NCBI GenBank assembly: GCA_947475715.1
Contig: CANJNY010000012.1
Span: 1 to 64,000, forward strand
Direction of reading: 5' to 3'
Length of the DNA stretch: 64,000 nucleotides
Origin: Prolixibacteraceae bacterium
GTDB lineage: Bacteria > Bacteroidota > Bacteroidia > Bacteroidales > Prolixibacteraceae
This document shows, piece by piece, positions 1 through 64,000 of the stretch. The notes beneath the pieces are model-generated. The model had not been told where the DNA came from. It saw only the letters and a list, made by a program, of their open reading frames with translations, and made no database searches. The translations under genes were made by a program, and so were the position numbers. Position 1 is the first letter of the stretch, and each line of letters begins with the position of its first letter.

Positions 1-17
1 CGCAAGGGGTGGAAAGC

Positions 18-638
18 ATGATCAAATTCACCGACAATCTCCTTGTAATCAATCCCAACGATAAGGAGATCAGGCAGCTTAAATCGACGTACAACCAGTT
101 TCTTATCAGAGCAATACAGCTTGCTGCTGTAACGAACAGCAATGAAGCCATAAATATTCTCCTAAGCTCTGTTATTTCAAAAGACGAAGATCCTAATCAG
201 ATCCAGGAAATCTTCGTTGGATCTGAAATTGCCGGTAAGTCAAAAGCAGGTTCCTCAAAGAGTAAAATATTGCTTTATAATAATCAAACCATGAAATTTA
301 GTACTTCCGGCGAAGGCGATTATACCAGGGAAGCATCCGACGGCAGTTCGGTTACATTTGTCGCTAAATTGAGTAGTGGAAAGGCCGAGGTGTTAATTCC
401 AAAATATTCTCCGAATGAAGTTATTCAATTCTGTGAGCGTATTGACCTGAAGAATACTAAAGAAGCAGATGGTTCACTAAGTCCTAATCAATCAGCAGGT
501 TTCAGTGGTTCATTAGGTTTGATTATAGGTCACGGCGGTTCATTGGGCTCAATGGGACCTATCGGTTCAATGGGATCTATCGGTTCAATGGGAACTTTAG
601 AGGGAGGTCCGACGACCAGGGAGCCCACATTACTGTAA
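18..638 (+). CDS. hypothetical protein with Gly/Ser/Met/Ile C-terminal repeats
   Basis: I do not recognise this protein. The reading frame is open to the window edge; I prefer the ATG at 18, with a purine-rich GGAAAG just before it, over the GTG at 9, but the gene could begin outside the window. The first ~150 residues are mixed alpha/beta in character with no signal peptide. The tail (roughly residues 165-200) is low complexity: glycine-rich, then repeats of the type GSMGPIGSMGSIGSMG encoded by an 18-bp DNA repeat at about 537-598. The gene lies 158 bp upstream of the exported peptidase-like gene on the same strand. Function unknown. Confidence 0.6.
   Translation: MIKFTDNLLVINPNDKEIRQLKSTYNQFLIRAIQLAAVTNSNEAINILLSSVISKDEDPNQIQEIFVGSEIAGKSKAGSSKSKILLYNNQTMKFSTSGEGDYTREASDGSSVTFVAKLSSGKAEVLIPKYSPNEVIQFCERIDLKNTKEADGSLSPNQSAGFSGSLGLIIGHGGSLGSMGPIGSMGSIGSMGTLEGGPTTREPTLL
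537..598 (+). repeat. 18-bp coding tandem repeat
   Basis: About three and a half copies of an 18-bp unit, GGTTCAATGGGATCTATC and variants, lie in frame inside the preceding gene and encode Gly-Ser-Met-Gly-(Pro/Ser)-Ile. Being a multiple of three, copy-number changes would keep the frame. Confidence 0.75.
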
Positions 639-796
639 ACGGTTAGTGAGATTAACATGGTCTGAAATATTTTCCTTATTTGTTGATCGGTCCTGATTTT
701 CACCCGGGATACCACAATCGGATGATATTCTTGAGGCTTAATACGATATTATTGGGGAACTTAATTTTGACCCATCTGGAAAAAAATCCAAAACTA

Positions 797-3772
797 ATGA
801 AGATATATAAACTTGTGTTTCGCAACAGTTCCTCGCTATTTTTTCTTTTCGCTCTTTTTTTGTTCTCTAACTCCAAGGTGGTCTCAGCACAAGGGGGGAT
901 TAAGTTGGAGAAATTTGAGACTTCGAATGCCAAGGTGGTTTTTATGGATCCCAATCTTTCCTATCTGATTCCACATACGGTGAGGTCATTTGAGAATGCT
1001 TTTGCGTTTCATGAGAAATTCTGGGGATACCTCCCCTCAGGGAAGACAAACATGCTCTTTAATGACTTCACCGATGTAGGAGCCGGATCAACAAGTGTGG
1101 TTCCCTGGAATCTGCTGAATATCGCGGTAGCTCCCTATGATTATACCTTTTCAGTAATACCATCCAACGAACGGTTGCAATGGGTGATGAGTCATGAGCT
1201 AACTCATCAGGTGATTAGCGACAAATCATCGAAGTCTGATAACCTTTTTCGTTCGCTTTTGGGCGGAAAAATTTTAACCGATAACAGTGATCCGATTTCG
1301 ATGGTTTACAGTTATTTCACTACCCCACGGTGGTTTTCTCCGCGATGGTATCATGAGGGAATTGCTACTTTTATGGAGACCTGGATGTCGGGAGGCGTTG
1401 GGCGTGTAATGGGGGGGTACGACGAAATGGTGTTTCGTACCATGGTGCACGACAGTGCCTTTTTTTACAATGTTATTGGCCTTGAAACGGAAGGGACCAC
1501 AATCGATTTTCAGGTTGGGGTCAATTCATATCTTTATGGCACCCGTTTCGTAAGCTATCTGGCCCATGAGTATGGAATTGAAAAACTAAAAGCATTCTAT
1601 TCCAGGAGCGATTCCAGCAAACGCTTTTACGCTGCTCAGTTTAAACAGGTCTATGGTGTGCCGGTGCACGAAGAGTGGGATAAATGGATTGCCTTTGAGC
1701 ATAAATTTCAGCAGGAGAATTTGAACCAGATCCGGAAATCCCCGGTCACAGCTTTCCGTAAAATTACCACTAAAACACTGGGTTCAGTTTCCAGGCAATA
1801 TTATGATCCGGAATCAAAAAAGCTCCTGGTCGCCGTTAATTATCCCGGAAAACTAGCTAGCATTGCAACTATTGATATGGTTTCCGGGAAGATAAGCAAA
1901 ATAGCACCGGTTGAAACTCCCAGTTTGTTTTTTGTAACCAACCTGGCCTATGACCATTCAACGGAAACGATATTTACATCCACCAAAAATAAAGACTGGC
2001 GCGGCCTTCAGTCTGTTGATCTAAAAACAGGGGCAACAAAAGAACTTATTGATATTGCACGATGTGGCAACTTGGTTTTTGATTCCAGGGGACACACATT
2101 ATGGGGTATTCATAGCGTAAGCGGACGTAACAGTCTTGTGAGGTTAATGCCTCCGTATAACACCATAAAGACCATTATGATGCTGCCGTTCGGACAGGAT
2201 CTTTCTGATCTGGATATTTCACCCGATGGAACCCTTATTTCAGCCACTCTTTCGGATGTTACCGGAAGTCAGAAATTGGTCGTATATCAAATCGCAGATC
2301 TGATGGCCGGTAAAACAGATCATAAAGATATCTATGAATTTGAGGATAATCCGGCTTCCAATTTCGTTTTTTCACCCGACAGCAAATATCTTTATGGAAC
2401 CTCTTATTATACCGGCGTCTCCAATGTATTTCGTATTTCACTTGAAACGCTGAACGCCCAGCTATTAACCAATTCCGTAACAGGGTTTTTTCGTCCGCTC
2501 CCTGTTTCTGCCGATTCGATGGTTGTTTTTAATTATGACCATGATGGGATGGTCCCCTGTATGATGAAAATAGACACCCTCACTGATGCAAAACCGATTA
2601 CTTATCTGGGTCAGAAGATCGTTGAAAAGTTTCCCGAGGTTAAAAACTGGATCCTCCCTTCACCACTCAAAATCAACCTTGATTCGGTAAAGGTTGTTGA
2701 AAAAGAGTTTTCGCCTCTCAGGGAACTTAAGCTGGCAGGAGCATACCCGATTATCCAGGGGTACAAAGGACAGGTCGCAACAGGGTATCGTTTCCAGTTT
2801 ATGGATCCGATGGGGCTTAATTCACTGAATTTAAAAATGTCATTCACCCCTGCCGATACGTTACCAAGCAAGCAGATCCCCCATCTTTCGGCAGAGTATA
2901 ATTACGTTAACTGGACATTTACAGGAAATTATAATTATGCCGATTTCTACGATCTTTTTGGCCCAACTAAATTTGCAAGAGCCGGTTACTCGTTTTCGAC
3001 CAAATATTATAAACTCATTAACCGTTTCTCACCCAAAAAAACTGATTTTTATGCAAAACTAACGGTATATGGAGATTTGGAAACTCTTCCCAATTATCAG
3101 AATATTGCCTCTGATTACAGAAATCTCTTTATGGGAACAATCAACTATCACAAGAGTTATCTTCGGAAATCGCTGGGAGCCATTGAACCGGAGCAGGGTT
3201 ACAACTGGAATGTATATGGATACAGCAGTTTGGCAGGAAAAACGTTTTACCCACAATTAATTAACAATTTTGACTTTGGCTTTCTATTACCGGCGAAAAA
3301 CTCTTCGTTATGGTTCCGCACATCGCTCGGGCAATCGTTTGGTGAATCGGATAAATCAAATTCCTATTTTTACTTTGGTGGATTTGGGAATAACTACCTG
3401 GACTATCGATCATCACAGCAATATCGCAATATGGCGAGCTTCCCCGGGATGAAAATTGATGAAATTTCGGCCCTGAATTACGGAAAGGTATCGATGGAGC
3501 TAAATTTAACACCGGTCCGGTTTCGGAAATTAGGTTTTAAAGGACTTTATTCTACCTACGCCCGAATGACAATTTTCGGAATGGGAATGGCCACGAATCT
3601 GAATTATAATCAACCACAAATCAAACAGCTTAATTATTATTCTGCTGGAAGTCAGGTAGATATTGAGATTGTTATCTTCTCTTTGCTTAAGTCGACCCTC
3701 TCTTTTGGTTATGCAAAAGCTTACCGGCCGACTAACTCGCATGATGAATTTATGGTTTCTTTAAAATTGTAA
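797..3772 (+). CDS. exported gluzincin-like peptidase with TolB-like propeller and barrel-like C-terminus
   Basis: The frame is open further upstream, but the ATG at 797 starts a clear signal peptide (MKIYKLVF, hydrophobic core, cleavage after VSAQ), so I use it. Residues 133-137 read HELTH, the HExxH zinc motif, and the third ligand may be the Glu in WYHEGIA at about residue 187; this layout is typical of the peptidase MA/M1-like gluzincins. Residues ~310-600 look like a WD40/TolB-type beta-propeller (repeated FSPDSKYLYG-like segments). The last ~330 residues are rich in alternating aromatic/polar strands like an outer-membrane or surface barrel. Predicted location: periplasm or outer membrane. 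Substrate unknown; the gene may be separate from the downstream locus, which starts 76 bp later. Confidence 0.8.
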   Translation: MKIYKLVFRNSSSLFFLFALFLFSNSKVVSAQGGIKLEKFETSNAKVVFMDPNLSYLIPHTVRSFENAFAFHEKFWGYLPSGKTNMLFNDFTDVGAGSTSVVPWNLLNIAVAPYDYTFSVIPSNERLQWVMSHELTHQVISDKSSKSDNLFRSLLGGKILTDNSDPISMVYSYFTTPRWFSPRWYHEGIATFMETWMSGGVGRVMGGYDEMVFRTMVHDSAFFYNVIGLETEGTTIDFQVGVNSYLYGTRFVSYLAHEYGIEKLKAFYSRSDSSKRFYAAQFKQVYGVPVHEEWDKWIAFEHKFQQENLNQIRKSPVTAFRKITTKTLGSVSRQYYDPESKKLLVAVNYPGKLASIATIDMVSGKISKIAPVETPSLFFVTNLAYDHSTETIFTSTKNKDWRGLQSVDLKTGATKELIDIARCGNLVFDSRGHTLWGIHSVSGRNSLVRLMPPYNTIKTIMMLPFGQDLSDLDISPDGTLISATLSDVTGSQKLVVYQIADLMAGKTDHKDIYEFEDNPASNFVFSPDSKYLYGTSYYTGVSNVFRISLETLNAQLLTNSVTGFFRPLPVSADSMVVFNYDHDGMVPCMMKIDTLTDAKPITYLGQKIVEKFPEVKNWILPSPLKINLDSVKVVEKEFSPLRELKLAGAYPIIQGYKGQVATGYRFQFMDPMGLNSLNLKMSFTPADTLPSKQIPHLSAEYNYVNWTFTGNYNYADFYDLFGPTKFARAGYSFSTKYYKLINRFSPKKTDFYAKLTVYGDLETLPNYQNIASDYRNLFMGTINYHKSYLRKSLGAIEPEQGYNWNVYGYSSLAGKTFYPQLINNFDFGFLLPAKNSSLWFRTSLGQSFGESDKSNSYFYFGGFGNNYLDYRSSQQYRNMASFPGMKIDEISALNYGKVSMELNLTPVRFRKLGFKGLYSTYARMTIFGMGMATNLNYNQPQIKQLNYYSAGSQVDIEIVIFSLLKSTLSFGYAKAYRPTNSHDEFMVSLKL

Positions 3773-3848
3773 TTTTTTTTTGAACAAATTCGCAACTCTT
3801 TAGGTTATGTAATTTGTAAGGCATAAATTTATTGAATCAGTTACTATA

Positions 3849-6800
3849 ATGGCCCAACTAAAACCGCACGTTAATCCTTTTCCCGGTATCCGAAGTTTTG
3901 AAACGGAGGAGAGCCACTTATTTTTTGGACGCGAGAATCAGATAGCGAATATTGTGTCGGTACTGCATGATACCCATTTCTTAGCTGTAATAGGCTCTTC
4001 AGGAAGTGGTAAATCGTCTCTTATCAGGGCAGGTGTTATTCCGACTATTCTGAGGAGTGAGATTAATAACCAAAATGACTGGGATATTACCGTTTTTAAA
4101 CCGGGGGATAATCCTATACGCTCTTTTGCTACTCAATATACTCAGCTTTTAAACCGAAAAGCCAAATCAAAAGGGAGTGCCTTAGTAAAGGCTGAAGATA
4201 TTGATCAGTTGTTGCGTAACGATGCCAATCCGATTTCGAAAGTTCATAAGGAGCTGGGATCAAATCCATGGCTTATCGTAATTGACCAGTTTGAGGAGAC
4301 ATTCAGATACCAAAAACATCTGAATTATGAGGCAGAAAAGGAGGCAACCATCTTTTTTGTCAATTTGTTTCTTGATCTGGTGAATCAAAATAATTTTGAG
4401 GCTCCTATCTATATCATGTTGACGATGAGATCCGATTTCCTGGATCCTTGTACCGAAATACCCGGCCTTACAGAGGCGATTAATAAGGGGCATTTTCTGG
4501 TTCCACGAATGAATTCTCAATCCCTTCACGATGCCATTGTAAAACCGGTAAAGGTTAATGGGGATACTATTTCACCTGAATTGGTTAAACGGCTGATTGC
4601 CGATTTGGGAGACAAAACGGATCAGTTACCTGTAATGCAGCATGCCTTAATGCGGGCATGGGATTACTGGAATATCAACCGGATCGGTGATCAGCCATTG
4701 GATCTGCTCCATTATGAAGCTGTTGGGACAATCAATTCGGCGCTTTCATTGCATGCTGAAGAGATCTTTAATCAACTCAATAAAGAGGAGCTAAAAAAAG
4801 ATACCGAGCGGTTATTTAAAGCGCTTACAGATTTAGGGGCAGAGAACAGGGGTATCAGAAGACCCACCACGTTTAGCGATATTCAGAAGACTATCAATTG
4901 TTCGGAGAGCGATTTGCTTGAAATTATTGAACAATTCAGGGCCCCGGGAAGAGCATTCCTGATGCCTCCCCATTATATTCCTATCCAACCTCAAACAATG
5001 ATTGATATCTCGCACGAGAGTATCATGCGTGTATGGGAGAGACTTCGGGAGTGGGTCGATGAGGAGACCAAATCGGCGGAATTGTATTTGCGTTTATCCC
5101 GATCGTCAGAGTTATACCAGCAGGGTAAATCGGGGTTATGGACAAATCCTGAACTGGAGATTGGGGTTAAATGGAAACAGAAGAATAAACCAACACCTTT
5201 TTGGGGTGAACGGTATGATCCCGGTTTTGAACGGGCGATCGATTTTCTCGATTATAGTAAGAAGGAATATGACTTCGAAATCAAAAAAAAGGAAAATGCT
5301 CAAAAACGAGAGTTAAGCAGGACCCGGAAAATAGTAGTTTTCTTAAGTATTGCCTCGATTATTTCTATTCTCTTTCTGATTATTTCGGTAGATTCAAAAT
5401 TAAAAGTCGATGCCAGCAGTAAGATTATCGTAGAAAAAGGGGTTGAGCTGGAGAGTGAAAATAAAAGGGCAGAGATACAACGTAAAGAGGCTGTAGCGCA
5501 AAAAAGAATTGCCGAACAGCAGCAGAAGATTGCGGAACAACAAAAGTTAATCACCGAAGAGCAAAGACTATTTGCTGTTGCCCAGCAGGATTCTGCTCAG
5601 AAAAGTGAGATGGCAGCTAAAGCAGCCAAAGTTCAGGCAGACTCAGCGGCACAACGGGCTAAACGAAGTGAAATTGTTGCCAAAGCAGCCAAAGTGCTTG
5701 CAGATACCTCCGCACGAAGGGCCGAAAAATCTGCCGATCGGGCCGTTAAGTCGGAAATAAAGACCCAGCGGTTACGACTTCTGGCTATTGCACGTTCAAT
5801 GGCTATTCAATCACAACGTGTGGTAACATCAAATCCTGTATTATCCGCTCTTTTGGCAGGTCATGCCTATATTTTTAACCAGGAGAATGGAGGAAGGAAG
5901 GATGATCCGGACATCTATAATGCCCTTTCAAATGCAGGAGTTGATAAATTGGTTCTTCGCGGGCACAAGGATGCCGTCAGGGGAGTGGCTTTATCAAAAG
6001 ATGGGAAACGGCTTTTCTCAGGCAGTGACGACGGACGTGTATTGGTTTGGTCATTAATCACCCCCCGTGAAAAACCAGGAATCCTAAATACCAATCAACT
6101 TGCATCGAGTGGAATACGATCTCTGGCTGCGGAACAACAGGGGATAGCAGCTGGAACTGCCGATGGGACAATTCTTTATTGGAAAAATGCCGATAAAGGG
6201 AGCCTGCCCCAAAGTGTTGTAGCCCATACCGGAATAATAAATAAGATCAGATTTATTTCAGAAAGTAAGATCGCCACTATTGGAGCTGACGGATTCTGCA
6301 AAATATGGGATTTAAACAATTTTATTCAGCCAATATTTTCTTTCCAAATGGATTCCCCGGTAAAGGATTTGTCGATTTCGGGAGATGGGAAAAAAATTGC
6401 TTTTGGTGATCAGAATGGAATTGTGAAACTGTTTGAGGTTTCAGATTTTAAGCAGAATGCAACGCTGTTTAATACGAAAAAACAACTTATGGCAATATCT
6501 CTTAATAATAATGGAGAATTATTGCTTGTCGGGGATAACACGGGGATGATCAGTTTATTGAATCTCTCAGACCTGAATAAAAGTCCGTTGGAATTTCAGG
6601 ATCATCGTTCAGCGATTACATCCGTTCGGTTTAGCCCGGATAATAAATCTTTTGTGAGCTCAAGTTACGACAATACCATCAGGATATGGAATCCTGAAGA
6701 GCCGAAGCAAAATCCACTTATGGTTACAGGGCACGATTCATGGGTTATGGATGCTCTTTTTACTTCAGATGGGAATCAGCTGGTATCGGCCAGTAATGAC

Positions 6801-6956
6801 AAAACAATCCGGATATTTGATATAAACAGCGACCTGCTGGCATCAAAGATCTGTTCGAAGGTAAACCGGAATTTAACCAAAAATGAGTGGACAACTTTTG
6901 TAGGTAAGGATATCATCTACCAGGAGCTTTGCCCTCAATATAAAACTGTTAAGTAA
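3849..6956 (+). CDS. nSTAND1 ATPase - transmembrane helix - coiled coil - WD40 protein
   Basis: The N-terminus matches the nSTAND1 NTPase class: NPFPGIRSFETEESHLFFGR leads to a Walker A GSSGSGKSS (residues 49-57) and a Walker B LIVIDQFEE with Asp146. STAND ATPases are switch proteins that oligomerise on ligand binding. One membrane helix lies at about residues 495-515, followed by an Ala/Lys/Glu/Gln-rich coiled coil (~520-640) and a C-terminal WD40 propeller from ~703 (GHKDAVRGVALSKDG, GHDSWVMDALFTSDG). There is no recognisable nuclease or protease effector domain. The ATG at 3849 fits the first conserved motif. The stop overlaps the next start (TAATG), which implies translational coupling to the TonB receptor. 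Whether it acts in signalling or in defence cannot be decided from sequence. Confidence 0.85.
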   Translation: MAQLKPHVNPFPGIRSFETEESHLFFGRENQIANIVSVLHDTHFLAVIGSSGSGKSSLIRAGVIPTILRSEINNQNDWDITVFKPGDNPIRSFATQYTQLLNRKAKSKGSALVKAEDIDQLLRNDANPISKVHKELGSNPWLIVIDQFEETFRYQKHLNYEAEKEATIFFVNLFLDLVNQNNFEAPIYIMLTMRSDFLDPCTEIPGLTEAINKGHFLVPRMNSQSLHDAIVKPVKVNGDTISPELVKRLIADLGDKTDQLPVMQHALMRAWDYWNINRIGDQPLDLLHYEAVGTINSALSLHAEEIFNQLNKEELKKDTERLFKALTDLGAENRGIRRPTTFSDIQKTINCSESDLLEIIEQFRAPGRAFLMPPHYIPIQPQTMIDISHESIMRVWERLREWVDEETKSAELYLRLSRSSELYQQGKSGLWTNPELEIGVKWKQKNKPTPFWGERYDPGFERAIDFLDYSKKEYDFEIKKKENAQKRELSRTRKIVVFLSIASIISILFLIISVDSKLKVDASSKIIVEKGVELESENKRAEIQRKEAVAQKRIAEQQQKIAEQQKLITEEQRLFAVAQQDSAQKSEMAAKAAKVQADSAAQRAKRSEIVAKAAKVLADTSARRAEKSADRAVKSEIKTQRLRLLAIARSMAIQSQRVVTSNPVLSALLAGHAYIFNQENGGRKDDPDIYNALSNAGVDKLVLRGHKDAVRGVALSKDGKRLFSGSDDGRVLVWSLITPREKPGILNTNQLASSGIRSLAAEQQGIAAGTADGTILYWKNADKGSLPQSVVAHTGIINKIRFISESKIATIGADGFCKIWDLNNFIQPIFSFQMDSPVKDLSISGDGKKIAFGDQNGIVKLFEVSDFKQNATLFNTKKQLMAISLNNNGELLLVGDNTGMISLLNLSDLNKSPLEFQDHRSAITSVRFSPDNKSFVSSSYDNTIRIWNPEEPKQNPLMVTGHDSWVMDALFTSDGNQLVSASNDKTIRIFDINSDLLASKICSKVNRNLTKNEWTTFVGKDIIYQELCPQYKTVK

Positions 6957-9625
6957 TGACTAAGACTAAAGGGAGCAGCCATTACGGTATTCTATTTTTA
7001 TTTATTGCTATGTTTATCTCACTCCAGTCCAGGAGTCAGGAATGTGATGATAATGTGCTTAATGAAGCGCAAAAGAAATATGATATCGGATTATTTAGTG
7101 AGGTACAAAAGATGCTTCAGCCTTGTATGGAGAATGGATTTTCATCAAAACAGCTGATACAGGCTTACCGGCTAATGTCGGTTTCCAATCTGGCCATTGA
7201 TTCTACGAATGTGGCTATTTCCTTTGCGAATAAACTGATTAAGTTAAAACCTGATTTTGATGCCGAGCTTTTTGGCCCGCCCAAATTTGAAAAGATCATT
7301 AATGATATCAAACAAGCAGGATCGAGCATTCAGATTATATCGGTATCCAAACGGGCTGAGAATTTATACGAAGCACCTGCCACCGTGTTGGTTATCTCCC
7401 GCGAAGATATTATGAACCGGGGATATATTGATCTCGAACAGGTTTTTAGTGACCTGCCAGGGTTTGATGTTTCTCGCACCTTTGGGCCAACCTACTCAAA
7501 TATTTACCAGAGAGGTTACCGCTCTAATAATACGGACCGAACACTTTTCCTGGTTGACGGAGTTGAGGAAAATGATTTGTGGTCAAATATCTCCTATTGG
7601 TCCAGACAATTTCCCGTGTCAAATGTCGAAAGGGTAGAGGTTCTCTATGGCCCTGCCTCCACGATGTACGGGGCAAATGCACTTGTGGGGGTGGTGAATG
7701 TGATTACCAGAGATCCCGATCAACTGGCCGGCAAAAAGAATGTGGGAGTAAAAGTGAATACTGGCCTGGGTAGTTTCAATACGAAATATTTGGATATGAC
7801 CGTTGCTGCCAAAAAGAATAATGTCTCTTTTTCCACAACAATTAAACGATTCTCTTCATCTGAACAAAACCTTTCGGGTTATCCTGAGTTTAATTATGAT
7901 CCCGCTGATTACAATTCAACGGATTATGCATCATTTTTAAGCGTGAATTCAGGTGCTGCAGGATTTGTAAAAACAAATCATATTGCTGCTGATAATCCTT
8001 ACTTTACGATTAACAGAGATCAGAATGGGGATACCGTTTCAGTCGGATTAACTGAAGCAGGGGCTAATGCTGCCAGAAATTTTGATAAGGCCGCACTTAG
8101 CGAAAAATTAAATGGAAACTCACTCAAGTATTCAAACATCTCAGATCATTGGTATTTTAACGGCAAAATAAAGATGAAGAATCTCCAGATGGGGTATGAA
8201 TTCTGGAAAACCCAGTCTGGAGGTACTAATTACTATAACGATAACAATGAGGCAGGCTCAAATAACGGCAGTACCTGGGGCCCTAAGCAATCATTTTTCT
8301 ATATGAAATATGATAATAATGTTTCTGATAAAGTTAACCTGATGAACTTTTCAGAGTACAGGATTACTGAAGTTGCCGATAATTCGAAGGCTGTTTATCT
8401 GCTTAATTATTCGAATGGTTCGTTTGGAAGTGCCGATTTAGCTGCAAATGCAAGTCCCTTCTGGGTAACTGAGTACTATTATCAGATTTCAAGGCAATTT
8501 CGGAATGAATTTAAAATGACCTATAACCCTAATTCTCTACTTAATATAGTAAGTGGAATGGAAGTTAGAAATAGTTCAATTCAAGGGGATTACCGAACTG
8601 CCACCTATATTGGAAACGATCTTGTCGCGCCCGATAAAGTTCCAAATGCCCTTTTAAATCCGGGCAGTGTTATTGAAATAGGCAGAAGCTCCGGTGATGC
8701 GATTCGGGGGGGGAATGATTTCTCTATTTATGATCTGGGTGCCTATGCACAAGGGACTTTGAAGTTTAAAGATATTTACAAATTTACTGTTGGCGGACGT
8801 TATGATTATAATAAAATCCGGGTTACAGGAGGTTTCGGTTCACAGTTCAATCCACGAGTCGCTTTAGTGGTGACCCCTGGTAAATTTATCTTTAAGGCTG
8901 TTTATGCAAGTGCTTTTCAGAATGCATCAAACTGGACCAAATTTTCAACAAATACAGCAAGAAAAGTAAATAATCCAAATCTGACTCCTGAGAAAGTTTC
9001 AAATATCGATTTAAGCGTAGCATACCGTTTTACCAAAAACATATATGCCGATCTGGTCTATTATAATTCTCAGTTTAATGGGGTAGTAGGAACAGGAATT
9101 GTAAAATTGCCTGGTGGAACTTCAACAGGACAGAATCAGGCGATTGGCGCCCTTAAAATTCAGGGGCTACAATCGAATCTGACAATCAAATTAAATCAAT
9201 ATGCGTTCTATGCGAATTTCACCTATACCAATCCCCGGAATAATGTGCTGAAAAGCGGAGTGTTGACAAATACCTATCAACGCATTGGTGATATTGCTGA
9301 TTTTCATTTTAATACAGGGGTTAATGCAACCTATTTCAATCATCTTAATTTGAACCTGAGAATGAATTATGTGGGCAAGAGGCCTGTAGGGGCTGGAACC
9401 TCTGTTAGTGCGAATCCAGGTAACTTCCCGGCCTTTATGTTATTAAATGGCACGGTTATGTATAAGGAGATTCTACCCGGATTTAATGCACAACTGATTG
9501 TTAATAATTTATTGGACAAACAATATTCCGATCCGGGAATCAGATCAGCAGACGGCGGCTTTTATTCCTATCGTACACCACAGCGTGGACGGAATTTTTT
9601 AATCAGATTTATTTATGAGTTCTAG
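6956..9625 (+). CDS. TonB-dependent outer-membrane receptor with TPR-like N-terminal extension
   Basis: A signal peptide (hydrophobic core ILFLFIAMFISL, residues ~11-24) is followed by an unusual ~85-residue helical, TPR-like extension ending near FGPPKFEKIINDIK. The plug domain follows (residues ~125-240: SREDIMNRGYIDLEQVF, RGYRSNNTDRTLFLVDG, VERVEVLYGPASTMYGANAL), then a 22-strand-type barrel ending in an aromatic residue (IRFIYEF). The family imports siderophores, cobalamin or other large ligands using TonB energy; the plug resembles the CirA/BtuB/FecA group rather than SusC. It overlaps its upstream neighbour by 1 nt and the downstream gene by 11 nt. No SusD partner is adjacent, so a sugar-uptake SusCD role is unlikely. 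Ligand unknown. Confidence 0.88.
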   Translation: MTKTKGSSHYGILFLFIAMFISLQSRSQECDDNVLNEAQKKYDIGLFSEVQKMLQPCMENGFSSKQLIQAYRLMSVSNLAIDSTNVAISFANKLIKLKPDFDAELFGPPKFEKIINDIKQAGSSIQIISVSKRAENLYEAPATVLVISREDIMNRGYIDLEQVFSDLPGFDVSRTFGPTYSNIYQRGYRSNNTDRTLFLVDGVEENDLWSNISYWSRQFPVSNVERVEVLYGPASTMYGANALVGVVNVITRDPDQLAGKKNVGVKVNTGLGSFNTKYLDMTVAAKKNNVSFSTTIKRFSSSEQNLSGYPEFNYDPADYNSTDYASFLSVNSGAAGFVKTNHIAADNPYFTINRDQNGDTVSVGLTEAGANAARNFDKAALSEKLNGNSLKYSNISDHWYFNGKIKMKNLQMGYEFWKTQSGGTNYYNDNNEAGSNNGSTWGPKQSFFYMKYDNNVSDKVNLMNFSEYRITEVADNSKAVYLLNYSNGSFGSADLAANASPFWVTEYYYQISRQFRNEFKMTYNPNSLLNIVSGMEVRNSSIQGDYRTATYIGNDLVAPDKVPNALLNPGSVIEIGRSSGDAIRGGNDFSIYDLGAYAQGTLKFKDIYKFTVGGRYDYNKIRVTGGFGSQFNPRVALVVTPGKFIFKAVYASAFQNASNWTKFSTNTARKVNNPNLTPEKVSNIDLSVAYRFTKNIYADLVYYNSQFNGVVGTGIVKLPGGTSTGQNQAIGALKIQGLQSNLTIKLNQYAFYANFTYTNPRNNVLKSGVLTNTYQRIGDIADFHFNTGVNATYFNHLNLNLRMNYVGKRPVGAGTSVSANPGNFPAFMLLNGTVMYKEILPGFNAQLIVNNLLDKQYSDPGIRSADGGFYSYRTPQRGRNFLIRFIYEF

Positions 9626-10466
9626 GGAAATGACAATGGCAGAGATTGGAGCTGGATATATATTCACTAAGCCTAAAAGTATTTGTCAAAAGCTAAATGA
9701 ATGGGAGAAAAGTATTCTCCTTCTTGATAATCACGCCTTTATTAAGGTGTATAAGGAAAAAATTAAGGAAACGATTAATAGTTATGGGTTAAGCCTGAGA
9801 TTGGCAAATTTATCAGATATCGAACCGGTGTATGACTTTATTATATCCCGATTTAATAAGGAATATATTGATGATGTCAGTAAATACGACCTTTTTCGAT
9901 TTATTGAATATGGCCATGGCATAATTGTCGAAGATTCTCAAAACAAAATGTTAGGTTGCCTTTTTGAGGTTGGGTATGAAAAAAAGTGGAAAATCTCCTA
10001 TTCCCTTCGCCTGGGAATTGATGAAACACTCAAAGGGAAAGGACTGGCTAAACTGCTTACCGTTTATTCCTGTCTGCTGGCCATGGAACGTGGAGCCCAA
10101 CTGAAAATTGGTCTGATCAGCATCGATAACCTTGCAAGTCTTCATATTCATGTGAATCAGGTGGGGTGGCTGATTGACAAATTTTACTATAATCTCGATT
10201 CATTAGGGCTTAGTTTTGAATTTAGCCTTCCATTAACACCAGAATCATTACTCAGAAACCGAATCGATCTGAATAAAGTAAATACTTATATTGAAGAAAA
10301 TGTCGAGGGAATTGACTATTTACTCATAAATTATGATGATGTTGAGACCATTAAGTCTGTATATCATAACTCTGAATTTAAAATTGCGGCCATTATCACT
10401 AAAGATTTTAAAGGGGATAAACCTCAGTTTTTTGCATTACCCGTTAAAATGTTATATACCCAATAG
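9615..10466 (+). CDS. GNAT-like acetyltransferase-domain protein
   Basis: The central part (residues ~55-190) resembles a GNAT fold: LRLANLSDIEPVYDFI at its start and GKGLAKLLTVYSCL as the acetyl-CoA-binding region (usually Q/RxxGxG/A, here only partly kept), then ASLHIHVNQVGW. The C-terminal ~90 residues are not recognisable. The start at 9615 overlaps the TonB receptor by 11 nt; ATGs at 9630 and 9636 are alternatives. It is 12 bp upstream of the transporter gene, so it belongs to the same transcript. Acceptor substrate unknown; it could act on a protein of the same locus. Confidence 0.65.
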   Translation: MSSREMTMAEIGAGYIFTKPKSICQKLNEWEKSILLLDNHAFIKVYKEKIKETINSYGLSLRLANLSDIEPVYDFIISRFNKEYIDDVSKYDLFRFIEYGHGIIVEDSQNKMLGCLFEVGYEKKWKISYSLRLGIDETLKGKGLAKLLTVYSCLLAMERGAQLKIGLISIDNLASLHIHVNQVGWLIDKFYYNLDSLGLSFEFSLPLTPESLLRNRIDLNKVNTYIEENVEGIDYLLINYDDVETIKSVYHNSEFKIAAIITKDFKGDKPQFFALPVKMLYTQ

Positions 10467-10478
10467 TAAATCTGATCA

Positions 10479-13400
10479 ATGAAAAACGCATTTCGAAATG
10501 CCCTTAATATCAGGAAAGGAGAAGAGACAGCCATTATCCTGCTGTTACTCTATTCCTTTGTTATGGGAGCTGTAATTGCATTTTTTTATACCTCCGCAAC
10601 CTCAATGTTTGTTGTGAATTTTGAGAGTTCCATGTTGCCTTACGCTTATATCTGCGGAGGTATTTTGAGTTATCTGGCATGGATAGTCTATGCACGAACT
10701 GAACGGAGAGTAAATTTTCAGGCGCTTTCTCTTCTGGGTATTGTTATCCTTCTAATTGCGGTGATCACCTTTGTGGCCGGAATTCATTATTTCAATGGCA
10801 AATGGCTGATATTTCTAATGTTTGCATGGATTCGTGTATTTATATTCATATCTGTTATCGGCTTCTGGGGTTTGGCAACCAAAATATTCGACCTGCGTCA
10901 GGGGAAACGGATTTTTGGCCTAATCAGTTCGGGTGAGGTAATTTCCGATATCATTGGCTTTTTATTAATCCCATTTGCCCTGCATTTTATTAAGACTTCC
11001 GATTTACTCTATATTTCCCTCCTGGGATTGGGAATATGCCTTTTTCTGATGATCTATATTTTCAGGAGATTTAAAACAACATTAAATGTAAAGGAGTCAA
11101 TCGAGGGTCATAAACAGAAGACCTCTTTTAAAAGGGTGTTTAAGGATAAATATATTAAAATACTTATTCTGATGGCAATCCTGCCCATGTTTGGAATGTG
11201 TTTTGCAGACTTCTCCTTTTTACATCAGATTAAACTGGAATATAACAATCAGGAGGTACTGGCAAGCTTCCTGAGTATCTTCCTCGCAGCTACAGCCGTG
11301 GCTGAGTTTGTCCTTAAATCATTCCTTTCAGGTAGATTACTCCTTAAATATGGGTTAAAAGTGGCGCTTCCGATTTTGCCCATCGTCCTTGCAGGGTGTG
11401 TTTTCCTTGCAATCTCATCGGGAATATTATATGGAACTACCGGACTGTTCTTCTCATTTATAGCGCTTACAAAAATGTTCGACAGGGTATTACGGAGTGC
11501 TCTTTACGACCCTTCATTTCAGATATTGTACCAGCCACTCCCTGCAGAAGATCGGCTGAATTCTCAAAGTATGATTGAAGGGATGGGTAAAGGATTAGGC
11601 TTTGCACTTGCCGGAGCTGTTGTTCTGATTTTCTCTCAGATAAGGGAGGTCAATCTGGTCTATTTTAATATCCTTTTCATCATTATTCTTGGAATATGGG
11701 TTAAGATTAGCCTGAGTATGTACCATGAATACCGAAACTCGCTGAGCAAAATACTTACCTTAAAAGATAAAAATCATTCAACGGATGGCAATTATATAGG
11801 TTCTAATTTGTCAGTACTGAGCAAAATTACGGAGGAGAAAAAGGATGCCAATATTAGCCTGATCATGAATATAATGGTTAATATAGATCCTCAGAAAATG
11901 ACCCGGTTCCTGCAACAGATATTGGCATTTCCAACATTAATCAATCAGGAAAAAATCCTTGAACAAATAAAGCGCAGAAGATTACTGTCTGCAGAACAGG
12001 TCGTACAGAATCAGTTACTTGCCAATCCCGATACGATTCATAAAGAGTTATTTGACCATACATTGTCTGTTTTGCGACAGGTTAAGAGTAATGATTTTGA
12101 AACTTTGCTGTTTTTGTCGCAATCTACTGAAGCTAAACAAAGGACTCTGGCTGCTCATATTCTGGCTTACTTTAGCAGTTATAAAATCCATAAAATTATG
12201 CTTGCACTGTTGCAGGACGAAAACCCCGAAACCCGTAAAGCAGCCATTTACAGTGCCGGTCAGATCGGAAAACGGGAATTATGGAACTATGTTATCCAAA
12301 ACCTCTCTCACCCCAATTATTCATCCCAGGCAATTACTGCCATTAAGATGATCGGGGAACCAATCTTATCTGAGCTTGATATCTGGTTCGATAAGAATAC
12401 AACGACTAAGGATATGAGACTTAAAATCATTTCCATTTTTTCAAGCATCAGTTGTGAGAAGTCGTTAAATTTCCTTCGTTCTCATATCCATTATCCCGAT
12501 GAGGCAATTCGAAATCAAGTATTTAAAGCCCTAAGCCGATTAGAATACCGGGCCCGAATTATGGAGGTAAGCCGGATTAAGGAGACTATTGATGAGGAAA
12601 TTGCAATCACTGTCTGGGTAATGGCCGCTACGCTGGATATCGAAAAAGAGAGCGAGATGCCATTATTATTTGAGGCATTACAGTATGAATTGATCCAGAA
12701 AAAGGAGAATGTATTTCTGTTGCTTTCGATGTTATATGATGCAAAAACGATCAACTTTATTAAGGATAGCTTTCAATCGGGCACACATGAATCCATGGCT
12801 TATGCCGCAGAAATGCTTGATCTAACTGTCTCCACCGAGATCAAAGAGATATTTCTTCCGCTTCTCGAAGATTTATCCGTTGAGGATAGCCTGAGGCTTT
12901 TCAAAGATAAATATCCGCAACAAAAAATGACTGTTGCTGATCGGCTTAAAGATATTATCAATAAAGACTTTCTGAAAATAAACCGCTGGACAAAAGCTTG
13001 TGCAATTTTTTATCTGAAAGATTTTCCGGGCAATGAAACTGTTTTCCTTTCCAATCTGCTGAATCCCGATCCATTTATCATGCAGAACGCTATGACAGTG
13101 CTTAAACAACAAAATTCCGAACGATTTAAGGTTGTTTTTCCTAAATTGGGTAAGGATAAATTGAGTTTTATTCAGAAATATACCATTGAAAATGGTAAAG
13201 AAACTCTCCGGTTCTCACTTGCCGAAAAGGTAAACCGGGTGAAAAAAAACCTGCTGTTTAGTACATTCTCTAACCCGGATATCTGCAGAATAATTGAAAA
13301 TGCTTCCGATATTCTGCTTCAGGCTGGTGAAGAACTTGATCCTGGAGAACGTTCACAGGATTCAATTCTGATGGTTTTGTCAGGTAAACTTTCCGAATTC

Positions 13401-13601
13401 TCCGACAATCAAAGAAAAAGAGAGTTAATTGAGGATCAATTTTATTGGGGAATCGTAAATGACGGTTATGTGAATACCCGGCTCAAAGCCGAAACGGACT
13501 CTCTGATACTGGTTTTAAGTCCGGAGTTGATTTTTAATGCGATGGCAGAAAATAGTGCCTTTACACTTGAAGTAATTGAAATCTTAAATAAAACAGCATA
13601 A
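10479..13601 (+). CDS. NTT/MFS-like nucleotide-transporter-type protein fused to HEAT repeats and cNMP-binding-like domain
   Basis: Residues ~1-420 contain about 12 membrane helices in the style of ATP/ADP (Npt1/Npt2, NTT) translocases, the MFS-related group first known from rickettsiae and chlamydiae. Residues ~430-860 are helical pairs of HEAT type (for example LLQDENPETRKAAIYSAGQI). The last ~130 residues look like a cyclic-nucleotide-binding-fold domain (GEELDPGERSQDSILMVLSG). Fusions of this order occur in environmental Bacteroidota, where they are unlikely to steal host ATP and may instead sense or move nucleotides. It sits 12 bp after the GNAT-like gene and 11 bp before the giant sensor. 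Transport substrate and ligand are not deducible. Confidence 0.72.
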   Translation: MKNAFRNALNIRKGEETAIILLLLYSFVMGAVIAFFYTSATSMFVVNFESSMLPYAYICGGILSYLAWIVYARTERRVNFQALSLLGIVILLIAVITFVAGIHYFNGKWLIFLMFAWIRVFIFISVIGFWGLATKIFDLRQGKRIFGLISSGEVISDIIGFLLIPFALHFIKTSDLLYISLLGLGICLFLMIYIFRRFKTTLNVKESIEGHKQKTSFKRVFKDKYIKILILMAILPMFGMCFADFSFLHQIKLEYNNQEVLASFLSIFLAATAVAEFVLKSFLSGRLLLKYGLKVALPILPIVLAGCVFLAISSGILYGTTGLFFSFIALTKMFDRVLRSALYDPSFQILYQPLPAEDRLNSQSMIEGMGKGLGFALAGAVVLIFSQIREVNLVYFNILFIIILGIWVKISLSMYHEYRNSLSKILTLKDKNHSTDGNYIGSNLSVLSKITEEKKDANISLIMNIMVNIDPQKMTRFLQQILAFPTLINQEKILEQIKRRRLLSAEQVVQNQLLANPDTIHKELFDHTLSVLRQVKSNDFETLLFLSQSTEAKQRTLAAHILAYFSSYKIHKIMLALLQDENPETRKAAIYSAGQIGKRELWNYVIQNLSHPNYSSQAITAIKMIGEPILSELDIWFDKNTTTKDMRLKIISIFSSISCEKSLNFLRSHIHYPDEAIRNQVFKALSRLEYRARIMEVSRIKETIDEEIAITVWVMAATLDIEKESEMPLLFEALQYELIQKKENVFLLLSMLYDAKTINFIKDSFQSGTHESMAYAAEMLDLTVSTEIKEIFLPLLEDLSVEDSLRLFKDKYPQQKMTVADRLKDIINKDFLKINRWTKACAIFYLKDFPGNETVFLSNLLNPDPFIMQNAMTVLKQQNSERFKVVFPKLGKDKLSFIQKYTIENGKETLRFSLAEKVNRVKKNLLFSTFSNPDICRIIENASDILLQAGEELDPGERSQDSILMVLSGKLSEFSDNQRKRELIEDQFYWGIVNDGYVNTRLKAETDSLILVLSPELIFNAMAENSAFTLEVIEILNKTA

Positions 13602-13612
13602 TAATTCAAACG

Positions 13613-16600
13613 ATGATTAGCAAAGAAGTAAATAAGAGTTCATGTTTTACACTCCTTGTAATTCTGTTTTGGATGTTGACTCCGATATGTTCGTTGGCTC
13701 AGAGTCAGGATGTTGGCTTTCCATATATTAAAAACTATGCTCCCTCGGAATATAAAGCCCATGTTCAGAATTTTGATGCCGTTCAGGATAACCGGGGGAT
13801 CATGTATTTTGCCAATTTCCGCGGAATACTTGAATTTGACGGGCAAACCTGGAGAACCATTCAAACATCAAAAATATCACAGGTTACCTCCCTGGCGATC
13901 GATTCTACCGGAACCATTTTTGTTGGAGCAGCCGGCGAAATAGGATTTCTTAAGCCAGATGCCAAGGGGGAATTGCTTTTTTCAAGTTTGGACGATGCAT
14001 TAAATCAGGAGGATCGTAATTTTAAATACATTATTACAATTCTGGCTACTAAAACAGGGGTATATTTCGTTACCGATAGCTCCATTTTAATCTGGAATAA
14101 CGGTTCATTCAAGACCATAAAGGGCGAAGGATCCATTAATGCAGCATATTATGTAAATGATAAACTTTTTTTCTTCGATAAAGGAAATGGATTACAATAT
14201 CTTCAAAACAACCAGAAGATTAAGGTTGTAACCGGAAATCAATTTTCGGAGGCTATCGTTATCAAAGGAATGGTGCCGTATGGGGCAGACAAAGAACTTA
14301 TCGCTACAGGTATAAATGGCCTCTTGTTATTGGATCAAAATGGTATTTCCAATTTTCGCACCTCTGATGATAAATTTTTGCAGCAAAATAGTATCTCCTG
14401 TGCCACTTTACTTAAAGATGGCACCATCTGTCTGGGTACCGAACGCGGTGGTCTGGCAATCTTTTATCCCGATGGTACTTTAAAACAAAAAATAGATCAG
14501 GGAATCCAGAACGATTATATCAGGGCCTTATTTATTGACAGTCGGGATGTCCTATGGTTAGCACTTGATAATGGTATCTCTCGTATTGAGATTCCTTCGT
14601 GTCTCTCTTTCTTTGACAGCAAGCGAGGAATTGACGGAGCCGTTAATCAGATTCTGCGCCATAATGGGAATATCTGTTTTGCTACCGATAAAGGGTTGTA
14701 TCATTATGACGACACTCAAAAAAAATATGCAGCCATAACCGGAATCAATTCGGCCTGCTGGTCGGTATTATCGGATAATAATTCAATTATTGCTGCAACA
14801 AGCAAAGGTATTTTTATAACAACCGGTAATTCAGCAGATCTGCTGGCACCCGGGTTTTCCTTCAAATTATTTCGCTCAAATATTAATAATTCCAATATCT
14901 ATGTAGGGCAACTCGATGGGATCACCCATTTACAGAATGTGAATGGAAAGTGGATTTCCAAAGGTAAGATTCAGGGAATAACTGGTGAAGTTTCTGAAAT
15001 CCAGGAGGATCAAAACGGCCTGTTATGGGCTGTGGTGGCTACCGAGGGATTGGTGAGAATAAAACCTGACGGGGGTGAGAATCCGGTGTTTTATGATGAG
15101 ATGAAAGGTTTGCCTTCGCGATTTGGAAATCACCTGAACAAGGTTGTAAGTTCGTTGGTTGTGACTACTCAAAATGGAGTGTTTTCATACGATGCAAATA
15201 CAAATAATTTTGCACCAATGAAAAAACTCCTCAATGATACGGTGATGCCAAAAGAGTGGATATCGGCTATCGTAGAGGATTCCAAAGGTAATCTTTGGAG
15301 TACCGGAGGGGATCAAACAAGTATTCAAATCCGCAATGCAAATGGGAAAACAGATCAATCTCAGCTATTGTTGAATCCGGTGCAGGATAAAACCATCTCT
15401 ACAATCTATCCTGAACCAACCGATAAGGTTTGGTTTGGTGGTACCGATGGCGCGTTTTGTTATGATCCTGGAATTCAGAAAAATATGACAAAAATCCCGG
15501 AGGTCCTGATTCGCAGCTTTATTATTGCAGGAGATTCAACGATATTCGGTGGAACTTTTATAAATAAAGATAATCGTATTTCGACCACTCAACCCGGGCA
15601 ATTAATGCCGGTTTTAGATTACAAATTAAATACCGTGGCATTTAGTTTCGCCAGTCCATCCTTTAATATGTACGAAGCTGTTCATTTTCAATATTTCCTG
15701 AAGGGATTTGACAAGGAGCCATCTTCCTGGATTACAGACATATATAAAGAATACACTAACTTACCTGCAGGTGAATATACCTTTACCGTAGTGGCCCGAA
15801 ATATTTATGGTCAAATTACCGCTCCGGCTACTTTTCGGTTCGCTGTTAAAAAACCATTTTATCAAACGTATGTAGCTTATCTGCTTTATCTGCTGTTTTT
15901 GGTCGGTTTAATCTATACCGTGGTTCGGATTCGTTCACAAAAACTGATTCAGGAAAAGAAAAATCTGGAACATTTGATTCTGGAGCGCACGGCAGAAGTG
16001 GTAAGCCAAAAGGAAGAGATTGAAAAACAATCGGAAGAGCTGACTAATAAAAATGCAGAACTTGAAAAGATCAACCTGATTGTTAAGTCGATCAATTCTG
16101 AAATCCATTTTTCCAGTCTGCTCCAATCACTTCTGGAAAAAACAAAAGTGATTGGTGGTGTCCAAAAGGCAACGATGCTGGTTCATGATAAAGCCTCCGC
16201 TTTATTTAGTTTTAAAGCCGGATTTGGGTGGGATGTCGCTTCGGTCTCCTCTGTCCATTTAACCCTTAATGAAGTCGAAGATTATTATTTATCGAAGGCT
16301 AGCGAGGTTTATGAGGATATCTTTGAAGTAAAGAAAATCAATTCCGATGCAGCAAATGAAGGCTTTTTAAAGGTTGAGAATGCAAAATCAACTGTTATTA
16401 TGGTGGTTAGGGTGAAGGATATGGTTGAAGGATTCCTGATTCTGGAGAATATGCAAAAAAAGAAGGCGTTTAATTCTTTTGATTTTAGCTTGTTACATAA
16501 TCTCAAAGAACATGTCATCTCTGCATTTATTAAAACCATCATCCTTGAGGATTTGCAAACAACCCTTATAAATCTTAAAGAGACTCAGGACCAACTTATT

Positions 16601-17392
16601 CAGCAGGAAAAAATGGCTTCTATCGGTCAACTTACCAAAGGTATCGTCGACCGGATACTGAATCCATTAAACTACATTAATAATTTCTCGCTCATAACCA
16701 GAGATTTGTCTGTTGAAATCGAGGAGATTCTGGCAGATATTAAGGATACGATGGAGCCCGATACCTTTGATGATCTTACCGATATTCTGGGAATGGTGAA
16801 ATCAAATGTGCTCAAGGTGAATGAGCATGGCACTTCTGCCTCACGTATTGTTAAGGGAATGGAGAAATTATTAAAGGAAAGGTCTAAAATATTTAAGCCT
16901 ACCGATTTAAATACACTTATAGAGAGCCATATTGAAATTGCCTTACAGGAATATACGGCAGAGAATAAATCGTTTAAGGTTGAGATTAAACAAAATTTGG
17001 ATGCTAAGTCAAATAAAATTAAAGTCTTGCCGGCAGAATTAGGGTCTGTAATTGTGAATACCGTTTTAAATTCCTTTTATGCTGTTGAGGAGAAGATGAA
17101 GAAGGTTGCTGATTTCCAGCCACAGGTCATCGTCTCAACCGATTTTTCAGAGGATTTTGTTAAGATTAGTATCCGTGATAATGGGAATGGAATTCTTGCG
17201 ATGGAACAAAAGCAGTTGTTCTCCCCATTCTTCACCACCAAACCAACTTCAAAAGGGACAGGACTGGGTTTATATATGAGTATGGACATCATTAAATCGC
17301 ATAAAGGGACCATAGAGGTGGATTCAAAAGATGGCGAATATGCCGAATTCATCATCAAGATTCCTAAAAATGAGGAGCTCCCAAATGATTAA
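13613..17392 (+). CDS. Reg_prop/Y_Y_Y sensor with GAF-like and histidine-kinase-like domains, phosphoacceptor His replaced by Asp
   Basis: A signal peptide (cleavage near SLAQ) is followed by a two-propeller periplasmic sensor of Reg_prop repeats (residues ~35-660), a Y_Y_Y domain (~680-755), one membrane helix (~760-780), a coiled coil (~785-830), a GAF-like domain (~835-980) and a kinase-like core. Where the family has G-I-x-H-E-I-K-N-P-L-N, this protein reads GIVDRILNPLN: residue 1013 is Asp (GAC; a His codon CAC differs by one base), and the neighbouring Glu and Lys are also changed. The ATP-lid motifs are kept (RDNGNG and KGTGLGLYM), although the N box has NTVLN where the neighbour has NLVDN. 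It therefore probably binds ATP but cannot autophosphorylate on the usual His. The intact kinase follows 82 bp downstream. Confidence 0.87.
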   Translation: MISKEVNKSSCFTLLVILFWMLTPICSLAQSQDVGFPYIKNYAPSEYKAHVQNFDAVQDNRGIMYFANFRGILEFDGQTWRTIQTSKISQVTSLAIDSTGTIFVGAAGEIGFLKPDAKGELLFSSLDDALNQEDRNFKYIITILATKTGVYFVTDSSILIWNNGSFKTIKGEGSINAAYYVNDKLFFFDKGNGLQYLQNNQKIKVVTGNQFSEAIVIKGMVPYGADKELIATGINGLLLLDQNGISNFRTSDDKFLQQNSISCATLLKDGTICLGTERGGLAIFYPDGTLKQKIDQGIQNDYIRALFIDSRDVLWLALDNGISRIEIPSCLSFFDSKRGIDGAVNQILRHNGNICFATDKGLYHYDDTQKKYAAITGINSACWSVLSDNNSIIAATSKGIFITTGNSADLLAPGFSFKLFRSNINNSNIYVGQLDGITHLQNVNGKWISKGKIQGITGEVSEIQEDQNGLLWAVVATEGLVRIKPDGGENPVFYDEMKGLPSRFGNHLNKVVSSLVVTTQNGVFSYDANTNNFAPMKKLLNDTVMPKEWISAIVEDSKGNLWSTGGDQTSIQIRNANGKTDQSQLLLNPVQDKTISTIYPEPTDKVWFGGTDGAFCYDPGIQKNMTKIPEVLIRSFIIAGDSTIFGGTFINKDNRISTTQPGQLMPVLDYKLNTVAFSFASPSFNMYEAVHFQYFLKGFDKEPSSWITDIYKEYTNLPAGEYTFTVVARNIYGQITAPATFRFAVKKPFYQTYVAYLLYLLFLVGLIYTVVRIRSQKLIQEKKNLEHLILERTAEVVSQKEEIEKQSEELTNKNAELEKINLIVKSINSEIHFSSLLQSLLEKTKVIGGVQKATMLVHDKASALFSFKAGFGWDVASVSSVHLTLNEVEDYYLSKASEVYEDIFEVKKINSDAANEGFLKVENAKSTVIMVVRVKDMVEGFLILENMQKKKAFNSFDFSLLHNLKEHVISAFIKTIILEDLQTTLINLKETQDQLIQQEKMASIGQLTKGIVDRILNPLNYINNFSLITRDLSVEIEEILADIKDTMEPDTFDDLTDILGMVKSNVLKVNEHGTSASRIVKGMEKLLKERSKIFKPTDLNTLIESHIEIALQEYTAENKSFKVEIKQNLDAKSNKIKVLPAELGSVIVNTVLNSFYAVEEKMKKVADFQPQVIVSTDFSEDFVKISIRDNGNGILAMEQKQLFSPFFTTKPTSKGTGLGLYMSMDIIKSHKGTIEVDSKDGEYAEFIIKIPKNEELPND

Positions 17393-17398
17393 TAATAA

Positions 17399-17453
17399 TT
17401 GTTAATTACTTAAAAAAAATGTACATTCGTGTAAACCTGTTAGAACTAACAGG
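17399..17453 (+). promoter_or_regulatory. promoter-like motif and 8-bp-arm hairpin before the small kinase
   Basis: In the 82-bp gap there is TTG (17399-17401), 20 nt, and TACATTCG (17422-17429), one mismatch from the Bacteroidota -7 consensus TAnnTTTG. Directly after it lies a perfect inverted repeat CCTGTTAG-AA-CTAACAGG (17436-17453), which would be at the 5' end of a transcript starting there. It could be an operator or an RNA hairpin setting the ratio of pseudokinase to kinase. Confidence 0.35.
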
Positions 17454-17474
17454 GAAATAAAACTTTAAAAGTAT

Positions 17475-18353
17475 ATGGATATATCCGATAAAATTTCGCC
17501 TGCTACTGAAGAGCAACTTTTGCTTCTTTCAACAGAACTGGAGGAGATCAAGGAAAAATTTATACAAAGCGATAAGCTTGCTTTTATCGGTAAACTTACA
17601 ACCGGTATCATGCATGAGATTAAAAACCCGCTTAATTTCATCAATAATTTCACACGTTTAAGTAAAGAACTTATTGGAGAATTAAATGATATAATTGACG
17701 GAATCAGTGATAATCTGGATGAGGATACCAAGGCAGACCTGGATGATGTGCGTTCGATGCTTGAGGCTAATTTGACTAAAATACTTGAAAATGGGGAACG
17801 GGCTCAACGAATTATTATCTCAATGCTGGCTCAGATGCACAGTGAGCAGGTGGTTGTTTTTGCCCCGGTGGAGATTAATAAACTGATTGAAGAATTTGGT
17901 AAAATAGCTTATCAGGGGATGCGGGGAAATGACAGTGAATTTAATCTCACCTTCAAAACTGATTATGACCCTTCGATTACCCTGGTAAATATGGAATTTC
18001 AGCAGATGAGCAGAGTAATCATTAATCTGGTCGATAATGCATGCTATGCCTTGAATGAAAAAAGGAAAAAGATGATTGGGAATTTTTCTCCTGAAATTCT
18101 TTTGGCAACTAAAAAACTGGATGAATATATTGAAATAAGGATAAGGGACAATGGAAGCGGAATGCCTCAGTCGGTTATTGATCAGCATTTTAAGCCATTT
18201 TTTACAACAAAGCCAAAAGGACAGGGGACGGGATTAGGCCTCTCGCTGAGTTATGATATAATCACGAATGTTCATAAAGGGAAGATGGAGATTTTATCCC
18301 AACAAGGTGAGTATACCGAATTTAGGATTCTAATTCCATCAAATTTGGCTTAA
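17475..18353 (+). CDS. soluble HisKA/HATPase histidine kinase
   Basis: A 292-residue cytosolic kinase with no sensor domain. A short helix (residues 10-33) leads straight into the dimerisation/phosphoacceptor segment GKLTTGIMHEIKNPLNFI, with phosphoacceptor His47. The ATP-binding domain has an N box with NLVDNACYAL, G1 IRDNGSGM, an F box FKPFFTTK and G2 GTGLGLSL. Its kinase core is closely similar in layout to that of the giant upstream sensor, so the two probably arose from one ancestor and may form heterodimers (inference). Its stop overlaps the ATG of the next gene (TAATG). The likely phosphotransfer partner in the locus is the REC-PP2C protein 650 bp downstream. Confidence 0.9.
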   Translation: MDISDKISPATEEQLLLLSTELEEIKEKFIQSDKLAFIGKLTTGIMHEIKNPLNFINNFTRLSKELIGELNDIIDGISDNLDEDTKADLDDVRSMLEANLTKILENGERAQRIIISMLAQMHSEQVVVFAPVEINKLIEEFGKIAYQGMRGNDSEFNLTFKTDYDPSITLVNMEFQQMSRVIINLVDNACYALNEKRKKMIGNFSPEILLATKKLDEYIEIRIRDNGSGMPQSVIDQHFKPFFTTKPKGQGTGLGLSLSYDIITNVHKGKMEILSQQGEYTEFRILIPSNLA

Positions 18354-18934
18354 TGAGAAAATTATTCTTTATGGTTGCAATCTTATTGTCTAATCAATTA
18401 ATTGCACAGGTGGCTGTAACTGTTCATCATTATGATTACTTTAATTTCTCCACAGATTTTAAAAATACACGCTCAACAGTGAGTGTCTTTGCAAGTAAGA
18501 ACCTTGGCAAGTCATTTAGTTTTACATCGTTCAGCCTGGTTAATAAAAAATGGGGAGAAAGTCTTATCGGATTGGAATATAGGCCATTGAAATGGCTGTC
18601 GATCGAGGGAGAGGTTGGTATAGAAACCAATGTGGAAGCTTATGGTATTAAGAGAAATCTCATACGAACAGCCCAGGTGATAACCGTTTCGGCCAATAAA
18701 TTCTTATTTTTGGGTACTTTTGAGCAAGGTAGTCTTCCATGGTTTGATCTGCGCTCCTTGTATATGATGAAACAGGCTGGGATAGGGATAATGGCCAGTC
18801 AGTATTATGGCGTTGGCCCGGTAATGCAGTACCATTTTGGTAAAAGTCCTTTTACCCTTTGGTCATCCTGGATCTATAACTGGGACACTTATGAATACGG
18901 ATCAATGATTGGAATATATTTTAAAATGCGATAA
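18353..18934 (+). CDS. exported small beta-barrel-like protein
   Basis: The first ~19 residues (MRKLFFMVAILLSNQLIAQ) are a signal peptide. The mature ~174 residues consist of alternating aromatic/polar strands (FTLWSSWIYNWDTYEYG) and end in a strand, as in small outer-membrane barrels. No named family recognised. It overlaps the kinase stop by 1 nt, so its synthesis is coupled to a cytosolic kinase, which is an unusual pairing and suggests a surface component of the same pathway. Confidence 0.75.
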   Translation: MRKLFFMVAILLSNQLIAQVAVTVHHYDYFNFSTDFKNTRSTVSVFASKNLGKSFSFTSFSLVNKKWGESLIGLEYRPLKWLSIEGEVGIETNVEAYGIKRNLIRTAQVITVSANKFLFLGTFEQGSLPWFDLRSLYMMKQAGIGIMASQYYGVGPVMQYHFGKSPFTLWSSWIYNWDTYEYGSMIGIYFKMR

Positions 18935-19006
18935 CAGACTTAGTCTTTCTTATTCGGTTTAATTACAGCATCTGATAAAATTAATAATCTTAAAAAACAC
19001 ACATAT

Positions 19007-20191
19007 ATGGAAACTACAGTAGCAATTTTATGCGTCGATGATGAGCAGGATATGGAAATGCTTATCACTCAGAAATTCAGAAAAAGTATCCGAAATAAGG
19101 AATACAGCTTTGTTTTTGCACAAAATGGGCTTCAGGCACTCGAGCAATTAGATAAAAATCCCGATATCTGCTTAGTCCTTTCGGATATTAACATGCCTGA
19201 AATGGATGGATTAACATTCCTTTCGAAAATCAAGGAGCGTAAAAACTCTGAATTGAAAACGGTTATGGTATCTGCTTATGGGGATATGGAAAACATCCGT
19301 ACCGCCATGAATCGCGGGGCTTTTGATTTTATTACAAAGCCCATTAATTTCGAGGACATGGAAATTACAATCACCAAAACCGTAGAGGAGATCAACCAAT
19401 ATAAGAAGTTTCAGAAAGACCGCGATCATCTGGTATCTATTAAAAAAGACCTTAGCATTGCCTACGATATTCAACAGTCAATGTTGCCCCAGAAATTTCC
19501 GGCATTCCCGGATCGTACCGATTTCGACCTTCATGGAGTGCTTCAACCCGCTAAAACCGTAGGTGGTGATCTGTTCGACTATTTCCTGATTGATGAAGAT
19601 CATCTGTTTTTTATGGTGGGTGATGTTTCTGATAAGGGAATATCTGCGGCTTTGTTTATGGCGATCACCAAATCACTCTTTAACAGTAACTTCTCGAGTA
19701 CTAAAACTCCTGATATGGTTGAGGAGATTGGTAAGATTAACAGGGCTCTCTCCCATAATAATGAGGCGATGATGTTTGTTACGATTTTTGTGTGCATTCT
19801 CAATCTCAAAACAGGGGAAGTGAACTATGTTGACGGAGGCCATGAATGTCCCCTGATTCTTCGTGGCGGAAAAAAAGTCGAGGTTTTTAAGAAAGCAAAT
19901 GGCTTTCCGCTGTGTATCGACCCCGATTTTGATTACAAACAATTTCAGTTTTACCTCCAACCCGGCGACTCGATTGTGTTGTATACCGATGGACTCGAAG
20001 ACGCCCATAATACTGCCGACAAACGCCGAACCATTCAGCCTGCAATTGAGGCCCTGGAGGCTTTGGAACCAAATCTGACCCCGGCACAAATAAACGGGAT
20101 ACTTCTTAAAGAGGTCAATGAATTTATTGGCACTGCTCCCCAATTTGATGATATCACAATTCTCACTGTAAATTATTATGGACAATCCTGA
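19007..20191 (+). CDS. response regulator with SpoIIE/RsbU-type PP2C phosphatase output
   Basis: Residues ~5-125 form a receiver domain: acidic pair Asp11/Asp12, phosphoacceptor Asp60 in LSDINMPEMDG, the switch Ser in VSAYGD and Lys in ITKPINF. After a short coiled linker, residues ~170-392 form a PP2C-type serine phosphatase of the SpoIIE/RsbU group with GGDLFDYF, GDVSDKGISAALFM, GGHECPLIL and DDITILTV carrying the metal-binding Asp residues. In known systems such proteins dephosphorylate STAS anti-anti-sigma factors. It lies 72 bp after the barrel gene in the same direction. The STAS protein encoded at 25.1 kb is a possible substrate. No RsbW-like anti-sigma kinase gene is visible in the window. 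Confidence 0.93.
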   Translation: METTVAILCVDDEQDMEMLITQKFRKSIRNKEYSFVFAQNGLQALEQLDKNPDICLVLSDINMPEMDGLTFLSKIKERKNSELKTVMVSAYGDMENIRTAMNRGAFDFITKPINFEDMEITITKTVEEINQYKKFQKDRDHLVSIKKDLSIAYDIQQSMLPQKFPAFPDRTDFDLHGVLQPAKTVGGDLFDYFLIDEDHLFFMVGDVSDKGISAALFMAITKSLFNSNFSSTKTPDMVEEIGKINRALSHNNEAMMFVTIFVCILNLKTGEVNYVDGGHECPLILRGGKKVEVFKKANGFPLCIDPDFDYKQFQFYLQPGDSIVLYTDGLEDAHNTADKRRTIQPAIEALEALEPNLTPAQINGILLKEVNEFIGTAPQFDDITILTVNYYGQS

Positions 20192-20341
20192 TTATTAAGC
20201 CACTGATTTATTAACGATATTGATTTTTAAATACCATCCTAAATGGTTTATTCCACCGATCATTTTTTATTTGGTTTTTTATTATAAGTTTCTTATTTTG
20301 TGCCCATATAACAGAAAAAAAAGGATCAAAGATTTTACATT

Positions 20342-21193
20342 ATGAAAAGACATTTTTTTAGGACGGGATTTATGTTTTTGATAACAATCCTGATATTTTC
20401 AGGTTGTAGTCCAAGACCAAAGGGTAAGGAAAATCAGGTAAAAAACTCGAAAGGCCAGACAGGAACAGTAGAAGTTGAAATCTTTGATGCTGTTAAGTTC
20501 AAAGATCAGCTGGTCGAAATCATTAAAACGGCCCCTAATTCCGGCGACCTTGTAGATTTTATAAATAAGGTTGGTTATTCATATATGGCTGACCTTACCC
20601 TCTCAACTGATAATGCAGAGAAATACATTACCGTCGCAGAACAGAGCACAGCTATAGGAATCTATAAGTTTGACCTCCTTTATGCCAAAGCTTATAATCG
20701 CTTTGATGTTGCAAGTCAAATTTTTGAAGTTCAGGAAAAACTGATAGAAAAGATTGGCCTGCAGGGCGATCTTGCAGCCATGAAAAAATACAATGAACGT
20801 TTAAAGCATAATAAAGATAATTCAGACTCTCTGAACGTTATTGTTTCTGCTGCGATGAATGAAGTGGCGCAAAACTATTTATCCGGCGAGCATTCTGGTG
20901 TGTATGCCTTGTCCTATATTAGTGCCAACATTGAAGGGTTATACATTCTTACTCGTATTGCCTCAATGTCCAAGGAGAATGCCGAGATCATTAAGGTAAT
21001 TGGGCTACAAAAAGAGCGGGTTAAAACCAATTATCAACTATTGGAAATTATGGCGGCAGATCCGGCAATAAACATAATTTTTGAAAAGATGAAACCAATT
21101 TTAAGCTCTTTTAGCGCACCGGAATTTACAGCCAAACAACTTGCCGAAGTAACTCCCTTAATTGCCGGATTACGAAATGAAATGGCTAAATAA
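20342..21193 (+). CDS. lipoprotein of unknown function
   Basis: The start MKRHFFRTG with a hydrophobic stretch and the lipobox IFSGC (Cys22) predicts a lipoprotein. The mature part is largely alpha-helical and soluble, with no repeats and no family I recognise; its spacing of helices is reminiscent of a helical-bundle periplasmic binding or adaptor protein, but this is weak. A 150-bp AT-rich gap separates it from the phosphatase gene, so it may have its own promoter. It is followed immediately by a strong terminator. Confidence 0.75.
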   Translation: MKRHFFRTGFMFLITILIFSGCSPRPKGKENQVKNSKGQTGTVEVEIFDAVKFKDQLVEIIKTAPNSGDLVDFINKVGYSYMADLTLSTDNAEKYITVAEQSTAIGIYKFDLLYAKAYNRFDVASQIFEVQEKLIEKIGLQGDLAAMKKYNERLKHNKDNSDSLNVIVSAAMNEVAQNYLSGEHSGVYALSYISANIEGLYILTRIASMSKENAEIIKVIGLQKERVKTNYQLLEIMAADPAINIIFEKMKPILSSFSAPEFTAKQLAEVTPLIAGLRNEMAK

Positions 21194-21219
21194 TTTTTTT
21201 TGAAAACAAAATAGTTGAT

Positions 21220-21256
21220 GCCTGTATCTTGATGCCAAGATACAGGCAATATTTTT
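21220..21256 (+). terminator. Rho-independent terminator after the lipoprotein gene
   Basis: A perfect 12-bp stem GCCTGTATCTTG / CAAGATACAGGC with loop ATGC is followed by AATATTTTT. It starts 27 nt after the lipoprotein stop and splits the signalling locus from the ABC transporter gene 38 bp further on. Confidence 0.85.
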
Positions 21257-21293
21257 AATAGTGAGGTTCAAATTCTATTCCAGCGATTAACCG

Positions 21294-24200
21294 ATGAATG
21301 AAATTACACTAAATGCACTGATTAACCTTTTTGCCATATTCTCGGCAATTACCCGGTCAGAACGGGAGTATGCAAAAAAATCATTCTCTTCCTATCTTGA
21401 ATTGCATTTGGGGATTTCATCCTCCGAAGAGTATCAAAAATTATTTGATGAATTGATCGGTTTCTATGGAATTGATGAAACAGAGGAGCCTTTGACCGAT
21501 ATGATTCAACAGGCCGAATCAATCTGTCTAAACATCAGGGGAAGACTACACCGAACAGAACAAATCATGTTGTTTCTTCGGTTCCTTGAACTTGCCCGCA
21601 AAGAAGAGGATCAACGTAAAGCCGGAGAATTATTTCAGACTGTGGCCACCGCTTTTACCATAACTCCCGAAGATTACAGTAAATATTGTACTTTTATTTA
21701 CGGACTCACCACCAGTAATACCCAATTGGATGACTTTTTGATTGTTAATAAAGATTCAGACAATAATCTCCAGGCTTTAAAACACCTCCAACGGGAGAAT
21801 CTCGATGGCGAATTAGTATTCCTTTTGCTGAGCGCTATCGGTCATTATATTTTTATCTTCAGGGGAAAGGAAAATCTTTACCTGGAAGGAAACCCAATCT
21901 TGCCAGGCCGGTTTTATGCCTTTAAGGAAGGGGGTATTATCCGGGGTGCCAGAATCTCACCGGTTTACTTTACCGATGTAAATACAGCATTCTTTAATAA
22001 AGCGGAGACTCCACTCTTTACCCTTAATGGCCAAAATGCCGAGTTTAAATTTAAAAATAGCCAGAATGGTCTCTATGAAGTGAGCTTCTCGGAACAATCA
22101 GGCCAGCTTGTGGCAATCATGGGTGGCAGTGGAGTTGGAAAATCAACCTTGCTAAATGTCCTCAATGGAAATATCCCCTTAGATAAGGGACGAATTCTGA
22201 TCAATAATCTGGATATTCAAGAACATAAAAAAGAGACTGAAGGATTGATCGGGTTCGTACCTCAGGATGATCTGCTTTTTGAAGAACTTACTGTCTGGGA
22301 AAATTTGTATTACAATGCCCGGCTCTGTTTAGCAGGCTTTAAAGAGGAGCAGATTAATAAAGCAGTTACCAAAGTGCTTCAGGAGCTGGAATTATTTGAA
22401 TTTCGTGATTTGAAGGTGGGAAGTCCCCTGAAAAAAACCATCAGCGGAGGCCAACGAAAACGGCTCAATATCGCACTCGAATTAATCCGTGAGCCGTCGA
22501 TTTTATATGTGGATGAACCCACTTCCGGACTCTCTTCAATGGACTCAGAAAAGGTCATGTTACTTCTGAAGCATCAGGCCAGACAAGGGCGCCTGGTTAT
22601 CGTAAACATCCATCAACCATCATCAGATATTTTTAAACTATTTGATAAGCTATGGATTATGGACAAAGGCGGACGGATGATCTATACTGGAAACCCCCTT
22701 GACGCCATAATTTATTTTAAAAACCTGACCAACCATGTCAATGCGCTCGAATGTGAGTGTCTCCAATGCGGGAATGTAAACCCTGAGCAGGTTCTTGAAA
22801 TTGTCGAAACCAAAAAGATCGATGAATCGGGTAATTTTATCCCTGAGCGCCGTTTCCCGCCGGCAGAGTGGTATCGCCTATTTAAGCAAAACATTGAAAA
22901 AGAGGTCTCTTCAGATAACCTTCTCAATGAAGAAATCCCTAAAACACACTTTAAGAAGCCTGGCATCTGGAGCCAACTTCAGATTTTCTTTTCCCGAAAT
23001 ATGCGGATCAAGTTGTCTGATAAACAATACCTGCTCATTAACCTCTTTGAAGCTCCAATATTGGCCCTGATTGTTGGGTATTTTACAAAATATTCTGAAG
23101 GGACCCAATATCTCTTTGCTCAGAATAAAAATCTGGTCTCTTATATCTTTATGGCAATTGTAGTGGTGCTTTTCATGGGTATGAGCGTAAGCGCTGAGGA
23201 GATTATCAAAGATCGGAAAATCCTTCAGCGCGAATCATTCCTCAATTTGAGCAGGTTCAGCTATATCAATTCAAAAGTGCTTTTTCTGATTTTATTGTCA
23301 GCATTTCAAACCCTTACATTTGTCCTTGTCGGTAATCTGGTCGTTGGTATCCATGGTATGAATATGGCTTACTGGCTTGTCCTTTTTTCAGTGTCAGTTT
23401 TCTCAAATCTCTTAGGGCTAAATATTTCATCTGCCTTTGATTCAGTGGTTACTATCTACATCCTGATCCCTTTGCTTTTAATCCCTCAGATCCTGTTGTG
23501 TGGGGTTATCGTGAAATTTGATGACCTTCAGGACAAAGCTGCAGATAAAGATTGTGTCCCTTTCGTAGGTGAAGTGATGGTGGCACGCTGGGCTTTTGAA
23601 GCATTAGCGGTGGAACAATACAAGGGGAATAGTTATATGGCTGATTTTTTTGAGCAGGAAAAGGAGTTGTCTCAGGTTAAATACCGTTCTGATTTGCTGC
23701 TGACAGAACTTCTTGGAAGAGTTGAATTTATCGCAGGAGAGATTAATAAAGGTGAACCGGCGGCTAAATTTGCATCCAAACTAACCATTATTCGGAATGA
23801 AATTAAAAAACTTGATAAGGATGAAGTGTTGCCTGCTTTGGAAATCGCAGATTCAATTACACCTGAAAAATACTCAGCTTCCATTGCTAAATTAGCCAAA
23901 AAACATCTAACCGATTTGCAGAGCTATTACCTTGGATTGAAAAGTTCATTGCGGAAAAAAGCGGATAATAAGGTATTTAAACTGAATCAGCAATTCGGCA
24001 AGAATTATCTTTTCGATCTCAAACAACAATTCCATAATCAGGCAATTGAAAGCCTGGCTATGAATGGCGGTTCAAATGAATATTACAGGGAGACCGCTTC
24101 GGGGCTTACACAGAAAGTCGCTCCAATCTATAAAGTTCCTGAATTCAATAATGGCAGAGCCCATTTCATGGCTTCCGAAAAAAAGATCTTCTCTCTTTCT

Positions 24201-24302
24201 GTTGATACTTTAGTTTTTAATGTATTGATTATTTGGCTTATGTCGATTTTACTATATGTCGCCTTGTATTTTGACTGGATCAGGAAAGTTTTTAACAGGT
24301 AA
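21294..24302 (+). CDS. ABCG-type half transporter with TerB-like N-terminal region
   Basis: Residues ~1-145 resemble a TerB-like helical domain (tellurite-resistance-associated fold). Residues ~250-470 are an ABC ATPase: Walker A GGSGVGKST (277-285), signature ISGGQRKRLNIAL, Walker B ILYVDEPTSGLSS, switch His in NIHQPSSD. This order (ATPase before membrane domain) and motif set are those of the ABCG/White group. An ABC-2-type permease follows (~590-760), then a long soluble helical region (~770-960) and one final helix (~975-995). The inserted helical region before the last helix is longer than in typical ABCG proteins. Substrate unknown. Same strand as the locus but behind a terminator. Confidence 0.85.
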   Translation: MNEITLNALINLFAIFSAITRSEREYAKKSFSSYLELHLGISSSEEYQKLFDELIGFYGIDETEEPLTDMIQQAESICLNIRGRLHRTEQIMLFLRFLELARKEEDQRKAGELFQTVATAFTITPEDYSKYCTFIYGLTTSNTQLDDFLIVNKDSDNNLQALKHLQRENLDGELVFLLLSAIGHYIFIFRGKENLYLEGNPILPGRFYAFKEGGIIRGARISPVYFTDVNTAFFNKAETPLFTLNGQNAEFKFKNSQNGLYEVSFSEQSGQLVAIMGGSGVGKSTLLNVLNGNIPLDKGRILINNLDIQEHKKETEGLIGFVPQDDLLFEELTVWENLYYNARLCLAGFKEEQINKAVTKVLQELELFEFRDLKVGSPLKKTISGGQRKRLNIALELIREPSILYVDEPTSGLSSMDSEKVMLLLKHQARQGRLVIVNIHQPSSDIFKLFDKLWIMDKGGRMIYTGNPLDAIIYFKNLTNHVNALECECLQCGNVNPEQVLEIVETKKIDESGNFIPERRFPPAEWYRLFKQNIEKEVSSDNLLNEEIPKTHFKKPGIWSQLQIFFSRNMRIKLSDKQYLLINLFEAPILALIVGYFTKYSEGTQYLFAQNKNLVSYIFMAIVVVLFMGMSVSAEEIIKDRKILQRESFLNLSRFSYINSKVLFLILLSAFQTLTFVLVGNLVVGIHGMNMAYWLVLFSVSVFSNLLGLNISSAFDSVVTIYILIPLLLIPQILLCGVIVKFDDLQDKAADKDCVPFVGEVMVARWAFEALAVEQYKGNSYMADFFEQEKELSQVKYRSDLLLTELLGRVEFIAGEINKGEPAAKFASKLTIIRNEIKKLDKDEVLPALEIADSITPEKYSASIAKLAKKHLTDLQSYYLGLKSSLRKKADNKVFKLNQQFGKNYLFDLKQQFHNQAIESLAMNGGSNEYYRETASGLTQKVAPIYKVPEFNNGRAHFMASEKKIFSLSVDTLVFNVLIIWLMSILLYVALYFDWIRKVFNR

Positions 24303-24420
24303 CGGAGATTCGTCAGCTATTTGGACATCAGCAAATTCTAAAATTGAAACTCTCAAAACTAATTTTATTGCTTTATCCTTCTAAATCCATCTATTAGTCA
24401 GTTGTTTTTCAGCACGATCA

Positions 24421-24441
24421 ATAGAAATATTTCTATCTTTG
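24421..24441 (+). promoter_or_regulatory. hicAB promoter -7 box with overlapping palindromic operator
   Basis: TATCTTTG (24434-24441) is an exact match to the Bacteroidota -7 consensus and lies 21 nt before the hicA ATG. A perfect 16-bp palindrome ATAGAAATATTTCTAT (24421-24436) overlaps the box by 3 nt. HicB proteins with a helix-turn-helix repress their own operon, so this is a good operator candidate (inference). Confidence 0.65.
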
Positions 24442-24462
24442 TGCTGGTTTAATGATTGCAAC

Positions 24463-24651
24463 ATGAAATCAAGCGAATTAAACAGGCTGATTATTCGAAA
24501 CGGCTGGAAAATAGATCGGCAGCGTGGAAGCCATGTAACCTATTAAAAGGATGGAGTTTACTATACAGCCACTTTTCATGGAAGTAAAGAAGTTGGTAAA
24601 GGATTAGAAATGAAAATTAAAAAAGATAGGGGGTTGAATGAGCTCCATTAA
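24463..24651 (+). pseudogene. hicA: hicA toxin gene interrupted by an in-frame TAA
   Basis: Reading from ATG 24463 gives MKSSELNRLIIRNGWKIDRQ-RGSHVTY, then TAA (24544-24546), then in the same frame KDGVYYTATFHGSKEVGKGL and 13 further residues to TAA at 24649. Both halves are a textbook HicA mRNA-interferase (double-stranded-RNA-binding fold, catalytic His24 in RGSH, second motif FHGSKEVGKGL), total 62 codons, the usual length. The single stop falls between the catalytic loop and the second half, so the product is probably dead. An alternative is a sequencing error or programmed stop readthrough. hicB follows after 14 bp. Confidence 0.85.
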
Positions 24652-24665
24652 AATTATAGCGGAAG

Positions 24666-25070
24666 ATGAAAACAATAGAAGCTATAATTGAAAGGGCGTC
24701 AGATGGAACGTATAGTGTATTCTGCGTAAATGAAATGTTTTCTGGAATGGGAGATACTGCCGAAAAGGCAAAAGCAGACATGATTGGTTTAATGAAGTTC
24801 TGTAAAGAGACTGCTTTGGAAGATAATCGTTCCTACCCTGACTTTCTGAATGAAGATTTTGAAGTGGTTTATAAATTTGATACGGAAAGCTTGCTGAAAT
24901 ATTATGCCGGTGTGATTACTCCGGCTGCACTCGAACGCCTTTCGGGTATTCACCAGAAGCAATTGTGGAATTATATGCATGGTCTTTCGAAGCCCAGAAG
25001 AAAGCAAGTCGAGAAAATCGAAAAGGCCCTTCACGCTTTCGGCTCCGAATTATTGTCTATCTCGCTTTAG
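24666..25070 (+). CDS. hicB: HicB-family antitoxin
   Basis: Residues 1-~60 form the partial RNase-H-like HicB fold (IEAIIERASDGTYSVFCV, MGDTAEKAKADMIGLM). Residues ~82-130 form an XRE-type helix-turn-helix (TPAALERLSGIHQKQLWNYM then KPRRKQVEKIEKAL), expected to bind the operator. HicB blocks HicA and represses the operon. Length (134) is normal for Bacteroidota HicB with a DNA-binding tail. The antitoxin is intact while its toxin gene carries a stop codon. The gene converges with the STAS gene, whose end is 6 bp away. Confidence 0.9.
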   Translation: MKTIEAIIERASDGTYSVFCVNEMFSGMGDTAEKAKADMIGLMKFCKETALEDNRSYPDFLNEDFEVVYKFDTESLLKYYAGVITPAALERLSGIHQKQLWNYMHGLSKPRRKQVEKIEKALHAFGSELLSISL

Positions 25071-25076
25071 TTCTTC

Positions 25077-25388
25077 TTACGAGATCTTCAAAAACTCGTC
25101 TAAACCTGAAATTTTGAATATCTTCTTAACCAGCGGCTGGCAATTTGCAATTGAAAATTTGTCCGGCCCGGCCATTTTTGAATAGATTACACAAATCCGT
25201 ATGAATGAAGAGGAGATATAATTGACCTCTGCAATGTCAAAAATCAGGTGCTCCTCCGGATTCCTGTTTTTAAGCGTTGGTTCTGATTCAAGAATTGGGG
25301 TCAATTCCAAAACGGCCAGATAATCCATCCTTCCGGCAAACACTGCGGTAATACTCTTCCCTTCACTATTGTAATTAAACGTTACCAT
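25077..25388 (-). CDS. STAS-domain protein (anti-anti-sigma-factor type)
   Basis: A 103-residue single-domain protein with STAS features: an initial strand with GKSITAVFAGRMDY, LIFDIAEVNYISSSFIRICV, where the second-to-last Ser of the SSS run matches the phosphorylation site in SpoIIAA/RsbV, and a C-terminal ISGLDEFLKI helix typical of the family. In known partner-switching systems a PP2C phosphatase and a HATPase kinase control this Ser. It is 18 bp downstream of the acylating aldehyde dehydrogenase gene on the same strand, so the two are probably co-transcribed. Possible partner of the REC-PP2C protein at 19.0-20.2 kb (inference). Confidence 0.82.
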   Translation of the reverse strand: MVTFNYNSEGKSITAVFAGRMDYLAVLELTPILESEPTLKNRNPEEHLIFDIAEVNYISSSFIRICVIYSKMAGPDKFSIANCQPLVKKIFKISGLDEFLKIS

Positions 25389-25406
25389 AATATTGTAATT
25401 TCAGGG

Positions 25407-26840
25407 TTAGTGATTTTTATAATAATCTCTGGTGATTTCTTCTGCAGTTAGTGACTCATCATTAAATTTTGAGTGATCATAGCCGAACCACAATTCATTC
25501 GGTTTTCGACGGCATACCCGTTGAATATTAATCAGATTCCTGGCGGTTATATTTTCAGTAGTAATATTTTTACCACCCGTTCCACAACCCAGTGTCAGCG
25601 AAGGTGGCAGCAGGTTAAAAAAACCACCCACTGCCCCTTGTGATGTCGGTGTGTTGACCAGTATCCGTCCTGCATTGAGTAGTTCTGCAAATTCCATAAT
25701 CCGGTTTTCGTCATTTGCGTAGACGCATGCGCTATGGCCGATCCCTCCGAGATAATTCAGGTCGATGCAGTAATTTATCGCGGTTTGATAATCCTTTGCG
25801 CTGTAGCAAGCCAAAATAGGAGCCAATACCTCCGAGGAGAGTGGAAAATCTTTCCCAATTCCATCAAGTTTTGCGATGAGGATTCTTGTCCCTTCAGGAA
25901 TTGTGATACCTGCTAACCCGGCGATGACCGAAACTGACTGCCCGACAACCTGGGGACTCATACCGCCTGTTTGCTGAACAATCGCAATCTGCTCTACTTT
26001 TTTTATCTCTTCACGACTTAAAAAATAGCAATGCTGAAGTTCAAATTCCCTCTTCACCTTTTCAAAGATCGTGTCAACCATCACAATGGCCTGTTCGCTG
26101 GCGCAAATCGTTCCATTATCAAATGTTTTTGAAATAATGATATTACTCACTGCAAATGGGATATCTGCGCTTTGATCAATCAATACCGGGACATTCCCGG
26201 GACCGACTCCGATGGCAGGGTTTCCCGAACTATATGCAGCCTTCACCAATCCGGTCCCTCCGGTAGCCAGTATGAGTGCAATCTTCGGATGTGCCATCAT
26301 TATTTGAGTGAAATCTCTGCTTCCTGATGTAATCATTTGTATGCAATCCTCAGGAGCCCCTGCACTTAAGGCCGCCTCATAGCAGATACGAACAGCTTCT
26401 GCACACGATTCCGCAGCCCCTCTGTGAGAACTTATGATGATCGGATTCCTCGATTTTAGACAAATCAAAATCTTGAACATTACTGTAGAGGTTGGATTCG
26501 TTACCGGAATCACCGCAAGTATAGGGCCAAGGGGTTGAGCAATCTCCGTAATTCCTGTGAGCCTGTCATAGGAGATGACTCCAACGGTTTTCTCATATTG
26601 AATACTTTCATAAACAAGCTGGGTTGCCAGCACATTCTTGATTACTTTATGCTCCCAAATCCCCATTCCGGTCTCTTCCTGTGCCATTTTTGCCAGTTTT
26701 ACACGGTTGTTAAATCCGGCTTTGAAGACCGCTTCTACAATCCGGTCTGCCTGCTCCTGGTTGTACTGATGGTACTCAGCAGCTGCCAACTGTGCCTTCT
26801 CAAGGATCGCGTCGGCAATTTCCATTAGATTTTCTGACAT
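25407..26840 (-). CDS. CoA-acylating acetaldehyde dehydrogenase (AdhE N-half / EutE-like)
   Basis: A stand-alone 477-residue member of the CoA-dependent aldehyde dehydrogenases: NAD-binding [37 protein letters not shown], and catalytic Cys246 in NGTICASEQ, the same position as Cys246 of the E. coli AdhE aldehyde dehydrogenase half. The enzyme interconverts an aldehyde plus CoA and NAD+ with acyl-CoA and NADH. There is no fused alcohol dehydrogenase; an iron alcohol dehydrogenase gene is 4.4 kb away on the other strand. Divergent from the AlbA_2 gene across a 193-bp AT-rich gap that should carry both promoters. Confidence 0.9.
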
Positions 26841-27033
26841 GGTAATACAAGTGCTGATTATTAATGAAAATATATTATTTTTCGGGTCTTTGTTTTCGAA
26901 ATATTAATTTCCGACAGACTTGCCAAATGTTCCGGTATTTAAACGGAAATTTACAAAAAAAACAGGATTATAATTCACAGTTTTTAAGTTATTTATAGCG
27001 TTTATTTAATAATTCCTATTTAATTGAATATTG

Positions 27034-28251
27034 ATGAGCACATTTAAGGAATATGCCGATTTATATCACATTAATTTTGATCTCAATGCGTTGGACTTAA
27101 CCATTAAGGATTCCGAATATTGCATCTATAATGGTTCAAAACCCTTGCTTACCCCACATGGGAATCTTTTTATCCATCCTTCAGAGGGGATAATCAGACT
27201 TATTGTGACCGATATTCACCTGCAAAAAGGGGCAATAATTCAGCCATTATCAGCCCCCGTTTTATACTCCTTCTGCAAGGATGTTCTTATTCCGGCGAAA
27301 TATGTTTTCTCGCAGGAGTGGGAAAATAAACTGGCAGCTGATCCGTTTGTAATCATCAAAACGTTCGGGAAAAGCTCACTTCAGCCATTCCATTTTGATG
27401 ATCCGTTATTCGCATTTTCAATTATTTCAATCACCGGACTTCTTGAAATTGTCAACGATTTTGTCGCCCTGACGATGGGCGAAGTAAGCGTTGAAGAGGA
27501 TGATTCCCAGCCGTTTCATGATATACTAAAGTTGAGTTATGACCGATTGTCAGTTGATCAGAAAGTTGTATTTCATGCCCTGAGTAGTATTCATCAGGCT
27601 GGAATTGTCTTTCCGCTGCTTTTAATTCTGGGGAAGATCAGTTCTGTTGAATATGTCAAAGGGTTGATAGCCCTTAAGATTCAACCGGAAGAATTATTTT
27701 CTGAACTCCTGTCCGCAGTGGCACGGGTACAGAGTTACCTTGGTTTTATTACGGTTAAGCACCACCATGAACAGCTGATTTCAGAGGTAATTGCGATGAA
27801 CGAAGGGGATTCCGTTGAATTTAAATCGACACTGCGTTGGGATATTCGTGCAGGGAAGACCAATCCGGCAATTGAGAGGTCATCTTTGAAGACTATTGCC
27901 GCCTTTGTGAATTCATCCGGAGGTACGCTGCTTATTGGAGTAAGGGATGATGGCTCGATTGAAGGGATCGAAACCGATAAATTTGCCAATGAAGATAAAT
28001 TTCTGCTTCATCTTTGGACACTGATCCGCAATTGCCTTGGCCGCGATTTTAGCCCTTATATCCGAACCAGGCTCGAAAAGATGGATGATAAAACCGTCTG
28101 TGCCGTTGATTGTCTCCCTTCCGGCCGTCCGGTGTTCCTTCGCCAACCAGGATATGAGGAAGAGATGTACATCCGATTGGGACCTTCAAGTAACGCATTG
28201 AATATTAGTGAGGCACTGAAATATGTTGAAGATCATTTTGTAAGCCAATAA
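27034..28251 (+). CDS. AlbA_2 (Schlafen-AlbA-type) domain protein
   Basis: The ATG at 27034 is preferred over the adjacent TTG. Residues ~260-375 form an AlbA_2/divergent-AAA_4 domain (EGDSVEFKSTLRWD, IAAFVNSSGGTLLIGVRDDG, EEMYIRLGPSS). This fold occurs in Schlafen relatives and in bacterial transcription regulators and nucleic-acid-binding proteins. The first ~250 residues are not recognised; residues ~5-110 look mostly beta. It stands alone between two metabolic sets and might regulate either. No nuclease motif can be assigned with confidence. Confidence 0.72.
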   Translation: MSTFKEYADLYHINFDLNALDLTIKDSEYCIYNGSKPLLTPHGNLFIHPSEGIIRLIVTDIHLQKGAIIQPLSAPVLYSFCKDVLIPAKYVFSQEWENKLAADPFVIIKTFGKSSLQPFHFDDPLFAFSIISITGLLEIVNDFVALTMGEVSVEEDDSQPFHDILKLSYDRLSVDQKVVFHALSSIHQAGIVFPLLLILGKISSVEYVKGLIALKIQPEELFSELLSAVARVQSYLGFITVKHHHEQLISEVIAMNEGDSVEFKSTLRWDIRAGKTNPAIERSSLKTIAAFVNSSGGTLLIGVRDDGSIEGIETDKFANEDKFLLHLWTLIRNCLGRDFSPYIRTRLEKMDDKTVCAVDCLPSGRPVFLRQPGYEEEMYIRLGPSSNALNISEALKYVEDHFVSQ

Positions 28252-28326
28252 GGGAGAACTTTTTTAAGCTAATTTAAAAAAAAACTGAAAATTTCATACT
28301 CTTTAGATCAAAATAAAAAACTATCT

Positions 28327-28334
28327 TATCTTTA
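28327..28334 (+). promoter_or_regulatory. -7-like box upstream of the permease operon
   Basis: TATCTTTA differs from TAnnTTTG in the last base and lies 60 nt before the permease ATG. No convincing -33 element at the usual distance. Confidence 0.35.
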
Positions 28335-28393
28335 CCCGTAATGTTTTAATCAAAGGGGGTGCGGAATAAATATTAATAAAATAGATTATAATT

Positions 28394-29692
28394 ATGTCAA
28401 AAAATGTACTTAAAAGAACTTTAACCCCTTTATTACTATGGGGACTCGGGGTTGGATATGTAATATCGGGAATGTATTTTGGTTGGAATCTTGGTCTCGA
28501 AAAAGGGGGGACTTTAGGAATGGCCATGGCCACTTTTTTGGTTATAATTCTCTATTCTTGTTTTAGTTTTTCCTATGCAGAACTCGCCTGTGCGATTCCT
28601 AAGGCGGGCGGGGCTTATGATTATGCTGAACGGGCTTTAAAAAAAGATATTGGGTTTATTACCGGTCTGGCACAGATTATTGAGTTTGTTTTTGCTCCAC
28701 CTGCAATTGCAATAGCTATTGGAGCCTATTTTCATCTTGCCTTTCCACAGGTTCCCGTGATGGCGTCGGCAATGGTGATCTATCTAATATTCACCGCATT
28801 AAATATCTACGGGATTAGGGCTGCGGCCAGTTTTGAGCTGGTTGTGACTGTTCTGGCTGTCGGAGAATTGATCCTTTTTTCGACCCTTACTCTTCCCCAT
28901 TTCTCAGCAGCCCAGTTTACTCATAACCCCTTTCCTCATGGCTGGAGTGGTGCTTTTGCTGCTATTCCCTTTGCAATTTGGTTCTTTCTGGGAATAGAAG
29001 GGGTCGCCAACGTTGCAGAAGAGACCATCAATCCACAGAGGGATATCATCAAAGGTTTTGGCTGGGCTTTAGTAACACTGGTTATCTTATGCCTCCTTGT
29101 TTTTATCGCCTCCATAGGCCTGGGTGGATGGGAAGCAATTGTATTTTCTCCGGATGGCAGTAGTTCGGATTCTCCTTTACCCCTGGCATTAGGCCATATC
29201 TTTGCCTCTGATCATCTGTTCTACCGGTTGCTTATAGGCATTGGATTATTTGGATTAGTGGCTTCATTTCATGGGTTATTGCTCGCCAGCGGCCGTGCAA
29301 CCTTTGAGTTTGGAAAAATTGGAAATGCACCCCAGTTCCTTGGACGTGTACATCCCCGTTTTCAAACTCCGGCAAATGCATTAATCTTTAACTCCCTCAT
29401 TGGGATTGCAATACTTCTTACAGGGAAAACCGACCAGATTATTATTATCTCAGTTTTCGGAGCACTTACATTATATGCTTTGTCAATGGTTTCGGTAATC
29501 AAACTGAGGCGATCAGAGCCGCTTCTGAACCGACCTTTCCGGGTCCCTTTTTATCCTGCAACGCCTATTGTCGCGCTAATCCTCTCCGTAGTTTGTATTG
29601 TTGCATTATGTTATGAAAATTGGCTCTTAGCTATTTATTATTTTGGTATCTTGCTGTTCTTTTATTTGCTGTTTAAAATTTTTAAAAAATGA
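28394..29692 (+). CDS. APC-superfamily permease, ethanolamine/amino-acid type
   Basis: 432 residues with 12 predicted membrane helices. The first helix region LLLWGLGVGYVISGMYFGWN and SYAELACAIPKAGGAYDYAE are typical of APC amine/amino-acid transporters, and the overall sequence most resembles the ethanolamine permease branch (recognition from memory, not a search). Expected role: import of an amine substrate through the inner membrane. Its stop overlaps the ATG of the ligase gene (ATGA), so the two are translationally coupled; this coupling ties the substrate to the gamma-glutamylation genes. Confidence 0.82.
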   Translation: MSKNVLKRTLTPLLLWGLGVGYVISGMYFGWNLGLEKGGTLGMAMATFLVIILYSCFSFSYAELACAIPKAGGAYDYAERALKKDIGFITGLAQIIEFVFAPPAIAIAIGAYFHLAFPQVPVMASAMVIYLIFTALNIYGIRAAASFELVVTVLAVGELILFSTLTLPHFSAAQFTHNPFPHGWSGAFAAIPFAIWFFLGIEGVANVAEETINPQRDIIKGFGWALVTLVILCLLVFIASIGLGGWEAIVFSPDGSSSDSPLPLALGHIFASDHLFYRLLIGIGLFGLVASFHGLLLASGRATFEFGKIGNAPQFLGRVHPRFQTPANALIFNSLIGIAILLTGKTDQIIIISVFGALTLYALSMVSVIKLRRSEPLLNRPFRVPFYPATPIVALILSVVCIVALCYENWLLAIYYFGILLFFYLLFKIFKK

Positions 29693-31038
29693 GTATCGAA
29701 GAGATCTTTGCCTATGTGAGTAACCACCCTGCCGGCAGGGTTAAAGTTGCTGTTGCTGATATCGATGGAGTATTGCGGGGGAAATATATCTCAACCGAAA
29801 AATTCCTCTCCGTTGCCCGGGGTGACATGGGCTTTTGTGATGTGATTTTTGGCTGGGACATGGTAGATGTGGCTTATGATAATACAACATACACCGGTTG
29901 GCACAGTGGATACCCCGATGCCAAGGTGCGGCTGGACCTGAATAGCTTCCGAAAAATCCCCTGGGAAAACGGAACCCCTTTCTTCCTGGGTGAATTTATT
30001 ACGGCTCAGGGTGAACCTTTGGAAATATGTCCGCGTCAGCTTATGCATAACCTGATCGCCCGGGCCGCAGATGCCGGCTTTGAAGCGAAGTGTTCACAGG
30101 AATTTGAATGGTTTAATTTTGCCGAAACTCCTCAGAGCTTTGCCGAAAAAGGGGGACAACATCTCACTCCGCTAACCCCGGGAATGTTCGGATATTCGAT
30201 ACTACGAAGCAGTGCCAGAAATGATTTCTTCTCCTCGCTGTTCGATGAGCTTAAAAAATTTGATATTCCACTCGAAGGATTACACACCGAAACAGGACCG
30301 GGGGTATACGAGGCCGCTATTGCCTATAGTGATGCCCTGACTGCCGCGGATAATGCAATATTATTTAAAACATCGGTAAAAGAGATCGCCTATAAACATG
30401 GAATCCTGGCCAGTTTTATGGCCAAGATCAGCGAAAATCTGCCTGGTTGCAGTGGTCATGTGCATCAGTCACTCTGGCAGGGAAATACCAATGTTTTCCA
30501 TGATGCAACCAAACCCCATCAGATGAGTGAAACCATGAATCACTACCTTGCGGGTCAGCTTTACTGTTTACCACATATCCTTCCAATGGTCGCGCCAACG
30601 ATAAATTCCTATAAACGACTTGTGGAGGGTGCCTGGGCTCCTACCACAGTGACCTGGGGGACAGACAACCGCACTGTCGCCCTGCGCGCTATTACCGGCG
30701 GGAGTAAGTCGTGCCGGCTTGAAACAAGGGTGGTAGGAAGTGACACCAATCCATACCTCGCCCTGAGCGCCTGTCTCGCTTCAGGACTCTACGGAATAAA
30801 GAATAAACTGACACTTCAGGATGCAACCACTGGAAACGGATACCGCGATGAACGAAACGGACGATTTCCTAAAAGTCTGGATGATGCAAATAATGCAATG
30901 AAAAATTCGGCGGTTGCCAAGGAACTTTTCGGAGCAACCTTTGTCAACCACTTTGGTCAGACCCGCGACTGGGAAGTGCGCCAGTTTGCAAAGGTGGTTA
31001 CCGACTGGGAGACTAAACGGTACTTTGAGATAATCTGA
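29689..31038 (+). CDS. glutamine-synthetase-family gamma-glutamyl-amine ligase
   Basis: 449 residues of the GSI fold: N-terminal DIDGVLRGKY, catalytic barrel with SQEFEWFNF, LHTETGPGVYEAA, GCSGHVHQSL, and the C-terminal SDTNPYLALSACLASG. The C-terminal adenylylation loop of true glutamine synthetase is absent, as in PuuA-type and other gamma-glutamylamide synthetases, which join glutamate to an amine using ATP. Its neighbours (amine permease, alcohol and aldehyde dehydrogenases, gamma-glutamyl hydrolase) argue for a catabolic role rather than ammonia assimilation. The amine cannot be named from sequence; an amino alcohol would explain the alcohol dehydrogenase. Confidence 0.88.
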   Translation: MSIEEIFAYVSNHPAGRVKVAVADIDGVLRGKYISTEKFLSVARGDMGFCDVIFGWDMVDVAYDNTTYTGWHSGYPDAKVRLDLNSFRKIPWENGTPFFLGEFITAQGEPLEICPRQLMHNLIARAADAGFEAKCSQEFEWFNFAETPQSFAEKGGQHLTPLTPGMFGYSILRSSARNDFFSSLFDELKKFDIPLEGLHTETGPGVYEAAIAYSDALTAADNAILFKTSVKEIAYKHGILASFMAKISENLPGCSGHVHQSLWQGNTNVFHDATKPHQMSETMNHYLAGQLYCLPHILPMVAPTINSYKRLVEGAWAPTTVTWGTDNRTVALRAITGGSKSCRLETRVVGSDTNPYLALSACLASGLYGIKNKLTLQDATTGNGYRDERNGRFPKSLDDANNAMKNSAVAKELFGATFVNHFGQTRDWEVRQFAKVVTDWETKRYFEII

Positions 31039-31065
31039 TATTTCGAGGGTAACCCGTTAAAGGAA

Positions 31066-31209
31066 ATGCAGCTGGCAACTAGCAACTGGCTTATTCCTAC
31101 GATGGAAATCTTACCTTTGATAAGACAACATCTGCCAGTCGCCAGGCGCCAGCCGCTTTATTTCAAGTCAAAAAGAGATTACAAAATTTACAAAACAACC
31201 ACTGTCACC
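31066..31209 (+). other. spacer with repetitive CTGGC/GCCAG sequence before the alcohol dehydrogenase
   Basis: The frame of the alcohol dehydrogenase is open here, but the translation has no similarity to the family. The DNA has CTGGCAACTAGCAACTGGC at 31070-31088 and CTGCCAGTCGCCAGGCGCCA near 31132, a style of short-period intergenic repeat, and a TACCTTTG box (31112-31119) that could be an internal promoter. I treat it as non-coding. Confidence 0.5.
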
Positions 31210-32349
31210 ATGTCAATTTCACAATTTAATTTTCCTACTACGATTCGCTTTGGAGCGGGCGTGATTGCTGAATTACCTGCATACTTAGGTAACAATAATC
31301 TAAAGAGGCCGTTGATTTCTACCGATCCGGTTATTGCAGGGCTTGGTTTTTTCAAACAGATCGTCGCTGACCTCACTGCCAAAGGGTTTGCCATAACGGT
31401 ATTTCATGATATCCATAAAAATCCGGTTAAAAGCGATGTTTACAACGGGGCGGATGCTTATGATCAGGGGAACTGTGATTGCATTATCGGTATTGGTGGT
31501 GGTGCAGCAATTGATGTGGCACGTGCTATACTGTTGCGGATCAATCACCGCGAAGACCTTTTTAAATATGATGATTTAATCGGTGGTGACGTTTTTGTAA
31601 CCAATGAGGTACCCCCGTTTATAACCATTCCTACAACTTCAGGTACCGGAAGCGAAGTTGGCCGTTCTGCCATTATTGCCGATGATGAAACCCATCAGAA
31701 GAAGATCCTCTTCTCCCCTAAATTGCTGGCAAAAATTGTCTTCGCCGATCCCATGCTGACCATGGACCTCCCGCCGTTTATCACCGCAGCTACGGGTATG
31801 GATGCTTTAACCCATAATATGGAGGCATTTTTGGCTAAGAATTTCCATCCGCTGTGCGATGGCATCGCCCTCGAAGGGATGCGCCTGATCGCACAATCTA
31901 TCGAAGATGCAGTTAAAAATCCCAATGTCGAATCGCGTTCCAATATGCTGCTGGCATCGATGATGGGGGCTATTGCATTTCAAAAAGGGCTTGGAGTGGT
32001 TCATTCACTGGCACATCCACTCTCCAGCTTGCTCGATACTCACCATGGATTGGCTAATGCAGTAAACCTTCCTTACGGAATGCAGTACAATATTGCAGGT
32101 TTTGAAGATCGGTTTGTCCGGATGGCAAAAGCGCTGGGTGTTAAAAATGAGACCGGTGAGGGCGTTGTTGAATATCTCTTCGACCTCAATGACCGTCTTG
32201 GAATTCCTAAAACTCTCAGTGGTATTGGTGTTAAAGAAGAACATATTGAAATACTTGCCGATCTGGCATTTGCCGACTTTGCCCACCCCAATAACCCCAA
32301 ACCGGTTAGCAGAGACGATTTTAAGATGTTGTACACAACTGCATTATAA
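31210..32349 (+). CDS. iron-containing alcohol dehydrogenase
   Basis: From ATG 31210 the protein is 379 residues, the normal family length; the longer frame back to 31066 adds 48 residues unlike the family. Motifs: N-terminal FPTTIRFGAGVI, nucleotide-binding GIGGGAAIDVARA, TTSGTGSEVGRSAII, and the metal ligands in GMDALTHNMEAF, VVHSLAHPLSS and DTHHGLANA (Asp plus three His of group III dehydrogenases). It would oxidise a terminal hydroxyl to an aldehyde with NAD(P). Third gene of the run, 3 bp before the GTG of the hydrolase. Confidence 0.92.
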   Translation: MSISQFNFPTTIRFGAGVIAELPAYLGNNNLKRPLISTDPVIAGLGFFKQIVADLTAKGFAITVFHDIHKNPVKSDVYNGADAYDQGNCDCIIGIGGGAAIDVARAILLRINHREDLFKYDDLIGGDVFVTNEVPPFITIPTTSGTGSEVGRSAIIADDETHQKKILFSPKLLAKIVFADPMLTMDLPPFITAATGMDALTHNMEAFLAKNFHPLCDGIALEGMRLIAQSIEDAVKNPNVESRSNMLLASMMGAIAFQKGLGVVHSLAHPLSSLLDTHHGLANAVNLPYGMQYNIAGFEDRFVRMAKALGVKNETGEGVVEYLFDLNDRLGIPKTLSGIGVKEEHIEILADLAFADFAHPNNPKPVSRDDFKMLYTTAL

Positions 32350-32352
32350 TCT

Positions 32353-33063
32353 GTGAGTAATACAATAATTATTGGGGTCTGCGTTACCGAAACAAAATAT
32401 CCCAACTATCCGGCCTGGATAAGGGATGAGGCAAATGGCATTGAGATCCTCGAACTCTCGTGGGAGAAGCAAAACGGTGATGAGCTTCATTATTGTCACG
32501 GACTTTTGCTTACTGGCGGAATTGATATCGCCCCATGTTTTTATGATCCGGAACTTTCGGGTTATCCAAACCAACCTGCACGATGGAACAGTGCTCGCGA
32601 CCAGTTTGAACTTGATTTGTTTCGGGAGGCGCAATCCATGAAAATGCCTGTTCTTGGTATTTGCCGCGGTTTACAACTGATTAATGTTGCAATGGGAGGA
32701 TCATTAATTGTAGACCTTGAAGCAGCTGGTCGGATTAACCACCGAAACATGAATGGGATTGATTACCTTCATCCTGTTCAAATCGAAAAAAACTCTTTGC
32801 TGGCGACAGTTAGTGGTATTGGCGAAGGGGTCGTTAACAGCGCCCACCACCAGGCCATCGAACGGGTCGCAGAAGCCCTGATCGTGAACTGTTTCTCCGA
32901 CGATGGTATCGTAGAAGGAATCGAATGGAAAGAGAAACAAAACCATTCCCCGATGCTCAGTGTTCAATGGCATCCCGAGCGTATAGCAAATAAAGAGATA
33001 AACCCGCTTTCTCAAAATATCAAAGCATGGTTCTTTGAGGAAGCCTCAAAATTTAAACAATGA
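32353..33063 (+). CDS. class I glutamine-amidotransferase-like gamma-glutamyl hydrolase (peptidase C26, PuuD-like)
   Basis: 236 residues with a GTG start at 32353 chosen because it lies 3 bp after the previous stop and begins the first strand. The nucleophile is Cys in GICRGLQLINVAMGG and the catalytic His-Glu are in VQWHPE; GGIDIAPCFY forms the oxyanion side. Family members such as PuuD cleave gamma-glutamyl-GABA to free glutamate. Here it would release glutamate at the end of the gamma-glutamyl cycle. Its stop overlaps the next ATG (ATGA). Confidence 0.9.
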   Translation: MSNTIIIGVCVTETKYPNYPAWIRDEANGIEILELSWEKQNGDELHYCHGLLLTGGIDIAPCFYDPELSGYPNQPARWNSARDQFELDLFREAQSMKMPVLGICRGLQLINVAMGGSLIVDLEAAGRINHRNMNGIDYLHPVQIEKNSLLATVSGIGEGVVNSAHHQAIERVAEALIVNCFSDDGIVEGIEWKEKQNHSPMLSVQWHPERIANKEINPLSQNIKAWFFEEASKFKQ

Positions 33064-34424
33064 ATATCTTCAATCCGGCAACCCAGGAGTTAATCACATC
33101 GGTTATCGCAGATGATCAGCAAACCATCTTAAAAAAAATATCCGCAGCAAAGGCCGGCCAGAAAAAATGGGCGCTTGTCCCCCTCTTTGAAAGAATTGCT
33201 GTCCTTCGGAAATTTACCGAATTGCTTCAGGCAAATATTCAGACCTGTGCCGAGATATTAAGCAACGAGGTCGGCAAACCCTTACAACAGGCAAAAAACG
33301 AAGTGAATGGCGCATGTGCACGCATTGAATGGTTAACTGCAAATGGTGCGTCAGCTTTAAGCGAAACATGGATGGTGGATAGCGGCCCTACACGCGAAAA
33401 AATTGTTTACGAGCCGCTTGGCGTTGTTTGTAATATTTCGGCCTGGAACTATCCATATCTTGTTGGAACGAATGTATTCGCCCCTGCCTTACTGGCGGGT
33501 AATGCGGTGATCTATAAACCGTCCGAACTGGCTACTTTAACCGGTCTGGAGATTGAAAAATACCTTCATCAGGCAGGTGTCCCAACGGATGTTTTTCAGT
33601 GTGTCATAGGTGACAAGGAGGTGGGAGAGATGCTGCTTGATGCCGATCTGGACGGCTATTTCTTTACCGGATCGTACAAGACCGGAAAATATATCTACGA
33701 ACGGGTAAGCAAAAAAATGAAGCCATGCGGACTTGAACTTGGTGGAAAGGATCCGTTGTACGTTACCGATGATGTTGCTGATATCGTCTCGTTAGCTGCA
33801 AATACGGCAGACGGCGCTTTTTACAACAACGGTCAGAGCTGTTGCTCCGTTGAACGGATTTATGTGCACGAAAAGGTGTACGAGGCCTACGTCGATGCTT
33901 TTGTGGCTGAAGTGAAATCGTATAAGATCGGTAGTCCGGCTGCCGAAAATATCTACATCGGGGCATTAACCCGCAAGGAACAACCCGCATTCCTGGCTGC
34001 TCAGGTAAAGGATGCAATCCAAAAAGGGGCAACTCTGCTATGTGGAGGTAAACTCATCGATGGTCCGGGTAACTATTTCGAGCCGACAGTCCTGGTAGAT
34101 GTCACCCATACCATGGATGTGATGGTAGAAGAATCTTTCGGCCCGATCATCGGAATTATGAAAGTGAAGAATGATGCCCAGGCTCTTGAATTAATGAACG
34201 ACACCCAATACGGACTCACAGCTGCTGTTTTCTGCATTGATGAACAACGGGCTGCCGGATTGCAAAAAGAGCTCAATGCCGGAACCGTCTACTGGAATTG
34301 TTGCGACAGGGTGAGCGCCGCCCTTCCCTGGAGCGGACGAAACCACAGCGGTTTTGGAAGTACACTTTCAATTGTGGGTTTACGCGCATTTACACAGCCA
34401 AAAGCTTACCATTTAAGGAGCTAA
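33060..34424 (+). CDS. NAD(P)-dependent aldehyde dehydrogenase
   Basis: 454 residues, full length for the non-acylating aldehyde dehydrogenase superfamily and close to succinate-semialdehyde dehydrogenase-like members: NISAWNYPYLVGTNVFAPAL and FFTGSYKTGKYI (cofactor site), general base Glu in LELGGKDPLYV and catalytic Cys in NNGQSCCSVERI. Likely role: oxidation of the gamma-glutamylated aldehyde to the acid before hydrolysis. Last gene of the coupled run. Downstream lies a long inverted repeat that may end transcription. Confidence 0.92.
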   Translation: MNIFNPATQELITSVIADDQQTILKKISAAKAGQKKWALVPLFERIAVLRKFTELLQANIQTCAEILSNEVGKPLQQAKNEVNGACARIEWLTANGASALSETWMVDSGPTREKIVYEPLGVVCNISAWNYPYLVGTNVFAPALLAGNAVIYKPSELATLTGLEIEKYLHQAGVPTDVFQCVIGDKEVGEMLLDADLDGYFFTGSYKTGKYIYERVSKKMKPCGLELGGKDPLYVTDDVADIVSLAANTADGAFYNNGQSCCSVERIYVHEKVYEAYVDAFVAEVKSYKIGSPAAENIYIGALTRKEQPAFLAAQVKDAIQKGATLLCGGKLIDGPGNYFEPTVLVDVTHTMDVMVEESFGPIIGIMKVKNDAQALELMNDTQYGLTAAVFCIDEQRAAGLQKELNAGTVYWNCCDRVSAALPWSGRNHSGFGSTLSIVGLRAFTQPKAYHLRS

Positions 34425-34456
34425 TAATAAAGCATTTAATTCAAAACACAAAATTC

Positions 34457-34668
34457 AAATAAGGTAATAAGGTTAAATAAGCTATTGTTGTAATTTGCGC
34501 TACCAAGGTTAAGAAAAATAAAGGAATAAGGTTGAAATACAAGAAGATACATTGTTTGGAATCCTTTGAAATAATTTTTTCGATTCTGATTGTCAAACCT
34601 TATTTTTGTTTTTAAACCTTAGTAGTAGAATGGAATTGCATTCGCAAATTTACCTTATTACCTTATTT
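34457..34668. repeat. long imperfect inverted repeat in a 301-bp gene-free stretch
   Basis: The stretch 34425-34725 has no gene. The outer arms AAATAAGGTAATAAGGT (34457-34473) and its exact complement (34652-34668) are followed inward, after 31 nt on both sides, by a second matching block rich in AAGGTT and AATAAGGTT. The total is a ~85-nt-arm imperfect hairpin. It may be a small non-autonomous element, a processing or terminator structure, or both. No open reading frame inside. Confidence 0.7.
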
Positions 34669-34725
34669 CAACGAATATGCTTTAATAATTGTATATTCGT
34701 TAGATATCCTTAATCCCCTTGTAAA

Positions 34726-35208
34726 ATGTATGATGACGAACCCCGGAGTGATCCCAAAACGCTTCCTCTCTATAAGAAAGGGATGGAGATCTTTGAAGTT
34801 GTCCGTCAGATCGGGGAGTTGATCCCCAATGACGATAACCCGTTGGCCCATGTGAAGCAGGTGATGCTCGAAGATGCCATGATGTTGACCGTTAAGGTGG
34901 CAGGAGCAACGGGGGCAAATTTGTATGATCTTAAGATGGAGGCTGCCACGATAATCCGTAAGTCGGCCATGAACCTGATGATTCAAAACCATTCGCTCGA
35001 TATGTTCGGCTTCGAACATGTGGAATATTATCAGATTGTAAGGCGTCTGATTGAGGAGTACCGGCTATTGTTTATTGACTGGGTCTCGAAATTCGATAAG
35101 TGGGATTATGTGATCGACCGCTGGGGGCTCTTCAACCCTCCGGGCGTAGGACCTTTTGATCACGATCCGGATGACGATATTCCGTTTAACGGGTTGGATG
35201 ATTTGTGA
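34726..35208 (+). CDS. hypothetical helical protein (four-helix-bundle-like)
   Basis: 160 residues, acidic, almost entirely helical, with the pattern of a four-helix bundle (KKGMEIFEVVRQIGELI, MLEDAMMLTVKVAGATGANL, AATIIRKSAMNLMIQNHSL, YYQIVRRLIEEYRLLFIDWV) and a Gly/Pro/Asp-rich tail. The spacing recalls the four-helix proteins encoded near 23S rRNA intervening sequences, but I see no firm motif. It stands alone between the inverted repeat and a gene-poor gap. Function unknown. Confidence 0.65.
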   Translation: MYDDEPRSDPKTLPLYKKGMEIFEVVRQIGELIPNDDNPLAHVKQVMLEDAMMLTVKVAGATGANLYDLKMEAATIIRKSAMNLMIQNHSLDMFGFEHVEYYQIVRRLIEEYRLLFIDWVSKFDKWDYVIDRWGLFNPPGVGPFDHDPDDDIPFNGLDDL

Positions 35209-35506
35209 ATGAAACTCATGACTTCTTGTCGGCAAACTTTCTCAGAACGGTTGATATTCGAATTCCTTTCCGATGGCGACTTGGTGGTATTTTTTTTTAT
35301 TTAGGCTCATTGCCAAATCAGACCATTATTGAAATACGACATTATATCCTTCTTATTGCAATTTATGTCCATAATGCTGATTTTAATTATTTAAAAGGTA
35401 TGTATGACATGTTTTGTCACACCGCAGAATTACCTTTGTTTTAAGAAAGACTTAATCACCTTAAAAATGTAAATGCTATTCTTAACTTTACAGGAAATTG
35501 TCAAAA
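35209..35506. other. gene-free stretch
   Basis: About 298 bp, AT-rich. A 79-codon frame at 35205-35444 overlaps the previous stop but has no coding look and no start context. I see no repeat or RNA here. Confidence 0.5.
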
Positions 35507-35977
35507 ATGAATAAACTTCTCGGATTATTCTTTTGTCTTTTAGTGAACCTTAGCTCTGGCGGGGCTCAAAGGGCCGGTGTTGTGGCGTCATGGGATATTA
35601 ATTCATCGGTGATCGGTTCTGTTTCCAGTGCGGTTGCAAGCTCCTCAAAATCACATTCCACCTATTCGAAAAAGGGACGAAAAACATCAACGGTTTCCTC
35701 ATCACGGAGATCGACCGTCAGGAAAAGCTATGCGTCCCATTATTCCACTTCCAAATCCGGGAAGTCAACCTCGGGTGTTGCCCGCGATAGTCATGGCAAA
35801 ATAAAACGGAGCTCCTCCGAGAAACACTCCTTTATGAAAAGCTCGGGATATCCCCATGGCCGTCCGGGATATGTTGTTGACCATATTGTGCCGTTAAAAA
35901 AAGGGGGGTGCGATTGTCCGTCGAATATGCAATGGCAAACGGTTCAGGCTGCCAAAGCGAAGGATAAGTGGGAATAA
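35507..35977 (+). CDS. exported HNH-endonuclease-domain protein
   Basis: ATG 35507 is chosen because AGGAAA lies about 8 nt upstream and it opens a signal peptide (MNKLLGLFFCLLVNLSSGGAQ). A Ser/Lys/Arg-rich low-complexity linker (~40-110) follows, then an HNH-type core at the C-terminus: SSGYPHGRPGYVVDHIVPLK, KGGCDCPSNMQWQTVQAAKA, KDKWE. The Asp-His pair, the Asn and the final His-equivalent region match the small HNH family often found in exported or phage-linked proteins. A basic linker could bind DNA. Expected to act outside the cytoplasm on extracellular or incoming DNA (inference). Confidence 0.82.
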   Translation: MNKLLGLFFCLLVNLSSGGAQRAGVVASWDINSSVIGSVSSAVASSSKSHSTYSKKGRKTSTVSSSRRSTVRKSYASHYSTSKSGKSTSGVARDSHGKIKRSSSEKHSFMKSSGYPHGRPGYVVDHIVPLKKGGCDCPSNMQWQTVQAAKAKDKWE

Positions 35978-36042
35978 GAGAGGTCCAAAGGAGAATAAAA
36001 TAAATACTTAAATTTTTACCTGTATCTAATAACCAAAAACTT

Positions 36043-36195
36043 ATGAGAGGATTTTCATTTTCATGGAAACGGCTGGTCGGAATCACCCAGGCGAAACAAA
36101 AAATTGCACGGCAAACAGGGATACCAACCACCAAATCGGGGATGGAGCGCAAGATCGGGGCGGCGATTGTCAAAATGATTTTTGGATCAAAGTGA
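36043..36195 (+). CDS. small basic protein, 50 residues
   Basis: MRGFSFSWKRLVGITQAKQK, IARQTGIPTTKSGMERKIGA and a short hydrophobic tail. The pattern [FS]xWKR-G-I-x-x-x-K-x-K-I-A-R-x-T-G-I-P-x-T-K-x-G is one I know from short hypothetical proteins of Bacteroidota, sometimes with a C-terminal membrane helix. High Lys/Arg suggests nucleic acid or membrane contact. It lies 65 bp after the HNH gene on the same strand. Function unknown. Confidence 0.6.
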   Translation: MRGFSFSWKRLVGITQAKQKIARQTGIPTTKSGMERKIGAAIVKMIFGSK

Positions 36196-36249
36196 GGGTC
36201 TGACTAAAGAGATCCTGTCAAAATCGATGACCTCCAAAGTCAGGCCCTC
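36194..36249 (+). terminator. hairpin between convergent genes
   Basis: GAGGGTCTGACT (36194-36205) pairs with AGTCAGGCCCTC (36238-36249) with one mismatch pair, loop 32 nt, at the stop of the small protein and 52 bp before the convergent ADP-ribosylglycohydrolase end. There is no T-run, so it is a weak terminator candidate. Confidence 0.4.
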
Positions 36250-36301
36250 GCTTTATGGGTAACCAGGTGAGAGCCGGACTTTGAGTCCTACCCTCACTCA
36301 C

Positions 36302-37162
36302 TTAAAAGGAACTCCGATTGCCCACTGTTTTATCGGAGTTGATTCTGATCTGCGAAAAACACCTCGCATGATCAAATGCAAAAAGATATTTGTCGTAAAA
36401 CCCGGCAACTACCATTCTGATCTCCTGCGGCAGATAGCTTTCTCCCTTTTCCTCAATTTCATAAGGTAAACCATAGAATGCCTCAGAAATACCCCCTGTA
36501 ATACACGTTAATGTATCGCTGTCGCCACCCAGGGATACCGCTAAACGGATGGAATTTTCGAAACCTGTACTGTCCAAAAAGGCGATGATGGCTTCGGGAA
36601 CTGTTTGCTGGCATGTCTCATTATATCTGTAATCAGGTCTGATTGCTTCACACGTGCGGTTTAGATCGTAGTTGTATTCGAGTTCGATTTTCTCACGAAT
36701 TTCCACCTTCGAATGTCCTTTTCTTGCCATAAAAACCGCCGTAGCAACAGCCTGTGCCCCTTTGATCCCCTCCGGGTGATTATGGCTTACCGAGGCAATC
36801 TCTGCTGCAACAGAACAGGTTTCAACCAACGTTTCGTATGCCCAGCCCACCGGGGCAATGCGCATGGCTGAGCCGTTCCCGAAACTGTCGTTGGGTTTTG
36901 GATCTTTTTCTCCGATCCAATGAACGAACCGATTGCCATAACCACCCATCGGATTTGGGAATTTCAGACACCATTGTTGAAGCATGGTGGCAAACCCTAT
37001 CTGCTTTTCACCTTTTTGAATTAGCCAGTCGGCCACTGCAACCGTGCATATCGAGTCGTCGGTGTAGCTGCAATCCCGATGAAATAATTCAAATTCAATG
37101 CTTTTGTGATTGTTGAACTCGAATCGTGAGCCTACAATATCCCCTATAATTGCGCCCAGCAT
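36302..37162 (-). CDS. ADP-ribosylglycohydrolase family protein
   Basis: 286 residues of the DraG/ARH fold: MLGAIIGDIVGSRFEF at the start, first metal site CSYTDDSICTVAVAD, GNGSAMRIAPVGW, SHNHPEGIKGAQAVATAVF, and second metal site SLGGDSDTLTCITGGI (usual GGDTDT, here Ser for Thr). The family removes ADP-ribose from proteins or small molecules using two Mg/Mn ions. The protein is cytosolic. Upstream of the start is a ~100-bp AT-rich gap to the next minus-strand gene. Confidence 0.93.
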   Translation of the reverse strand: MLGAIIGDIVGSRFEFNNHKSIEFELFHRDCSYTDDSICTVAVADWLIQKGEKQIGFATMLQQWCLKFPNPMGGYGNRFVHWIGEKDPKPNDSFGNGSAMRIAPVGWAYETLVETCSVAAEIASVSHNHPEGIKGAQAVATAVFMARKGHSKVEIREKIELEYNYDLNRTCEAIRPDYRYNETCQQTVPEAIIAFLDSTGFENSIRLAVSLGGDSDTLTCITGGISEAFYGLPYEIEEKGESYLPQEIRMVVAGFYDKYLFAFDHARCFSQIRINSDKTVGNRSSF

Positions 37163-37256
37163 ACCTGCTTGAATTATTTTGGTTGATTAAATAGTTATAT
37201 GCTCATCCATTAATATACTCCTCAATTTTATAATCAGATTTTTTAAAATATAAATT

Positions 37257-37279
37257 ATTCATTATTCATTATTCATTAT
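37257..37279. repeat. 7-bp ATTCATT-type tandem repeat at a gene end
   Basis: ATTCATTATTCATTATTCAT-type tandem copies overlap the stop codon of the minus-strand gene below; slippage here would change the C-terminal Asn-Asn-Glu residues. Confidence 0.6.
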
Positions 37280-37625
37280 TGCTGTTCTCATACAACAACC
37301 TCTTCCAATTTTGATTTATTCTTTCCTGATCCTTGATTTTCGCGATCGTTTCCAGGTAGTAGGGAATTATAACGGCTATAAATTCGGGGTGCACTGAAAG
37401 AGGGTAGAGCCCAAATATCCGGTATTTTAACAGGATACGCTCCATTGCCAGGTTAAAAGAGAGGAATACATCAGATTTTGACTTCAATTCTTCAATAGTC
37501 AACTCAGGAACAAATTCCCTCAAGGTAGTCTCGTTGGTGGAGTATATAAAGTAATTGTTGATTTGTACCAGTTTGACTGAGCCTCCATCTGCACCTGCTT
37601 CAAGAATTAAGTTCTCTTTTCTCAT
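37269..37625 (-). CDS. hypothetical protein
   Basis: 118 residues from the ATG at 37625 (the frame is open 11 codons further, to a weak start). The protein is mixed alpha/beta: an N-terminal beta part (VKLVQINNYFIYSTNETTL) and a C-terminal amphipathic helix. No family recognised. A TATTTTTG box on the minus strand (37668-37661) fits a -7 element 36 nt upstream. The C-terminus is set by a tandem repeat. Confidence 0.6.
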   Translation of the reverse strand: MRKENLILEAGADGGSVKLVQINNYFIYSTNETTLREFVPELTIEELKSKSDVFLSFNLAMERILLKYRIFGLYPLSVHPEFIAVIIPYYLETIAKIKDQERINQNWKRLLYENSNNE

Positions 37626-37728
37626 GATAAAATATTGGTTTATACAATCATAAAGCAATACAAAAATACCTGATTACTATGCCAAAACAGGTCATACCAA
37701 ATAGGATTTTTTTTCATTTTCAACTCAG

Positions 37729-37744
37729 GTCAGACAGGTCTGAC
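37729..37744. promoter_or_regulatory. perfect 7-bp-arm inverted repeat
   Basis: GTCAGAC-AG-GTCTGAC lies between two minus-strand genes, 79 nt after the arabinofuranosidase stop and 104 nt before the next start. It could be a weak terminator stem or an operator; no T-run follows. Confidence 0.35.
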
Positions 37745-37822
37745 GCGGTATGTGACCATCGCACCAGCTCTCTGACTAGCTTTTTAAAACGTTATCCAGC
37801 ACAGATATATTTTGTTGCTTTT

Positions 37823-39379
37823 CTAATCCCCCATCGGAATAAGGATCATCGTATACGAATGAGCAGGAAAACTGTAGGTTACTTTCTCACCCTTCACATC
37901 AATGGTTAGCGATTTTGTTTTAACCAGTTGCTTCGTGGCAGAATTCTGATCCTTAATATCATTTCCGTTAACTTCATAAACCGTTGCCTTCCCGTCAAAG
38001 GAGCGAAACTGACTTAGAATATCGGTCACAATTGGTTGATCCTTGTGTCGGTTGACCACATTCAGAATGATCTCATTTTTCTCTTTATTAAAGGAAGTTG
38101 AGACGTCAAGATAAGGAATTTCTTTTTCATCTAATTGATAAACAGGAGATTCCACGTACGAATCAATAGCTTTCCCATAACAGTTATTGGCAAATAGTGC
38201 AAGCGGATAAAATATCGTTTGATACCACGACCCCTCCTTTGTTGTAAATATAGGTGCAATTACATTAACTAATTGAGCCAGATTGGCCATTTTTACAACA
38301 TTGGCATGACGGACAAACATGTTCAGATAACTGGCAATAACCAGCGCATCCTCAAGGTTATAAACCTCTTCATTCCCCTCTTCTCCTTTGGCGCGGTACC
38401 ATACATTGTACTCATCAAAGGCGATATAAACAGGCTTTTTTCGCTCCGTTTTGGATAATTCAGACTGAATAATCCCTTCGGTAATTTTGATCGCCTTCTC
38501 AGCAAAACCTGTTGAGGCCATAAATTCATAGTAATTGTTATTTCTGTTCCCTGTATAATTATGCAGTGAGATATAATCAACCTGTTCGATCAGATATTCC
38601 AGTACGGTGCGGTTCCATTTGATCCAATCCCCTCCATAATTGCTCGATCCGGAAACGACCAGCTTGATATTCTTGTCAATCCCTTTCATGAGTTTGGCGG
38701 TTTCAAGGGCAAATTTTCCATAGTCCTCACCGCTTTTATGCCCCATTTGCCACGAGCCGTCAACTTCGTTGCCTAACCCCCAGTAAATTACCTTATGTGG
38801 CAGTCGATGACCGTTTTTTATTCTCAAATCGGAAAAATAAGTCCCTTTGTCGATATTGCAATATTCGACCCAGTTTCGGGCTTCATCCATGGTCCCTGTT
38901 CCCAGGTTTACGCAGAAATAAGGTTCGGTATCTACTTCCCTGCACCAGTCAATATATTCGTCGGTTCCAAAGCTGTTATTCTCGCGGTAACCCCAGGCAA
39001 GGTCCATACGCACCGGCCGTAGTTCCTTGGGTCCGATCCCATCCTGCCAATGGTATCCCGAGACGAAGTTCCCACCCGGCCATCGCACAATCGGAACATT
39101 GAGTTCTTTGGTAGCCTGAATGACATCCTTACGGAATCCATGCTGATCCGAAAGGGGTGAATCTGGTTCATAAATTCCTCCATAAATGCACCTTCCCAGG
39201 TGTTCTACAAAATTGCCATAAATCATTTTGTCAATTTCACCAACCTCCCTTTCAATATCAAGCTTTATCCGGGCATGATTGGTCTGGGCCTGCAGGTTAT
39301 TTTTTGTAATCAGGCCAGGGGCAATTAATAAATAAAAAGTAAAACTTATACGGATAATTAGTCGTGTTTTTTTTATCAT
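37823..39379 (-). CDS. GH51 alpha-L-arabinofuranosidase, exported
   Basis: ATG 39379 (a TTG lies two codons earlier) opens a signal peptide ending near LQAQ. The protein is a full GH51 enzyme: GNFVEHLGRCIYGGIYEP at the N-terminus, RWPGGNFVSGYHWQDGIGP, acid/base Glu in YWGLGNEVDGSWQMGH and nucleophile Glu in YIAFDEYNVWYR, followed by the C-terminal beta-sandwich. It releases terminal arabinofuranose from arabinan or arabinoxylan in the periplasm. It is divergent from the trehalase-like glycosidase gene, with a palindrome between them. Confidence 0.95.
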   Translation of the reverse strand: MIKKTRLIIRISFTFYLLIAPGLITKNNLQAQTNHARIKLDIEREVGEIDKMIYGNFVEHLGRCIYGGIYEPDSPLSDQHGFRKDVIQATKELNVPIVRWPGGNFVSGYHWQDGIGPKELRPVRMDLAWGYRENNSFGTDEYIDWCREVDTEPYFCVNLGTGTMDEARNWVEYCNIDKGTYFSDLRIKNGHRLPHKVIYWGLGNEVDGSWQMGHKSGEDYGKFALETAKLMKGIDKNIKLVVSGSSNYGGDWIKWNRTVLEYLIEQVDYISLHNYTGNRNNNYYEFMASTGFAEKAIKITEGIIQSELSKTERKKPVYIAFDEYNVWYRAKGEEGNEEVYNLEDALVIASYLNMFVRHANVVKMANLAQLVNVIAPIFTTKEGSWYQTIFYPLALFANNCYGKAIDSYVESPVYQLDEKEIPYLDVSTSFNKEKNEIILNVVNRHKDQPIVTDILSQFRSFDGKATVYEVNGNDIKDQNSATKQLVKTKSLTIDVKGEKVTYSFPAHSYTMILIPMGD

Positions 39380-39493
39380 CAGCAAATAGGATTTAAGTTA
39401 TTTTTATTAAACATTAAAAAGATTATAAATAGGGTATGAACCCTTGTTGAAAAGGAGCTTAGCTAAGGGAATACAAATTATAAGTGTAAATTT

Positions 39494-39509
39494 GTTGTAA
39501 TGATACAAC
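39494..39509. promoter_or_regulatory. inverted repeat with -7-like box between divergent glycosidase genes
   Basis: GTTGTA-ATGA-TACAAC overlaps by one base a TAAATTTG box (39487-39494) that fits TAnnTTTG on the plus strand. The 240-bp gap serves two divergent glycosidase genes, so a shared operator is plausible. Confidence 0.35.
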
Positions 39510-39619
39510 ATTATTAAGCCTCACCAAAATACAAATCTGTCGGCTATCGGATAAAAAGGGGCAACGGAGCCCATTTTAAAAAAATGTCATAGGTCAAATT
39601 TTGTTAAACCACAATAACC

Positions 39620-40963
39620 ATGAACCGAAATTTATTCCTCAAAACTGCATCACTTTCTGCTGGCGCCTTATTTACCCCGATCCTTTGGGATAAATTGTTG
39701 GCTAACAACGAAGCTCCAATCAACATCCGGGATTATTTTAAATGGGACAATGAGGATGTAATTTCACTTGCGGAGAATGTTTTCGATAAATGTATTTTTC
39801 ATAAAGTAATGGCTCCGGAAGGGACGCTCCAGCACCGGTGGATAGCGCCGGGTGGGGGTTATAAAGGGCAGTGGATCTGGGATACGATGTTTGTGACCGA
39901 TTTGCTGAGTATTTTCCCCGGTCAAAAGGAGGTTATGCATGAGGTTTTTCAGAATTACCGTGATTTCCAGTTAAGATGGAACAGGTTAAAGCCTGATTAT
40001 GCTCACGATATGATTCCTTGCATGATTGAACCTTTTAATCTGGATAAATGGGTGGAGTATCCGGCCTATTCGCAAATTCCAATTCTGGCGTGGGGATTGG
40101 AGCAGATCTATCGGCGGAACCGGGATATCGCGCTAATCCGCGAAAACATAAAATCACTTGAGGAGTTTCATGAATGGTACTGGCGCGAACGTGATGTGAC
40201 AAATATCGGAATGGTTAGTGTCGGATCGTATAGTGGCGTTGTTCAGCATGCGCGCTTTGAGACCTACGACTTCGACGGGACCCTGGATCACCTTAAACTC
40301 ACCAAACATCCCACCCGCAGCGGCGTAACCGAAGGGGAGTGGTATGGAGATGTCTTAGTGACGGGCAATACCTCTTATCTGGTGATGGCTGAGAAATGTC
40401 TGGTTCGTTTAGCCCGCATTGTGGGTGACCAGGCGATGGCAAAGCGGAGGCAGGTTCGTATTGATAAAAGTGTGGAAGCTGTTCGCAAGTATATGTGGGA
40501 TGAGGAATCTGGGCTTTTTATGGCTCTTAAACGTGATTCGCTTGAGAAGGTTAGAGAGACCAGTGTGGGTTGCTGGATGCCACTTTATGCCGGAATTCCT
40601 ACAAAGGCGATGGCCAAGCGGATGGCTTCAGTACTCGCCTCAGGTTCCTGGCTCACTCCGTTGACTGTTCCTACGATGCCACAGGATGATCCCCGTTATA
40701 AACCGGATGGATTTTGGCGCGGGGATGTGTGGCCGGCATCAACATACCAGATTGCTAGAGGGCTCAAAGATTACGGTTATGACGATCTGGCAGCAAATAT
40801 CGCAGATACCTTAATTGCCAACGCAATAAAAAACGGGGTAAACGAAAGGTATGACTCTCAAACCGGAAAGGGGCTTGGAGTCGATTACCTTGGGATGAGT
40901 TGTACACTCATTACCCTGATGCTTGAAGGGATTAGTCACAAATACCGATTTAGGTTGATTTGA
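39620..40963 (+). CDS. trehalase-like / MGH1-like glycoside hydrolase
   Basis: 447 residues with an N-terminal hydrophobic export signal (FLKTASLSAGALFTPIL). The body is an (alpha/alpha)6-barrel of the GH37/GH63-like group: GGGYKGQWIWDTMFVTDLLS, DMIPCMIEP, PTRSGVTEGEWYGDV, and the signature FWRGDVWPASTYQIARGLKD. Substrate is not predictable; family members cut alpha-glucosides or mannosyl/glucosyl units. Its 3' end overlaps that of the convergent sensor gene by 14 bp. Neighbour to GH51 and to a LytS/LytTR pair that may control both. Confidence 0.85.
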   Translation: MNRNLFLKTASLSAGALFTPILWDKLLANNEAPINIRDYFKWDNEDVISLAENVFDKCIFHKVMAPEGTLQHRWIAPGGGYKGQWIWDTMFVTDLLSIFPGQKEVMHEVFQNYRDFQLRWNRLKPDYAHDMIPCMIEPFNLDKWVEYPAYSQIPILAWGLEQIYRRNRDIALIRENIKSLEEFHEWYWRERDVTNIGMVSVGSYSGVVQHARFETYDFDGTLDHLKLTKHPTRSGVTEGEWYGDVLVTGNTSYLVMAEKCLVRLARIVGDQAMAKRRQVRIDKSVEAVRKYMWDEESGLFMALKRDSLEKVRETSVGCWMPLYAGIPTKAMAKRMASVLASGSWLTPLTVPTMPQDDPRYKPDGFWRGDVWPASTYQIARGLKDYGYDDLAANIADTLIANAIKNGVNERYDSQTGKGLGVDYLGMSCTLITLMLEGISHKYRFRLI

Positions 40964-43900
40964 GTTCCCCTTTCCTCATCTCCAAAGGAAGGTATAGTTC
41001 CACCAATAATCCACATGGATTCCCCTTTTCAGTCAAATCGGTGTAGCCTGTTTTATATTCCGTTGGTGATCCCGGGGAATTGAACAGTTGTATTCGCGAT
41101 TCTGTAATTCGGGTACTATGGGGGCGATCATTAATCGGCGAGGTTCCTCCGCGAATTTTTGCCTGAACTCTTCCAATCCCATTGTCTGATATGGTGCATT
41201 TAAGCAAATTTTCCCCAAGCTTTTCGAAAACAATCGAAAGGTGCCCTTTTCTCATCAATTGTCCAAATCCATGTCGGATTGAATTCTCAGCATAAGGCTG
41301 CACCAACATCGGTGGAATCAGAATAAGGCCATCATTTTCCATATCAATGCAGTCGATCGTATAATCAAACTTATCGGGGAATCGCATTTTTTCCAGCCTC
41401 AGGTAGCTGTTTAGAAATTCAATCTCCTGTTCCAGAGAAATCGTCCGGAGTGTGGCATTTTCCAGTGATTCCCTGACAACCTTTGAAAAGTCAGACAGAT
41501 AGGTCAATACCTCGTCCATTTTATTAGCCAACACATAATACTGAATACCATTTACGCAGTTAAAAATAAAGTGAGGATTCATCTGTGCCTGTAAGGCCTG
41601 CATCTCAAGTTGAACAATTTTCTTTTCAATTTCCGATTTACGGTGTGCCTTATTTCTATCAATTTCTATATATTTCCTTATTGTTGCAGTGACTAAGGCT
41701 AAAATCAGAATAATCCCCACAACCTGAACATACCAAAGCTTCCACCATGGAGGAAGGATTTTAAAATCAATTTTAAGCGGTACTCCCTTTTCAAGGGTCT
41801 GTAAATTATATGATTCTACATTGAACGTATAGTTGCCGGGGGAGAGATTCGTGTAAACAGCCCTGGTTCTTTCACTCCACGGACTCCATCCATGATCGTA
41901 TCCTTCAAGCAGATACCTGAACCGATCTTTCCCTGGATTACGATAATTCAGGATGTCAAACCCAAAAGTCGGATCGTTTTCAAAATAGCGGAGTTTAAAT
42001 TTCTCAACCGGAACCGCCCTCCACAAGTCGAGCCCGCTTTTCAACGTGCTGTCAATCGGTTCATTATTGATTTCCAGAGATTTGAAAATTATATTGCTGC
42101 GATGGTTGCCGATGGTGTCGAACTTGTTTGTATTCAGCATTATAATCCCATCATTTGCTCCAATCCATAAGTGTCTTAGGGGGTCCATCACTGCACTTTT
42201 AGAGGATTGCCCTGAGTATCCCCCCTCTTCATCGAGAAAACGAATACGGTATTCTTTGGTCCGATATAATTGATCGAGATCGATAACGTTTAAGCCCATG
42301 TTGGTCCCCACCCATAATTTGCCATTGCGGTCTGCCAATAGCCAGGAAATACTATTCCCTTGTAACCCATTTTCGCTGGTGATCCGGAATTCAATTTTAA
42401 GCGTTTTATCGGTATAGGTGGCAATATAGACTTCACCGGTATTGGATCCGAAAATCACATGACCTTTTTCATCAAAACAGATCGCATTGAGGTCTTTTGT
42501 TATGGTTGTATCCGATTTGTTAAAGTTGATCAGGTTCATCCCTTCACTAAGCCACAATCCGGTCTCTGAGGAGGTGTACCACAGCTGGTTACCCCGCTTT
42601 ACCAGGCGGGTCACATCCGTTGGATCAACTCCTGTTGTAAACGGGACAAATAATGTCCGGGGGTAATCCCAGTTATGAGTTATTCCGAGCCTACTCTTCC
42701 TAAACCGGGGATTTATTAATGTTGAAAACCATCCTGAGTAAATTAAGGTATCCCCTGTAATGGCTAATTCTGTAGCAGAACCCTCAGGCCCAAGATATTC
42801 TGTTCTTTGGTCCTTTTCAGTATAATGGAATACTCCGAATTCATTGGAGAATAATATGGAATGATCCTGATCCTCAATGACCCGGTAGAAATTAAAATCG
42901 GCGAGCTTTTCGAATTCCGACGAAGGTTGGGTATCCATTTTGCGTAATGCAATACCTGATGCACATTCAGCAGGAAAAGGCAACTGTTTCGGATCATTCC
43001 AGAACTTTTTGAAGGCTAAAATAATCTGATGCTTATTCATCACAGTCATTTTACCGTCAGGCGTCATTCGGGTCAAATCCTTATTCCCCGAAATCCAGAG
43101 GTTGTCCTTCGAATCGAGATAAATATTGTTAATTATGGGTTGTCCCGGACTGAAATAGGAGGCCGGATAATTCGTAACAGGTGTAAACGGGATTCGGAAC
43201 AACCCCTCATTCACCGTACCAACCCACAGAATATCCTGCTCTTTGTCATCGAAAACCGAATATACCTCCTGATCGGTAATTCCAAAGGGAATATTGTAAT
43301 TGCGAAAAGTTTTTCCATCATACCGGATAATACCCCCTTTAAATCTCATTCCCGGAATAGACCAGCCTGCCAGCCAAAGGTCTCCCCGTTTATCCTCCGC
43401 GATCCCAAATATCTGGCCGATAGTATCATTTTTAATGATCTCATTATCCCTGTAAAACCAGGCTCCATTTTTTGTTTGCGAGAAAACGGTATCTTTTTTT
43501 GTGGTAAGATAGGACGAGAAACTATGACTTGGATAGTAAACACCACTGTCGTGTACTGAGATATATTTATTCTGATCGGGATAATAACGTATAGGACTAT
43601 AGTGGTTATAGGTCGTGATATACATAAATTTTCCGGCATCCATTAAGCTGGTAACACAGCCAAAATAGATATTCCCGAGCGCTTTATCGCCCACAGAACT
43701 TTTAAATTTTCCATCTTTGATTGTCGTTATTCCATCATAACCTCCTGCAACCAGACAATGAAGGGATGGAGAATAACAAAGTACCCTGACACGGTCATCG
43801 GCCATGCCGTTCTTTTTGGTAAACCGTTCGAAATGTTTACCATCATATTTGTAGAGCCCTTCACCCAGACTTCCAATCCAGATATTCCCCTGTTCATCCT

Positions 43901-44156
43901 CGGCTAAGGCCCGTATCTGACTGGCAGTCATTCCTTCTGCGGACTTGTATATTCGGAATGACCGGCCATCAAATGAGCATAGCCCTGCATCGGTTCCGAT
44001 CCATAACAAGCCACGGGTGTCTTTGTAAATGCATCGGATAGCCATGCTGGGGAGGCCGTCGCGCATCGTAAAATGACGGGTGGGATAGGTCTGTGCAGAG
44101 AGTAATGGCGCATAAAGACAAATCAACAGCACAAGCCATCGACTCAACCGCGACAT
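40950..44156 (-). CDS. Reg_prop/Y_Y_Y sensor with LytS-type histidine kinase
   Basis: ATG 44156 opens the signal peptide (MSRLSRWLVLLICLYAPLLS). Two Reg_prop propellers (RHFTMRDGLPSMAIRCIYKD, LLWIGTDAGLCSFDG and repeats) and a Y_Y_Y domain precede one membrane helix, a coiled coil and a His_kinase/LytS core: QMNPHFIFNCVNGIQY with His862, then a HATPase domain with MLVQPYAENSIRHGF and DNGIGR. This layout is common for Bacteroidota sensors of polysaccharide fragments. Its cognate regulator is the LytTR gene upstream on the same strand; the glycosidases next door are natural targets. Confidence 0.92.
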   Translation of the reverse strand: MSRLSRWLVLLICLYAPLLSAQTYPTRHFTMRDGLPSMAIRCIYKDTRGLLWIGTDAGLCSFDGRSFRIYKSAEGMTASQIRALAEDEQGNIWIGSLGEGLYKYDGKHFERFTKKNGMADDRVRVLCYSPSLHCLVAGGYDGITTIKDGKFKSSVGDKALGNIYFGCVTSLMDAGKFMYITTYNHYSPIRYYPDQNKYISVHDSGVYYPSHSFSSYLTTKKDTVFSQTKNGAWFYRDNEIIKNDTIGQIFGIAEDKRGDLWLAGWSIPGMRFKGGIIRYDGKTFRNYNIPFGITDQEVYSVFDDKEQDILWVGTVNEGLFRIPFTPVTNYPASYFSPGQPIINNIYLDSKDNLWISGNKDLTRMTPDGKMTVMNKHQIILAFKKFWNDPKQLPFPAECASGIALRKMDTQPSSEFEKLADFNFYRVIEDQDHSILFSNEFGVFHYTEKDQRTEYLGPEGSATELAITGDTLIYSGWFSTLINPRFRKSRLGITHNWDYPRTLFVPFTTGVDPTDVTRLVKRGNQLWYTSSETGLWLSEGMNLINFNKSDTTITKDLNAICFDEKGHVIFGSNTGEVYIATYTDKTLKIEFRITSENGLQGNSISWLLADRNGKLWVGTNMGLNVIDLDQLYRTKEYRIRFLDEEGGYSGQSSKSAVMDPLRHLWIGANDGIIMLNTNKFDTIGNHRSNIIFKSLEINNEPIDSTLKSGLDLWRAVPVEKFKLRYFENDPTFGFDILNYRNPGKDRFRYLLEGYDHGWSPWSERTRAVYTNLSPGNYTFNVESYNLQTLEKGVPLKIDFKILPPWWKLWYVQVVGIILILALVTATIRKYIEIDRNKAHRKSEIEKKIVQLEMQALQAQMNPHFIFNCVNGIQYYVLANKMDEVLTYLSDFSKVVRESLENATLRTISLEQEIEFLNSYLRLEKMRFPDKFDYTIDCIDMENDGLILIPPMLVQPYAENSIRHGFGQLMRKGHLSIVFEKLGENLLKCTISDNGIGRVQAKIRGGTSPINDRPHSTRITESRIQLFNSPGSPTEYKTGYTDLTEKGNPCGLLVELYLPLEMRKGELKST

Positions 44157-44189
44157 TAAATTCTTATATCTGCCTGTATAATAATGCAT

Positions 44190-44500
44190 ATTGAATCATC
44201 CTGATTTTTGTTTACAGATTTCGTGTTTAATCACTTTTATCTTTGATAATCCTGTCACCCTTTCGGGGTTACAAAGCCAAATTTGATTCTTATGCTATAA
44301 TCCTGTTACCCGTTCCGGATTTCAACTTGAATTCAGTCGAAAACTGTGTGCTTTTCCTTTAAACCAATTTCCGGACCTGACAAATCCTCAAATTGCCGCA
44401 GTAGCAAATTAGCACATTGCTCCCTGGGCCTTAATTCTCTCGCCCTCTCACCCTCTCATCTTCTCACCCTGGCACTGAGCGTAGCCGAAGTGTCCCCAGC
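44190..44500. repeat. intergenic region with direct repeats and a palindromic repeat
   Basis: The 345-bp gap between regulator and sensor holds no gene. ATAATCCTGTCACCCTTTCG (44246-44265) recurs at 44297 with three mismatches over 22 bp. GGCACTGAGCGTAGCCGAAG and the following TGTCC (44471-44495) form an interrupted palindrome of a kind I know from many bacterial genomes. A CT-rich tract (CTCTCGCCCTCTCACCCTCT, from ~44437) lies just before it. Confidence 0.55.
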
Positions 44501-45253
44501 TCACCGATGTGTCAGAGCCCTGATAAAATCATCGTTTCTGCGACTTGCCACATCCAGCTTTGTACCATCCTCCAGCAACACATGAAACCCTTCGGCCCGG
44601 CTGTATGACTTAATAAAATTGAGGTTTACCAGGTGGGACTTATGAATCCGGTAAAACAGGTTGGCAGGAAGCAGACTCTCGATTGAGTTAAGCGGCTTCG
44701 AAATCAGTAATACCCCTCCATTAATAGTAAATACTCTTGTATAGTTTTGATCCGCAAGACAATATACTATGGAGTTTATTTTTTCAAGTTGAAATCCGTG
44801 TAATGTGGGAAGTGCAACTTTAGCCACAATTGGAGCGTCGGGATTTAATACACTGACCAGTTTTTCGATACTCATGGCGGGCACACCGGATAAGTGCCGC
44901 TTCTCATGTAGCCCGATAGCCTCTTTAAGGTCATCAACACTTACTGGTTTTAGGATATAGTCGAGTGCTGCCACCTTAATGGCTTTTATGGCATACTCCT
45001 TATAGGCAGTTGTGAAAATAACCGAAAAGGTAACCTCTTGAAAATAGTCAAAAATCTTAAATCCATTTTCAACGGGCATCTCAATATCGAGAAATACCAG
45101 ATCCGGTTTGTGTTTATAAATGATAAATACCCCCTCTTTTAGCGATTCGGCCTTTCCCACGACCTTTATTTTTTCGGGAAAATAGCGCGACAACATAAGC
45201 TCCAGAGAATCTCTGGCAGGTTTTTCATCATCGATAATAACACAGCTGATCAT
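44501..45253 (-). CDS. LytTR-family response regulator
   Basis: Receiver domain with acidic Asp8/Asp9, phosphoacceptor Asp56 in VFLDIEMPVENGF and Lys in ILKPVSVDDL. Residues ~150-250 are a LytTR DNA-binding domain (INSIVYCLADQNYTRVF, RIHKSHLVNLNFI, LEDGTKLDVASRRNDDFIRA). It is transcribed just before the sensor gene. GATCTTTG on the minus strand (45284-45277) is one mismatch from a -7 box 24 nt upstream of the start. Confidence 0.95.
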   Translation of the reverse strand: MISCVIIDDEKPARDSLELMLSRYFPEKIKVVGKAESLKEGVFIIYKHKPDLVFLDIEMPVENGFKIFDYFQEVTFSVIFTTAYKEYAIKAIKVAALDYILKPVSVDDLKEAIGLHEKRHLSGVPAMSIEKLVSVLNPDAPIVAKVALPTLHGFQLEKINSIVYCLADQNYTRVFTINGGVLLISKPLNSIESLLPANLFYRIHKSHLVNLNFIKSYSRAEGFHVLLEDGTKLDVASRRNDDFIRALTHR

Positions 45254-45767
45254 AGGATGTTAGTTTTGCAGCGATACAAAGATCGGTTTAAAGTTTGGCT
45301 AAAGTAATGTAAGTTTTTGATTGCTATTAAAGCAGGGTGAAATCCCGAAAAAATAGTTCAAATCCCTGAAAAACCCGGATGATTAAGGCGTCGAATACTC
45401 AAAAATGGAATGAATTCTATCATTCCGGAAAAATTTATTTAGGGCGGTAGAGCACGAAATTATCGAAATATCAATTGATTGAGTAACAACACCAGCAATC
45501 GATCCGGGTAGGAATTTATTTTTCTTTTTTAATTATTATGATACTAAAACCAGAATACGTACAAAACTAACGGATAAATCGAATAGTCTTTGGTTCAATG
45601 TATAAACGAACAAATTCAGAGGGTTACCGTCTAGGTTCATTGATTTAACGCGAAAAGAGGTGGTTGTCATTTTTGGAGTCCATCGGCGGAGAAATCGGTG
45701 TTTAACCCCTTAGTTGACCAATGGAACCAGAGAAAGAGATTTCTGCCGTTCAAAACCAAAAGAATAT
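45254..45767. other. 514-bp gene-free stretch
   Basis: AT-rich upstream region of the LytTR gene. I see no ORF with coding character or RNA. ATTGATTTAACG at 45639-45650 recurs at 47060-47071, flanking the two-gene set between them. Confidence 0.4.
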
Positions 45768-46040
45768 TTAATCAAGTTGCCACCCGTCATCCAGAAGTTC
45801 ATCGATTGTTGCATATTCAATGATTATTTCCCGTTCTCCTGAATCGAAGGAGTTGCCCGATCCGATAGGACAGCCCCGGATCGAAAACTTATTATCTACA
45901 ACATCATCATATGATATATAGGGGGTTAACTCAGCAAACCGATCAATGCAATAAGTTGGATGGTGCTTGAAAATGGGAGCAAAGGCAGCTTCCTTGAATA
46001 TTGAAATTAATCTTTTCTTCTGATGATTTTTATTGTCCAT
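45768..46040 (-). CDS. hypothetical protein
   Basis: 90 residues, no signal peptide, no family recognised. It starts 11 bp downstream of the WecA/MraY-like gene on the same strand, so they likely share a transcript. The C-terminus is acidic (ATIDELLDDGWQLD). The basic first ten residues (MDNKNHQKKR) could be a nucleic-acid or membrane contact. Confidence 0.55.
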   Translation of the reverse strand: MDNKNHQKKRLISIFKEAAFAPIFKHHPTYCIDRFAELTPYISYDDVVDNKFSIRGCPIGSGNSFDSGEREIIIEYATIDELLDDGWQLD

Positions 46041-46051
46041 TTAAATATTAA

Positions 46052-46966
46052 CTAATTAGCATTTTGGTTATTATCCCTTTTAGGGAGATGAAGTCTTTTA
46101 CCGGAAGTGATTTCTGAATATGACCTCGCAACAGCCCTTTCCCGGTCTTGTTCCAGCTTGTTAATCAGCTGATTATGGCGAACCAATTCGGCCCTTGATA
46201 TAATCAGAATTGCCGAAAAAATGGGAAGTAAAATCATAACAGCTAAGAATCCGGAATTTGGCAACTTATAGATTGCGAATTCATTAGCCCGGGTAATTAG
46301 CAGCGAGATTATCATTCCCATGAAAATAGCCCCGGTATTTCCCATTGCAATTATATTTTGCTTGTCGTAATAATTATAGAGTGAAAACCCGGCAATTGAT
46401 CCAACCAGCGCAAAAGATAGAATTGCATAATCGGCACGACCTCTGACCGCAAACCAACAACCCAGAACCAATGCAACCACCGTACTCAGTCTGGTCGCGT
46501 GCCCATATATTTGGTGTATCAGGCTAAATAAACTGATTGTAAATATGATAAGAATACAAGTGATAAGGGCTCCGGGATTTATTCCTATCGTATTAAGTCC
46601 AAATAAACCGTGTAGGCCTGTTATCCGTATTTTCGCAGGAAAGATGAGTAAAAAGACCATTAATAGTCTGTAAATTATATTTTTAATCAGTGATGATGGC
46701 AAGATATCATCCTTTAAACCTTTGAAAAAGATAACCATTGTGGCAATAATAATATAGTTAAACTCGGGCAGTGCTAAGTTATATAATCCAATTGCAGAGG
46801 CCAAAATAAAACTTATAAAAATCGCAATCTCTCCAAGCCTTGGAACAGGCTTTAGATGGGAGTGGAAGTGATATGGAAACCAGGGACCCACAAGTTGAGT
46901 CATCGTCAACATCGAGATTCCTAGTGCTCCAAGGAAAGTGGTGGCCAGATGGGTCAGAATTTGCAT
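46052..46966 (-). CDS. WecA/MraY-family (PNPT) membrane protein with lost catalytic residues
   Basis: 304 residues with ~10 membrane helices and family landmarks: KPVPRLGEIAIF after the first helix (usual P-I-P-R-x-G-G-x-x-x-F) and the DD pair GLKDDI (Asp86/Asp87; usual GLxDD). The catalytic loop that is normally N-A-x-N-L-I-D-G-x-D-G-L-A reads S-L-F-S-L-I-H-Q-I-Y-G-H-A (residues 145-157): both Asn and both Asp are gone. The later GDTGS motif is GNTGA. The fold therefore looks kept but sugar-phosphate transfer to undecaprenyl phosphate unlikely. A lipid-carrier-binding, scaffold or altered-chemistry role is possible. Confidence 0.82.
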   Translation of the reverse strand: MQILTHLATTFLGALGISMLTMTQLVGPWFPYHFHSHLKPVPRLGEIAIFISFILASAIGLYNLALPEFNYIIIATMVIFFKGLKDDILPSSLIKNIIYRLLMVFLLIFPAKIRITGLHGLFGLNTIGINPGALITCILIIFTISLFSLIHQIYGHATRLSTVVALVLGCWFAVRGRADYAILSFALVGSIAGFSLYNYYDKQNIIAMGNTGAIFMGMIISLLITRANEFAIYKLPNSGFLAVMILLPIFSAILIISRAELVRHNQLINKLEQDRERAVARSYSEITSGKRLHLPKRDNNQNAN

Positions 46967-47178
46967 CTCAAATTAATTTGAACAAACTTATCTGTTTAAA
47001 TTAATTTCATCCAAACCAATGTATAATCGTCCTTTTCTTGTGGATGAACGTCCGGTATGATTGATTTAACGTAAAATGGGATATTTGAATAAATCAGATA
47101 AAAACTCGTGGAATTTGTTTATATTTAGGTATTAAAGAGGTCAACGATCATTGAACTCGACTAAAAAATATAAGCAAG

Positions 47179-47457
47179 ATGAAAAATTACGATTATACAC
47201 TCAACGCAATTGAAATCCTGAAACAGGAGAACAAATCAAAGGTCCGGACTGTAAAACTGCATTTACTTAAAGATGAAATTGATAATCTTGAGACTACCCT
47301 TGAATATAAAAAGGGGCGGATATACCCTGGAATCAATATTGTTGAATCTTACGAAAATAATCTCCTGAATGAATTTTTCGGGAGTGACGACATGGATTAT
47401 ATTGAAAGGGGAGTTAAGGTTTTAAAGAATGCAATCAGCCAGGCGATAAAGGCTTAA
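47179..47457 (+). CDS. hypothetical protein
   Basis: 92 residues, soluble, helical with basic and acidic patches (YTLNAIEILKQENKSKVRTV, MDYIERGVKVLKNAIS). No family recognised. A TATATTTA box about 60 nt upstream may be its promoter. It converges with the ROK gene 64 bp away. Confidence 0.6.
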   Translation: MKNYDYTLNAIEILKQENKSKVRTVKLHLLKDEIDNLETTLEYKKGRIYPGINIVESYENNLLNEFFGSDDMDYIERGVKVLKNAISQAIKA

Positions 47458-47521
47458 GTTTACCGATTAACGGATGTTATATTCCGGAGGCAAATTATGC
47501 AGGTTCTGATAAGTCGCTTTT

Positions 47522-48511
47522 TTAAAACTTATCCTCATAAATGGCAACGCATAATGCAGCATAGTCGCCGATAGCATCCCCCAGTAATGCCGGTTTTATC
47601 TGACATACTTCAAGAGCTGACGGAATTGATTCATAATGGAGGATTCGATCGACAAGAGGCTTAAAAAGCTCTTCATTGCGGGCGTAAATGCTTCCAATTA
47701 CAATGCATTCCGGATTGAGGATATCGATTAAAATGGCGAGTCCATGCCCGAGATATTCCGCCGAGATACGAATAATCTCATAGGCCACAGGATCGCCGGC
47801 CCGGGCTGCCAGAGCCACCCGCTTGGCGGTGATTTTGGGGATCATATTGGATGACGGACAGAAACCGACAGGTTGATTATTTGCCAACCTCTCCGTAACG
47901 ATTGATCTGGCCAACCGGGCAATTCCTCCGCCACTGCAAAATCCCTCGAAGGAGCCGGCCTTTCCAAAACCAACAGGACCTGTTTTTTCAAGTCTGATAT
48001 GACCAACTTCTCCTCCCAGGTCATTCGTGCCACTGTACAATCTGCCATTTAAAATTAATCCGGCCCCCATTCCGGTCTTGAAAGTCAGAAATATCATATT
48101 GGAGGTTCCCTTTCCTGCCCCCATTAACCACTCGGCCAGTGCACAGGCATTTGCAATGTTCTGAATGGCCACATCAACCCCAAATTCATCCCTGAAGATT
48201 TTGGATATCGGGACACCATCCCATCCGGGCAAATTGGGAGGGGAGTAGATCATTCCGTTTTTTGAGTCGAGCGGACCACCACAGCTGATTCCAATCCGTT
48301 TCAGATTAAAATCGGGATGTTTTAATAATATCTCATAAATATGCACCTTGAATTCTTCAAGAATTGCTAAGTAGCCCCGCTCAGTATGTGTTTCGAAAGC
48401 ACTCCTGTGGAAAATTATAAAAGATGGGTCTCCAACAACGACACTGCAATGGGTACCTCCAATATTTAATCCAATATATACATCCTTTTGATTGTGTTTT
48501 AGCTCAGTCAT
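47522..48511 (-). CDS. ROK-family sugar kinase-like protein lacking the zinc-binding cysteines
   Basis: 329 residues: ATP site GLNIGGTHCSVVVGD (usual GxDIGGTK), sugar-binding ISCGGPLDS, NIANACALAEWLMGAG, the catalytic region TFKTGMGAGLILNG and LGGEVGHIRL with the conserved His. The ROK zinc motif CxCGxxGCxE reads GFGKAGSFE here, so all three cysteines are missing. It could still be a kinase or a sugar-binding protein; without an N-terminal helix-turn-helix it is not a NagC-type repressor. Candidate operators lie directly upstream. Confidence 0.88.
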   Translation of the reverse strand: MTELKHNQKDVYIGLNIGGTHCSVVVGDPSFIIFHRSAFETHTERGYLAILEEFKVHIYEILLKHPDFNLKRIGISCGGPLDSKNGMIYSPPNLPGWDGVPISKIFRDEFGVDVAIQNIANACALAEWLMGAGKGTSNMIFLTFKTGMGAGLILNGRLYSGTNDLGGEVGHIRLEKTGPVGFGKAGSFEGFCSGGGIARLARSIVTERLANNQPVGFCPSSNMIPKITAKRVALAARAGDPVAYEIIRISAEYLGHGLAILIDILNPECIVIGSIYARNEELFKPLVDRILHYESIPSALEVCQIKPALLGDAIGDYAALCVAIYEDKF

Positions 48512-48550
48512 CTTTCGCTCTATTTCGTTTTTAATTAGGACCTAAATTTT

Positions 48551-48576
48551 AAACGTTTACTCCACCTGAATCAGGT
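48551..48576 (-). promoter_or_regulatory. operator-like repeats upstream of the ROK gene
   Basis: AAACGTTT (48551-48558, self-complementary with a central CG) and ACCTGA-A-TCAGGT (48564-48576, perfect 6-bp arms) lie 40-65 nt before the ROK start. LacI-type sites often have a central CG; no regulator gene is adjacent. Confidence 0.35.
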
Positions 48577-48749
48577 ACGAAATATCACCACGAAAAATCG
48601 AAATAAAAACGATTTAAATCATTTGAAAAGATATTCTTTCAAAGTTTAGAAAATTGGGATTTATTCCTTTAAGTACTAAGAAGGATATAATGTCGCATTT
48701 CCCTAATTGAATGATTTCTTAAAAGTCCAAAATAAAAAAATGCCACCAA

Positions 48750-48795
48750 GTCACCAAAACTCCATCCCGCAAGTGCGGGATGGAGTTTTGGTGAC
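48750..48795. repeat. perfect palindrome, 22-bp arms and 2-nt loop
   Basis: The 22 bases from 48750 (starting GTCACCAAAACTCCATC) are exactly complementary to 48774-48795, separated only by AG. It sits between divergently transcribed genes, so an end-of-transcript role is not obvious. Confidence 0.9.
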
Positions 48796-49406
48796 GAAAA
48801 GAATTTTCATCCCTTTAATAGTTTAATAATAAATACAATAGCTTTTTATTCTCATTATTTAGAAGGAGTATTACCCATAATAAGCAAGGGTTCTTCCCCC
48901 TTTAATATATTACCTCGTCCTATCATTTTTTTAGGATAGTATCAAAGATAAGATAGCCAAATTCATCAAGCTTGCAACTTAGATTTTTTTATAAAATCAA
49001 ACCTTACTCATTTATCTGTTTATTATAACTTTCCTAATGCAATAACCAGGATTACAGTGCGAACGACAATTTTTCCATTGATTATCTTTGGTGGAGAGTA
49101 TAACAAGATAATGAGTATATTTTCCCCCCCTATTGATTGGACATACCTTCATCGGGGTTGAACAGGTTCTTTAATTATTGTAACAATGTGAAGACCGATC
49201 AGGGAATTGAAAAAAATATTCCTGTCTAACTATATCTGCCTGCTGCTTAGCATCAATGCTTTGCATCAAATAACAACAAGTTTTTTAAGGCATATGCCGA
49301 AAGAATGATTTTTAAAAATGCCGGCTTTGAACCCGACCCCGTTCTATCGGATCCGGATATCCCTAAAAGGTTGTTCTCCAGCAGAGCCTTTTTAGGTTTC
49401 TCGTGA
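48796..49406 (+). other. gene-poor stretch with a possible decayed coding remnant
   Basis: Most of 48512-49448 is AT-rich without genes. From 49251 to the TGA at 49404 one frame reads smoothly for 51 codons (for example NKFFKAYAERMIFKNAGFEP and DPDIPKRLFSSRAFLGFS) with protein-like composition but no start codon at a sensible place. It is in the same frame as the next ORF. I regard it as a possible gene remnant of unknown family. Confidence 0.35.
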
Positions 49407-49448
49407 TGTGAGAATGATAAAATTAAATTCCGAATTTCATCTAAGAAA

Positions 49449-50186
49449 TTGTCCTTGCTTGTACAGGCAATGGGGAGTAGTGAACTTTACGCCAAAATCA
49501 TTGAAGTTGGGAACTCGAAATTATCAGAATATGTAATTCATAGAAAATTAGTTTTGGACCTTTTTGGTAAACTATTAAAACGAAAAGCGACCGAAAAAGC
49601 AATTCACTGTTTAATATTTCCGCTTCAAACGCTATCTGATGATATAGGATTTGAAGACCATAACCTTTGGATGTTAGACGAGAAACTTTCTTATCATAAA
49701 TATTTGGCTTCCGACAAATCCTTCAAAAAGATTAAGCCAGTAAATTCTGAATCCAAAGACAGACCTGATATAGTCATTTTCAATAAACCATTTGCTTTCT
49801 CCAATGATGAAAAACCATATGAATCCATTGTACTCATCGAGTTTAAAAGACCAATGAGAGATGATTACACTGATCAGGAAAATCCAATCTCACAGATAAA
49901 TAAGTATGCAAGGGAGATTATTGATGGTGAGGCAAAAGACAAACATGATAGAGAGTTTGACTGTAGGCCAAATACACCTCTTTATGCCTATATTATTTGT
50001 GATTTGACCAAAAAATTGAAAGCGTTTGCAAAAGATGCCGGTTACAAACTTTCACCCAGCGGTGATGGTTATTTCTCATTCAATGACAACTATAACATGT
50101 ACATTGAAATAATGAGTTTCGACAAAGTGCTCAAGGATTCAAAAGAGAGAAACAGAGTGCTTTTTGAGAAGTTGAATTTGACATAG
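49449..50186 (+). CDS. PD-(D/E)XK-nuclease-like protein, probably a truncated C-terminal part
   Basis: 245 residues from a TTG at 49449; the ATG at 49470 is an alternative and the same frame is open from 49407. The pattern RPDIVIFNKPF ... ESIVLIEFKRP has the Pro-Asp, Glu-x-Lys spacing of a PD-(D/E)XK nuclease core, followed by QINKYAREI and YAYIICDLTKKLKAF. I think similar sequences form the C-terminal part of larger ATP-binding proteins, which would make this a truncated gene in a decayed island (inference). Whether it is still active is open. Confidence 0.55.
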   Translation: MSLLVQAMGSSELYAKIIEVGNSKLSEYVIHRKLVLDLFGKLLKRKATEKAIHCLIFPLQTLSDDIGFEDHNLWMLDEKLSYHKYLASDKSFKKIKPVNSESKDRPDIVIFNKPFAFSNDEKPYESIVLIEFKRPMRDDYTDQENPISQINKYAREIIDGEAKDKHDREFDCRPNTPLYAYIICDLTKKLKAFAKDAGYKLSPSGDGYFSFNDNYNMYIEIMSFDKVLKDSKERNRVLFEKLNLT

Positions 50187-50227
50187 TATAATTTTCACCT
50201 ACTTAACCATGGATCTATATTAAACTT

Positions 50228-50335
50228 GATAAGAATTTCCACATCTATGTACATGGTCACCGCGAATTAATCGAGCTAGGGGTAGACGAAGCAGGAAGGA
50301 AGTTTTATAAGATTTATTACAGCGAGGAATCGTAA
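50228..50335 (+). pseudogene. 3' remnant of an unidentified gene
   Basis: The frame from 50228 reads DKNFHIYVHGHRELIELG then VDEAGRKFYKIYYSEES and stop, with no start codon. The composition and regular pattern look like the end of a real protein whose 5' part is missing. I do not recognise the family. Confidence 0.45.
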
Positions 50336-50360
50336 ATCAATTATTGAATTGAAAAGATAA

Positions 50361-50394
50361 TTTGTCCAGTTTTTTAATTAATAAACTGGACAAA
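50361..50394 (+). promoter_or_regulatory. inverted-repeat operator of the AbiE-type locus
   Basis: TTTGTCCAGTTT (50361-50372) is exactly complementary to AAACTGGACAAA (50383-50394), 10-nt AT-only spacer, ending 24 nt before the antitoxin ATG. AbiEi antitoxins are known to repress their operon by binding inverted repeats in the promoter, which this fits. Confidence 0.6.
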
Positions 50395-50418
50395 TATATA
50401 TGCGTAAAATATATTTCG

Positions 50419-50634
50419 ATGAAAGTAACTGAACACATTGAATTTAAAATCGACAGACTTCCAAAGGGGTATGTATTCACCTATGATGATTTTGTTACAG
50501 AGGTAAGTAAGAAGGAAGCAGTTATTAAAGCATTAAACCGCATGGTCGCTGTGAATAAAATCGCCAAGCTGTCGAAAGGTAAGTATTACAAACCAGAGGG
50601 AACTGTATTTGGCAATTTACTGCACAGCAATTAA
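50419..50634 (+). pseudogene. truncated AbiEi-type antitoxin (DUF6088-like)
   Basis: From ATG 50419: MKVTEHIEFKIDRLPKGYVF, TYDDFVTEVSKKEAVIKALN, RMVAVNKIAKLSKGKYYKPE, then GTVFGNLLHSN and stop. This is the winged-helix N-terminal domain of AbiEi/DUF6088 antitoxins, which normally run to about 190-200 residues. The 71-residue product lacks the C-terminal domain; after the conserved FG the frame runs out over AbiEii sequence in another frame, so a deletion has joined the two genes. The DNA-binding part may still act on the operator. Confidence 0.7.
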
Positions 50635-51315
50635 AAATAGCTGATATTTATGTAGAGAAAGACTACTGGGTAACTTACACCCTACAAACCATTTTTAATC
50701 ATCCCATAGGTAAGGATACCGTTTTTAAAGGAGGTACATCGTTATCAAAATGTTTTGGGTTAATAGGACGGTTTTCGGAAGACATTGATCTGGTGGTTTT
50801 AAGACGTGAAGGAGAATCAAATAATCAACTCGCCAATAAAATAAAGAAAATCGGCCAGGTAGTTGCTGAAGTATTACCCGAGGTCGAAATAAGTGAAGTA
50901 ACCCAAAAGAACCGTGTGTGAAAAAATAATGAGTTTGGTACGGTTTTCGTATACTGAAGAGCCGCTTGAAGATTTAAAGAAGAAGATAAGGCACACTTAC
51001 GACCTGCATCAGCTATTGCAGGAGAAAGACCTCAGGGATTTTTTCAATTCAGTAGCCTTTGATGAACTTCTTTTAAAAGTGGCTAATGATGATGTGATCA
51101 GTTTTAAAAACAATAATGAATGGCTAAAGTATCACCCGAATCAAGCCAAAATATTTGCAGATGTTGCTGATATATGGGAGCAGTTGAAAGAGACTTACAA
51201 CGGATCATTTAAAAATCTGGTATTTGGCGATTTCCCTAAAGACGAAAAGGTATTGGAAACACTCCAGACCATAAAGAGCCGTCTCGATGCAATCGAATGG
51301 AAAATTAAAGTCTAA
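50610..51315 (+). pseudogene. AbiEii-type nucleotidyltransferase toxin, internally deleted and frameshifted
   Basis: Frame 1 (50610-50921) has no start and reads QQLKIADIYVEKDYWVTYTL then FKGGTSLSKCFGLIGRFSED and IDLVV: the nucleotidyltransferase GG-S and Asp-x-Asp motifs of AbiEii/AbiGii toxins. It ends at TQKNRV-stop. Frame 2 (50914-51315, GTG start only by chance) continues with CEKIMSLVRFSYTEEPLEDL and IRHTYDLHQLLQ, the family's C-terminal part. The middle of the protein, including the segment between these motifs, is missing. Start and centre lost, so toxin activity is unlikely. Confidence 0.75.
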
Positions 51316-51386
51316 TCTAATTTTCTCCTGAAGTTGAAAATTTGGTAGTACATTCTTGTTCTGAAAAATATTTAACTTAACCAGAA

Positions 51387-51725
51387 TTACCTCTTGCGAC
51401 GGGCGCTTCTGGCAAGGGTCAGCGCTATCTCCGAATGATCGCCAATACTTCTGGTTTGGGTCGCTGCCCATTGTAAAAGTTCCTTCCTGGAGAATACCAG
51501 TTTGTTTCCGTACTTACTGTGTGGCATCTTTTCGACAGAGGTTAACTGATAGATTTTTGCCTTGGATGTGGGATATCCATTCTCTTTCAAAAGATCAACG
51601 GCTGAGTTTAAAGTGATGGTGTCAGGTAGAGATTCTTTTATTTGAGTTTTAGGCAGAAATTCTGCTATGGCCTCATTAACAATTGCCTTAAGTTCTTCGG
51701 GTGTGGTTACAATAATCGTTGACAT
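51387..51725 (-). CDS. helix-turn-helix (excisionase-like) DNA-binding protein
   Basis: ATG 51725 is preferred (the frame is open 9 codons further). 112 residues: a leading helix (TPEELKAIVNEAIAEFLP), then a MerR/excisionase-type winged helix (ITLNSAVDLLKENGYPTSKA, KIYQLTSVEKMPHSKYGNKL, VFSRKELLQWAATQ). Proteins of this type sit beside integrases in Bacteroidota mobile elements; no integrase is here. TATATTTG on the minus strand (51795-51788) is a good -7 box 63 nt upstream. Confidence 0.8.
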   Translation of the reverse strand: MSTIIVTTPEELKAIVNEAIAEFLPKTQIKESLPDTITLNSAVDLLKENGYPTSKAKIYQLTSVEKMPHSKYGNKLVFSRKELLQWAATQTRSIGDHSEIALTLARSARRKR

Positions 51726-51787
51726 ATTTGTACTTATTAGACTGTAAAACATGGATTCAAAACATCTTTTTCAAGCTTGTATCGGTA

Positions 51788-51795
51788 CAAATATA
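51788..51795 (-). promoter_or_regulatory. -7 box of the excisionase-like gene
   Basis: TATATTTG on the minus strand matches TAnnTTTG exactly. The rest of the 328-bp gap 51726-52053 is AT-rich; I see no other feature in it. Confidence 0.45.
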
Positions 51796-52053
51796 TACAA
51801 CAAATTTTTACATAGTCAGATAACTAAAGCTTTACAAGCCTCAAAAGCGGAAAGCAAATCGAGACAAACGTATCCAATCCAAATTGACAAAATTTAAACA
51901 TAATTTGTAAATGAGATTGGATTGATGGCGAATGAGTACAAATGGATTTCAATGTAATGTCGAAAAATTATTTGTTATAAAGTCAAACCAAAAAAACACA
52001 TTTCGTATTTTTTGATTTTCTTTAAAAGCAGGTTACTTTCTGATTAACGGAAA

Positions 52054-52452
52054 TTAATGCGTGTTTTTCAGGGTTATCAATTGACTCAGAACTATTTCTG
52101 GTTCAAATGGTTCATAGTCTCCCCGGCGGTTAGAGACAGTTTCACTTGAAATAAATCCTGCTTCACACCATTTATCAAGTGTGGGTCTTGAGATTCCCAT
52201 CGCTTTGCAGAGCCTTTTTTTATTTAATAGTTTGCTTTTCCCATTAAAGGCAATCTGTCGTTCCAGGTTTCTGATAGCCTTATCCAATTTTTCCTGAGTA
52301 ATCCGGGGAGGAGCCTTTTTCGAAAGTGCAACGATCTCAAGCGTACTAAAATCGCAATTCATAAATTGGGGAGTCTTTTGAAGTTCAGCGATCAGCGAAT
52401 CGTGTATCTTCAATTCCGCAGCCGATATTTTTAGTTGCTTCCTTCGCGGCAT
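52054..52452 (-). CDS. helix-turn-helix protein of mobile-element type
   Basis: 132 residues. N-terminal basic start MPRRKQLKISAAELK, central helices, and a helix-turn-helix at ~75-110 (LLNKKRLCKAMGISRPTLDK, WCEAGFISSETV) like small regulators that accompany integrases in Bacteroidota elements. Its target is unknown. Same strand as the excisionase-like gene 330 bp downstream, and 330 bp from the tRNA terminator. Confidence 0.7.
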   Translation of the reverse strand: MPRRKQLKISAAELKIHDSLIAELQKTPQFMNCDFSTLEIVALSKKAPPRITQEKLDKAIRNLERQIAFNGKSKLLNKKRLCKAMGISRPTLDKWCEAGFISSETVSNRRGDYEPFEPEIVLSQLITLKNTH

Positions 52453-52752
52453 TTTTGATGGTTATTAATTATAATATTAACTATCAATTATTCAGTTATA
52501 TACGAAGATATTTAGAATAAAAATACAGGAAAATTATTAATTTGATTTTCTTTCTCCACAGAAAATCTGGGAAACTTTAATAAAATTGTTGGGAAATTAC
52601 AAAAGGATTTTCCGTTATATTTAATGGCTTAGGAAAAGGCTTTTTGAGCCAATTTTTCACAAATTCAGGCCTGTAGAGTATACAAAACAGATAAGTTTTT
52701 CTAAATAATATGGTACTTCTTTGTACAAATCCAGAGATCGTCGCTTAAAATC

Positions 52753-52774
52753 TTGTGTGCAAATTGTGTGCAAA
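52753..52774. repeat. 11-bp perfect tandem duplication
   Basis: TTGTGTGCAAA occurs twice head to tail just outside the tRNA terminator. It could be a remnant of an element end or a binding site. The rest of 52453-52781 shows nothing else. Confidence 0.7.
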
Positions 52775-52781
52775 TGCTCAT

Positions 52782-52815
52782 AAAAAAGGCGCTTACAATA
52801 TCCTTGTAAGCGCCT
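52782..52815 (-). terminator. Rho-independent terminator of tRNA-Arg
   Basis: On the minus strand AGGCGCTTACAA pairs perfectly with TTGTAAGCGCCT (12 bp, 5-nt loop) and is followed by TTTTTT. It starts 13 nt after the tRNA 3' end. Confidence 0.9.
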
Positions 52816-52828
52816 GATTTTCAGCGTG

Positions 52829-52901
52829 TGACCCCGGAGAGAGTCGAACCCCCAACCTTCTGATCCGTAGTCAGATGCTCTATCCATTAAGCTACGGGGC
52901 C
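52829..52901 (-). tRNA. tRNA-Arg (anticodon ACG)
   Basis: Reverse strand, 73 nt. The acceptor stem GGCCCCG pairs with CGGGGTC; the anticodon stem-loop has loop CTACGGA (anticodon ACG) between TCTGA and TCAGA; the T loop is GGTTCGACTC-type. The CCA end is not encoded (sequence after the discriminator A is CAC). tRNA-Arg genes are common insertion points for integrative elements, which fits the decayed island beyond its 3' end. Confidence 0.96.
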
Positions 52902-53004
52902 AGTTTAATCGAAATTTTTCTATCCGTTTCAATACTGAATAAATGCCTTTCGAGGCTCAATCAGTACTAGTCAAAACCAATTGAATTTCCTGATAAAAGC
53001 GATG

Positions 53005-53012
53005 CAAAGATA
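53005..53012 (-). promoter_or_regulatory. -7 box of the tRNA-Arg gene
   Basis: TATCTTTG on the minus strand is an exact consensus match 103 nt upstream of the tRNA 5' end; with the terminator it defines a single-gene transcription unit. The remaining gap to 53277 (plus-strand sensor leader) is AT-rich with nothing else seen. Confidence 0.6.
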
Positions 53013-53277
53013 ATCAGATTTCGGATACTAAAAACATGAAAGCCCATTATTTTGAAGTTTTCATCTTTTGGGTTCAGGATCAATGCTGGATTCTATGGAT
53101 AATCTGGGTTTATACCGATTTTTTGAAGTCTGGTATATTTAATATCCACCTTAATAAAGTGAATGTATCCATAAATATAAATTTTCATTTATGAATAAAT
53201 ATTTATAATCAATCTAAATATCTGACATGATGTAAAATAGTTTAATATCTACAAAATATTTTTTATTTTTAATCCCG

Positions 53278-56200
53278 ATGATTAGGCTAATAATTTGTAT
53301 TTTAATTGTTTTACTAACAGTCGCATTCAAAATAAATGCCCAACAGCTTTATTTCAACCATCTTTCCGTAAATAACGGGTTATCGCAAGGGGTGAATAAC
53401 TGTATTTACAGAGACTCTAAAGGGTTTGTCTGGATCAGTTCGTATGACGGTCTCAACCGTTTTGATGGCGTAAACTGCATCACATTCCGTTCATCGATTC
53501 ATCATCCGGATGGGTTAAAAGGGACCTACTTTCTAAATATTCTGGAGGATCAAAATGCTAATCTTTGGATTGGGAGCGATGCCGGGCTTAACTTTTATAA
53601 CCGTAAGCTCGACCGGTTTACGAATTTCCGAATTGAAACTCTTGCCACAGAAAAGAAGTTTTGCTCACCTTTTTATATCGATGATAAAAATTGCATTTGG
53701 TTTGAGATCGATTCACAGATTGCAGTTTTTAATAGTGACAGCAAGGAATTCAGATTTGTTGACCGCGCAGAATGGACCGGAAAACTGACCATAATGCCAT
53801 TCCCCGGCCAGCTTTACAGGCCATTGGAGAAGATTTTGGTAACCTCCTCGAGCCCCTCTTTTGTATGGAAAGGGGGCGTGACAGGGACAATGGTTAAATG
53901 GCATCCCATCCGGCTGGAGATTCCCAACCTTCATATTACTGCATTATTACCTCAATCGAACAATAATTTTTGGCTTGGAGCAGGTGATGGAATCTATCGG
54001 TTTGAGAATACCCACATGCAGAATCACATCAGTCACTTTGAAAATAAAAAGATAGAACATATTGCTAATTTGCACCTTGACCGGAAAGGCACACTCTGGG
54101 CTGGTACGATCCACCAGGGTCTGTTTTCGGTTGATACCACGGCCAAAAAAGTGATAAATCAATACCAGAATTCATTATATGACAGTTATTCGATGGCCGG
54201 AAACCAGGTTCAATACATTAACAACGATGAACAGGGAGATTTATGGGTTTCAATTTGGGGGAAGGGGATCGATTATACGAGTCTGAATAAGTTCTGGTTT
54301 AATCATCATCTTAAGAAAGAAGAGACTGAATCAGTGGGTTCCGACAATTTCATCCGTTCTATTATTGAGGTTAACAATGAATTCTGGTGCGCCACACAAG
54401 CCGCCGGAATTTTAATCCTTGACAAAAATAAAAAGATCAAATCGACCTTCCGCAAAGGTCTTCCTATGTTTATCGAGTATTTATATCTGGATAACAAAAA
54501 CCAGGTTTGGCTGGCATCCTATGAAGGACTATTTCTGATTGATCCGGTGTCCCTGAAAATAACCCATATCCCATTTAATACTTCCGCATTTAGTCCAGCA
54601 TCTAATGAGTATAATTTTTTAAGGTGTTTAGAGAACGGATTAATGCTTGGCTCGACCAACGATGGTCTTTTTTTTATCGAAAAGAATCAGAATGCTTATC
54701 GGATAACACCGGCAAAGGGGATTAGAAATGAAAAGGAGATTTTCCTTACTTCATATACTGATCGGTTAAACCGGATTTACGTTTCTCGTTCATTTAAGGG
54801 ATTTGGTGTTTATCAGCGGTCAGATGATTCTTTAAAATTGCTGAAGGAGTTCTCCATCGAGGGGAGTATAAAATGCTTCAGCGAAACCAAAGACAGTATT
54901 TTATGGATTGGCTCTACCATCGGATTACTCAGGTTTAATAAAAATAGCCTGTCCATTGAACGAACATATACCACTAAAGACAACTTGAGCAATCACTTTA
55001 TTTATGGAATTGTGCCGGATGGTGATTATTTATGGCTAAGTACAAATGCAGGAATCAACAGGTTTGATGTGAGGGATAAAACGGTGAAAACCTTTACAAT
55101 GGCTGATGGCTTGCAAAGTAATGAATTTAATACCTATGCTTATTACAAAGCCAGGAATGGCGAGATTTTATTCGGAGGGGTAAATGGATTAAATTCGTTT
55201 TTTCCGGCTGAATTCAAGACTAACTCCTATCCTCCTCAGCTGATACTTACCGATATTCAAATAAATAACGTCGCTTACAGACCGGTAAATCCTGCAGAAA
55301 TAAGGGAACTTAATACGAATTACCATGAAAATACCCTTGGCTTTGATTTTGCCGTTATTCATTATGCCAACGCGGCAGCCAACACATTGAGGTATATACT
55401 GGTTGGATATGATAAAATATGGATTACCATTCCTGCCCGGAACTTCATCCGTTATACAAATCTTCCTGCAGGTCATTATACTCTGAAAGTGAAAGCATTT
55501 AGTGCTGATGGCATTGAAGCAGATGGAACCTATTCGCTGCCAATCACAATTGATCTACCCTGGTGGCTTAGCTGGTGGTTTAAGCTTTTTCTGGTGGTCA
55601 CCTTTTTTTCCATAGTCGTCTTATTAATTCGAAATTATACCAACACACGTCTTGCTAAAAAGCAAATTGAGCTTGAACGGATACAGTCTGTTGAGAAGGA
55701 ACGTAATAGGATCAGCCGTGATATGCATGATGATTTAGGTAGTGGGCTTACCGTAATTGCCATCCTGAGTGAGGTGGTAAAGACACAACTGAGTGAACCT
55801 GAAAAGGCAAGTAAATTACTCGATAAGATAGCGACTTCTTCGAGAGACCTGGTGGATAACCTGCAGGATATTATCTGGGTCCTGAATTCTAAATACGATA
55901 CGCTCGAAAGTTTAGCCGTTTATATCCGCGAATATGGCCTTAAATTTTTTGAATATCTCCCTGCAGATCTTGAATTTAATTACCCCCAGCATTTTTCGCA
56001 TGCCCATCTTAGTGAAGAGCAGCGACGAAATCTGTTTCTTACTGTAAAAGAGAGCTTTAATAACATTATGAAGTATGCAAAATGCAATAAGGTAACAGTG
56101 ACCATTGAGCAATTGCCCAATGAGATTCTTTTAAGCATAAAGGATGACGGAAAAGGTTTCGTTCCGGAAAAGGTCCGCTCCTATGGAAACGGACTTAAAA

Positions 56201-56328
56201 ATATGAAAAGCAGGATAGAGCTGGTCGGGGGAAGTTATTCGATCAACTCGGGTTGTGGAAAGGGAACCCTTACGGTTATACGATTCCAGAGTACCCCTTT
56301 TTTGTTACACCCAAAGCCATCAGAATAG
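53278..56328 (+). CDS. Reg_prop/Y_Y_Y sensor with NarL-type (HisKA_3) histidine kinase
   Basis: A signal peptide (MIRLIICILIVLLTVAFKIN-A) leads to Reg_prop propellers (FNHLSVNNGLSQGVNNCIYR, LWIGSDAGLNFYN and repeats), a Y_Y_Y domain (~690-750), one membrane helix (~765-785) and a HisKA_3 dimerisation segment with His817 in RISRDMHDDLGSG. The HATPase domain has KESFNNIMKYAKCN, DDGKGFVP and GNGLKNMKSRIELVGG. Periplasmic ligand unknown. The LuxR-type regulator gene starts 37 bp after the stop. Confidence 0.93.
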   Translation: MIRLIICILIVLLTVAFKINAQQLYFNHLSVNNGLSQGVNNCIYRDSKGFVWISSYDGLNRFDGVNCITFRSSIHHPDGLKGTYFLNILEDQNANLWIGSDAGLNFYNRKLDRFTNFRIETLATEKKFCSPFYIDDKNCIWFEIDSQIAVFNSDSKEFRFVDRAEWTGKLTIMPFPGQLYRPLEKILVTSSSPSFVWKGGVTGTMVKWHPIRLEIPNLHITALLPQSNNNFWLGAGDGIYRFENTHMQNHISHFENKKIEHIANLHLDRKGTLWAGTIHQGLFSVDTTAKKVINQYQNSLYDSYSMAGNQVQYINNDEQGDLWVSIWGKGIDYTSLNKFWFNHHLKKEETESVGSDNFIRSIIEVNNEFWCATQAAGILILDKNKKIKSTFRKGLPMFIEYLYLDNKNQVWLASYEGLFLIDPVSLKITHIPFNTSAFSPASNEYNFLRCLENGLMLGSTNDGLFFIEKNQNAYRITPAKGIRNEKEIFLTSYTDRLNRIYVSRSFKGFGVYQRSDDSLKLLKEFSIEGSIKCFSETKDSILWIGSTIGLLRFNKNSLSIERTYTTKDNLSNHFIYGIVPDGDYLWLSTNAGINRFDVRDKTVKTFTMADGLQSNEFNTYAYYKARNGEILFGGVNGLNSFFPAEFKTNSYPPQLILTDIQINNVAYRPVNPAEIRELNTNYHENTLGFDFAVIHYANAAANTLRYILVGYDKIWITIPARNFIRYTNLPAGHYTLKVKAFSADGIEADGTYSLPITIDLPWWLSWWFKLFLVVTFFSIVVLLIRNYTNTRLAKKQIELERIQSVEKERNRISRDMHDDLGSGLTVIAILSEVVKTQLSEPEKASKLLDKIATSSRDLVDNLQDIIWVLNSKYDTLESLAVYIREYGLKFFEYLPADLEFNYPQHFSHAHLSEEQRRNLFLTVKESFNNIMKYAKCNKVTVTIEQLPNEILLSIKDDGKGFVPEKVRSYGNGLKNMKSRIELVGGSYSINSGCGKGTLTVIRFQSTPFLLHPKPSE

Positions 56329-56330
56329 AT

Positions 56331-56338
56331 TACCTTTG
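56331..56338 (+). promoter_or_regulatory. -7 box before the LuxR-type regulator
   Basis: TACCTTTG matches TAnnTTTG and lies between the kinase stop and the regulator ATG (27 nt before it). It could give the regulator its own transcript. Confidence 0.4.
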
Positions 56339-56365
56339 AAGTAAAGCAGAAAATAATTATTCCGA

Positions 56366-56986
56366 ATGATCAGAGTAGTAATTATTGAGGATATCAAAGA
56401 GATACGCGAAGGATTGCAGATGCTTATTGACGGAAGTGACGGATATACCTGTATTCAGACTTTTGCCAATGGCGAAGAGGCACTTGAAAAGCTGCCACAG
56501 CTTTGTCCCGATGTGGCTTTAATGGATATTAATCTGCCGGGTATTAGCGGCATCGATGCGGTGCGAATTCTCAAAACAAAATGTATTCATACCCAATTTA
56601 TAATGAGTACGGTTTATGAAGATGATGAATCTATTTTTGAATCTTTAAAAGCCGGTGCAAGCGGCTATTTGCTTAAAAAAACAGCACCAGTCAAAATTCT
56701 TGATGCCATAACAGAGGTTTATCAGGGTGGATCACCTATGAGTGGTCAAATTGCCAGAAAAGTGATTGCCACTTTTCACCAAAAGGATCCAATCGAAGGA
56801 TCCGAATTACTCACCGACCGTGAAAAAGAGATTCTAAAATCATTGGCTAAAGGTTTGAGATACAAAGAAATTGCTTCAGAATTCAATATTAAACTCGAGA
56901 CCGTTCGCTCCCATGTACGGAATATCTATGAGAAATTACAGGTGCAAAGTCGTACCGAAGCCATCAACAGAATCAGGGGCAAATAG
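56366..56986 (+). CDS. NarL/FixJ-type response regulator
   Basis: 206 residues. Receiver domain with Glu8/Asp9, phosphoacceptor Asp54 in ALMDINLPGISG, Thr in IMSTVYEDD and Lys in YLLKKTAPV. The C-terminal LuxR helix-turn-helix reads LTDREKEILKSLAKGLRYKE then IASEFNIKLETVRSHVRNIY. Cognate partner of the HisKA_3 sensor directly upstream. Natural target candidates are the lipoprotein and barrel genes that start 226 bp downstream. Confidence 0.95.
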   Translation: MIRVVIIEDIKEIREGLQMLIDGSDGYTCIQTFANGEEALEKLPQLCPDVALMDINLPGISGIDAVRILKTKCIHTQFIMSTVYEDDESIFESLKAGASGYLLKKTAPVKILDAITEVYQGGSPMSGQIARKVIATFHQKDPIEGSELLTDREKEILKSLAKGLRYKEIASEFNIKLETVRSHVRNIYEKLQVQSRTEAINRIRGK

Positions 56987-57212
56987 CGCCCACATTTACA
57001 CGTCCAATTTTTTATCTAACACCTTTTGGGGATTGCAGGGATTGATCGTCGTATCCATCTTTGCAATAATCTAACGATGTTTTATGCTAACTAAGCTAAA
57101 TAAGCCTGGTTGGTAAAACTACATTCGCTAAATCCGGTTAAGCCGCTATTTGGTTTTGGCCAGATGTTAATGGAAGAATTGGATATAAATCACGCTGACT
57201 AACTGCTATGCT

Positions 57213-60200
57213 ATGAGTAAGATAATCTGTTGTTTGAGATTCATTATTATTGTAGTAATTGTGCCGATCGTCTTCGTTGCCGGATGTAAGAAAGATACAC
57301 CTAAGGCAATTCCCTCTGTTACAACATCGGAAGTCTCGGGTACAACCTCCACAACTACTTTAAGTGGTGGCGAAGTATGGAATGATGGTGGTGATGCAAT
57401 TACTGCCCGCGGAGTTTGCTGGGGTATTACGCCCGATCCTACCATGTCCAATTCCAAAACGACAGATGGGACCGGCGCAGGGTTATATACAAGTTCAATC
57501 ACCGGATTAAATCCCGGAACAACTTATTATATCAGAGCTTATGCTATAAATAGTATCGGTACAGCTTATGGTAAACAGGTGACCCTTTTGATGCCTGCAT
57601 TATTGCCCACTATTTCAACCTCAGCAGCCGCTTTAGTGACAGCTGTTACCGCATCAGGCGGTGGAACCATCGCCAGTGACGGAGGCGCTCCTGTAACAGC
57701 CCGGGGGGTTTGTTGGAGCGCTTCTCAGGTACCAACCACTGCAGGTTCAAAAACATCAGATGGGACAGGTGTCGGATTATTTACAAGCTCTCTGGCTGAC
57801 CTGATACCCGGAACGACTTATTACATCAGAGCCTATGCAACAAACAGTATCGGTACTGCATACGGAAACCAGATAACTCTGCAACTTCCTGCCCTGTTGC
57901 CAGTGATTACAACGAGCACTGCAACTGCTTCAACTGCAACAACTGCTTCCGGCGGAGGAAATATCACCAGTGACGGTGGCGCCCCTCTTACTGCCCGTGG
58001 TGTTTGCTGGGCCTCTTCTGCGGATCCAACCATTGCCGGTTCTAAAACAACCGACGGGACAACTACAGGAACTTTCAGCAGTTCCATCACCGGATTAAAT
58101 CCCGGAACGGCGTATTATATCAGGGCCTATGCTACAAACAGTGCGGGAACTGGGTATGGCAATCAGGTGACACTGGCGATGCCCGCTCAATTGGCAACCC
58201 TTTCAACTACAGCAGCCACATTAGCTGGTGCAACAACTGCATCAGGCGGCGGAAATATTACCCTTGACGGAGGATCGGCTATTACGTCACGAGGAATTTG
58301 CTGGAGTACACAGCAAACTCCGGTTACTTCAGGGGCAAAATCAACAGATGGCAGTGGTGCGGGACCATTTGCCAGTTCAATGACCGGTTTAATACCAGGT
58401 ACGACCTATTACATCAGAGCTTATGCCGTCAACAGCGTGGGAACTGCATATGGCGATCAGGTTACACTTTTAATTCCTGCTCTTATGCCAGTAATTTCAA
58501 CTTCCTCAGCAACTATTTTAACCGCAACAACTGCTTCGTGCGGAGGAAATATTACCGATGACGGTGGTTCAGCTGTTGTAGTGAGTGGCATATGCTGGAG
58601 TACATCACAGACCCCGACAACCGCAAATTCAAAAACGACAGAAGGCTCAGTGAAAGGAATATTCACAAGTTCCATGACCGCCCTAGTACCAGGCACAACT
58701 TATTATGTCAGGGCCTATGCAAGCAACACTGCGGGCACTGCCTATGGTAACCAGCTGACAATTTCAGTTCCTGCTCTATTGCCGGTTGTTTCAACTGCTA
58801 CCTTCGCAGCGTTGACCTCAACCACTGCATCCGGTGGAGGAACTGTTTTAAGCGATGGAGGAGCTGCTGTTTCTGCCCGTGGAATTTGCTGGAGTACTTC
58901 GCAAACTCCGACGACTTTGGATCCGAAATCAACGGATGGAAGTGGTATCGGAAGTTTTAATAGTACGATAACGGGATTAACCCCCGGAACAACTTATTAC
59001 ATCCGGGCCTACGCGATAAACAGTGCCGGAACTGCTTATGGAAATGCGGTAATGCTTGCCGTTTCAGCACTTATTCCTACACTTTCAACTTCTGCGGCTG
59101 CCATGGTAACTGCAAACTCTGCCTCGGGTGGTGGAAATATTACCGATGACGGAGGTTCGGCTATTACTGCCCGCGGAATATGCTGGAGTACTACACAGAA
59201 TCCCACAACATCAAGTTCAAAAAGTACAGATGGTTCAGCCAAAGGCATATTCACCAGTTCCATGACGGGATTATTGCCAGGGTCAACCTATTATATCAGA
59301 GCTTATGCTATAAACAGTGCCGGAACAGCCTATGGAAACCAGGTAATACTTGTTGTTCCTGCGCAGTTGCCGGTCGTTACAACTGCCGCGGCTGCATCAT
59401 TATCGTCAACCACGGCATCGGGCGGAGGGAATGTGACCAGTGATGGCGGAGGTACGGTTTCGTCCCGCGGAATTTGCTGGAGCACTTCGCAAACCCCGAC
59501 TACTTCAGATTCTAAAACAACAGATGGCAGCGGCTCCGGAGTATTTAACAGTTCGATAACCGGCTTAACACCCGGGGCAACCTACTATGTGAGAGCCTAT
59601 GCGATTAACAGTGTTGGAACCGCTTATGGAAGTTCGGTCGTGCTATCTGTTTCTGCACGTATTCCGATGCTTTCAACTTCGGCGGCAGCCATTTTAACAT
59701 CAACCACTGCCTCGGGGGGAGGAGATATAACCGATGACGGAGGTTCGGCAATAACTGCCCGCGGAATTTGCTGGAGTACTTCACAGACTCCGACAACATC
59801 AAATTCAAAAACTACAGATGGTGCAGCCAAAGGCATATTCACCAGTTCCATAACGGGTTTATTGCCAGGGTCAACCTATTATATCAGAGCTTATGCCATT
59901 AACAGTGCCGGAACAGCCTATGGCAACCAGGTAATGCTTGTGGTTCCTGCAGAGCTGCCTGTTGTTACAACCGCCACGGCCTCCGCATTATCGTCAACCA
60001 CGGCATCGGGCGGAGGGAATGTGACCAGTGATGGAGGAGGTACGGTTTCGTCCCGCGGAATTTGCTGGAGTAATACATCACAGACTCCAACAACTGCAGA
60101 TTTGAAAACAACTGATGGCAGTGGTACCGGCACTTTTAACAGCTCGATCACCGGCTTAACTCCCGGAACGACTTATTATATTAGAGCTTATGCAATTAAT

Positions 60201-62039
60201 AGTGCCGGAACAGCCTACGGGAGTGTGGTAATCGTATCCGTTTCAGCACTTCTTCCAACACTTTCAACTTCAGCGGCAGCCATTTTAACTTCAACCACTG
60301 CCTCGGGTGGAGGAAATATATCCGGTGACGGCGGATCAGCAATTACTGCGCGCGGAATCTGCTGGAGTACCTTACAGTCTCCGACCACATTGGATTCAAA
60401 AACATCGGATGGAACCGGTACAGGAACTTTCATTAGTTCGATGACCGGCTTAACACCCGGAGCAACCTATTATATACGGGCTTATGCTATCAACGGTACA
60501 GGAACAGCCTATGGCAACGAGGTTACTCTTATTGTACCGGCACAGCTTCCGGTCGTTACAACTGCAGCAGCAACAGCATTGACTTCAACAACGGCTTCAT
60601 GTGGCGGAAATGTGACCAGTGATGGAGGAGCTGTTGTTACGCTCCGCGGAATTTGTTATAGTATTGCAAATCAAACTCCAACGACCGCGGATTCGAAAAC
60701 AGGGGATGGCATCGGCACCGGATCATTCAACAGTTCGATGACTGGCCTGGCACCCGGAACAACTTATTTTATCAGGGCCTTCGCAATTAACATCGCCGGA
60801 ACAGCCTATGGGAATGTTATCACCCTGCCGATATCTGCTGCATTGCCAACATTAACCACAGATCAGGTCTCAAATATTACTGCGACCACTGCTCTTGCCG
60901 GTGGGAATATTTCCAGTGATGGAGGATCTGCGATAACTGCTCGTGGAGTATGCTGGAGTACATTACAGACTCCAACAATAAGCAATTCTAAAACTTCAGA
61001 TGGTACAGGCATCGGTGTATTTACCAGTTCCGTAACCGGATTGATAAATGCTACAACTTACTATTTGCGGGCCTACGCTACGAATAGTGCAGGAACAGCT
61101 TATGGTGCCCAGCAGACTTTTCAATCGTTGGCATTAGCTCCGGCACTGACCTCTGCAGCTCTTTCGCCGGTAACATTCACCTCATTTTCAGGTGGGGGAG
61201 AAGTTCTTTCCGATGGAGGATCTGCAGTTACTGCCCGCGGAATTTGCTGGAATACCTCTACTTTGCCAACCCTTTCAAACAGCTTTACAAACGATGGCAC
61301 AGGGTTAGGAGCTTTCACCAGTAATGCATCCGGACTCAGTCCAAATACACTTTATTACGTCCGGGCTTATGCTACCAATGCTGTAGGAACCACCTATGGC
61401 AGTGAAAATAGTATTACGTTAAACTTAAATGTTGCCGACCAGACTGTGATTGATATCGATCAGAATCTGTACCATACCGTAAAAATTGGGAATCAGGTGT
61501 GGATGGTTGAGAATCTGAGAGTAACCAGATTTAATAATGGAGTTGCAATACCCAATATTCCTGATACTAAGAATTGGGTTATACCGGGAACCGGATATTT
61601 CTGCTGGTTTAATAACGATATAACCACCTATTCAGGTTATGGCGCTCTTTACAACTGGTGGGCTTCGTCTGATGTTCGAAATGCTGCTCCTGTTGGGTGG
61701 CACGTTCCGACGGATGCTGAATGGACCGTACTAACTAATTACCTCGGCGGTGAACCTACAGCAGGATCCTTGCTGAAAGAAAAGGGGTCTACCCATTGGT
61801 CGGCAGCAAACGTCGATGGCACAAATCAGAGTGGATTTACAGGTCTTAATGGTGGAAGTCGTTTTGCCGACGGATCATTTGATCTGAATGGATTTTATGA
61901 TCTAAGCTTTTTCTGGAGTTCCACAGAGGATACGGCGGATTTAGCCGCTTCCAGAACCCTTTTCTCATCGAAAGGCTCAGTGTATAAGGGATCAAGCTCG
62001 AAATTGACAGGTATGTATATCAGGTGTGTGAAAGACTAA
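57213..62039 (+). CDS. giant lipoprotein: 14 beta-sandwich-like repeats plus FISUMP domain
   Basis: 1608 residues. Signal peptide with lipobox ending VAGC and KKDTPK after it. Fourteen tandem repeats of about 98 residues follow, each with the core (A/S)RG(I/V)CWS, DG and GTTYYIRAYAINSAGTAYG, like fibronectin-III-type surface modules; the Cys is conserved in every unit. The last ~190 residues are a Fibrobacter-succinogenes major paralogous (FISUMP) domain: DIDQNLYHTVKIGNQVWM, WHVPTDAEWTVLTNYLGG, FFWSSTED and MYIRCVKD. Likely a surface-anchored adhesin or binding protein. No start earlier than 57213 fits the signal. High DNA similarity between units shows recent duplication. Confidence 0.9.
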   Translation: MSKIICCLRFIIIVVIVPIVFVAGCKKDTPKAIPSVTTSEVSGTTSTTTLSGGEVWNDGGDAITARGVCWGITPDPTMSNSKTTDGTGAGLYTSSITGLNPGTTYYIRAYAINSIGTAYGKQVTLLMPALLPTISTSAAALVTAVTASGGGTIASDGGAPVTARGVCWSASQVPTTAGSKTSDGTGVGLFTSSLADLIPGTTYYIRAYATNSIGTAYGNQITLQLPALLPVITTSTATASTATTASGGGNITSDGGAPLTARGVCWASSADPTIAGSKTTDGTTTGTFSSSITGLNPGTAYYIRAYATNSAGTGYGNQVTLAMPAQLATLSTTAATLAGATTASGGGNITLDGGSAITSRGICWSTQQTPVTSGAKSTDGSGAGPFASSMTGLIPGTTYYIRAYAVNSVGTAYGDQVTLLIPALMPVISTSSATILTATTASCGGNITDDGGSAVVVSGICWSTSQTPTTANSKTTEGSVKGIFTSSMTALVPGTTYYVRAYASNTAGTAYGNQLTISVPALLPVVSTATFAALTSTTASGGGTVLSDGGAAVSARGICWSTSQTPTTLDPKSTDGSGIGSFNSTITGLTPGTTYYIRAYAINSAGTAYGNAVMLAVSALIPTLSTSAAAMVTANSASGGGNITDDGGSAITARGICWSTTQNPTTSSSKSTDGSAKGIFTSSMTGLLPGSTYYIRAYAINSAGTAYGNQVILVVPAQLPVVTTAAAASLSSTTASGGGNVTSDGGGTVSSRGICWSTSQTPTTSDSKTTDGSGSGVFNSSITGLTPGATYYVRAYAINSVGTAYGSSVVLSVSARIPMLSTSAAAILTSTTASGGGDITDDGGSAITARGICWSTSQTPTTSNSKTTDGAAKGIFTSSITGLLPGSTYYIRAYAINSAGTAYGNQVMLVVPAELPVVTTATASALSSTTASGGGNVTSDGGGTVSSRGICWSNTSQTPTTADLKTTDGSGTGTFNSSITGLTPGTTYYIRAYAINSAGTAYGSVVIVSVSALLPTLSTSAAAILTSTTASGGGNISGDGGSAITARGICWSTLQSPTTLDSKTSDGTGTGTFISSMTGLTPGATYYIRAYAINGTGTAYGNEVTLIVPAQLPVVTTAAATALTSTTASCGGNVTSDGGAVVTLRGICYSIANQTPTTADSKTGDGIGTGSFNSSMTGLAPGTTYFIRAFAINIAGTAYGNVITLPISAALPTLTTDQVSNITATTALAGGNISSDGGSAITARGVCWSTLQTPTISNSKTSDGTGIGVFTSSVTGLINATTYYLRAYATNSAGTAYGAQQTFQSLALAPALTSAALSPVTFTSFSGGGEVLSDGGSAVTARGICWNTSTLPTLSNSFTNDGTGLGAFTSNASGLSPNTLYYVRAYATNAVGTTYGSENSITLNLNVADQTVIDIDQNLYHTVKIGNQVWMVENLRVTRFNNGVAIPNIPDTKNWVIPGTGYFCWFNNDITTYSGYGALYNWWASSDVRNAAPVGWHVPTDAEWTVLTNYLGGEPTAGSLLKEKGSTHWSAANVDGTNQSGFTGLNGGSRFADGSFDLNGFYDLSFFWSSTEDTADLAASRTLFSSKGSVYKGSSSKLTGMYIRCVKD
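57320..61430 (+). repeat. 14-unit ~294-bp tandem repeat, partly in two-unit blocks
   Basis: The conserved Gly-(Ile/Val)-Cys-Trp codons recur near 57411, 57707, 57998, 58292, 58588, 58881, 59176, 59470, 59765, 60057, 60355, 60649, 60944 and 61240. Units 7, 9 and 11 resemble each other (DDGGSAITARGICW) and units 8 and 10 resemble each other (SDGGGTVSSRGICW), so the array has grown by two-unit (~590-bp) steps. Confidence 0.85.
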
Positions 62040-62129
62040 TTGGTTAATTCTGATTCACTTTTTGAATTTTAAAAAATAAAAATAATAGCAACTAATCTCA
62101 GCAATATTAACCCAACTTAAACCGGTTAT

Positions 62130-63821
62130 ATGAAAATTGGATATTTATGGATTGGACTATATTTTTTTCTGCTGATCTGTTTACCTTCTTTAGCTTTTTC
62201 GCAAGATCTTGGAAATTTAAGTAAACAAAAGCCGGTTGTTTTGTCGGGGTCATTATCATTAAGGTTAAATTCATTTTCTACCTCAGATACCCGATCAACG
62301 CGTGATCCTTTTTTCTGGACTGTCAGCGGTAGTCCAACGCTTACCATCTATGGAATTGCTTTTCCTTTCACTTTGGCCGTCAGTAATAAACAGAAAGACT
62401 TCAGACAACCTTTTAATATGTACGGTGTCAGTCCTTATTACAAAAAGATCAGGCTGCATGCCGGTTATCGCAGTGTCTATTTTTCCGATTATACGTTGGC
62501 TGATCATCTGTTTCTGGGAGGCGGAATTGAGGCAGAGCCTTCGATTTTCCGGTTTGGGTTCGTATATGGCCGTTTTATGAAAGCTATTGAACCGGTGAAA
62601 GATACTCTTGCAAGTCAATATGCTATACCATCTTTTGCCCGTAAAGGGTTTGCCGTAAAATTAGGCGTTGGGAAAGCGGACAATTATCTGGATTTAATTC
62701 TGCTAAAAATTCAGGATGATACTTCCTCACTAAAAGCTCATCCTGTTGATGTAGGTGTTGCCGCTGCATCGAATCTGGTGCTTGGTATCAAATCCAGACA
62801 AGTAATTGCTAAAATATTTTCCTTCGATCTGGATTTCGGAGTCAGTGCTTATACCAATGATCTCAGTGCAAGGGATCTCACAGACAACGATTACAAAGGA
62901 TTGGGCTTTATAAAAAATTTTTATACCCCGAAGGTATCGACCGAGTTTCTGACTGCAGGGAAGGCCAGTTTAGGGGTTAGGATAAAGAAAATGTCTGTAA
63001 AAATAAACTATCGGCGTGTGGAACCCGAATACCAGTCAATGGGAGCCTATTATTTGAATACGGATCTCGAAAACCTCACAATTGCTCCAAGCTGGCAGAT
63101 GTTTAAGAGCAAATTAAGAGTCAATGGAAGCCTTGGTTTACAGAGAAATAATATTTTCAAGAACAAGATAAATAATTCAGTCCGGACAGCTAATTCATTG
63201 TCAATGTCTTATGCGCCAAATTCCAAATGGGGTGCAAATATAAACTACAGCAACTATAACATGAGTCAGACACGAAACTACACTGTTGTACGTGATACTC
63301 TTATGATGGAGCAATTTTCGAATAATGTAAATGGCAGTGTTTACTATAATTTTGGTACGAAGACTCACAAGCAAAATGTAACGACTTCGATGAATTACAT
63401 GAAACTGGCAGATAATACCAATCGTAATTTACAATCGAATTCCACAACATCTGTAAATCCTACAGTATCGTATCGGTTTAATAATACGGACAAGAAATTC
63501 ACATTTAATGTCAATACAAATGCGAATAACTTTAAAACAGATAAAAATACCACCTTCCGCTGGGGCTTGTCATCAGGATTTTCGAAAACGTTGTTAAAGG
63601 ACAAATTTAAGACGGGTACAAACCTGAGTTATTTCTCCACACGGCTTAACGGGGCTGGTTACAGTTCCACGATTTCACTTGGAGGGAATGTGGGTTATCA
63701 ACCTGTTAAAGGTCATGCTTTAACTCTGGCATTGAATTTTGTAAATCGTTCATTTGCTGTTGGTAAACAGCCTGGAACGACCGATTTGTTAGGAAATTTT
63801 TGTTATACATTTAACTTTTAA
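62130..63821 (+). CDS. exported outer-membrane barrel-like protein
   Basis: 563 residues, signal peptide ending near LAFSQ. The mature part is a long series of alternating strands with Asn/Ser/Tyr-rich turns (NTNANNFKTDKNTTFRWGLS) and ends in an aromatic strand (GNFCYTFNF), as in outer-membrane beta-barrels. No named family recognised. It lies 90 bp after the lipoprotein and 10 bp before the next gene, so the three likely form a transcript; it may be the outer-membrane partner of the lipoprotein. Confidence 0.78.
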   Translation: MKIGYLWIGLYFFLLICLPSLAFSQDLGNLSKQKPVVLSGSLSLRLNSFSTSDTRSTRDPFFWTVSGSPTLTIYGIAFPFTLAVSNKQKDFRQPFNMYGVSPYYKKIRLHAGYRSVYFSDYTLADHLFLGGGIEAEPSIFRFGFVYGRFMKAIEPVKDTLASQYAIPSFARKGFAVKLGVGKADNYLDLILLKIQDDTSSLKAHPVDVGVAAASNLVLGIKSRQVIAKIFSFDLDFGVSAYTNDLSARDLTDNDYKGLGFIKNFYTPKVSTEFLTAGKASLGVRIKKMSVKINYRRVEPEYQSMGAYYLNTDLENLTIAPSWQMFKSKLRVNGSLGLQRNNIFKNKINNSVRTANSLSMSYAPNSKWGANINYSNYNMSQTRNYTVVRDTLMMEQFSNNVNGSVYYNFGTKTHKQNVTTSMNYMKLADNTNRNLQSNSTTSVNPTVSYRFNNTDKKFTFNVNTNANNFKTDKNTTFRWGLSSGFSKTLLKDKFKTGTNLSYFSTRLNGAGYSSTISLGGNVGYQPVKGHALTLALNFVNRSFAVGKQPGTTDLLGNFCYTFNF

Positions 63822-63831
63822 TCCCAAAGGC

Positions 63832-64000
63832 ATGGCACGAAATTTAAATAAAACCTCAATAGGATTTTCCGTATTGCTCGTTTTACTAACCATTCAATCG
63901 TTGTTTGCCCAGTTGGGAGTCCAGGTGAATATTGCGCCGCCATATCCTGTAAGGGTATCTGATTTTACGGCTGCTGAGAGCGGTATTTTTATTACGGTTT
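63832..64000 (+). CDS. exported protein, 5' part only
   Basis: ATG 63832 gives MARNLNKTSIGFSVLLVLLT, IQSLFAQ (signal peptide), LGVQVNIAPPYPVRVSDFTA and onward; the gene runs out of the window after 56 codons. The mature start (VQVNIAPPYP) resembles large surface proteins that follow barrel genes in Bacteroidota, but nothing more can be said. Confidence 0.7.
   Translation, partial: MARNLNKTSIGFSVLLVLLTIQSLFAQLGVQVNIAPPYPVRVSDFTAAESGIFITV

Follow-up and report, generated by a model that had tools for sequence, protein, structure and literature searches.

The locus analyzed here raises the question of how a giant sensor protein that has lost its phosphoacceptor histidine takes part in signal transduction, and what its relationship is to the intact, sensorless histidine kinase encoded beside it. 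In the following, PK denotes the sensor pseudokinase, HK the short partner kinase, RR-SpoIIE the regulator encoded downstream (Table 1), and the window the whole stretch of 64,000 nucleotides that was analyzed. The initial annotation, in which RR-SpoIIE was absent, had described PK and HK as a duplicated core split into a sensing and a catalytic half, perhaps acting as a heterodimer.

Table 1. Features of the PK–HK–RR-SpoIIE locus (nucleotide positions refer to the window)
Feature	Position	Strand	Description
PK, sensor pseudokinase	13613–17392	+	1259 aa; Pfam Reg_prop, Y_Y_Y, HATPase_c, no HisKA; two-component-regulator propeller, Y_Y_Y, one transmembrane helix, GAF-like region, signal helix, pseudo-DHp, CA
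PK transmembrane helix	about residues 753–775		orthologues show a hydrophobicity maximum around residue 760
PK pseudo-phosphoacceptor motif GIVDRILNPLN	16640–16672	+	begins at residue 1010
PK Asn1017 (H+4)	16661–16663	+	conserved (37/37 PK cores), although in cores retrieved with the search pattern the pattern itself demands it
PK catalytic/ATP-binding (CA) domain	17036–17389	+	from about residue 1142
HK, partner histidine kinase	17475–18353	+	292 aa; His47 intact; only a signal helix before DHp
Outer-membrane-like protein	18353–18934	+	193 aa; separates kinase and regulator in near orthologues; outside the core module
RR-SpoIIE, receiver (D60) and SpoIIE/PP2C phosphatase domain	19007–20191	+	394 aa; Pfam Response_reg 5.6e-24, SpoIIE 3.5e-42

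Kinase motifs and features of the locus

The open reading frames and an alignment of the two proteins bear out the reading that the phosphoacceptor His is replaced in the giant sensor by Asp1013 (GAC, 16649–16651), and that the flanking Glu and Lys are altered, to Arg1014 (CGG, 16652–16654) and Leu1016 (CTG). By comparison with the definition of a HisKA histidine kinase, PK lacks both the phosphoacceptor His and the acidic residue that follows it, the two positions being occupied by Asp and Arg in all family members. In the CA domain of PK, alignment locates the N, G1, F and G2 boxes, in agreement with the annotation that the nucleotide-binding G boxes remain, and the DHp–CA fold is present in the predicted structure: the AlphaFold model of the PK core is an ordinary DHp–CA (mean pLDDT 84), for which the best PDB match by Foldseek is ZraS (9jfj, E 6e-19).

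HK reads GIMHEIKNPLN, with His47 (CAT, 17613–17615) followed by Glu48 and Lys50, and thus has the HExxN motif (H47-E48-I-K-N51) and CA boxes that define a HisKA kinase. Pfam detects HATPase_c in both proteins and HisKA in HK only (HK: HATPase_c 3e-19; HisKA 7.9e-6, just below the curated cut-off). HK has no sensor domain, and a search of its orthologues for hydrophobic segments found none of transmembrane strength; the open reading frame, Pfam and these hydrophobicity data therefore agree with the earlier description of a neighbour with an intact His47 and no sensor. The PK and HK cores share ~39% identity over an alignment that begins at the signal helix and ends with the last G box; it is free of gaps in the signal helix and in DHp helix 1. 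RR-SpoIIE has the residues of an RsbU-like RR-PP2C protein, both in the receiver (D11, D12, D60, K111) and in the SpoIIE domain (GGD, GDVSDKG and DD motifs).

The 82 bases between PK and HK (17393–17474) contain a TTG / TACATTCG pair which, one mismatch apart, looks like a Bacteroidetes promoter; HK may therefore also be transcribed from a promoter of its own. Directly upstream of the sensor lies a gene for a 1040-aa fusion of an MFS-like membrane protein with HEAT repeats (10479–13601), which is conserved in Asp-Arg (DR) and intact systems alike. The flanks of the module (9615–10466 and 20342–24302) encode a GNAT-like protein, a lipoprotein-like protein and a 1002-aa ABC transporter, genes that are kept in several orthologous operons. 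Two more large open reading frames in the window (40950–44189, minus strand; 53278–56328, plus strand) are partly similar to the propeller/Y_Y_Y sensor.

Conservation and distribution of the Asp-Arg motif

A homology search of GTDB genomes and relatives of the host returned eight distinct PK orthologues besides that of the window (L009–L015 and L017, some under two locus ids). These are 57–85% identical, all read GIVDRILNPLNYI[NT], and all adjoin an intact HEIKNPLN kinase, whereas the deeper relatives L016 and L018–L024 (cores ~50% identical) read HEIQNPLN. The homologue alignment that the initial annotation had proposed thus identifies Asp1013 as a stable trait, conserved in every homology-found orthologue; its counter-prediction, that most orthologues would have His at this position, does not hold, since all of them have Asp-Arg. 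Furthermore, independent assemblies carry these residues with differing synonymous codons (Asp: GAC/GAT; Arg: CGG/AGG/CGC/CGT), so that Asp1013 is not a sequencing error.

We also searched DNA for the pattern G-h-h-D-R-h-h-N-P-L-N. Matches were obtained in 10 of the 393 genomes from the order, in 3/395 from the phylum, among them members of another order and another class, in 6/100 from the family and in 15/60 from a second family. With these matches, and zero for a reversed control pattern, the DR motif cannot be attributed to chance. As the pattern fixes D, R and NPLN, their invariance among pattern-found members follows by construction; the homology-found set, a class-wide pattern in which the His position was left free, and residues outside the pattern provide evidence independent of it. 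The free-position pattern returned Asp alone. Outside the pattern, four positions separate the PKs from the 43 HKs: position 1021 (H+8) is Tyr in 37/37 PKs and Phe in 43/43 HKs; position 1075 is Ser, Asn, Thr or Val in PKs and Arg in 43/43 HKs; position 1084 (HK residue L118) is Glu or Gln in PKs and Leu in 43/43 HKs; and the Arg at position 1145, kept in 43/43 HKs, is lost in PKs. In a tree of 53 kinase cores, from which the motif columns had been removed, all 23 DR cores formed one clade (100/100). Judging from these sequences, the PK family is spread over Bacteroidota, and the monophyly of the DR cores with the motif columns removed indicates that they have a single origin.

Nucleotide-binding residues and selection

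Residues N1153, D1189, G1191, G1193, T1209, G1217 and G1219 are invariant over the 37 PK cores. The first N-box Asn is kept in 20/37 and missing in 17/37, and the first G2-box residue (G1215) is Gly in 17/37 and Ala in 20/37; the window PK has both the Asn and the Gly. These changes in roughly half of the PKs weaken trans-kinase action as a universal mechanism. PK dN/dS is about 0.05–0.11 in all regions, about 0.05–0.10 across DHp and CA and 0.05–0.07 in CA, with values for DHp and CA no higher than in the intact kinase, dS being near saturation beyond the closest pair. The comparison of PK sequences shows that the nucleotide-binding residues are retained under purifying selection and that the loss of His and Glu is stable.

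The proposed division into a sensing and a catalytic half fits well insofar as the pair is co-inherited, PK is a true pseudokinase and HK is sensorless. However, PK is not purely a sensing half, because it keeps a full nucleotide-binding domain.

Association of PK with HK and RR-SpoIIE

A short intact HK (a frame of 275–376 aa) lies directly beside PK at 31 of the 38 PK genes that were read in context. Sixteen of these pairs come from a first set, and the rest from a later set, a family examined after the rule had been stated, where 15/15 were paired (in two draft assemblies of this set, the kinase frame of L216 is shortened and the frames of L220 are broken). Among the seven unpaired PKs, L113_9298 and L116_15843 are second PKs in clusters that have a short HK. 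The other five belong to clusters without one: the PK of L127 comes after full-length intact kinases, and those of L110, L111, L117 and L126 stand alone. The L110 and L111 genomes have a free short HK directly before RR-SpoIIE on another contig, and the L117, L126 and L127 genomes contain another, paired PK. RR-SpoIIE is in the cluster at 29/29 paired loci with a long enough contig.

In 61 related genomes, a few of them outside the pattern search but covered by the protein search, the short partner-type HK occurs in 8/8 genomes with PK and 0/53 others (Fisher 3e-10, an optimistic value in that it ignores kinship). The PK tree for 29 pairs agrees with that of HK in 21/26 splits (Mantel r 0.97; 0/2000 permutations), a match that is explained in part by the shared descent of neighbours. 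In each of two genomes with two pairs, both PKs and HKs group by pair type and not by genome; this grouping is independent of species descent. Taken together, the trees and gene neighbourhoods show that PK and HK have been co-inherited as a pair and that the three genes constitute a conserved module.

Some clusters have unusual arrangements. L116 (6849–19598) has two genes for DR pseudokinases and one for an intact short kinase, along with RR-SpoIIE and a gene for a YadA-head-repeat protein, and in L127 (8649–18867) a DR pseudokinase comes last, after three intact full-length kinases arranged in tandem. The closest relative, L017 (1–5652), has a PK 85% and a regulator 95% identical to those of the window, but its genes upstream of PK are 39–49% identical, compared with 77–89% in more distant relatives; the upstream half of its operon has apparently been replaced.

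Evolution of the kinase cores

The notion of a duplicated core that was split is not supported by the core tree, in which the DR clade stands apart from all intact cores and HK falls among intact kinases; the PK and HK cores are anciently diverged, and a recent tandem duplication is rejected by the same tree. A single origin of all partner HKs was not rejected (p 0.35).

One-piece kinases occur in related contexts. Genomes that lack PK can have an intact kinase of 882–891 aa immediately before RR-SpoIIE. In addition, we identified eight intact giants that share the upstream operon and have PK-like sensors; among them both the short HK (0/8) and RR-SpoIIE (0/8) are missing; since the latter is missing as well, these giants do not represent a clean swap for PK. 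When the sensor tree was rooted with other propeller proteins, the sensors of the intact giants were nested among those of the PKs (97/94, grouping with the window clade and L109). A topology that keeps them out of the PK sensors had a p-AU of 0.011, but the narrower test of the window clade plus L109 against the giants was not significant (p 0.09). The cores of the intact giants are of the intact type and lie apart from the DR cores. PK and the intact giants are therefore not simple H-versus-D alleles of one protein, as the sensor tree nests the giants within PKs and the core tree separates them, a disagreement that makes core exchange likelier than point reversion. If the rooting is right, the direction of this exchange seems to have been from PK to intact, a reading to be taken with caution given the long branches and the lack of RR-SpoIIE in the intact-giant operons.

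Propeller/Y_Y_Y sensors related to that of PK are fused to SpoIIE in L081 (712–3933, minus strand), L073 (1384–4728) and L075 (790–4053, minus strand), which independently links this sensor type to PP2C output. In L074, a related propeller/Y_Y_Y sensor is fused to a guanylate cyclase.

A putative three-gene relay and alternative modes of PK action

We favor, with a probability of about 0.55, a three-gene relay in which PK senses and controls HK, probably in a direct complex, and HK phosphorylates the RR/PP2C regulator. Membrane-anchored PK would sense the outside via its propeller/Y_Y_Y domain. PK cannot be expected to autophosphorylate, because the His and the adjacent acid are missing. We know of no precedent for Asp serving as a new phosphoacceptor from ATP. 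HK is predicted to be cytosolic and has no input domain, so that its activity would be set by PK, most simply through a direct complex, either a parallel signal-helix/DHp heterodimer or a PK–HK dimer-of-dimers. His47 of HK would be phosphorylated by HK's own CA, or in trans by that of PK, and the phosphate would then pass to Asp60 of RR-SpoIIE, whose SpoIIE phosphatase may act on a STAS-type anti-sigma antagonist (partner switch). We infer the control of HK by PK, their direct contact, the trans-phosphorylation, the regulator as target and the STAS protein as substrate. The conserved neighbourhood indicates a shared pathway, not a heterodimer; a PK–HK heterodimer is plausible, with co-inheritance and the gap-free alignment of the signal helix as indirect pointers. 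The one-piece intact kinases before RR-SpoIIE in genomes without PK, and the lack of a short HK beside intact giants with PK-like sensors, speak for the relay, whereas the five PKs whose clusters contain no short HK speak against it. Contig 9 of the host genome (65910–70910, L198) encodes STAS, RsbW-like HATPase_c_2 and STAS proteins and a second RR-SpoIIE within 5 kb; partner switching is thus available as an output, and this cluster is a likely partner-switch output for such regulators.

Broader, and held only tentatively at somewhat less than even odds, is the proposal that PK represents a Bacteroidota-wide, previously undescribed class of sensory pseudo-histidine kinases with the signature D-R-x-x-N-P-L-N-Y. 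Its members would work only within an asymmetric heterodimer whose other half is a dedicated kinase without a sensor, PK bringing signal and CA and the partner the phosphoacceptor, and some lineages would have returned to a one-piece form by core exchange.

Alternatively, a PK homodimer may act on the regulator and not on HK, either as a sensor-gated RR~P phosphatase or as a platform that docks or sequesters the regulator, opposing a constitutively active HK. In CrdS, HK853 and other HisKA kinases, kinase activity alone depends on the acid after the His, and phosphatase activity alone on the Asn/Thr at H+4 (PMC3510030); as exactly the His and the acid are lost in PK and the H+4 Asn is kept, a phosphatase or RR-docking role is to be taken seriously beside control of HK. 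Furthermore, PK and HK do not differ at the RR-docking positions H+7, +11 and +12, and DivL binds RR~P through a docking face that it has kept, although DivL itself has no phosphatase activity (PMC4211667). However, every kinase of the subfamily has the same NPLN..NF segment, so that its retention in PK is not specific, and the PK surface has changed: every PK has Tyr at H+8 where every HK has Phe, two HK-invariant arginines are lost, and HK residue L118 is replaced by Glu or Gln. On balance, we regard direct action on the regulator as possible but rather doubtful.

Feedback on HK by a PK that recognizes the phosphorylated regulator, in the manner of DivL with DivK~P and CckA, is unlikely. The change is of the same kind, with the His replaced and the DHp–CA fold and docking face kept, and in both cases there is a partnership with an intact kinase; yet PK is itself equipped with a large sensor, HK has no other input, and reading of the regulator is not needed to explain the pair.

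Losing a catalytic residue is a usual first step of decay, but the view that Asp1013 is a decaying or erroneous residue in an ordinary operon neighbourhood is already refuted by the Asp-Arg of all orthologues, the independently varied codons, the low dN/dS over DHp and CA, and the monophyly of DR cores that share further private residues (Y1021, S/N1075, E1084).

Comparison with known systems

The PK–HK relay proposed above has partial counterparts. DivL of Caulobacter resembles PK in that its phosphoacceptor His is replaced (Tyr550), its DHp–CA fold is kept and it works via an intact kinase, CckA; PK differs in its Asp-Arg, its sensor, the adjacent partner kinase gene and the RR-PP2C regulator, and while DivL binds ATP weakly, the nucleotide residues of PK are largely kept. 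FasB and FasC of group A Streptococcus are likewise two kinase-like proteins with one response regulator, for which two-hybrid data support heterodimers and no homodimers, but the proposed pseudokinase FasC keeps a phosphorylated His and its kinase domain is dispensable, a reversed division of labour. In Pseudomonas, RetS controls GacS by heterodimer formation, as proposed for PK and HK; these, however, are hybrid kinases of a multi-kinase network in which RetS inhibits, whereas PK and the sensorless HK are encoded by adjacent genes. CheA3/CheA4 of Rhodobacter also split the kinase job over two proteins, one of which lacks the catalytic domain; PK and HK both keep CA, and as HK has both phosphoacceptor and CA, the pair is not a split kinase of this type. 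In Corynebacterium, wild-type ChrS and HrrS heterodimerise and an inactive kinase promotes signalling via its intact paralogue, but the ChrS pseudokinase is a laboratory-evolved CA truncation, in contrast to the natural His loss in PK. None of these five systems has the residue signature of PK, a sensorless partner or a PP2C output, and a search of the open literature for pseudo-histidine kinases in Bacteroidota/Bacteroidetes found no case.

Implications

Histidine kinases are usually homodimers, which makes it hard to separate the sensor of one protomer from the chemistry of the other. In the PK–HK pair, which is natural, old and widespread, one protein cannot be phosphorylated and the other is unable to sense. 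Such pairs would allow cis and trans phosphorylation, phosphatase function and signal transmission to be studied separately; material for comparison would be provided by dozens of them and by the counterparts that occur naturally in one piece. Annotation of DR-signature proteins as ordinary sensor histidine kinases should be avoided; a PP2C phosphatase, not a DNA-binding regulator, is their likely output.

Follow-up and report, generated by a model that had tools for sequence, protein, structure and literature searches.

In a 64,000-nucleotide stretch of DNA from a Prolixibacteraceae bacterium (the window), we found a gene for a membrane protein of the WecA/MraY superfamily that is devoid of the catalytic motifs of its family (pseudo-GT4, 304 amino acids; positions 46052-46966, minus strand), as identified by its open reading frame, Pfam match, and motif comparison. 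In our judgment, pseudo-GT4 is somewhat more probably than otherwise a real, lineage-restricted pseudoenzyme that was kept after the loss of catalysis and serves as an optional output of a dedicated LytTR system.

The pseudo-GT4 frame begins with ATG and is open over all 304 residues. PF00953 (Glycos_transf_4) matched residues 71-225 with 55.3 bits (cut-off 27, E 9.8e-15), and by sequence the protein is a member of the PNPT superfamily. The NCBIfam WecA model TIGR02380 gave 33 bits, the cut-off of the model being 326. As a single protein query, pseudo-GT4 matched no chain among the solved structures; a profile built from nine active relatives and two pseudo copies (that of the window and the orthologue described below) matched MraY structures (4j72, 9zno) with a best E of 2.3e-18. 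Pseudo-GT4 resembles the WecA/TagO-type polyprenyl-phosphate N-acetylhexosamine-1-phosphate transferases (PF00953; TIGR02380) in the helix pattern of residues ~1-230, in the PxLGxIAIF motif and, in the window copy, in the DD pair, but it differs from them in having neither the N-x-x-DGxDGL loop nor the GDxGS aspartate nor the HHH loop, and about two helices fewer. Four further PF00953 genes over the cut-off are present in the genome of the window (5.77 Mb, 315 contigs). Scanning of viral contigs revealed no relatives of pseudo-GT4, and the defence-system (PADLOC) and phage (PHROGs) libraries gave no match to it except one PHROGs hit at chance level.

Residues 86/87 of pseudo-GT4 are DD, and the residues N145, N148, D151, D154, and D210 of active relatives are replaced by S, S, H, Y, and N, respectively. 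The loop S-L-I-H-Q-I-Y-G-H stands where active relatives read N-L-x-D-G-I-D-G-L, and within the DGIDGL stretch pseudo-GT4 agrees with them at G155 and I153 only. The GDxGS aspartate, a Mg2+ ligand in MraY, is gone (GNTGA), and the C-terminal segment carrying the H.HH (HHH) motif is missing together with about two helices. A simple hydropathy count gave nine hydrophobic stretches in pseudo-GT4, seven in its orthologue, and eleven in three active relatives. In the available part of the source, the active site of A. aeolicus MraY comprises D117, D265, and H324 (PMC4790310; see also PMC5039524). Judged by that part, the counterparts of these residues are intact in the active relatives, while the window copy keeps the DD pair only (PMC4790310). 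The initial annotation had described a WecA/MraY relative without its catalytic Asp and Asn residues, with DD at 86/87, the S-L-I-H-Q-I-Y-G-H loop, and GNTGA; the PF00953 match and the loss of the loop and of the GDxGS aspartate bore out this description, and each of the named motifs was present. It had not noted that the HHH loop and about two helices at the C-terminus are missing as well. Structure prediction from an alignment of the window protein and its orthologue (L065) only gave an unusable model (mean pLDDT 43.6, pTM 0.25).

A single orthologue was found, on contig 28 of G015 (CAIXCY010000028.1), a MAG of the same genus, among the same neighbour genes. Five genes stand in the same order in the window and in G015, encoding a sensor (78% identity), a LytTR regulator (87%), a 90-amino acid protein (66%), the GT4 protein (52%), and a sugar kinase (90%). 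The two GT4 proteins align over 304 residues with zero gaps, and neither gene contains a stop. In the orthologue, DD has become DE, the loop is SLIDNTSKPAS, and GKMGA stands in place of GDTGS; position 210 is K where the window copy has N, and the H.HH loop is likewise absent. The orthologue thus retains D151, but its DD pair is without the second Asp. The loss of catalytic residues is, on the evidence of the two sequences, common to both copies, and the replacement letters differ. The annotation had reasoned that orthologues keeping the Asp residues would mark a decayed gene. Since the orthologue also lacks catalytic residues, the case is not that of a single decayed gene, but D151 was retained there. 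The DD pair described as remaining does so in the window copy and is not conserved in the pair (DE in the orthologue), and the changed loop did not prove to be conserved among orthologues, reading SLIHQIYGHATR in one and SLIDNTSKPASI in the other. Because the same C-terminal part is missing and the alignment is gapless over 304 residues, the loss probably predates the split of the two copies. The C-terminal alignment of the copies is weak (14/54 identical); the case for a shared truncation is thus made by the equal length and the absent motif, not by mapped breakpoints.

Motif states were read only for the best matches fetched as loci in the genome, genus, family, and order searches. Among 79 relatives read in this manner, 75 kept every motif (D86, D87, N148, D151, D154, D210, and H.HH), two were cut by locus ends, and the exceptions were pseudo-GT4 and its syntenic orthologue only. 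Since 75 of the 79 are intact, the losses in pseudo-GT4 exceed the scatter of the family. No third such copy was found in 18 genomes of the genus or 140 of the family (the 140 include the 18), nor among the loci fetched from 393 genomes of the order. The GT4 protein had no match when named genomes were scanned, and the sugar kinase matched only the contig of the orthologue, CAIXCY010000028.1. The suggestion of a true subfamily thus holds to the extent that a second non-catalytic copy exists, but its range is two species of one genus, with a 62-amino acid stump in a third genome.

To evaluate selection, we compared the two copies by codon models. The pairwise omega was 0.286 (dN 0.43, dS 1.49), 21.3 log units better than neutral, at a dS of about 1.5, which is near saturation. 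Residues 1-232 had an omega of 0.236 and a gain over neutrality of 24.7 log units; residues 251-304 showed no significant gain (0.79), and this tail looks unconstrained. In a branch model of eight sequences and 273 codon columns (gapped columns left out), the background omega was 0.073 and that of the pseudo clade 0.24, an improvement of 9.4 log units over a single omega. For the orthologue branch, neutrality was rejected by 8.2 log units. The window branch had an omega of 0.39, and likelihood did not separate this value from 1 (difference 1.34 log units). Simulated neutral change on the window sequence produced a mean of 6.5 stops at 0.72 substitutions per codon, and 0.2% of 1000 runs were without any stop; none was observed. 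These results show that purifying selection acted on the pair, more weakly than in the active relatives, and that selection is clearly relaxed. The view that the gene is kept by selection is upheld by the pair and by the orthologue branch, but not by the window branch, where neutrality was not rejected.

The same data bear on a less probable but still substantial alternative, namely that a transferase gene is slowly decaying in a regulated slot, the two open copies being in the course of erosion. The relaxed omega, the result for the window branch, the unconstrained tail (residues 251-304), and the different replacement letters in the two copies agree with such decay. Zero gaps and no stop in copies that are just 52% identical do not, nor does the rejection of neutrality both for the pair and, by 8.2 log units, for the branch of the orthologue, nor the absence of stops from the window branch, on which 6.5 would be expected under neutrality.

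We further examined where the two copies differ. Sites invariant in canonical members were identical between the copies at 24 of 42 positions and other sites at 134 of 259, in a comparison from which the partial L035 was dropped, leaving 28 active relatives. As invariant sites differ between the copies as much as other sites, the catalytic constraint was already gone; this, together with the shared C-terminal absence, indicates that the pairwise omega covers time after the catalytic loss. Three active pairs whose overall identity is similar to that of the pseudo pair served for comparison. Well-conserved sites were chosen using a set to which these active pairs themselves belong (L035 kept), which somewhat favours them; such sites were identical at 49/79 positions in the pseudo pair versus 74, 76, and 77 of 79 in the active pairs. 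At other sites the pseudo pair was identical at 110/225 positions and the active pairs at 92-94/225. Fisher tests against the first active pair gave p values of 1.9e-6 and 0.13 for the well-conserved and other sites, respectively. By blocks, residues 1-25 (the first helix) were identical at 20/25 positions, residues 176-200 at 19/25, and residues 51-75 at 18/25, and the old catalytic loop was among the least conserved stretches (8/25). As judged from these counts, constraint has moved: the catalytic sites are free, and the first helix and block 176-200 are held. We do not claim the conserved helices as a dimer interface; helices 6 and 9, which are said in the available part of PMC10914600 to move at the MraY dimer interface, correspond to stretches among the least conserved in the pair.

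Purifying selection, the DD pair of the window copy, and the D151 of the orthologue could also mean that the protein retains enzymatic activity through an altered or relocated active site, such as one with a metal-independent or hydrolytic reaction on a polyprenyl phosphate. This is very unlikely: the copies have no intact catalytic set in common (DD/DE, H151/D151, N210/K210), the H.HH loop is absent in both, and the old catalytic loop is poorly conserved.

The gene downstream of pseudo-GT4 (45768-46040, minus strand; from ORF and family survey) encodes a 90-amino acid protein of a small family found mostly beside sensor/LytTR gene pairs, and is the second gene of the proposed operon. In the window, 11 nt separate its start from the GT4 stop, a distance that fits co-transcription of the two genes and does not prove it; in the orthologue, the gap is 71 nt. 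The 90-amino acid protein had no Pfam, PADLOC, or PHROGs match. Its family gave thirteen matches in 7 of the 140 family genomes, all of one genus. Seven copies directly adjoin a sensor or LytTR gene (window, L091, L093, L094, L095, L096, and L099), L092 lies about 2 kb off, L097, L098, L100, and L101 are not adjoining, some being near contig ends, and L102 is a fragment at a contig end. By these gene neighbourhoods, the protein goes with LytTR two-component systems and not with the transferase. Co-transcription of the 90-residue protein, as stated in the annotation, is compatible with the 11-nt gap, but the family of this protein tracks the two-component system and not the transferase. At L093 (6254-7192, minus strand), L094 (327-1263, plus strand), and L096 (1413-2442, minus strand), the surroundings of the 90-amino acid gene include a sigma-70-type factor and a small protein with no Pfam match; the genomes of these loci have the same regulator and no full GT4.

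The short distance between the genes in the window would suit a frame that serves as a translated leader for the 90-amino acid protein by coupled translation, its own product being secondary, and the best conserved block of the pair, residues 1-25, is also the part retained in the stump of G010. We hold this to be hardly credible, since distant blocks are nearly as conserved (176-200 and 51-75), the gap in the orthologue is 71 nt, and no leader frame is present in G009 and G012.

In G010, a 62-codon frame stands between the 54-bp element described below and the 90-amino acid gene and then meets a stop. Its match to active GT4 proteins covers their first 59 residues, with 41% identity in the best case (E 1.5e-9, in the set of 79). 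G009 and G012 have the element and the 90-amino acid gene with no GT4 between them. With a stump in G010 and nothing in G009 and G012, GT4 is an optional passenger, and the two species with open copies could represent a step on the way to losing it; under slow decay, the stump at the same place and the absences would be its later stages. Behind the 54-bp element at L149 (G040:C342, another genus; 3082-4287, minus strand), which is likewise a locus of this regulator, a 401-amino acid histidine kinase replaces the GT4 and 90-amino acid genes.

Other genes near pseudo-GT4 were also inspected. The ROK sugar kinase at 47522-48511 (minus strand) is an additional copy: both the window genome and G015 contain another ROK sugar kinase (78% identity) in a different gene setting, and the other genomes of the genus have one each. 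Between GT4 and the kinase lies a 92-amino acid ORF (47179-47457, plus strand), which is absent from the orthologous locus and whose PHROGs matches are weak (best E 0.0023) and of unknown function. A 245-amino acid ORF at 49449-50186 (plus strand; TTG start as listed) matches PHROGs family 6203, of unknown function (E 6e-07).

The adjacent two-component system consists of a LytTR response regulator (44501-45253, minus strand; PF00072 and PF04397) and a sensor histidine kinase assigned by domain match (40950-44189, minus strand; two-component propeller, Y_Y_Y, and His_kinase domains). Pattern search and alignment revealed two copies of a 54-bp operator/promoter-like element on the minus strand, element A at 47018-47071, 51 nt before the GT4 start, and element B at 45597-45650, 343 nt before the regulator gene. 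The element has CGTT boxes exactly 21 bp apart, a third CG, and then TTATACATT; the 21-bp spacing holds in nine aligned sites, and the chance expectation in the window is 0.00. LytTR sites are described in the available part of PMC4847170 as a pair of repeats, each 9-11 nt long, with a spacer of 11-13 nt, and the CGTT boxes before the operon agree with that description (PMC4847170). The region between element B and the regulator (45254-45597) is gene-free over about 343 nt; the corresponding region of the orthologue is 348 nt, with two stretches of 71-76% identity. This gap is a possible regulatory leader, and a decayed 90-amino acid copy sought in it was not seen.

Across the 18 genus genomes, the element occurred at seven places in five genomes, all at the LytTR/GT4 locus. 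Among the 140 family genomes, searched with a pattern different from that for the genus, nine had the element and nine a close relative of the regulator, eight of the nine element genomes being among the latter (hypergeometric 2.7e-11, a figure to which shared inheritance of the locus contributes). G063 had an element match without a close regulator, G031 a regulator without an element match, and G133 an element behind the sensor gene on the opposite strand. In G023 the regulator and sensor are broken into several frames (L150, G023:C1, 6245-8121, plus strand), and an intact-looking element lies kilobases away from them at 9882-9935 (plus strand). We infer from the site pattern and its distribution that the LytTR regulator probably binds the 54-bp element. 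The arrangement resembles YpdA/YpdB-yhjX of E. coli as given in the available part of PMC4847170, with a LytTR regulator, an adjoining kinase, and two spaced repeats before the target operon. It differs from YpdA/YpdB in that the sensor here has a two-component propeller and Y_Y_Y, the target genes are unrelated, and regulator binding is predicted.

Returning to the reading of a retained pseudoenzyme, we propose that a WecA-like sugar-phosphate transferase lost catalysis and its C-terminal catalytic loop before the two species parted, and that the non-catalytic membrane protein would then have been retained. Pseudo-GT4 would be the first gene of a two-gene operon with the 90-amino acid gene, and this operon would be a target of the adjacent LytTR system because an operator-like element precedes it; pseudo-GT4 would therefore be made when the sensor fires. 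It would most likely act as a binding protein whose ligand is either a carrier-linked lipid or a canonical WecA-like protein present in the same cell, and such binding might damp or tune carrier use under the sensed condition. The loss of motifs, the truncation common to both copies, the purifying selection on the pair, the order of the genes, and the conserved element are computed results; regulator binding, co-transcription, the partner, and the physiological role are inferences, and the role itself, the damping of carrier use, is doubtful. More speculative still is an induced decoy, in which a system sensing the envelope or glycans would make a dead PNPT protein that may pair with the live WecA-like enzyme or occupy the carrier-linked lipid, throttling the first step of surface-glycan synthesis. 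The available part of PMC10914600 describes MraY as dimeric, with lipid at the dimer interface, and gives the proposal that externalised lipid II inhibits the enzyme there.

Pseudo-GT4 is like pseudoenzymes in general in that it belongs to a family, is without its conserved catalytic motifs, and, as judged from the pair, has remained under selection. We found no pseudoenzyme of the WecA/MraY superfamily described in the open-licence literature. A probable pseudoenzyme of very narrow range, encoded in a seemingly regulated operon, it is a local curiosity and not a new kind of system. Even if the gene is decaying, the locus presents a LytTR module with a fixed operator-like element and changing genes behind it; the slot was seen to hold the 90-amino acid gene alone, the stump with the 90-amino acid gene, pseudo-GT4 with the 90-amino acid gene, or a histidine kinase. 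How a limited polyprenyl carrier is shared among glycan pathways is an open question, according to the available part of PMC10914600. The first committed step is performed by enzymes of the family of pseudo-GT4, and a regulated member without catalytic function would, if true, be a new way to share the carrier.
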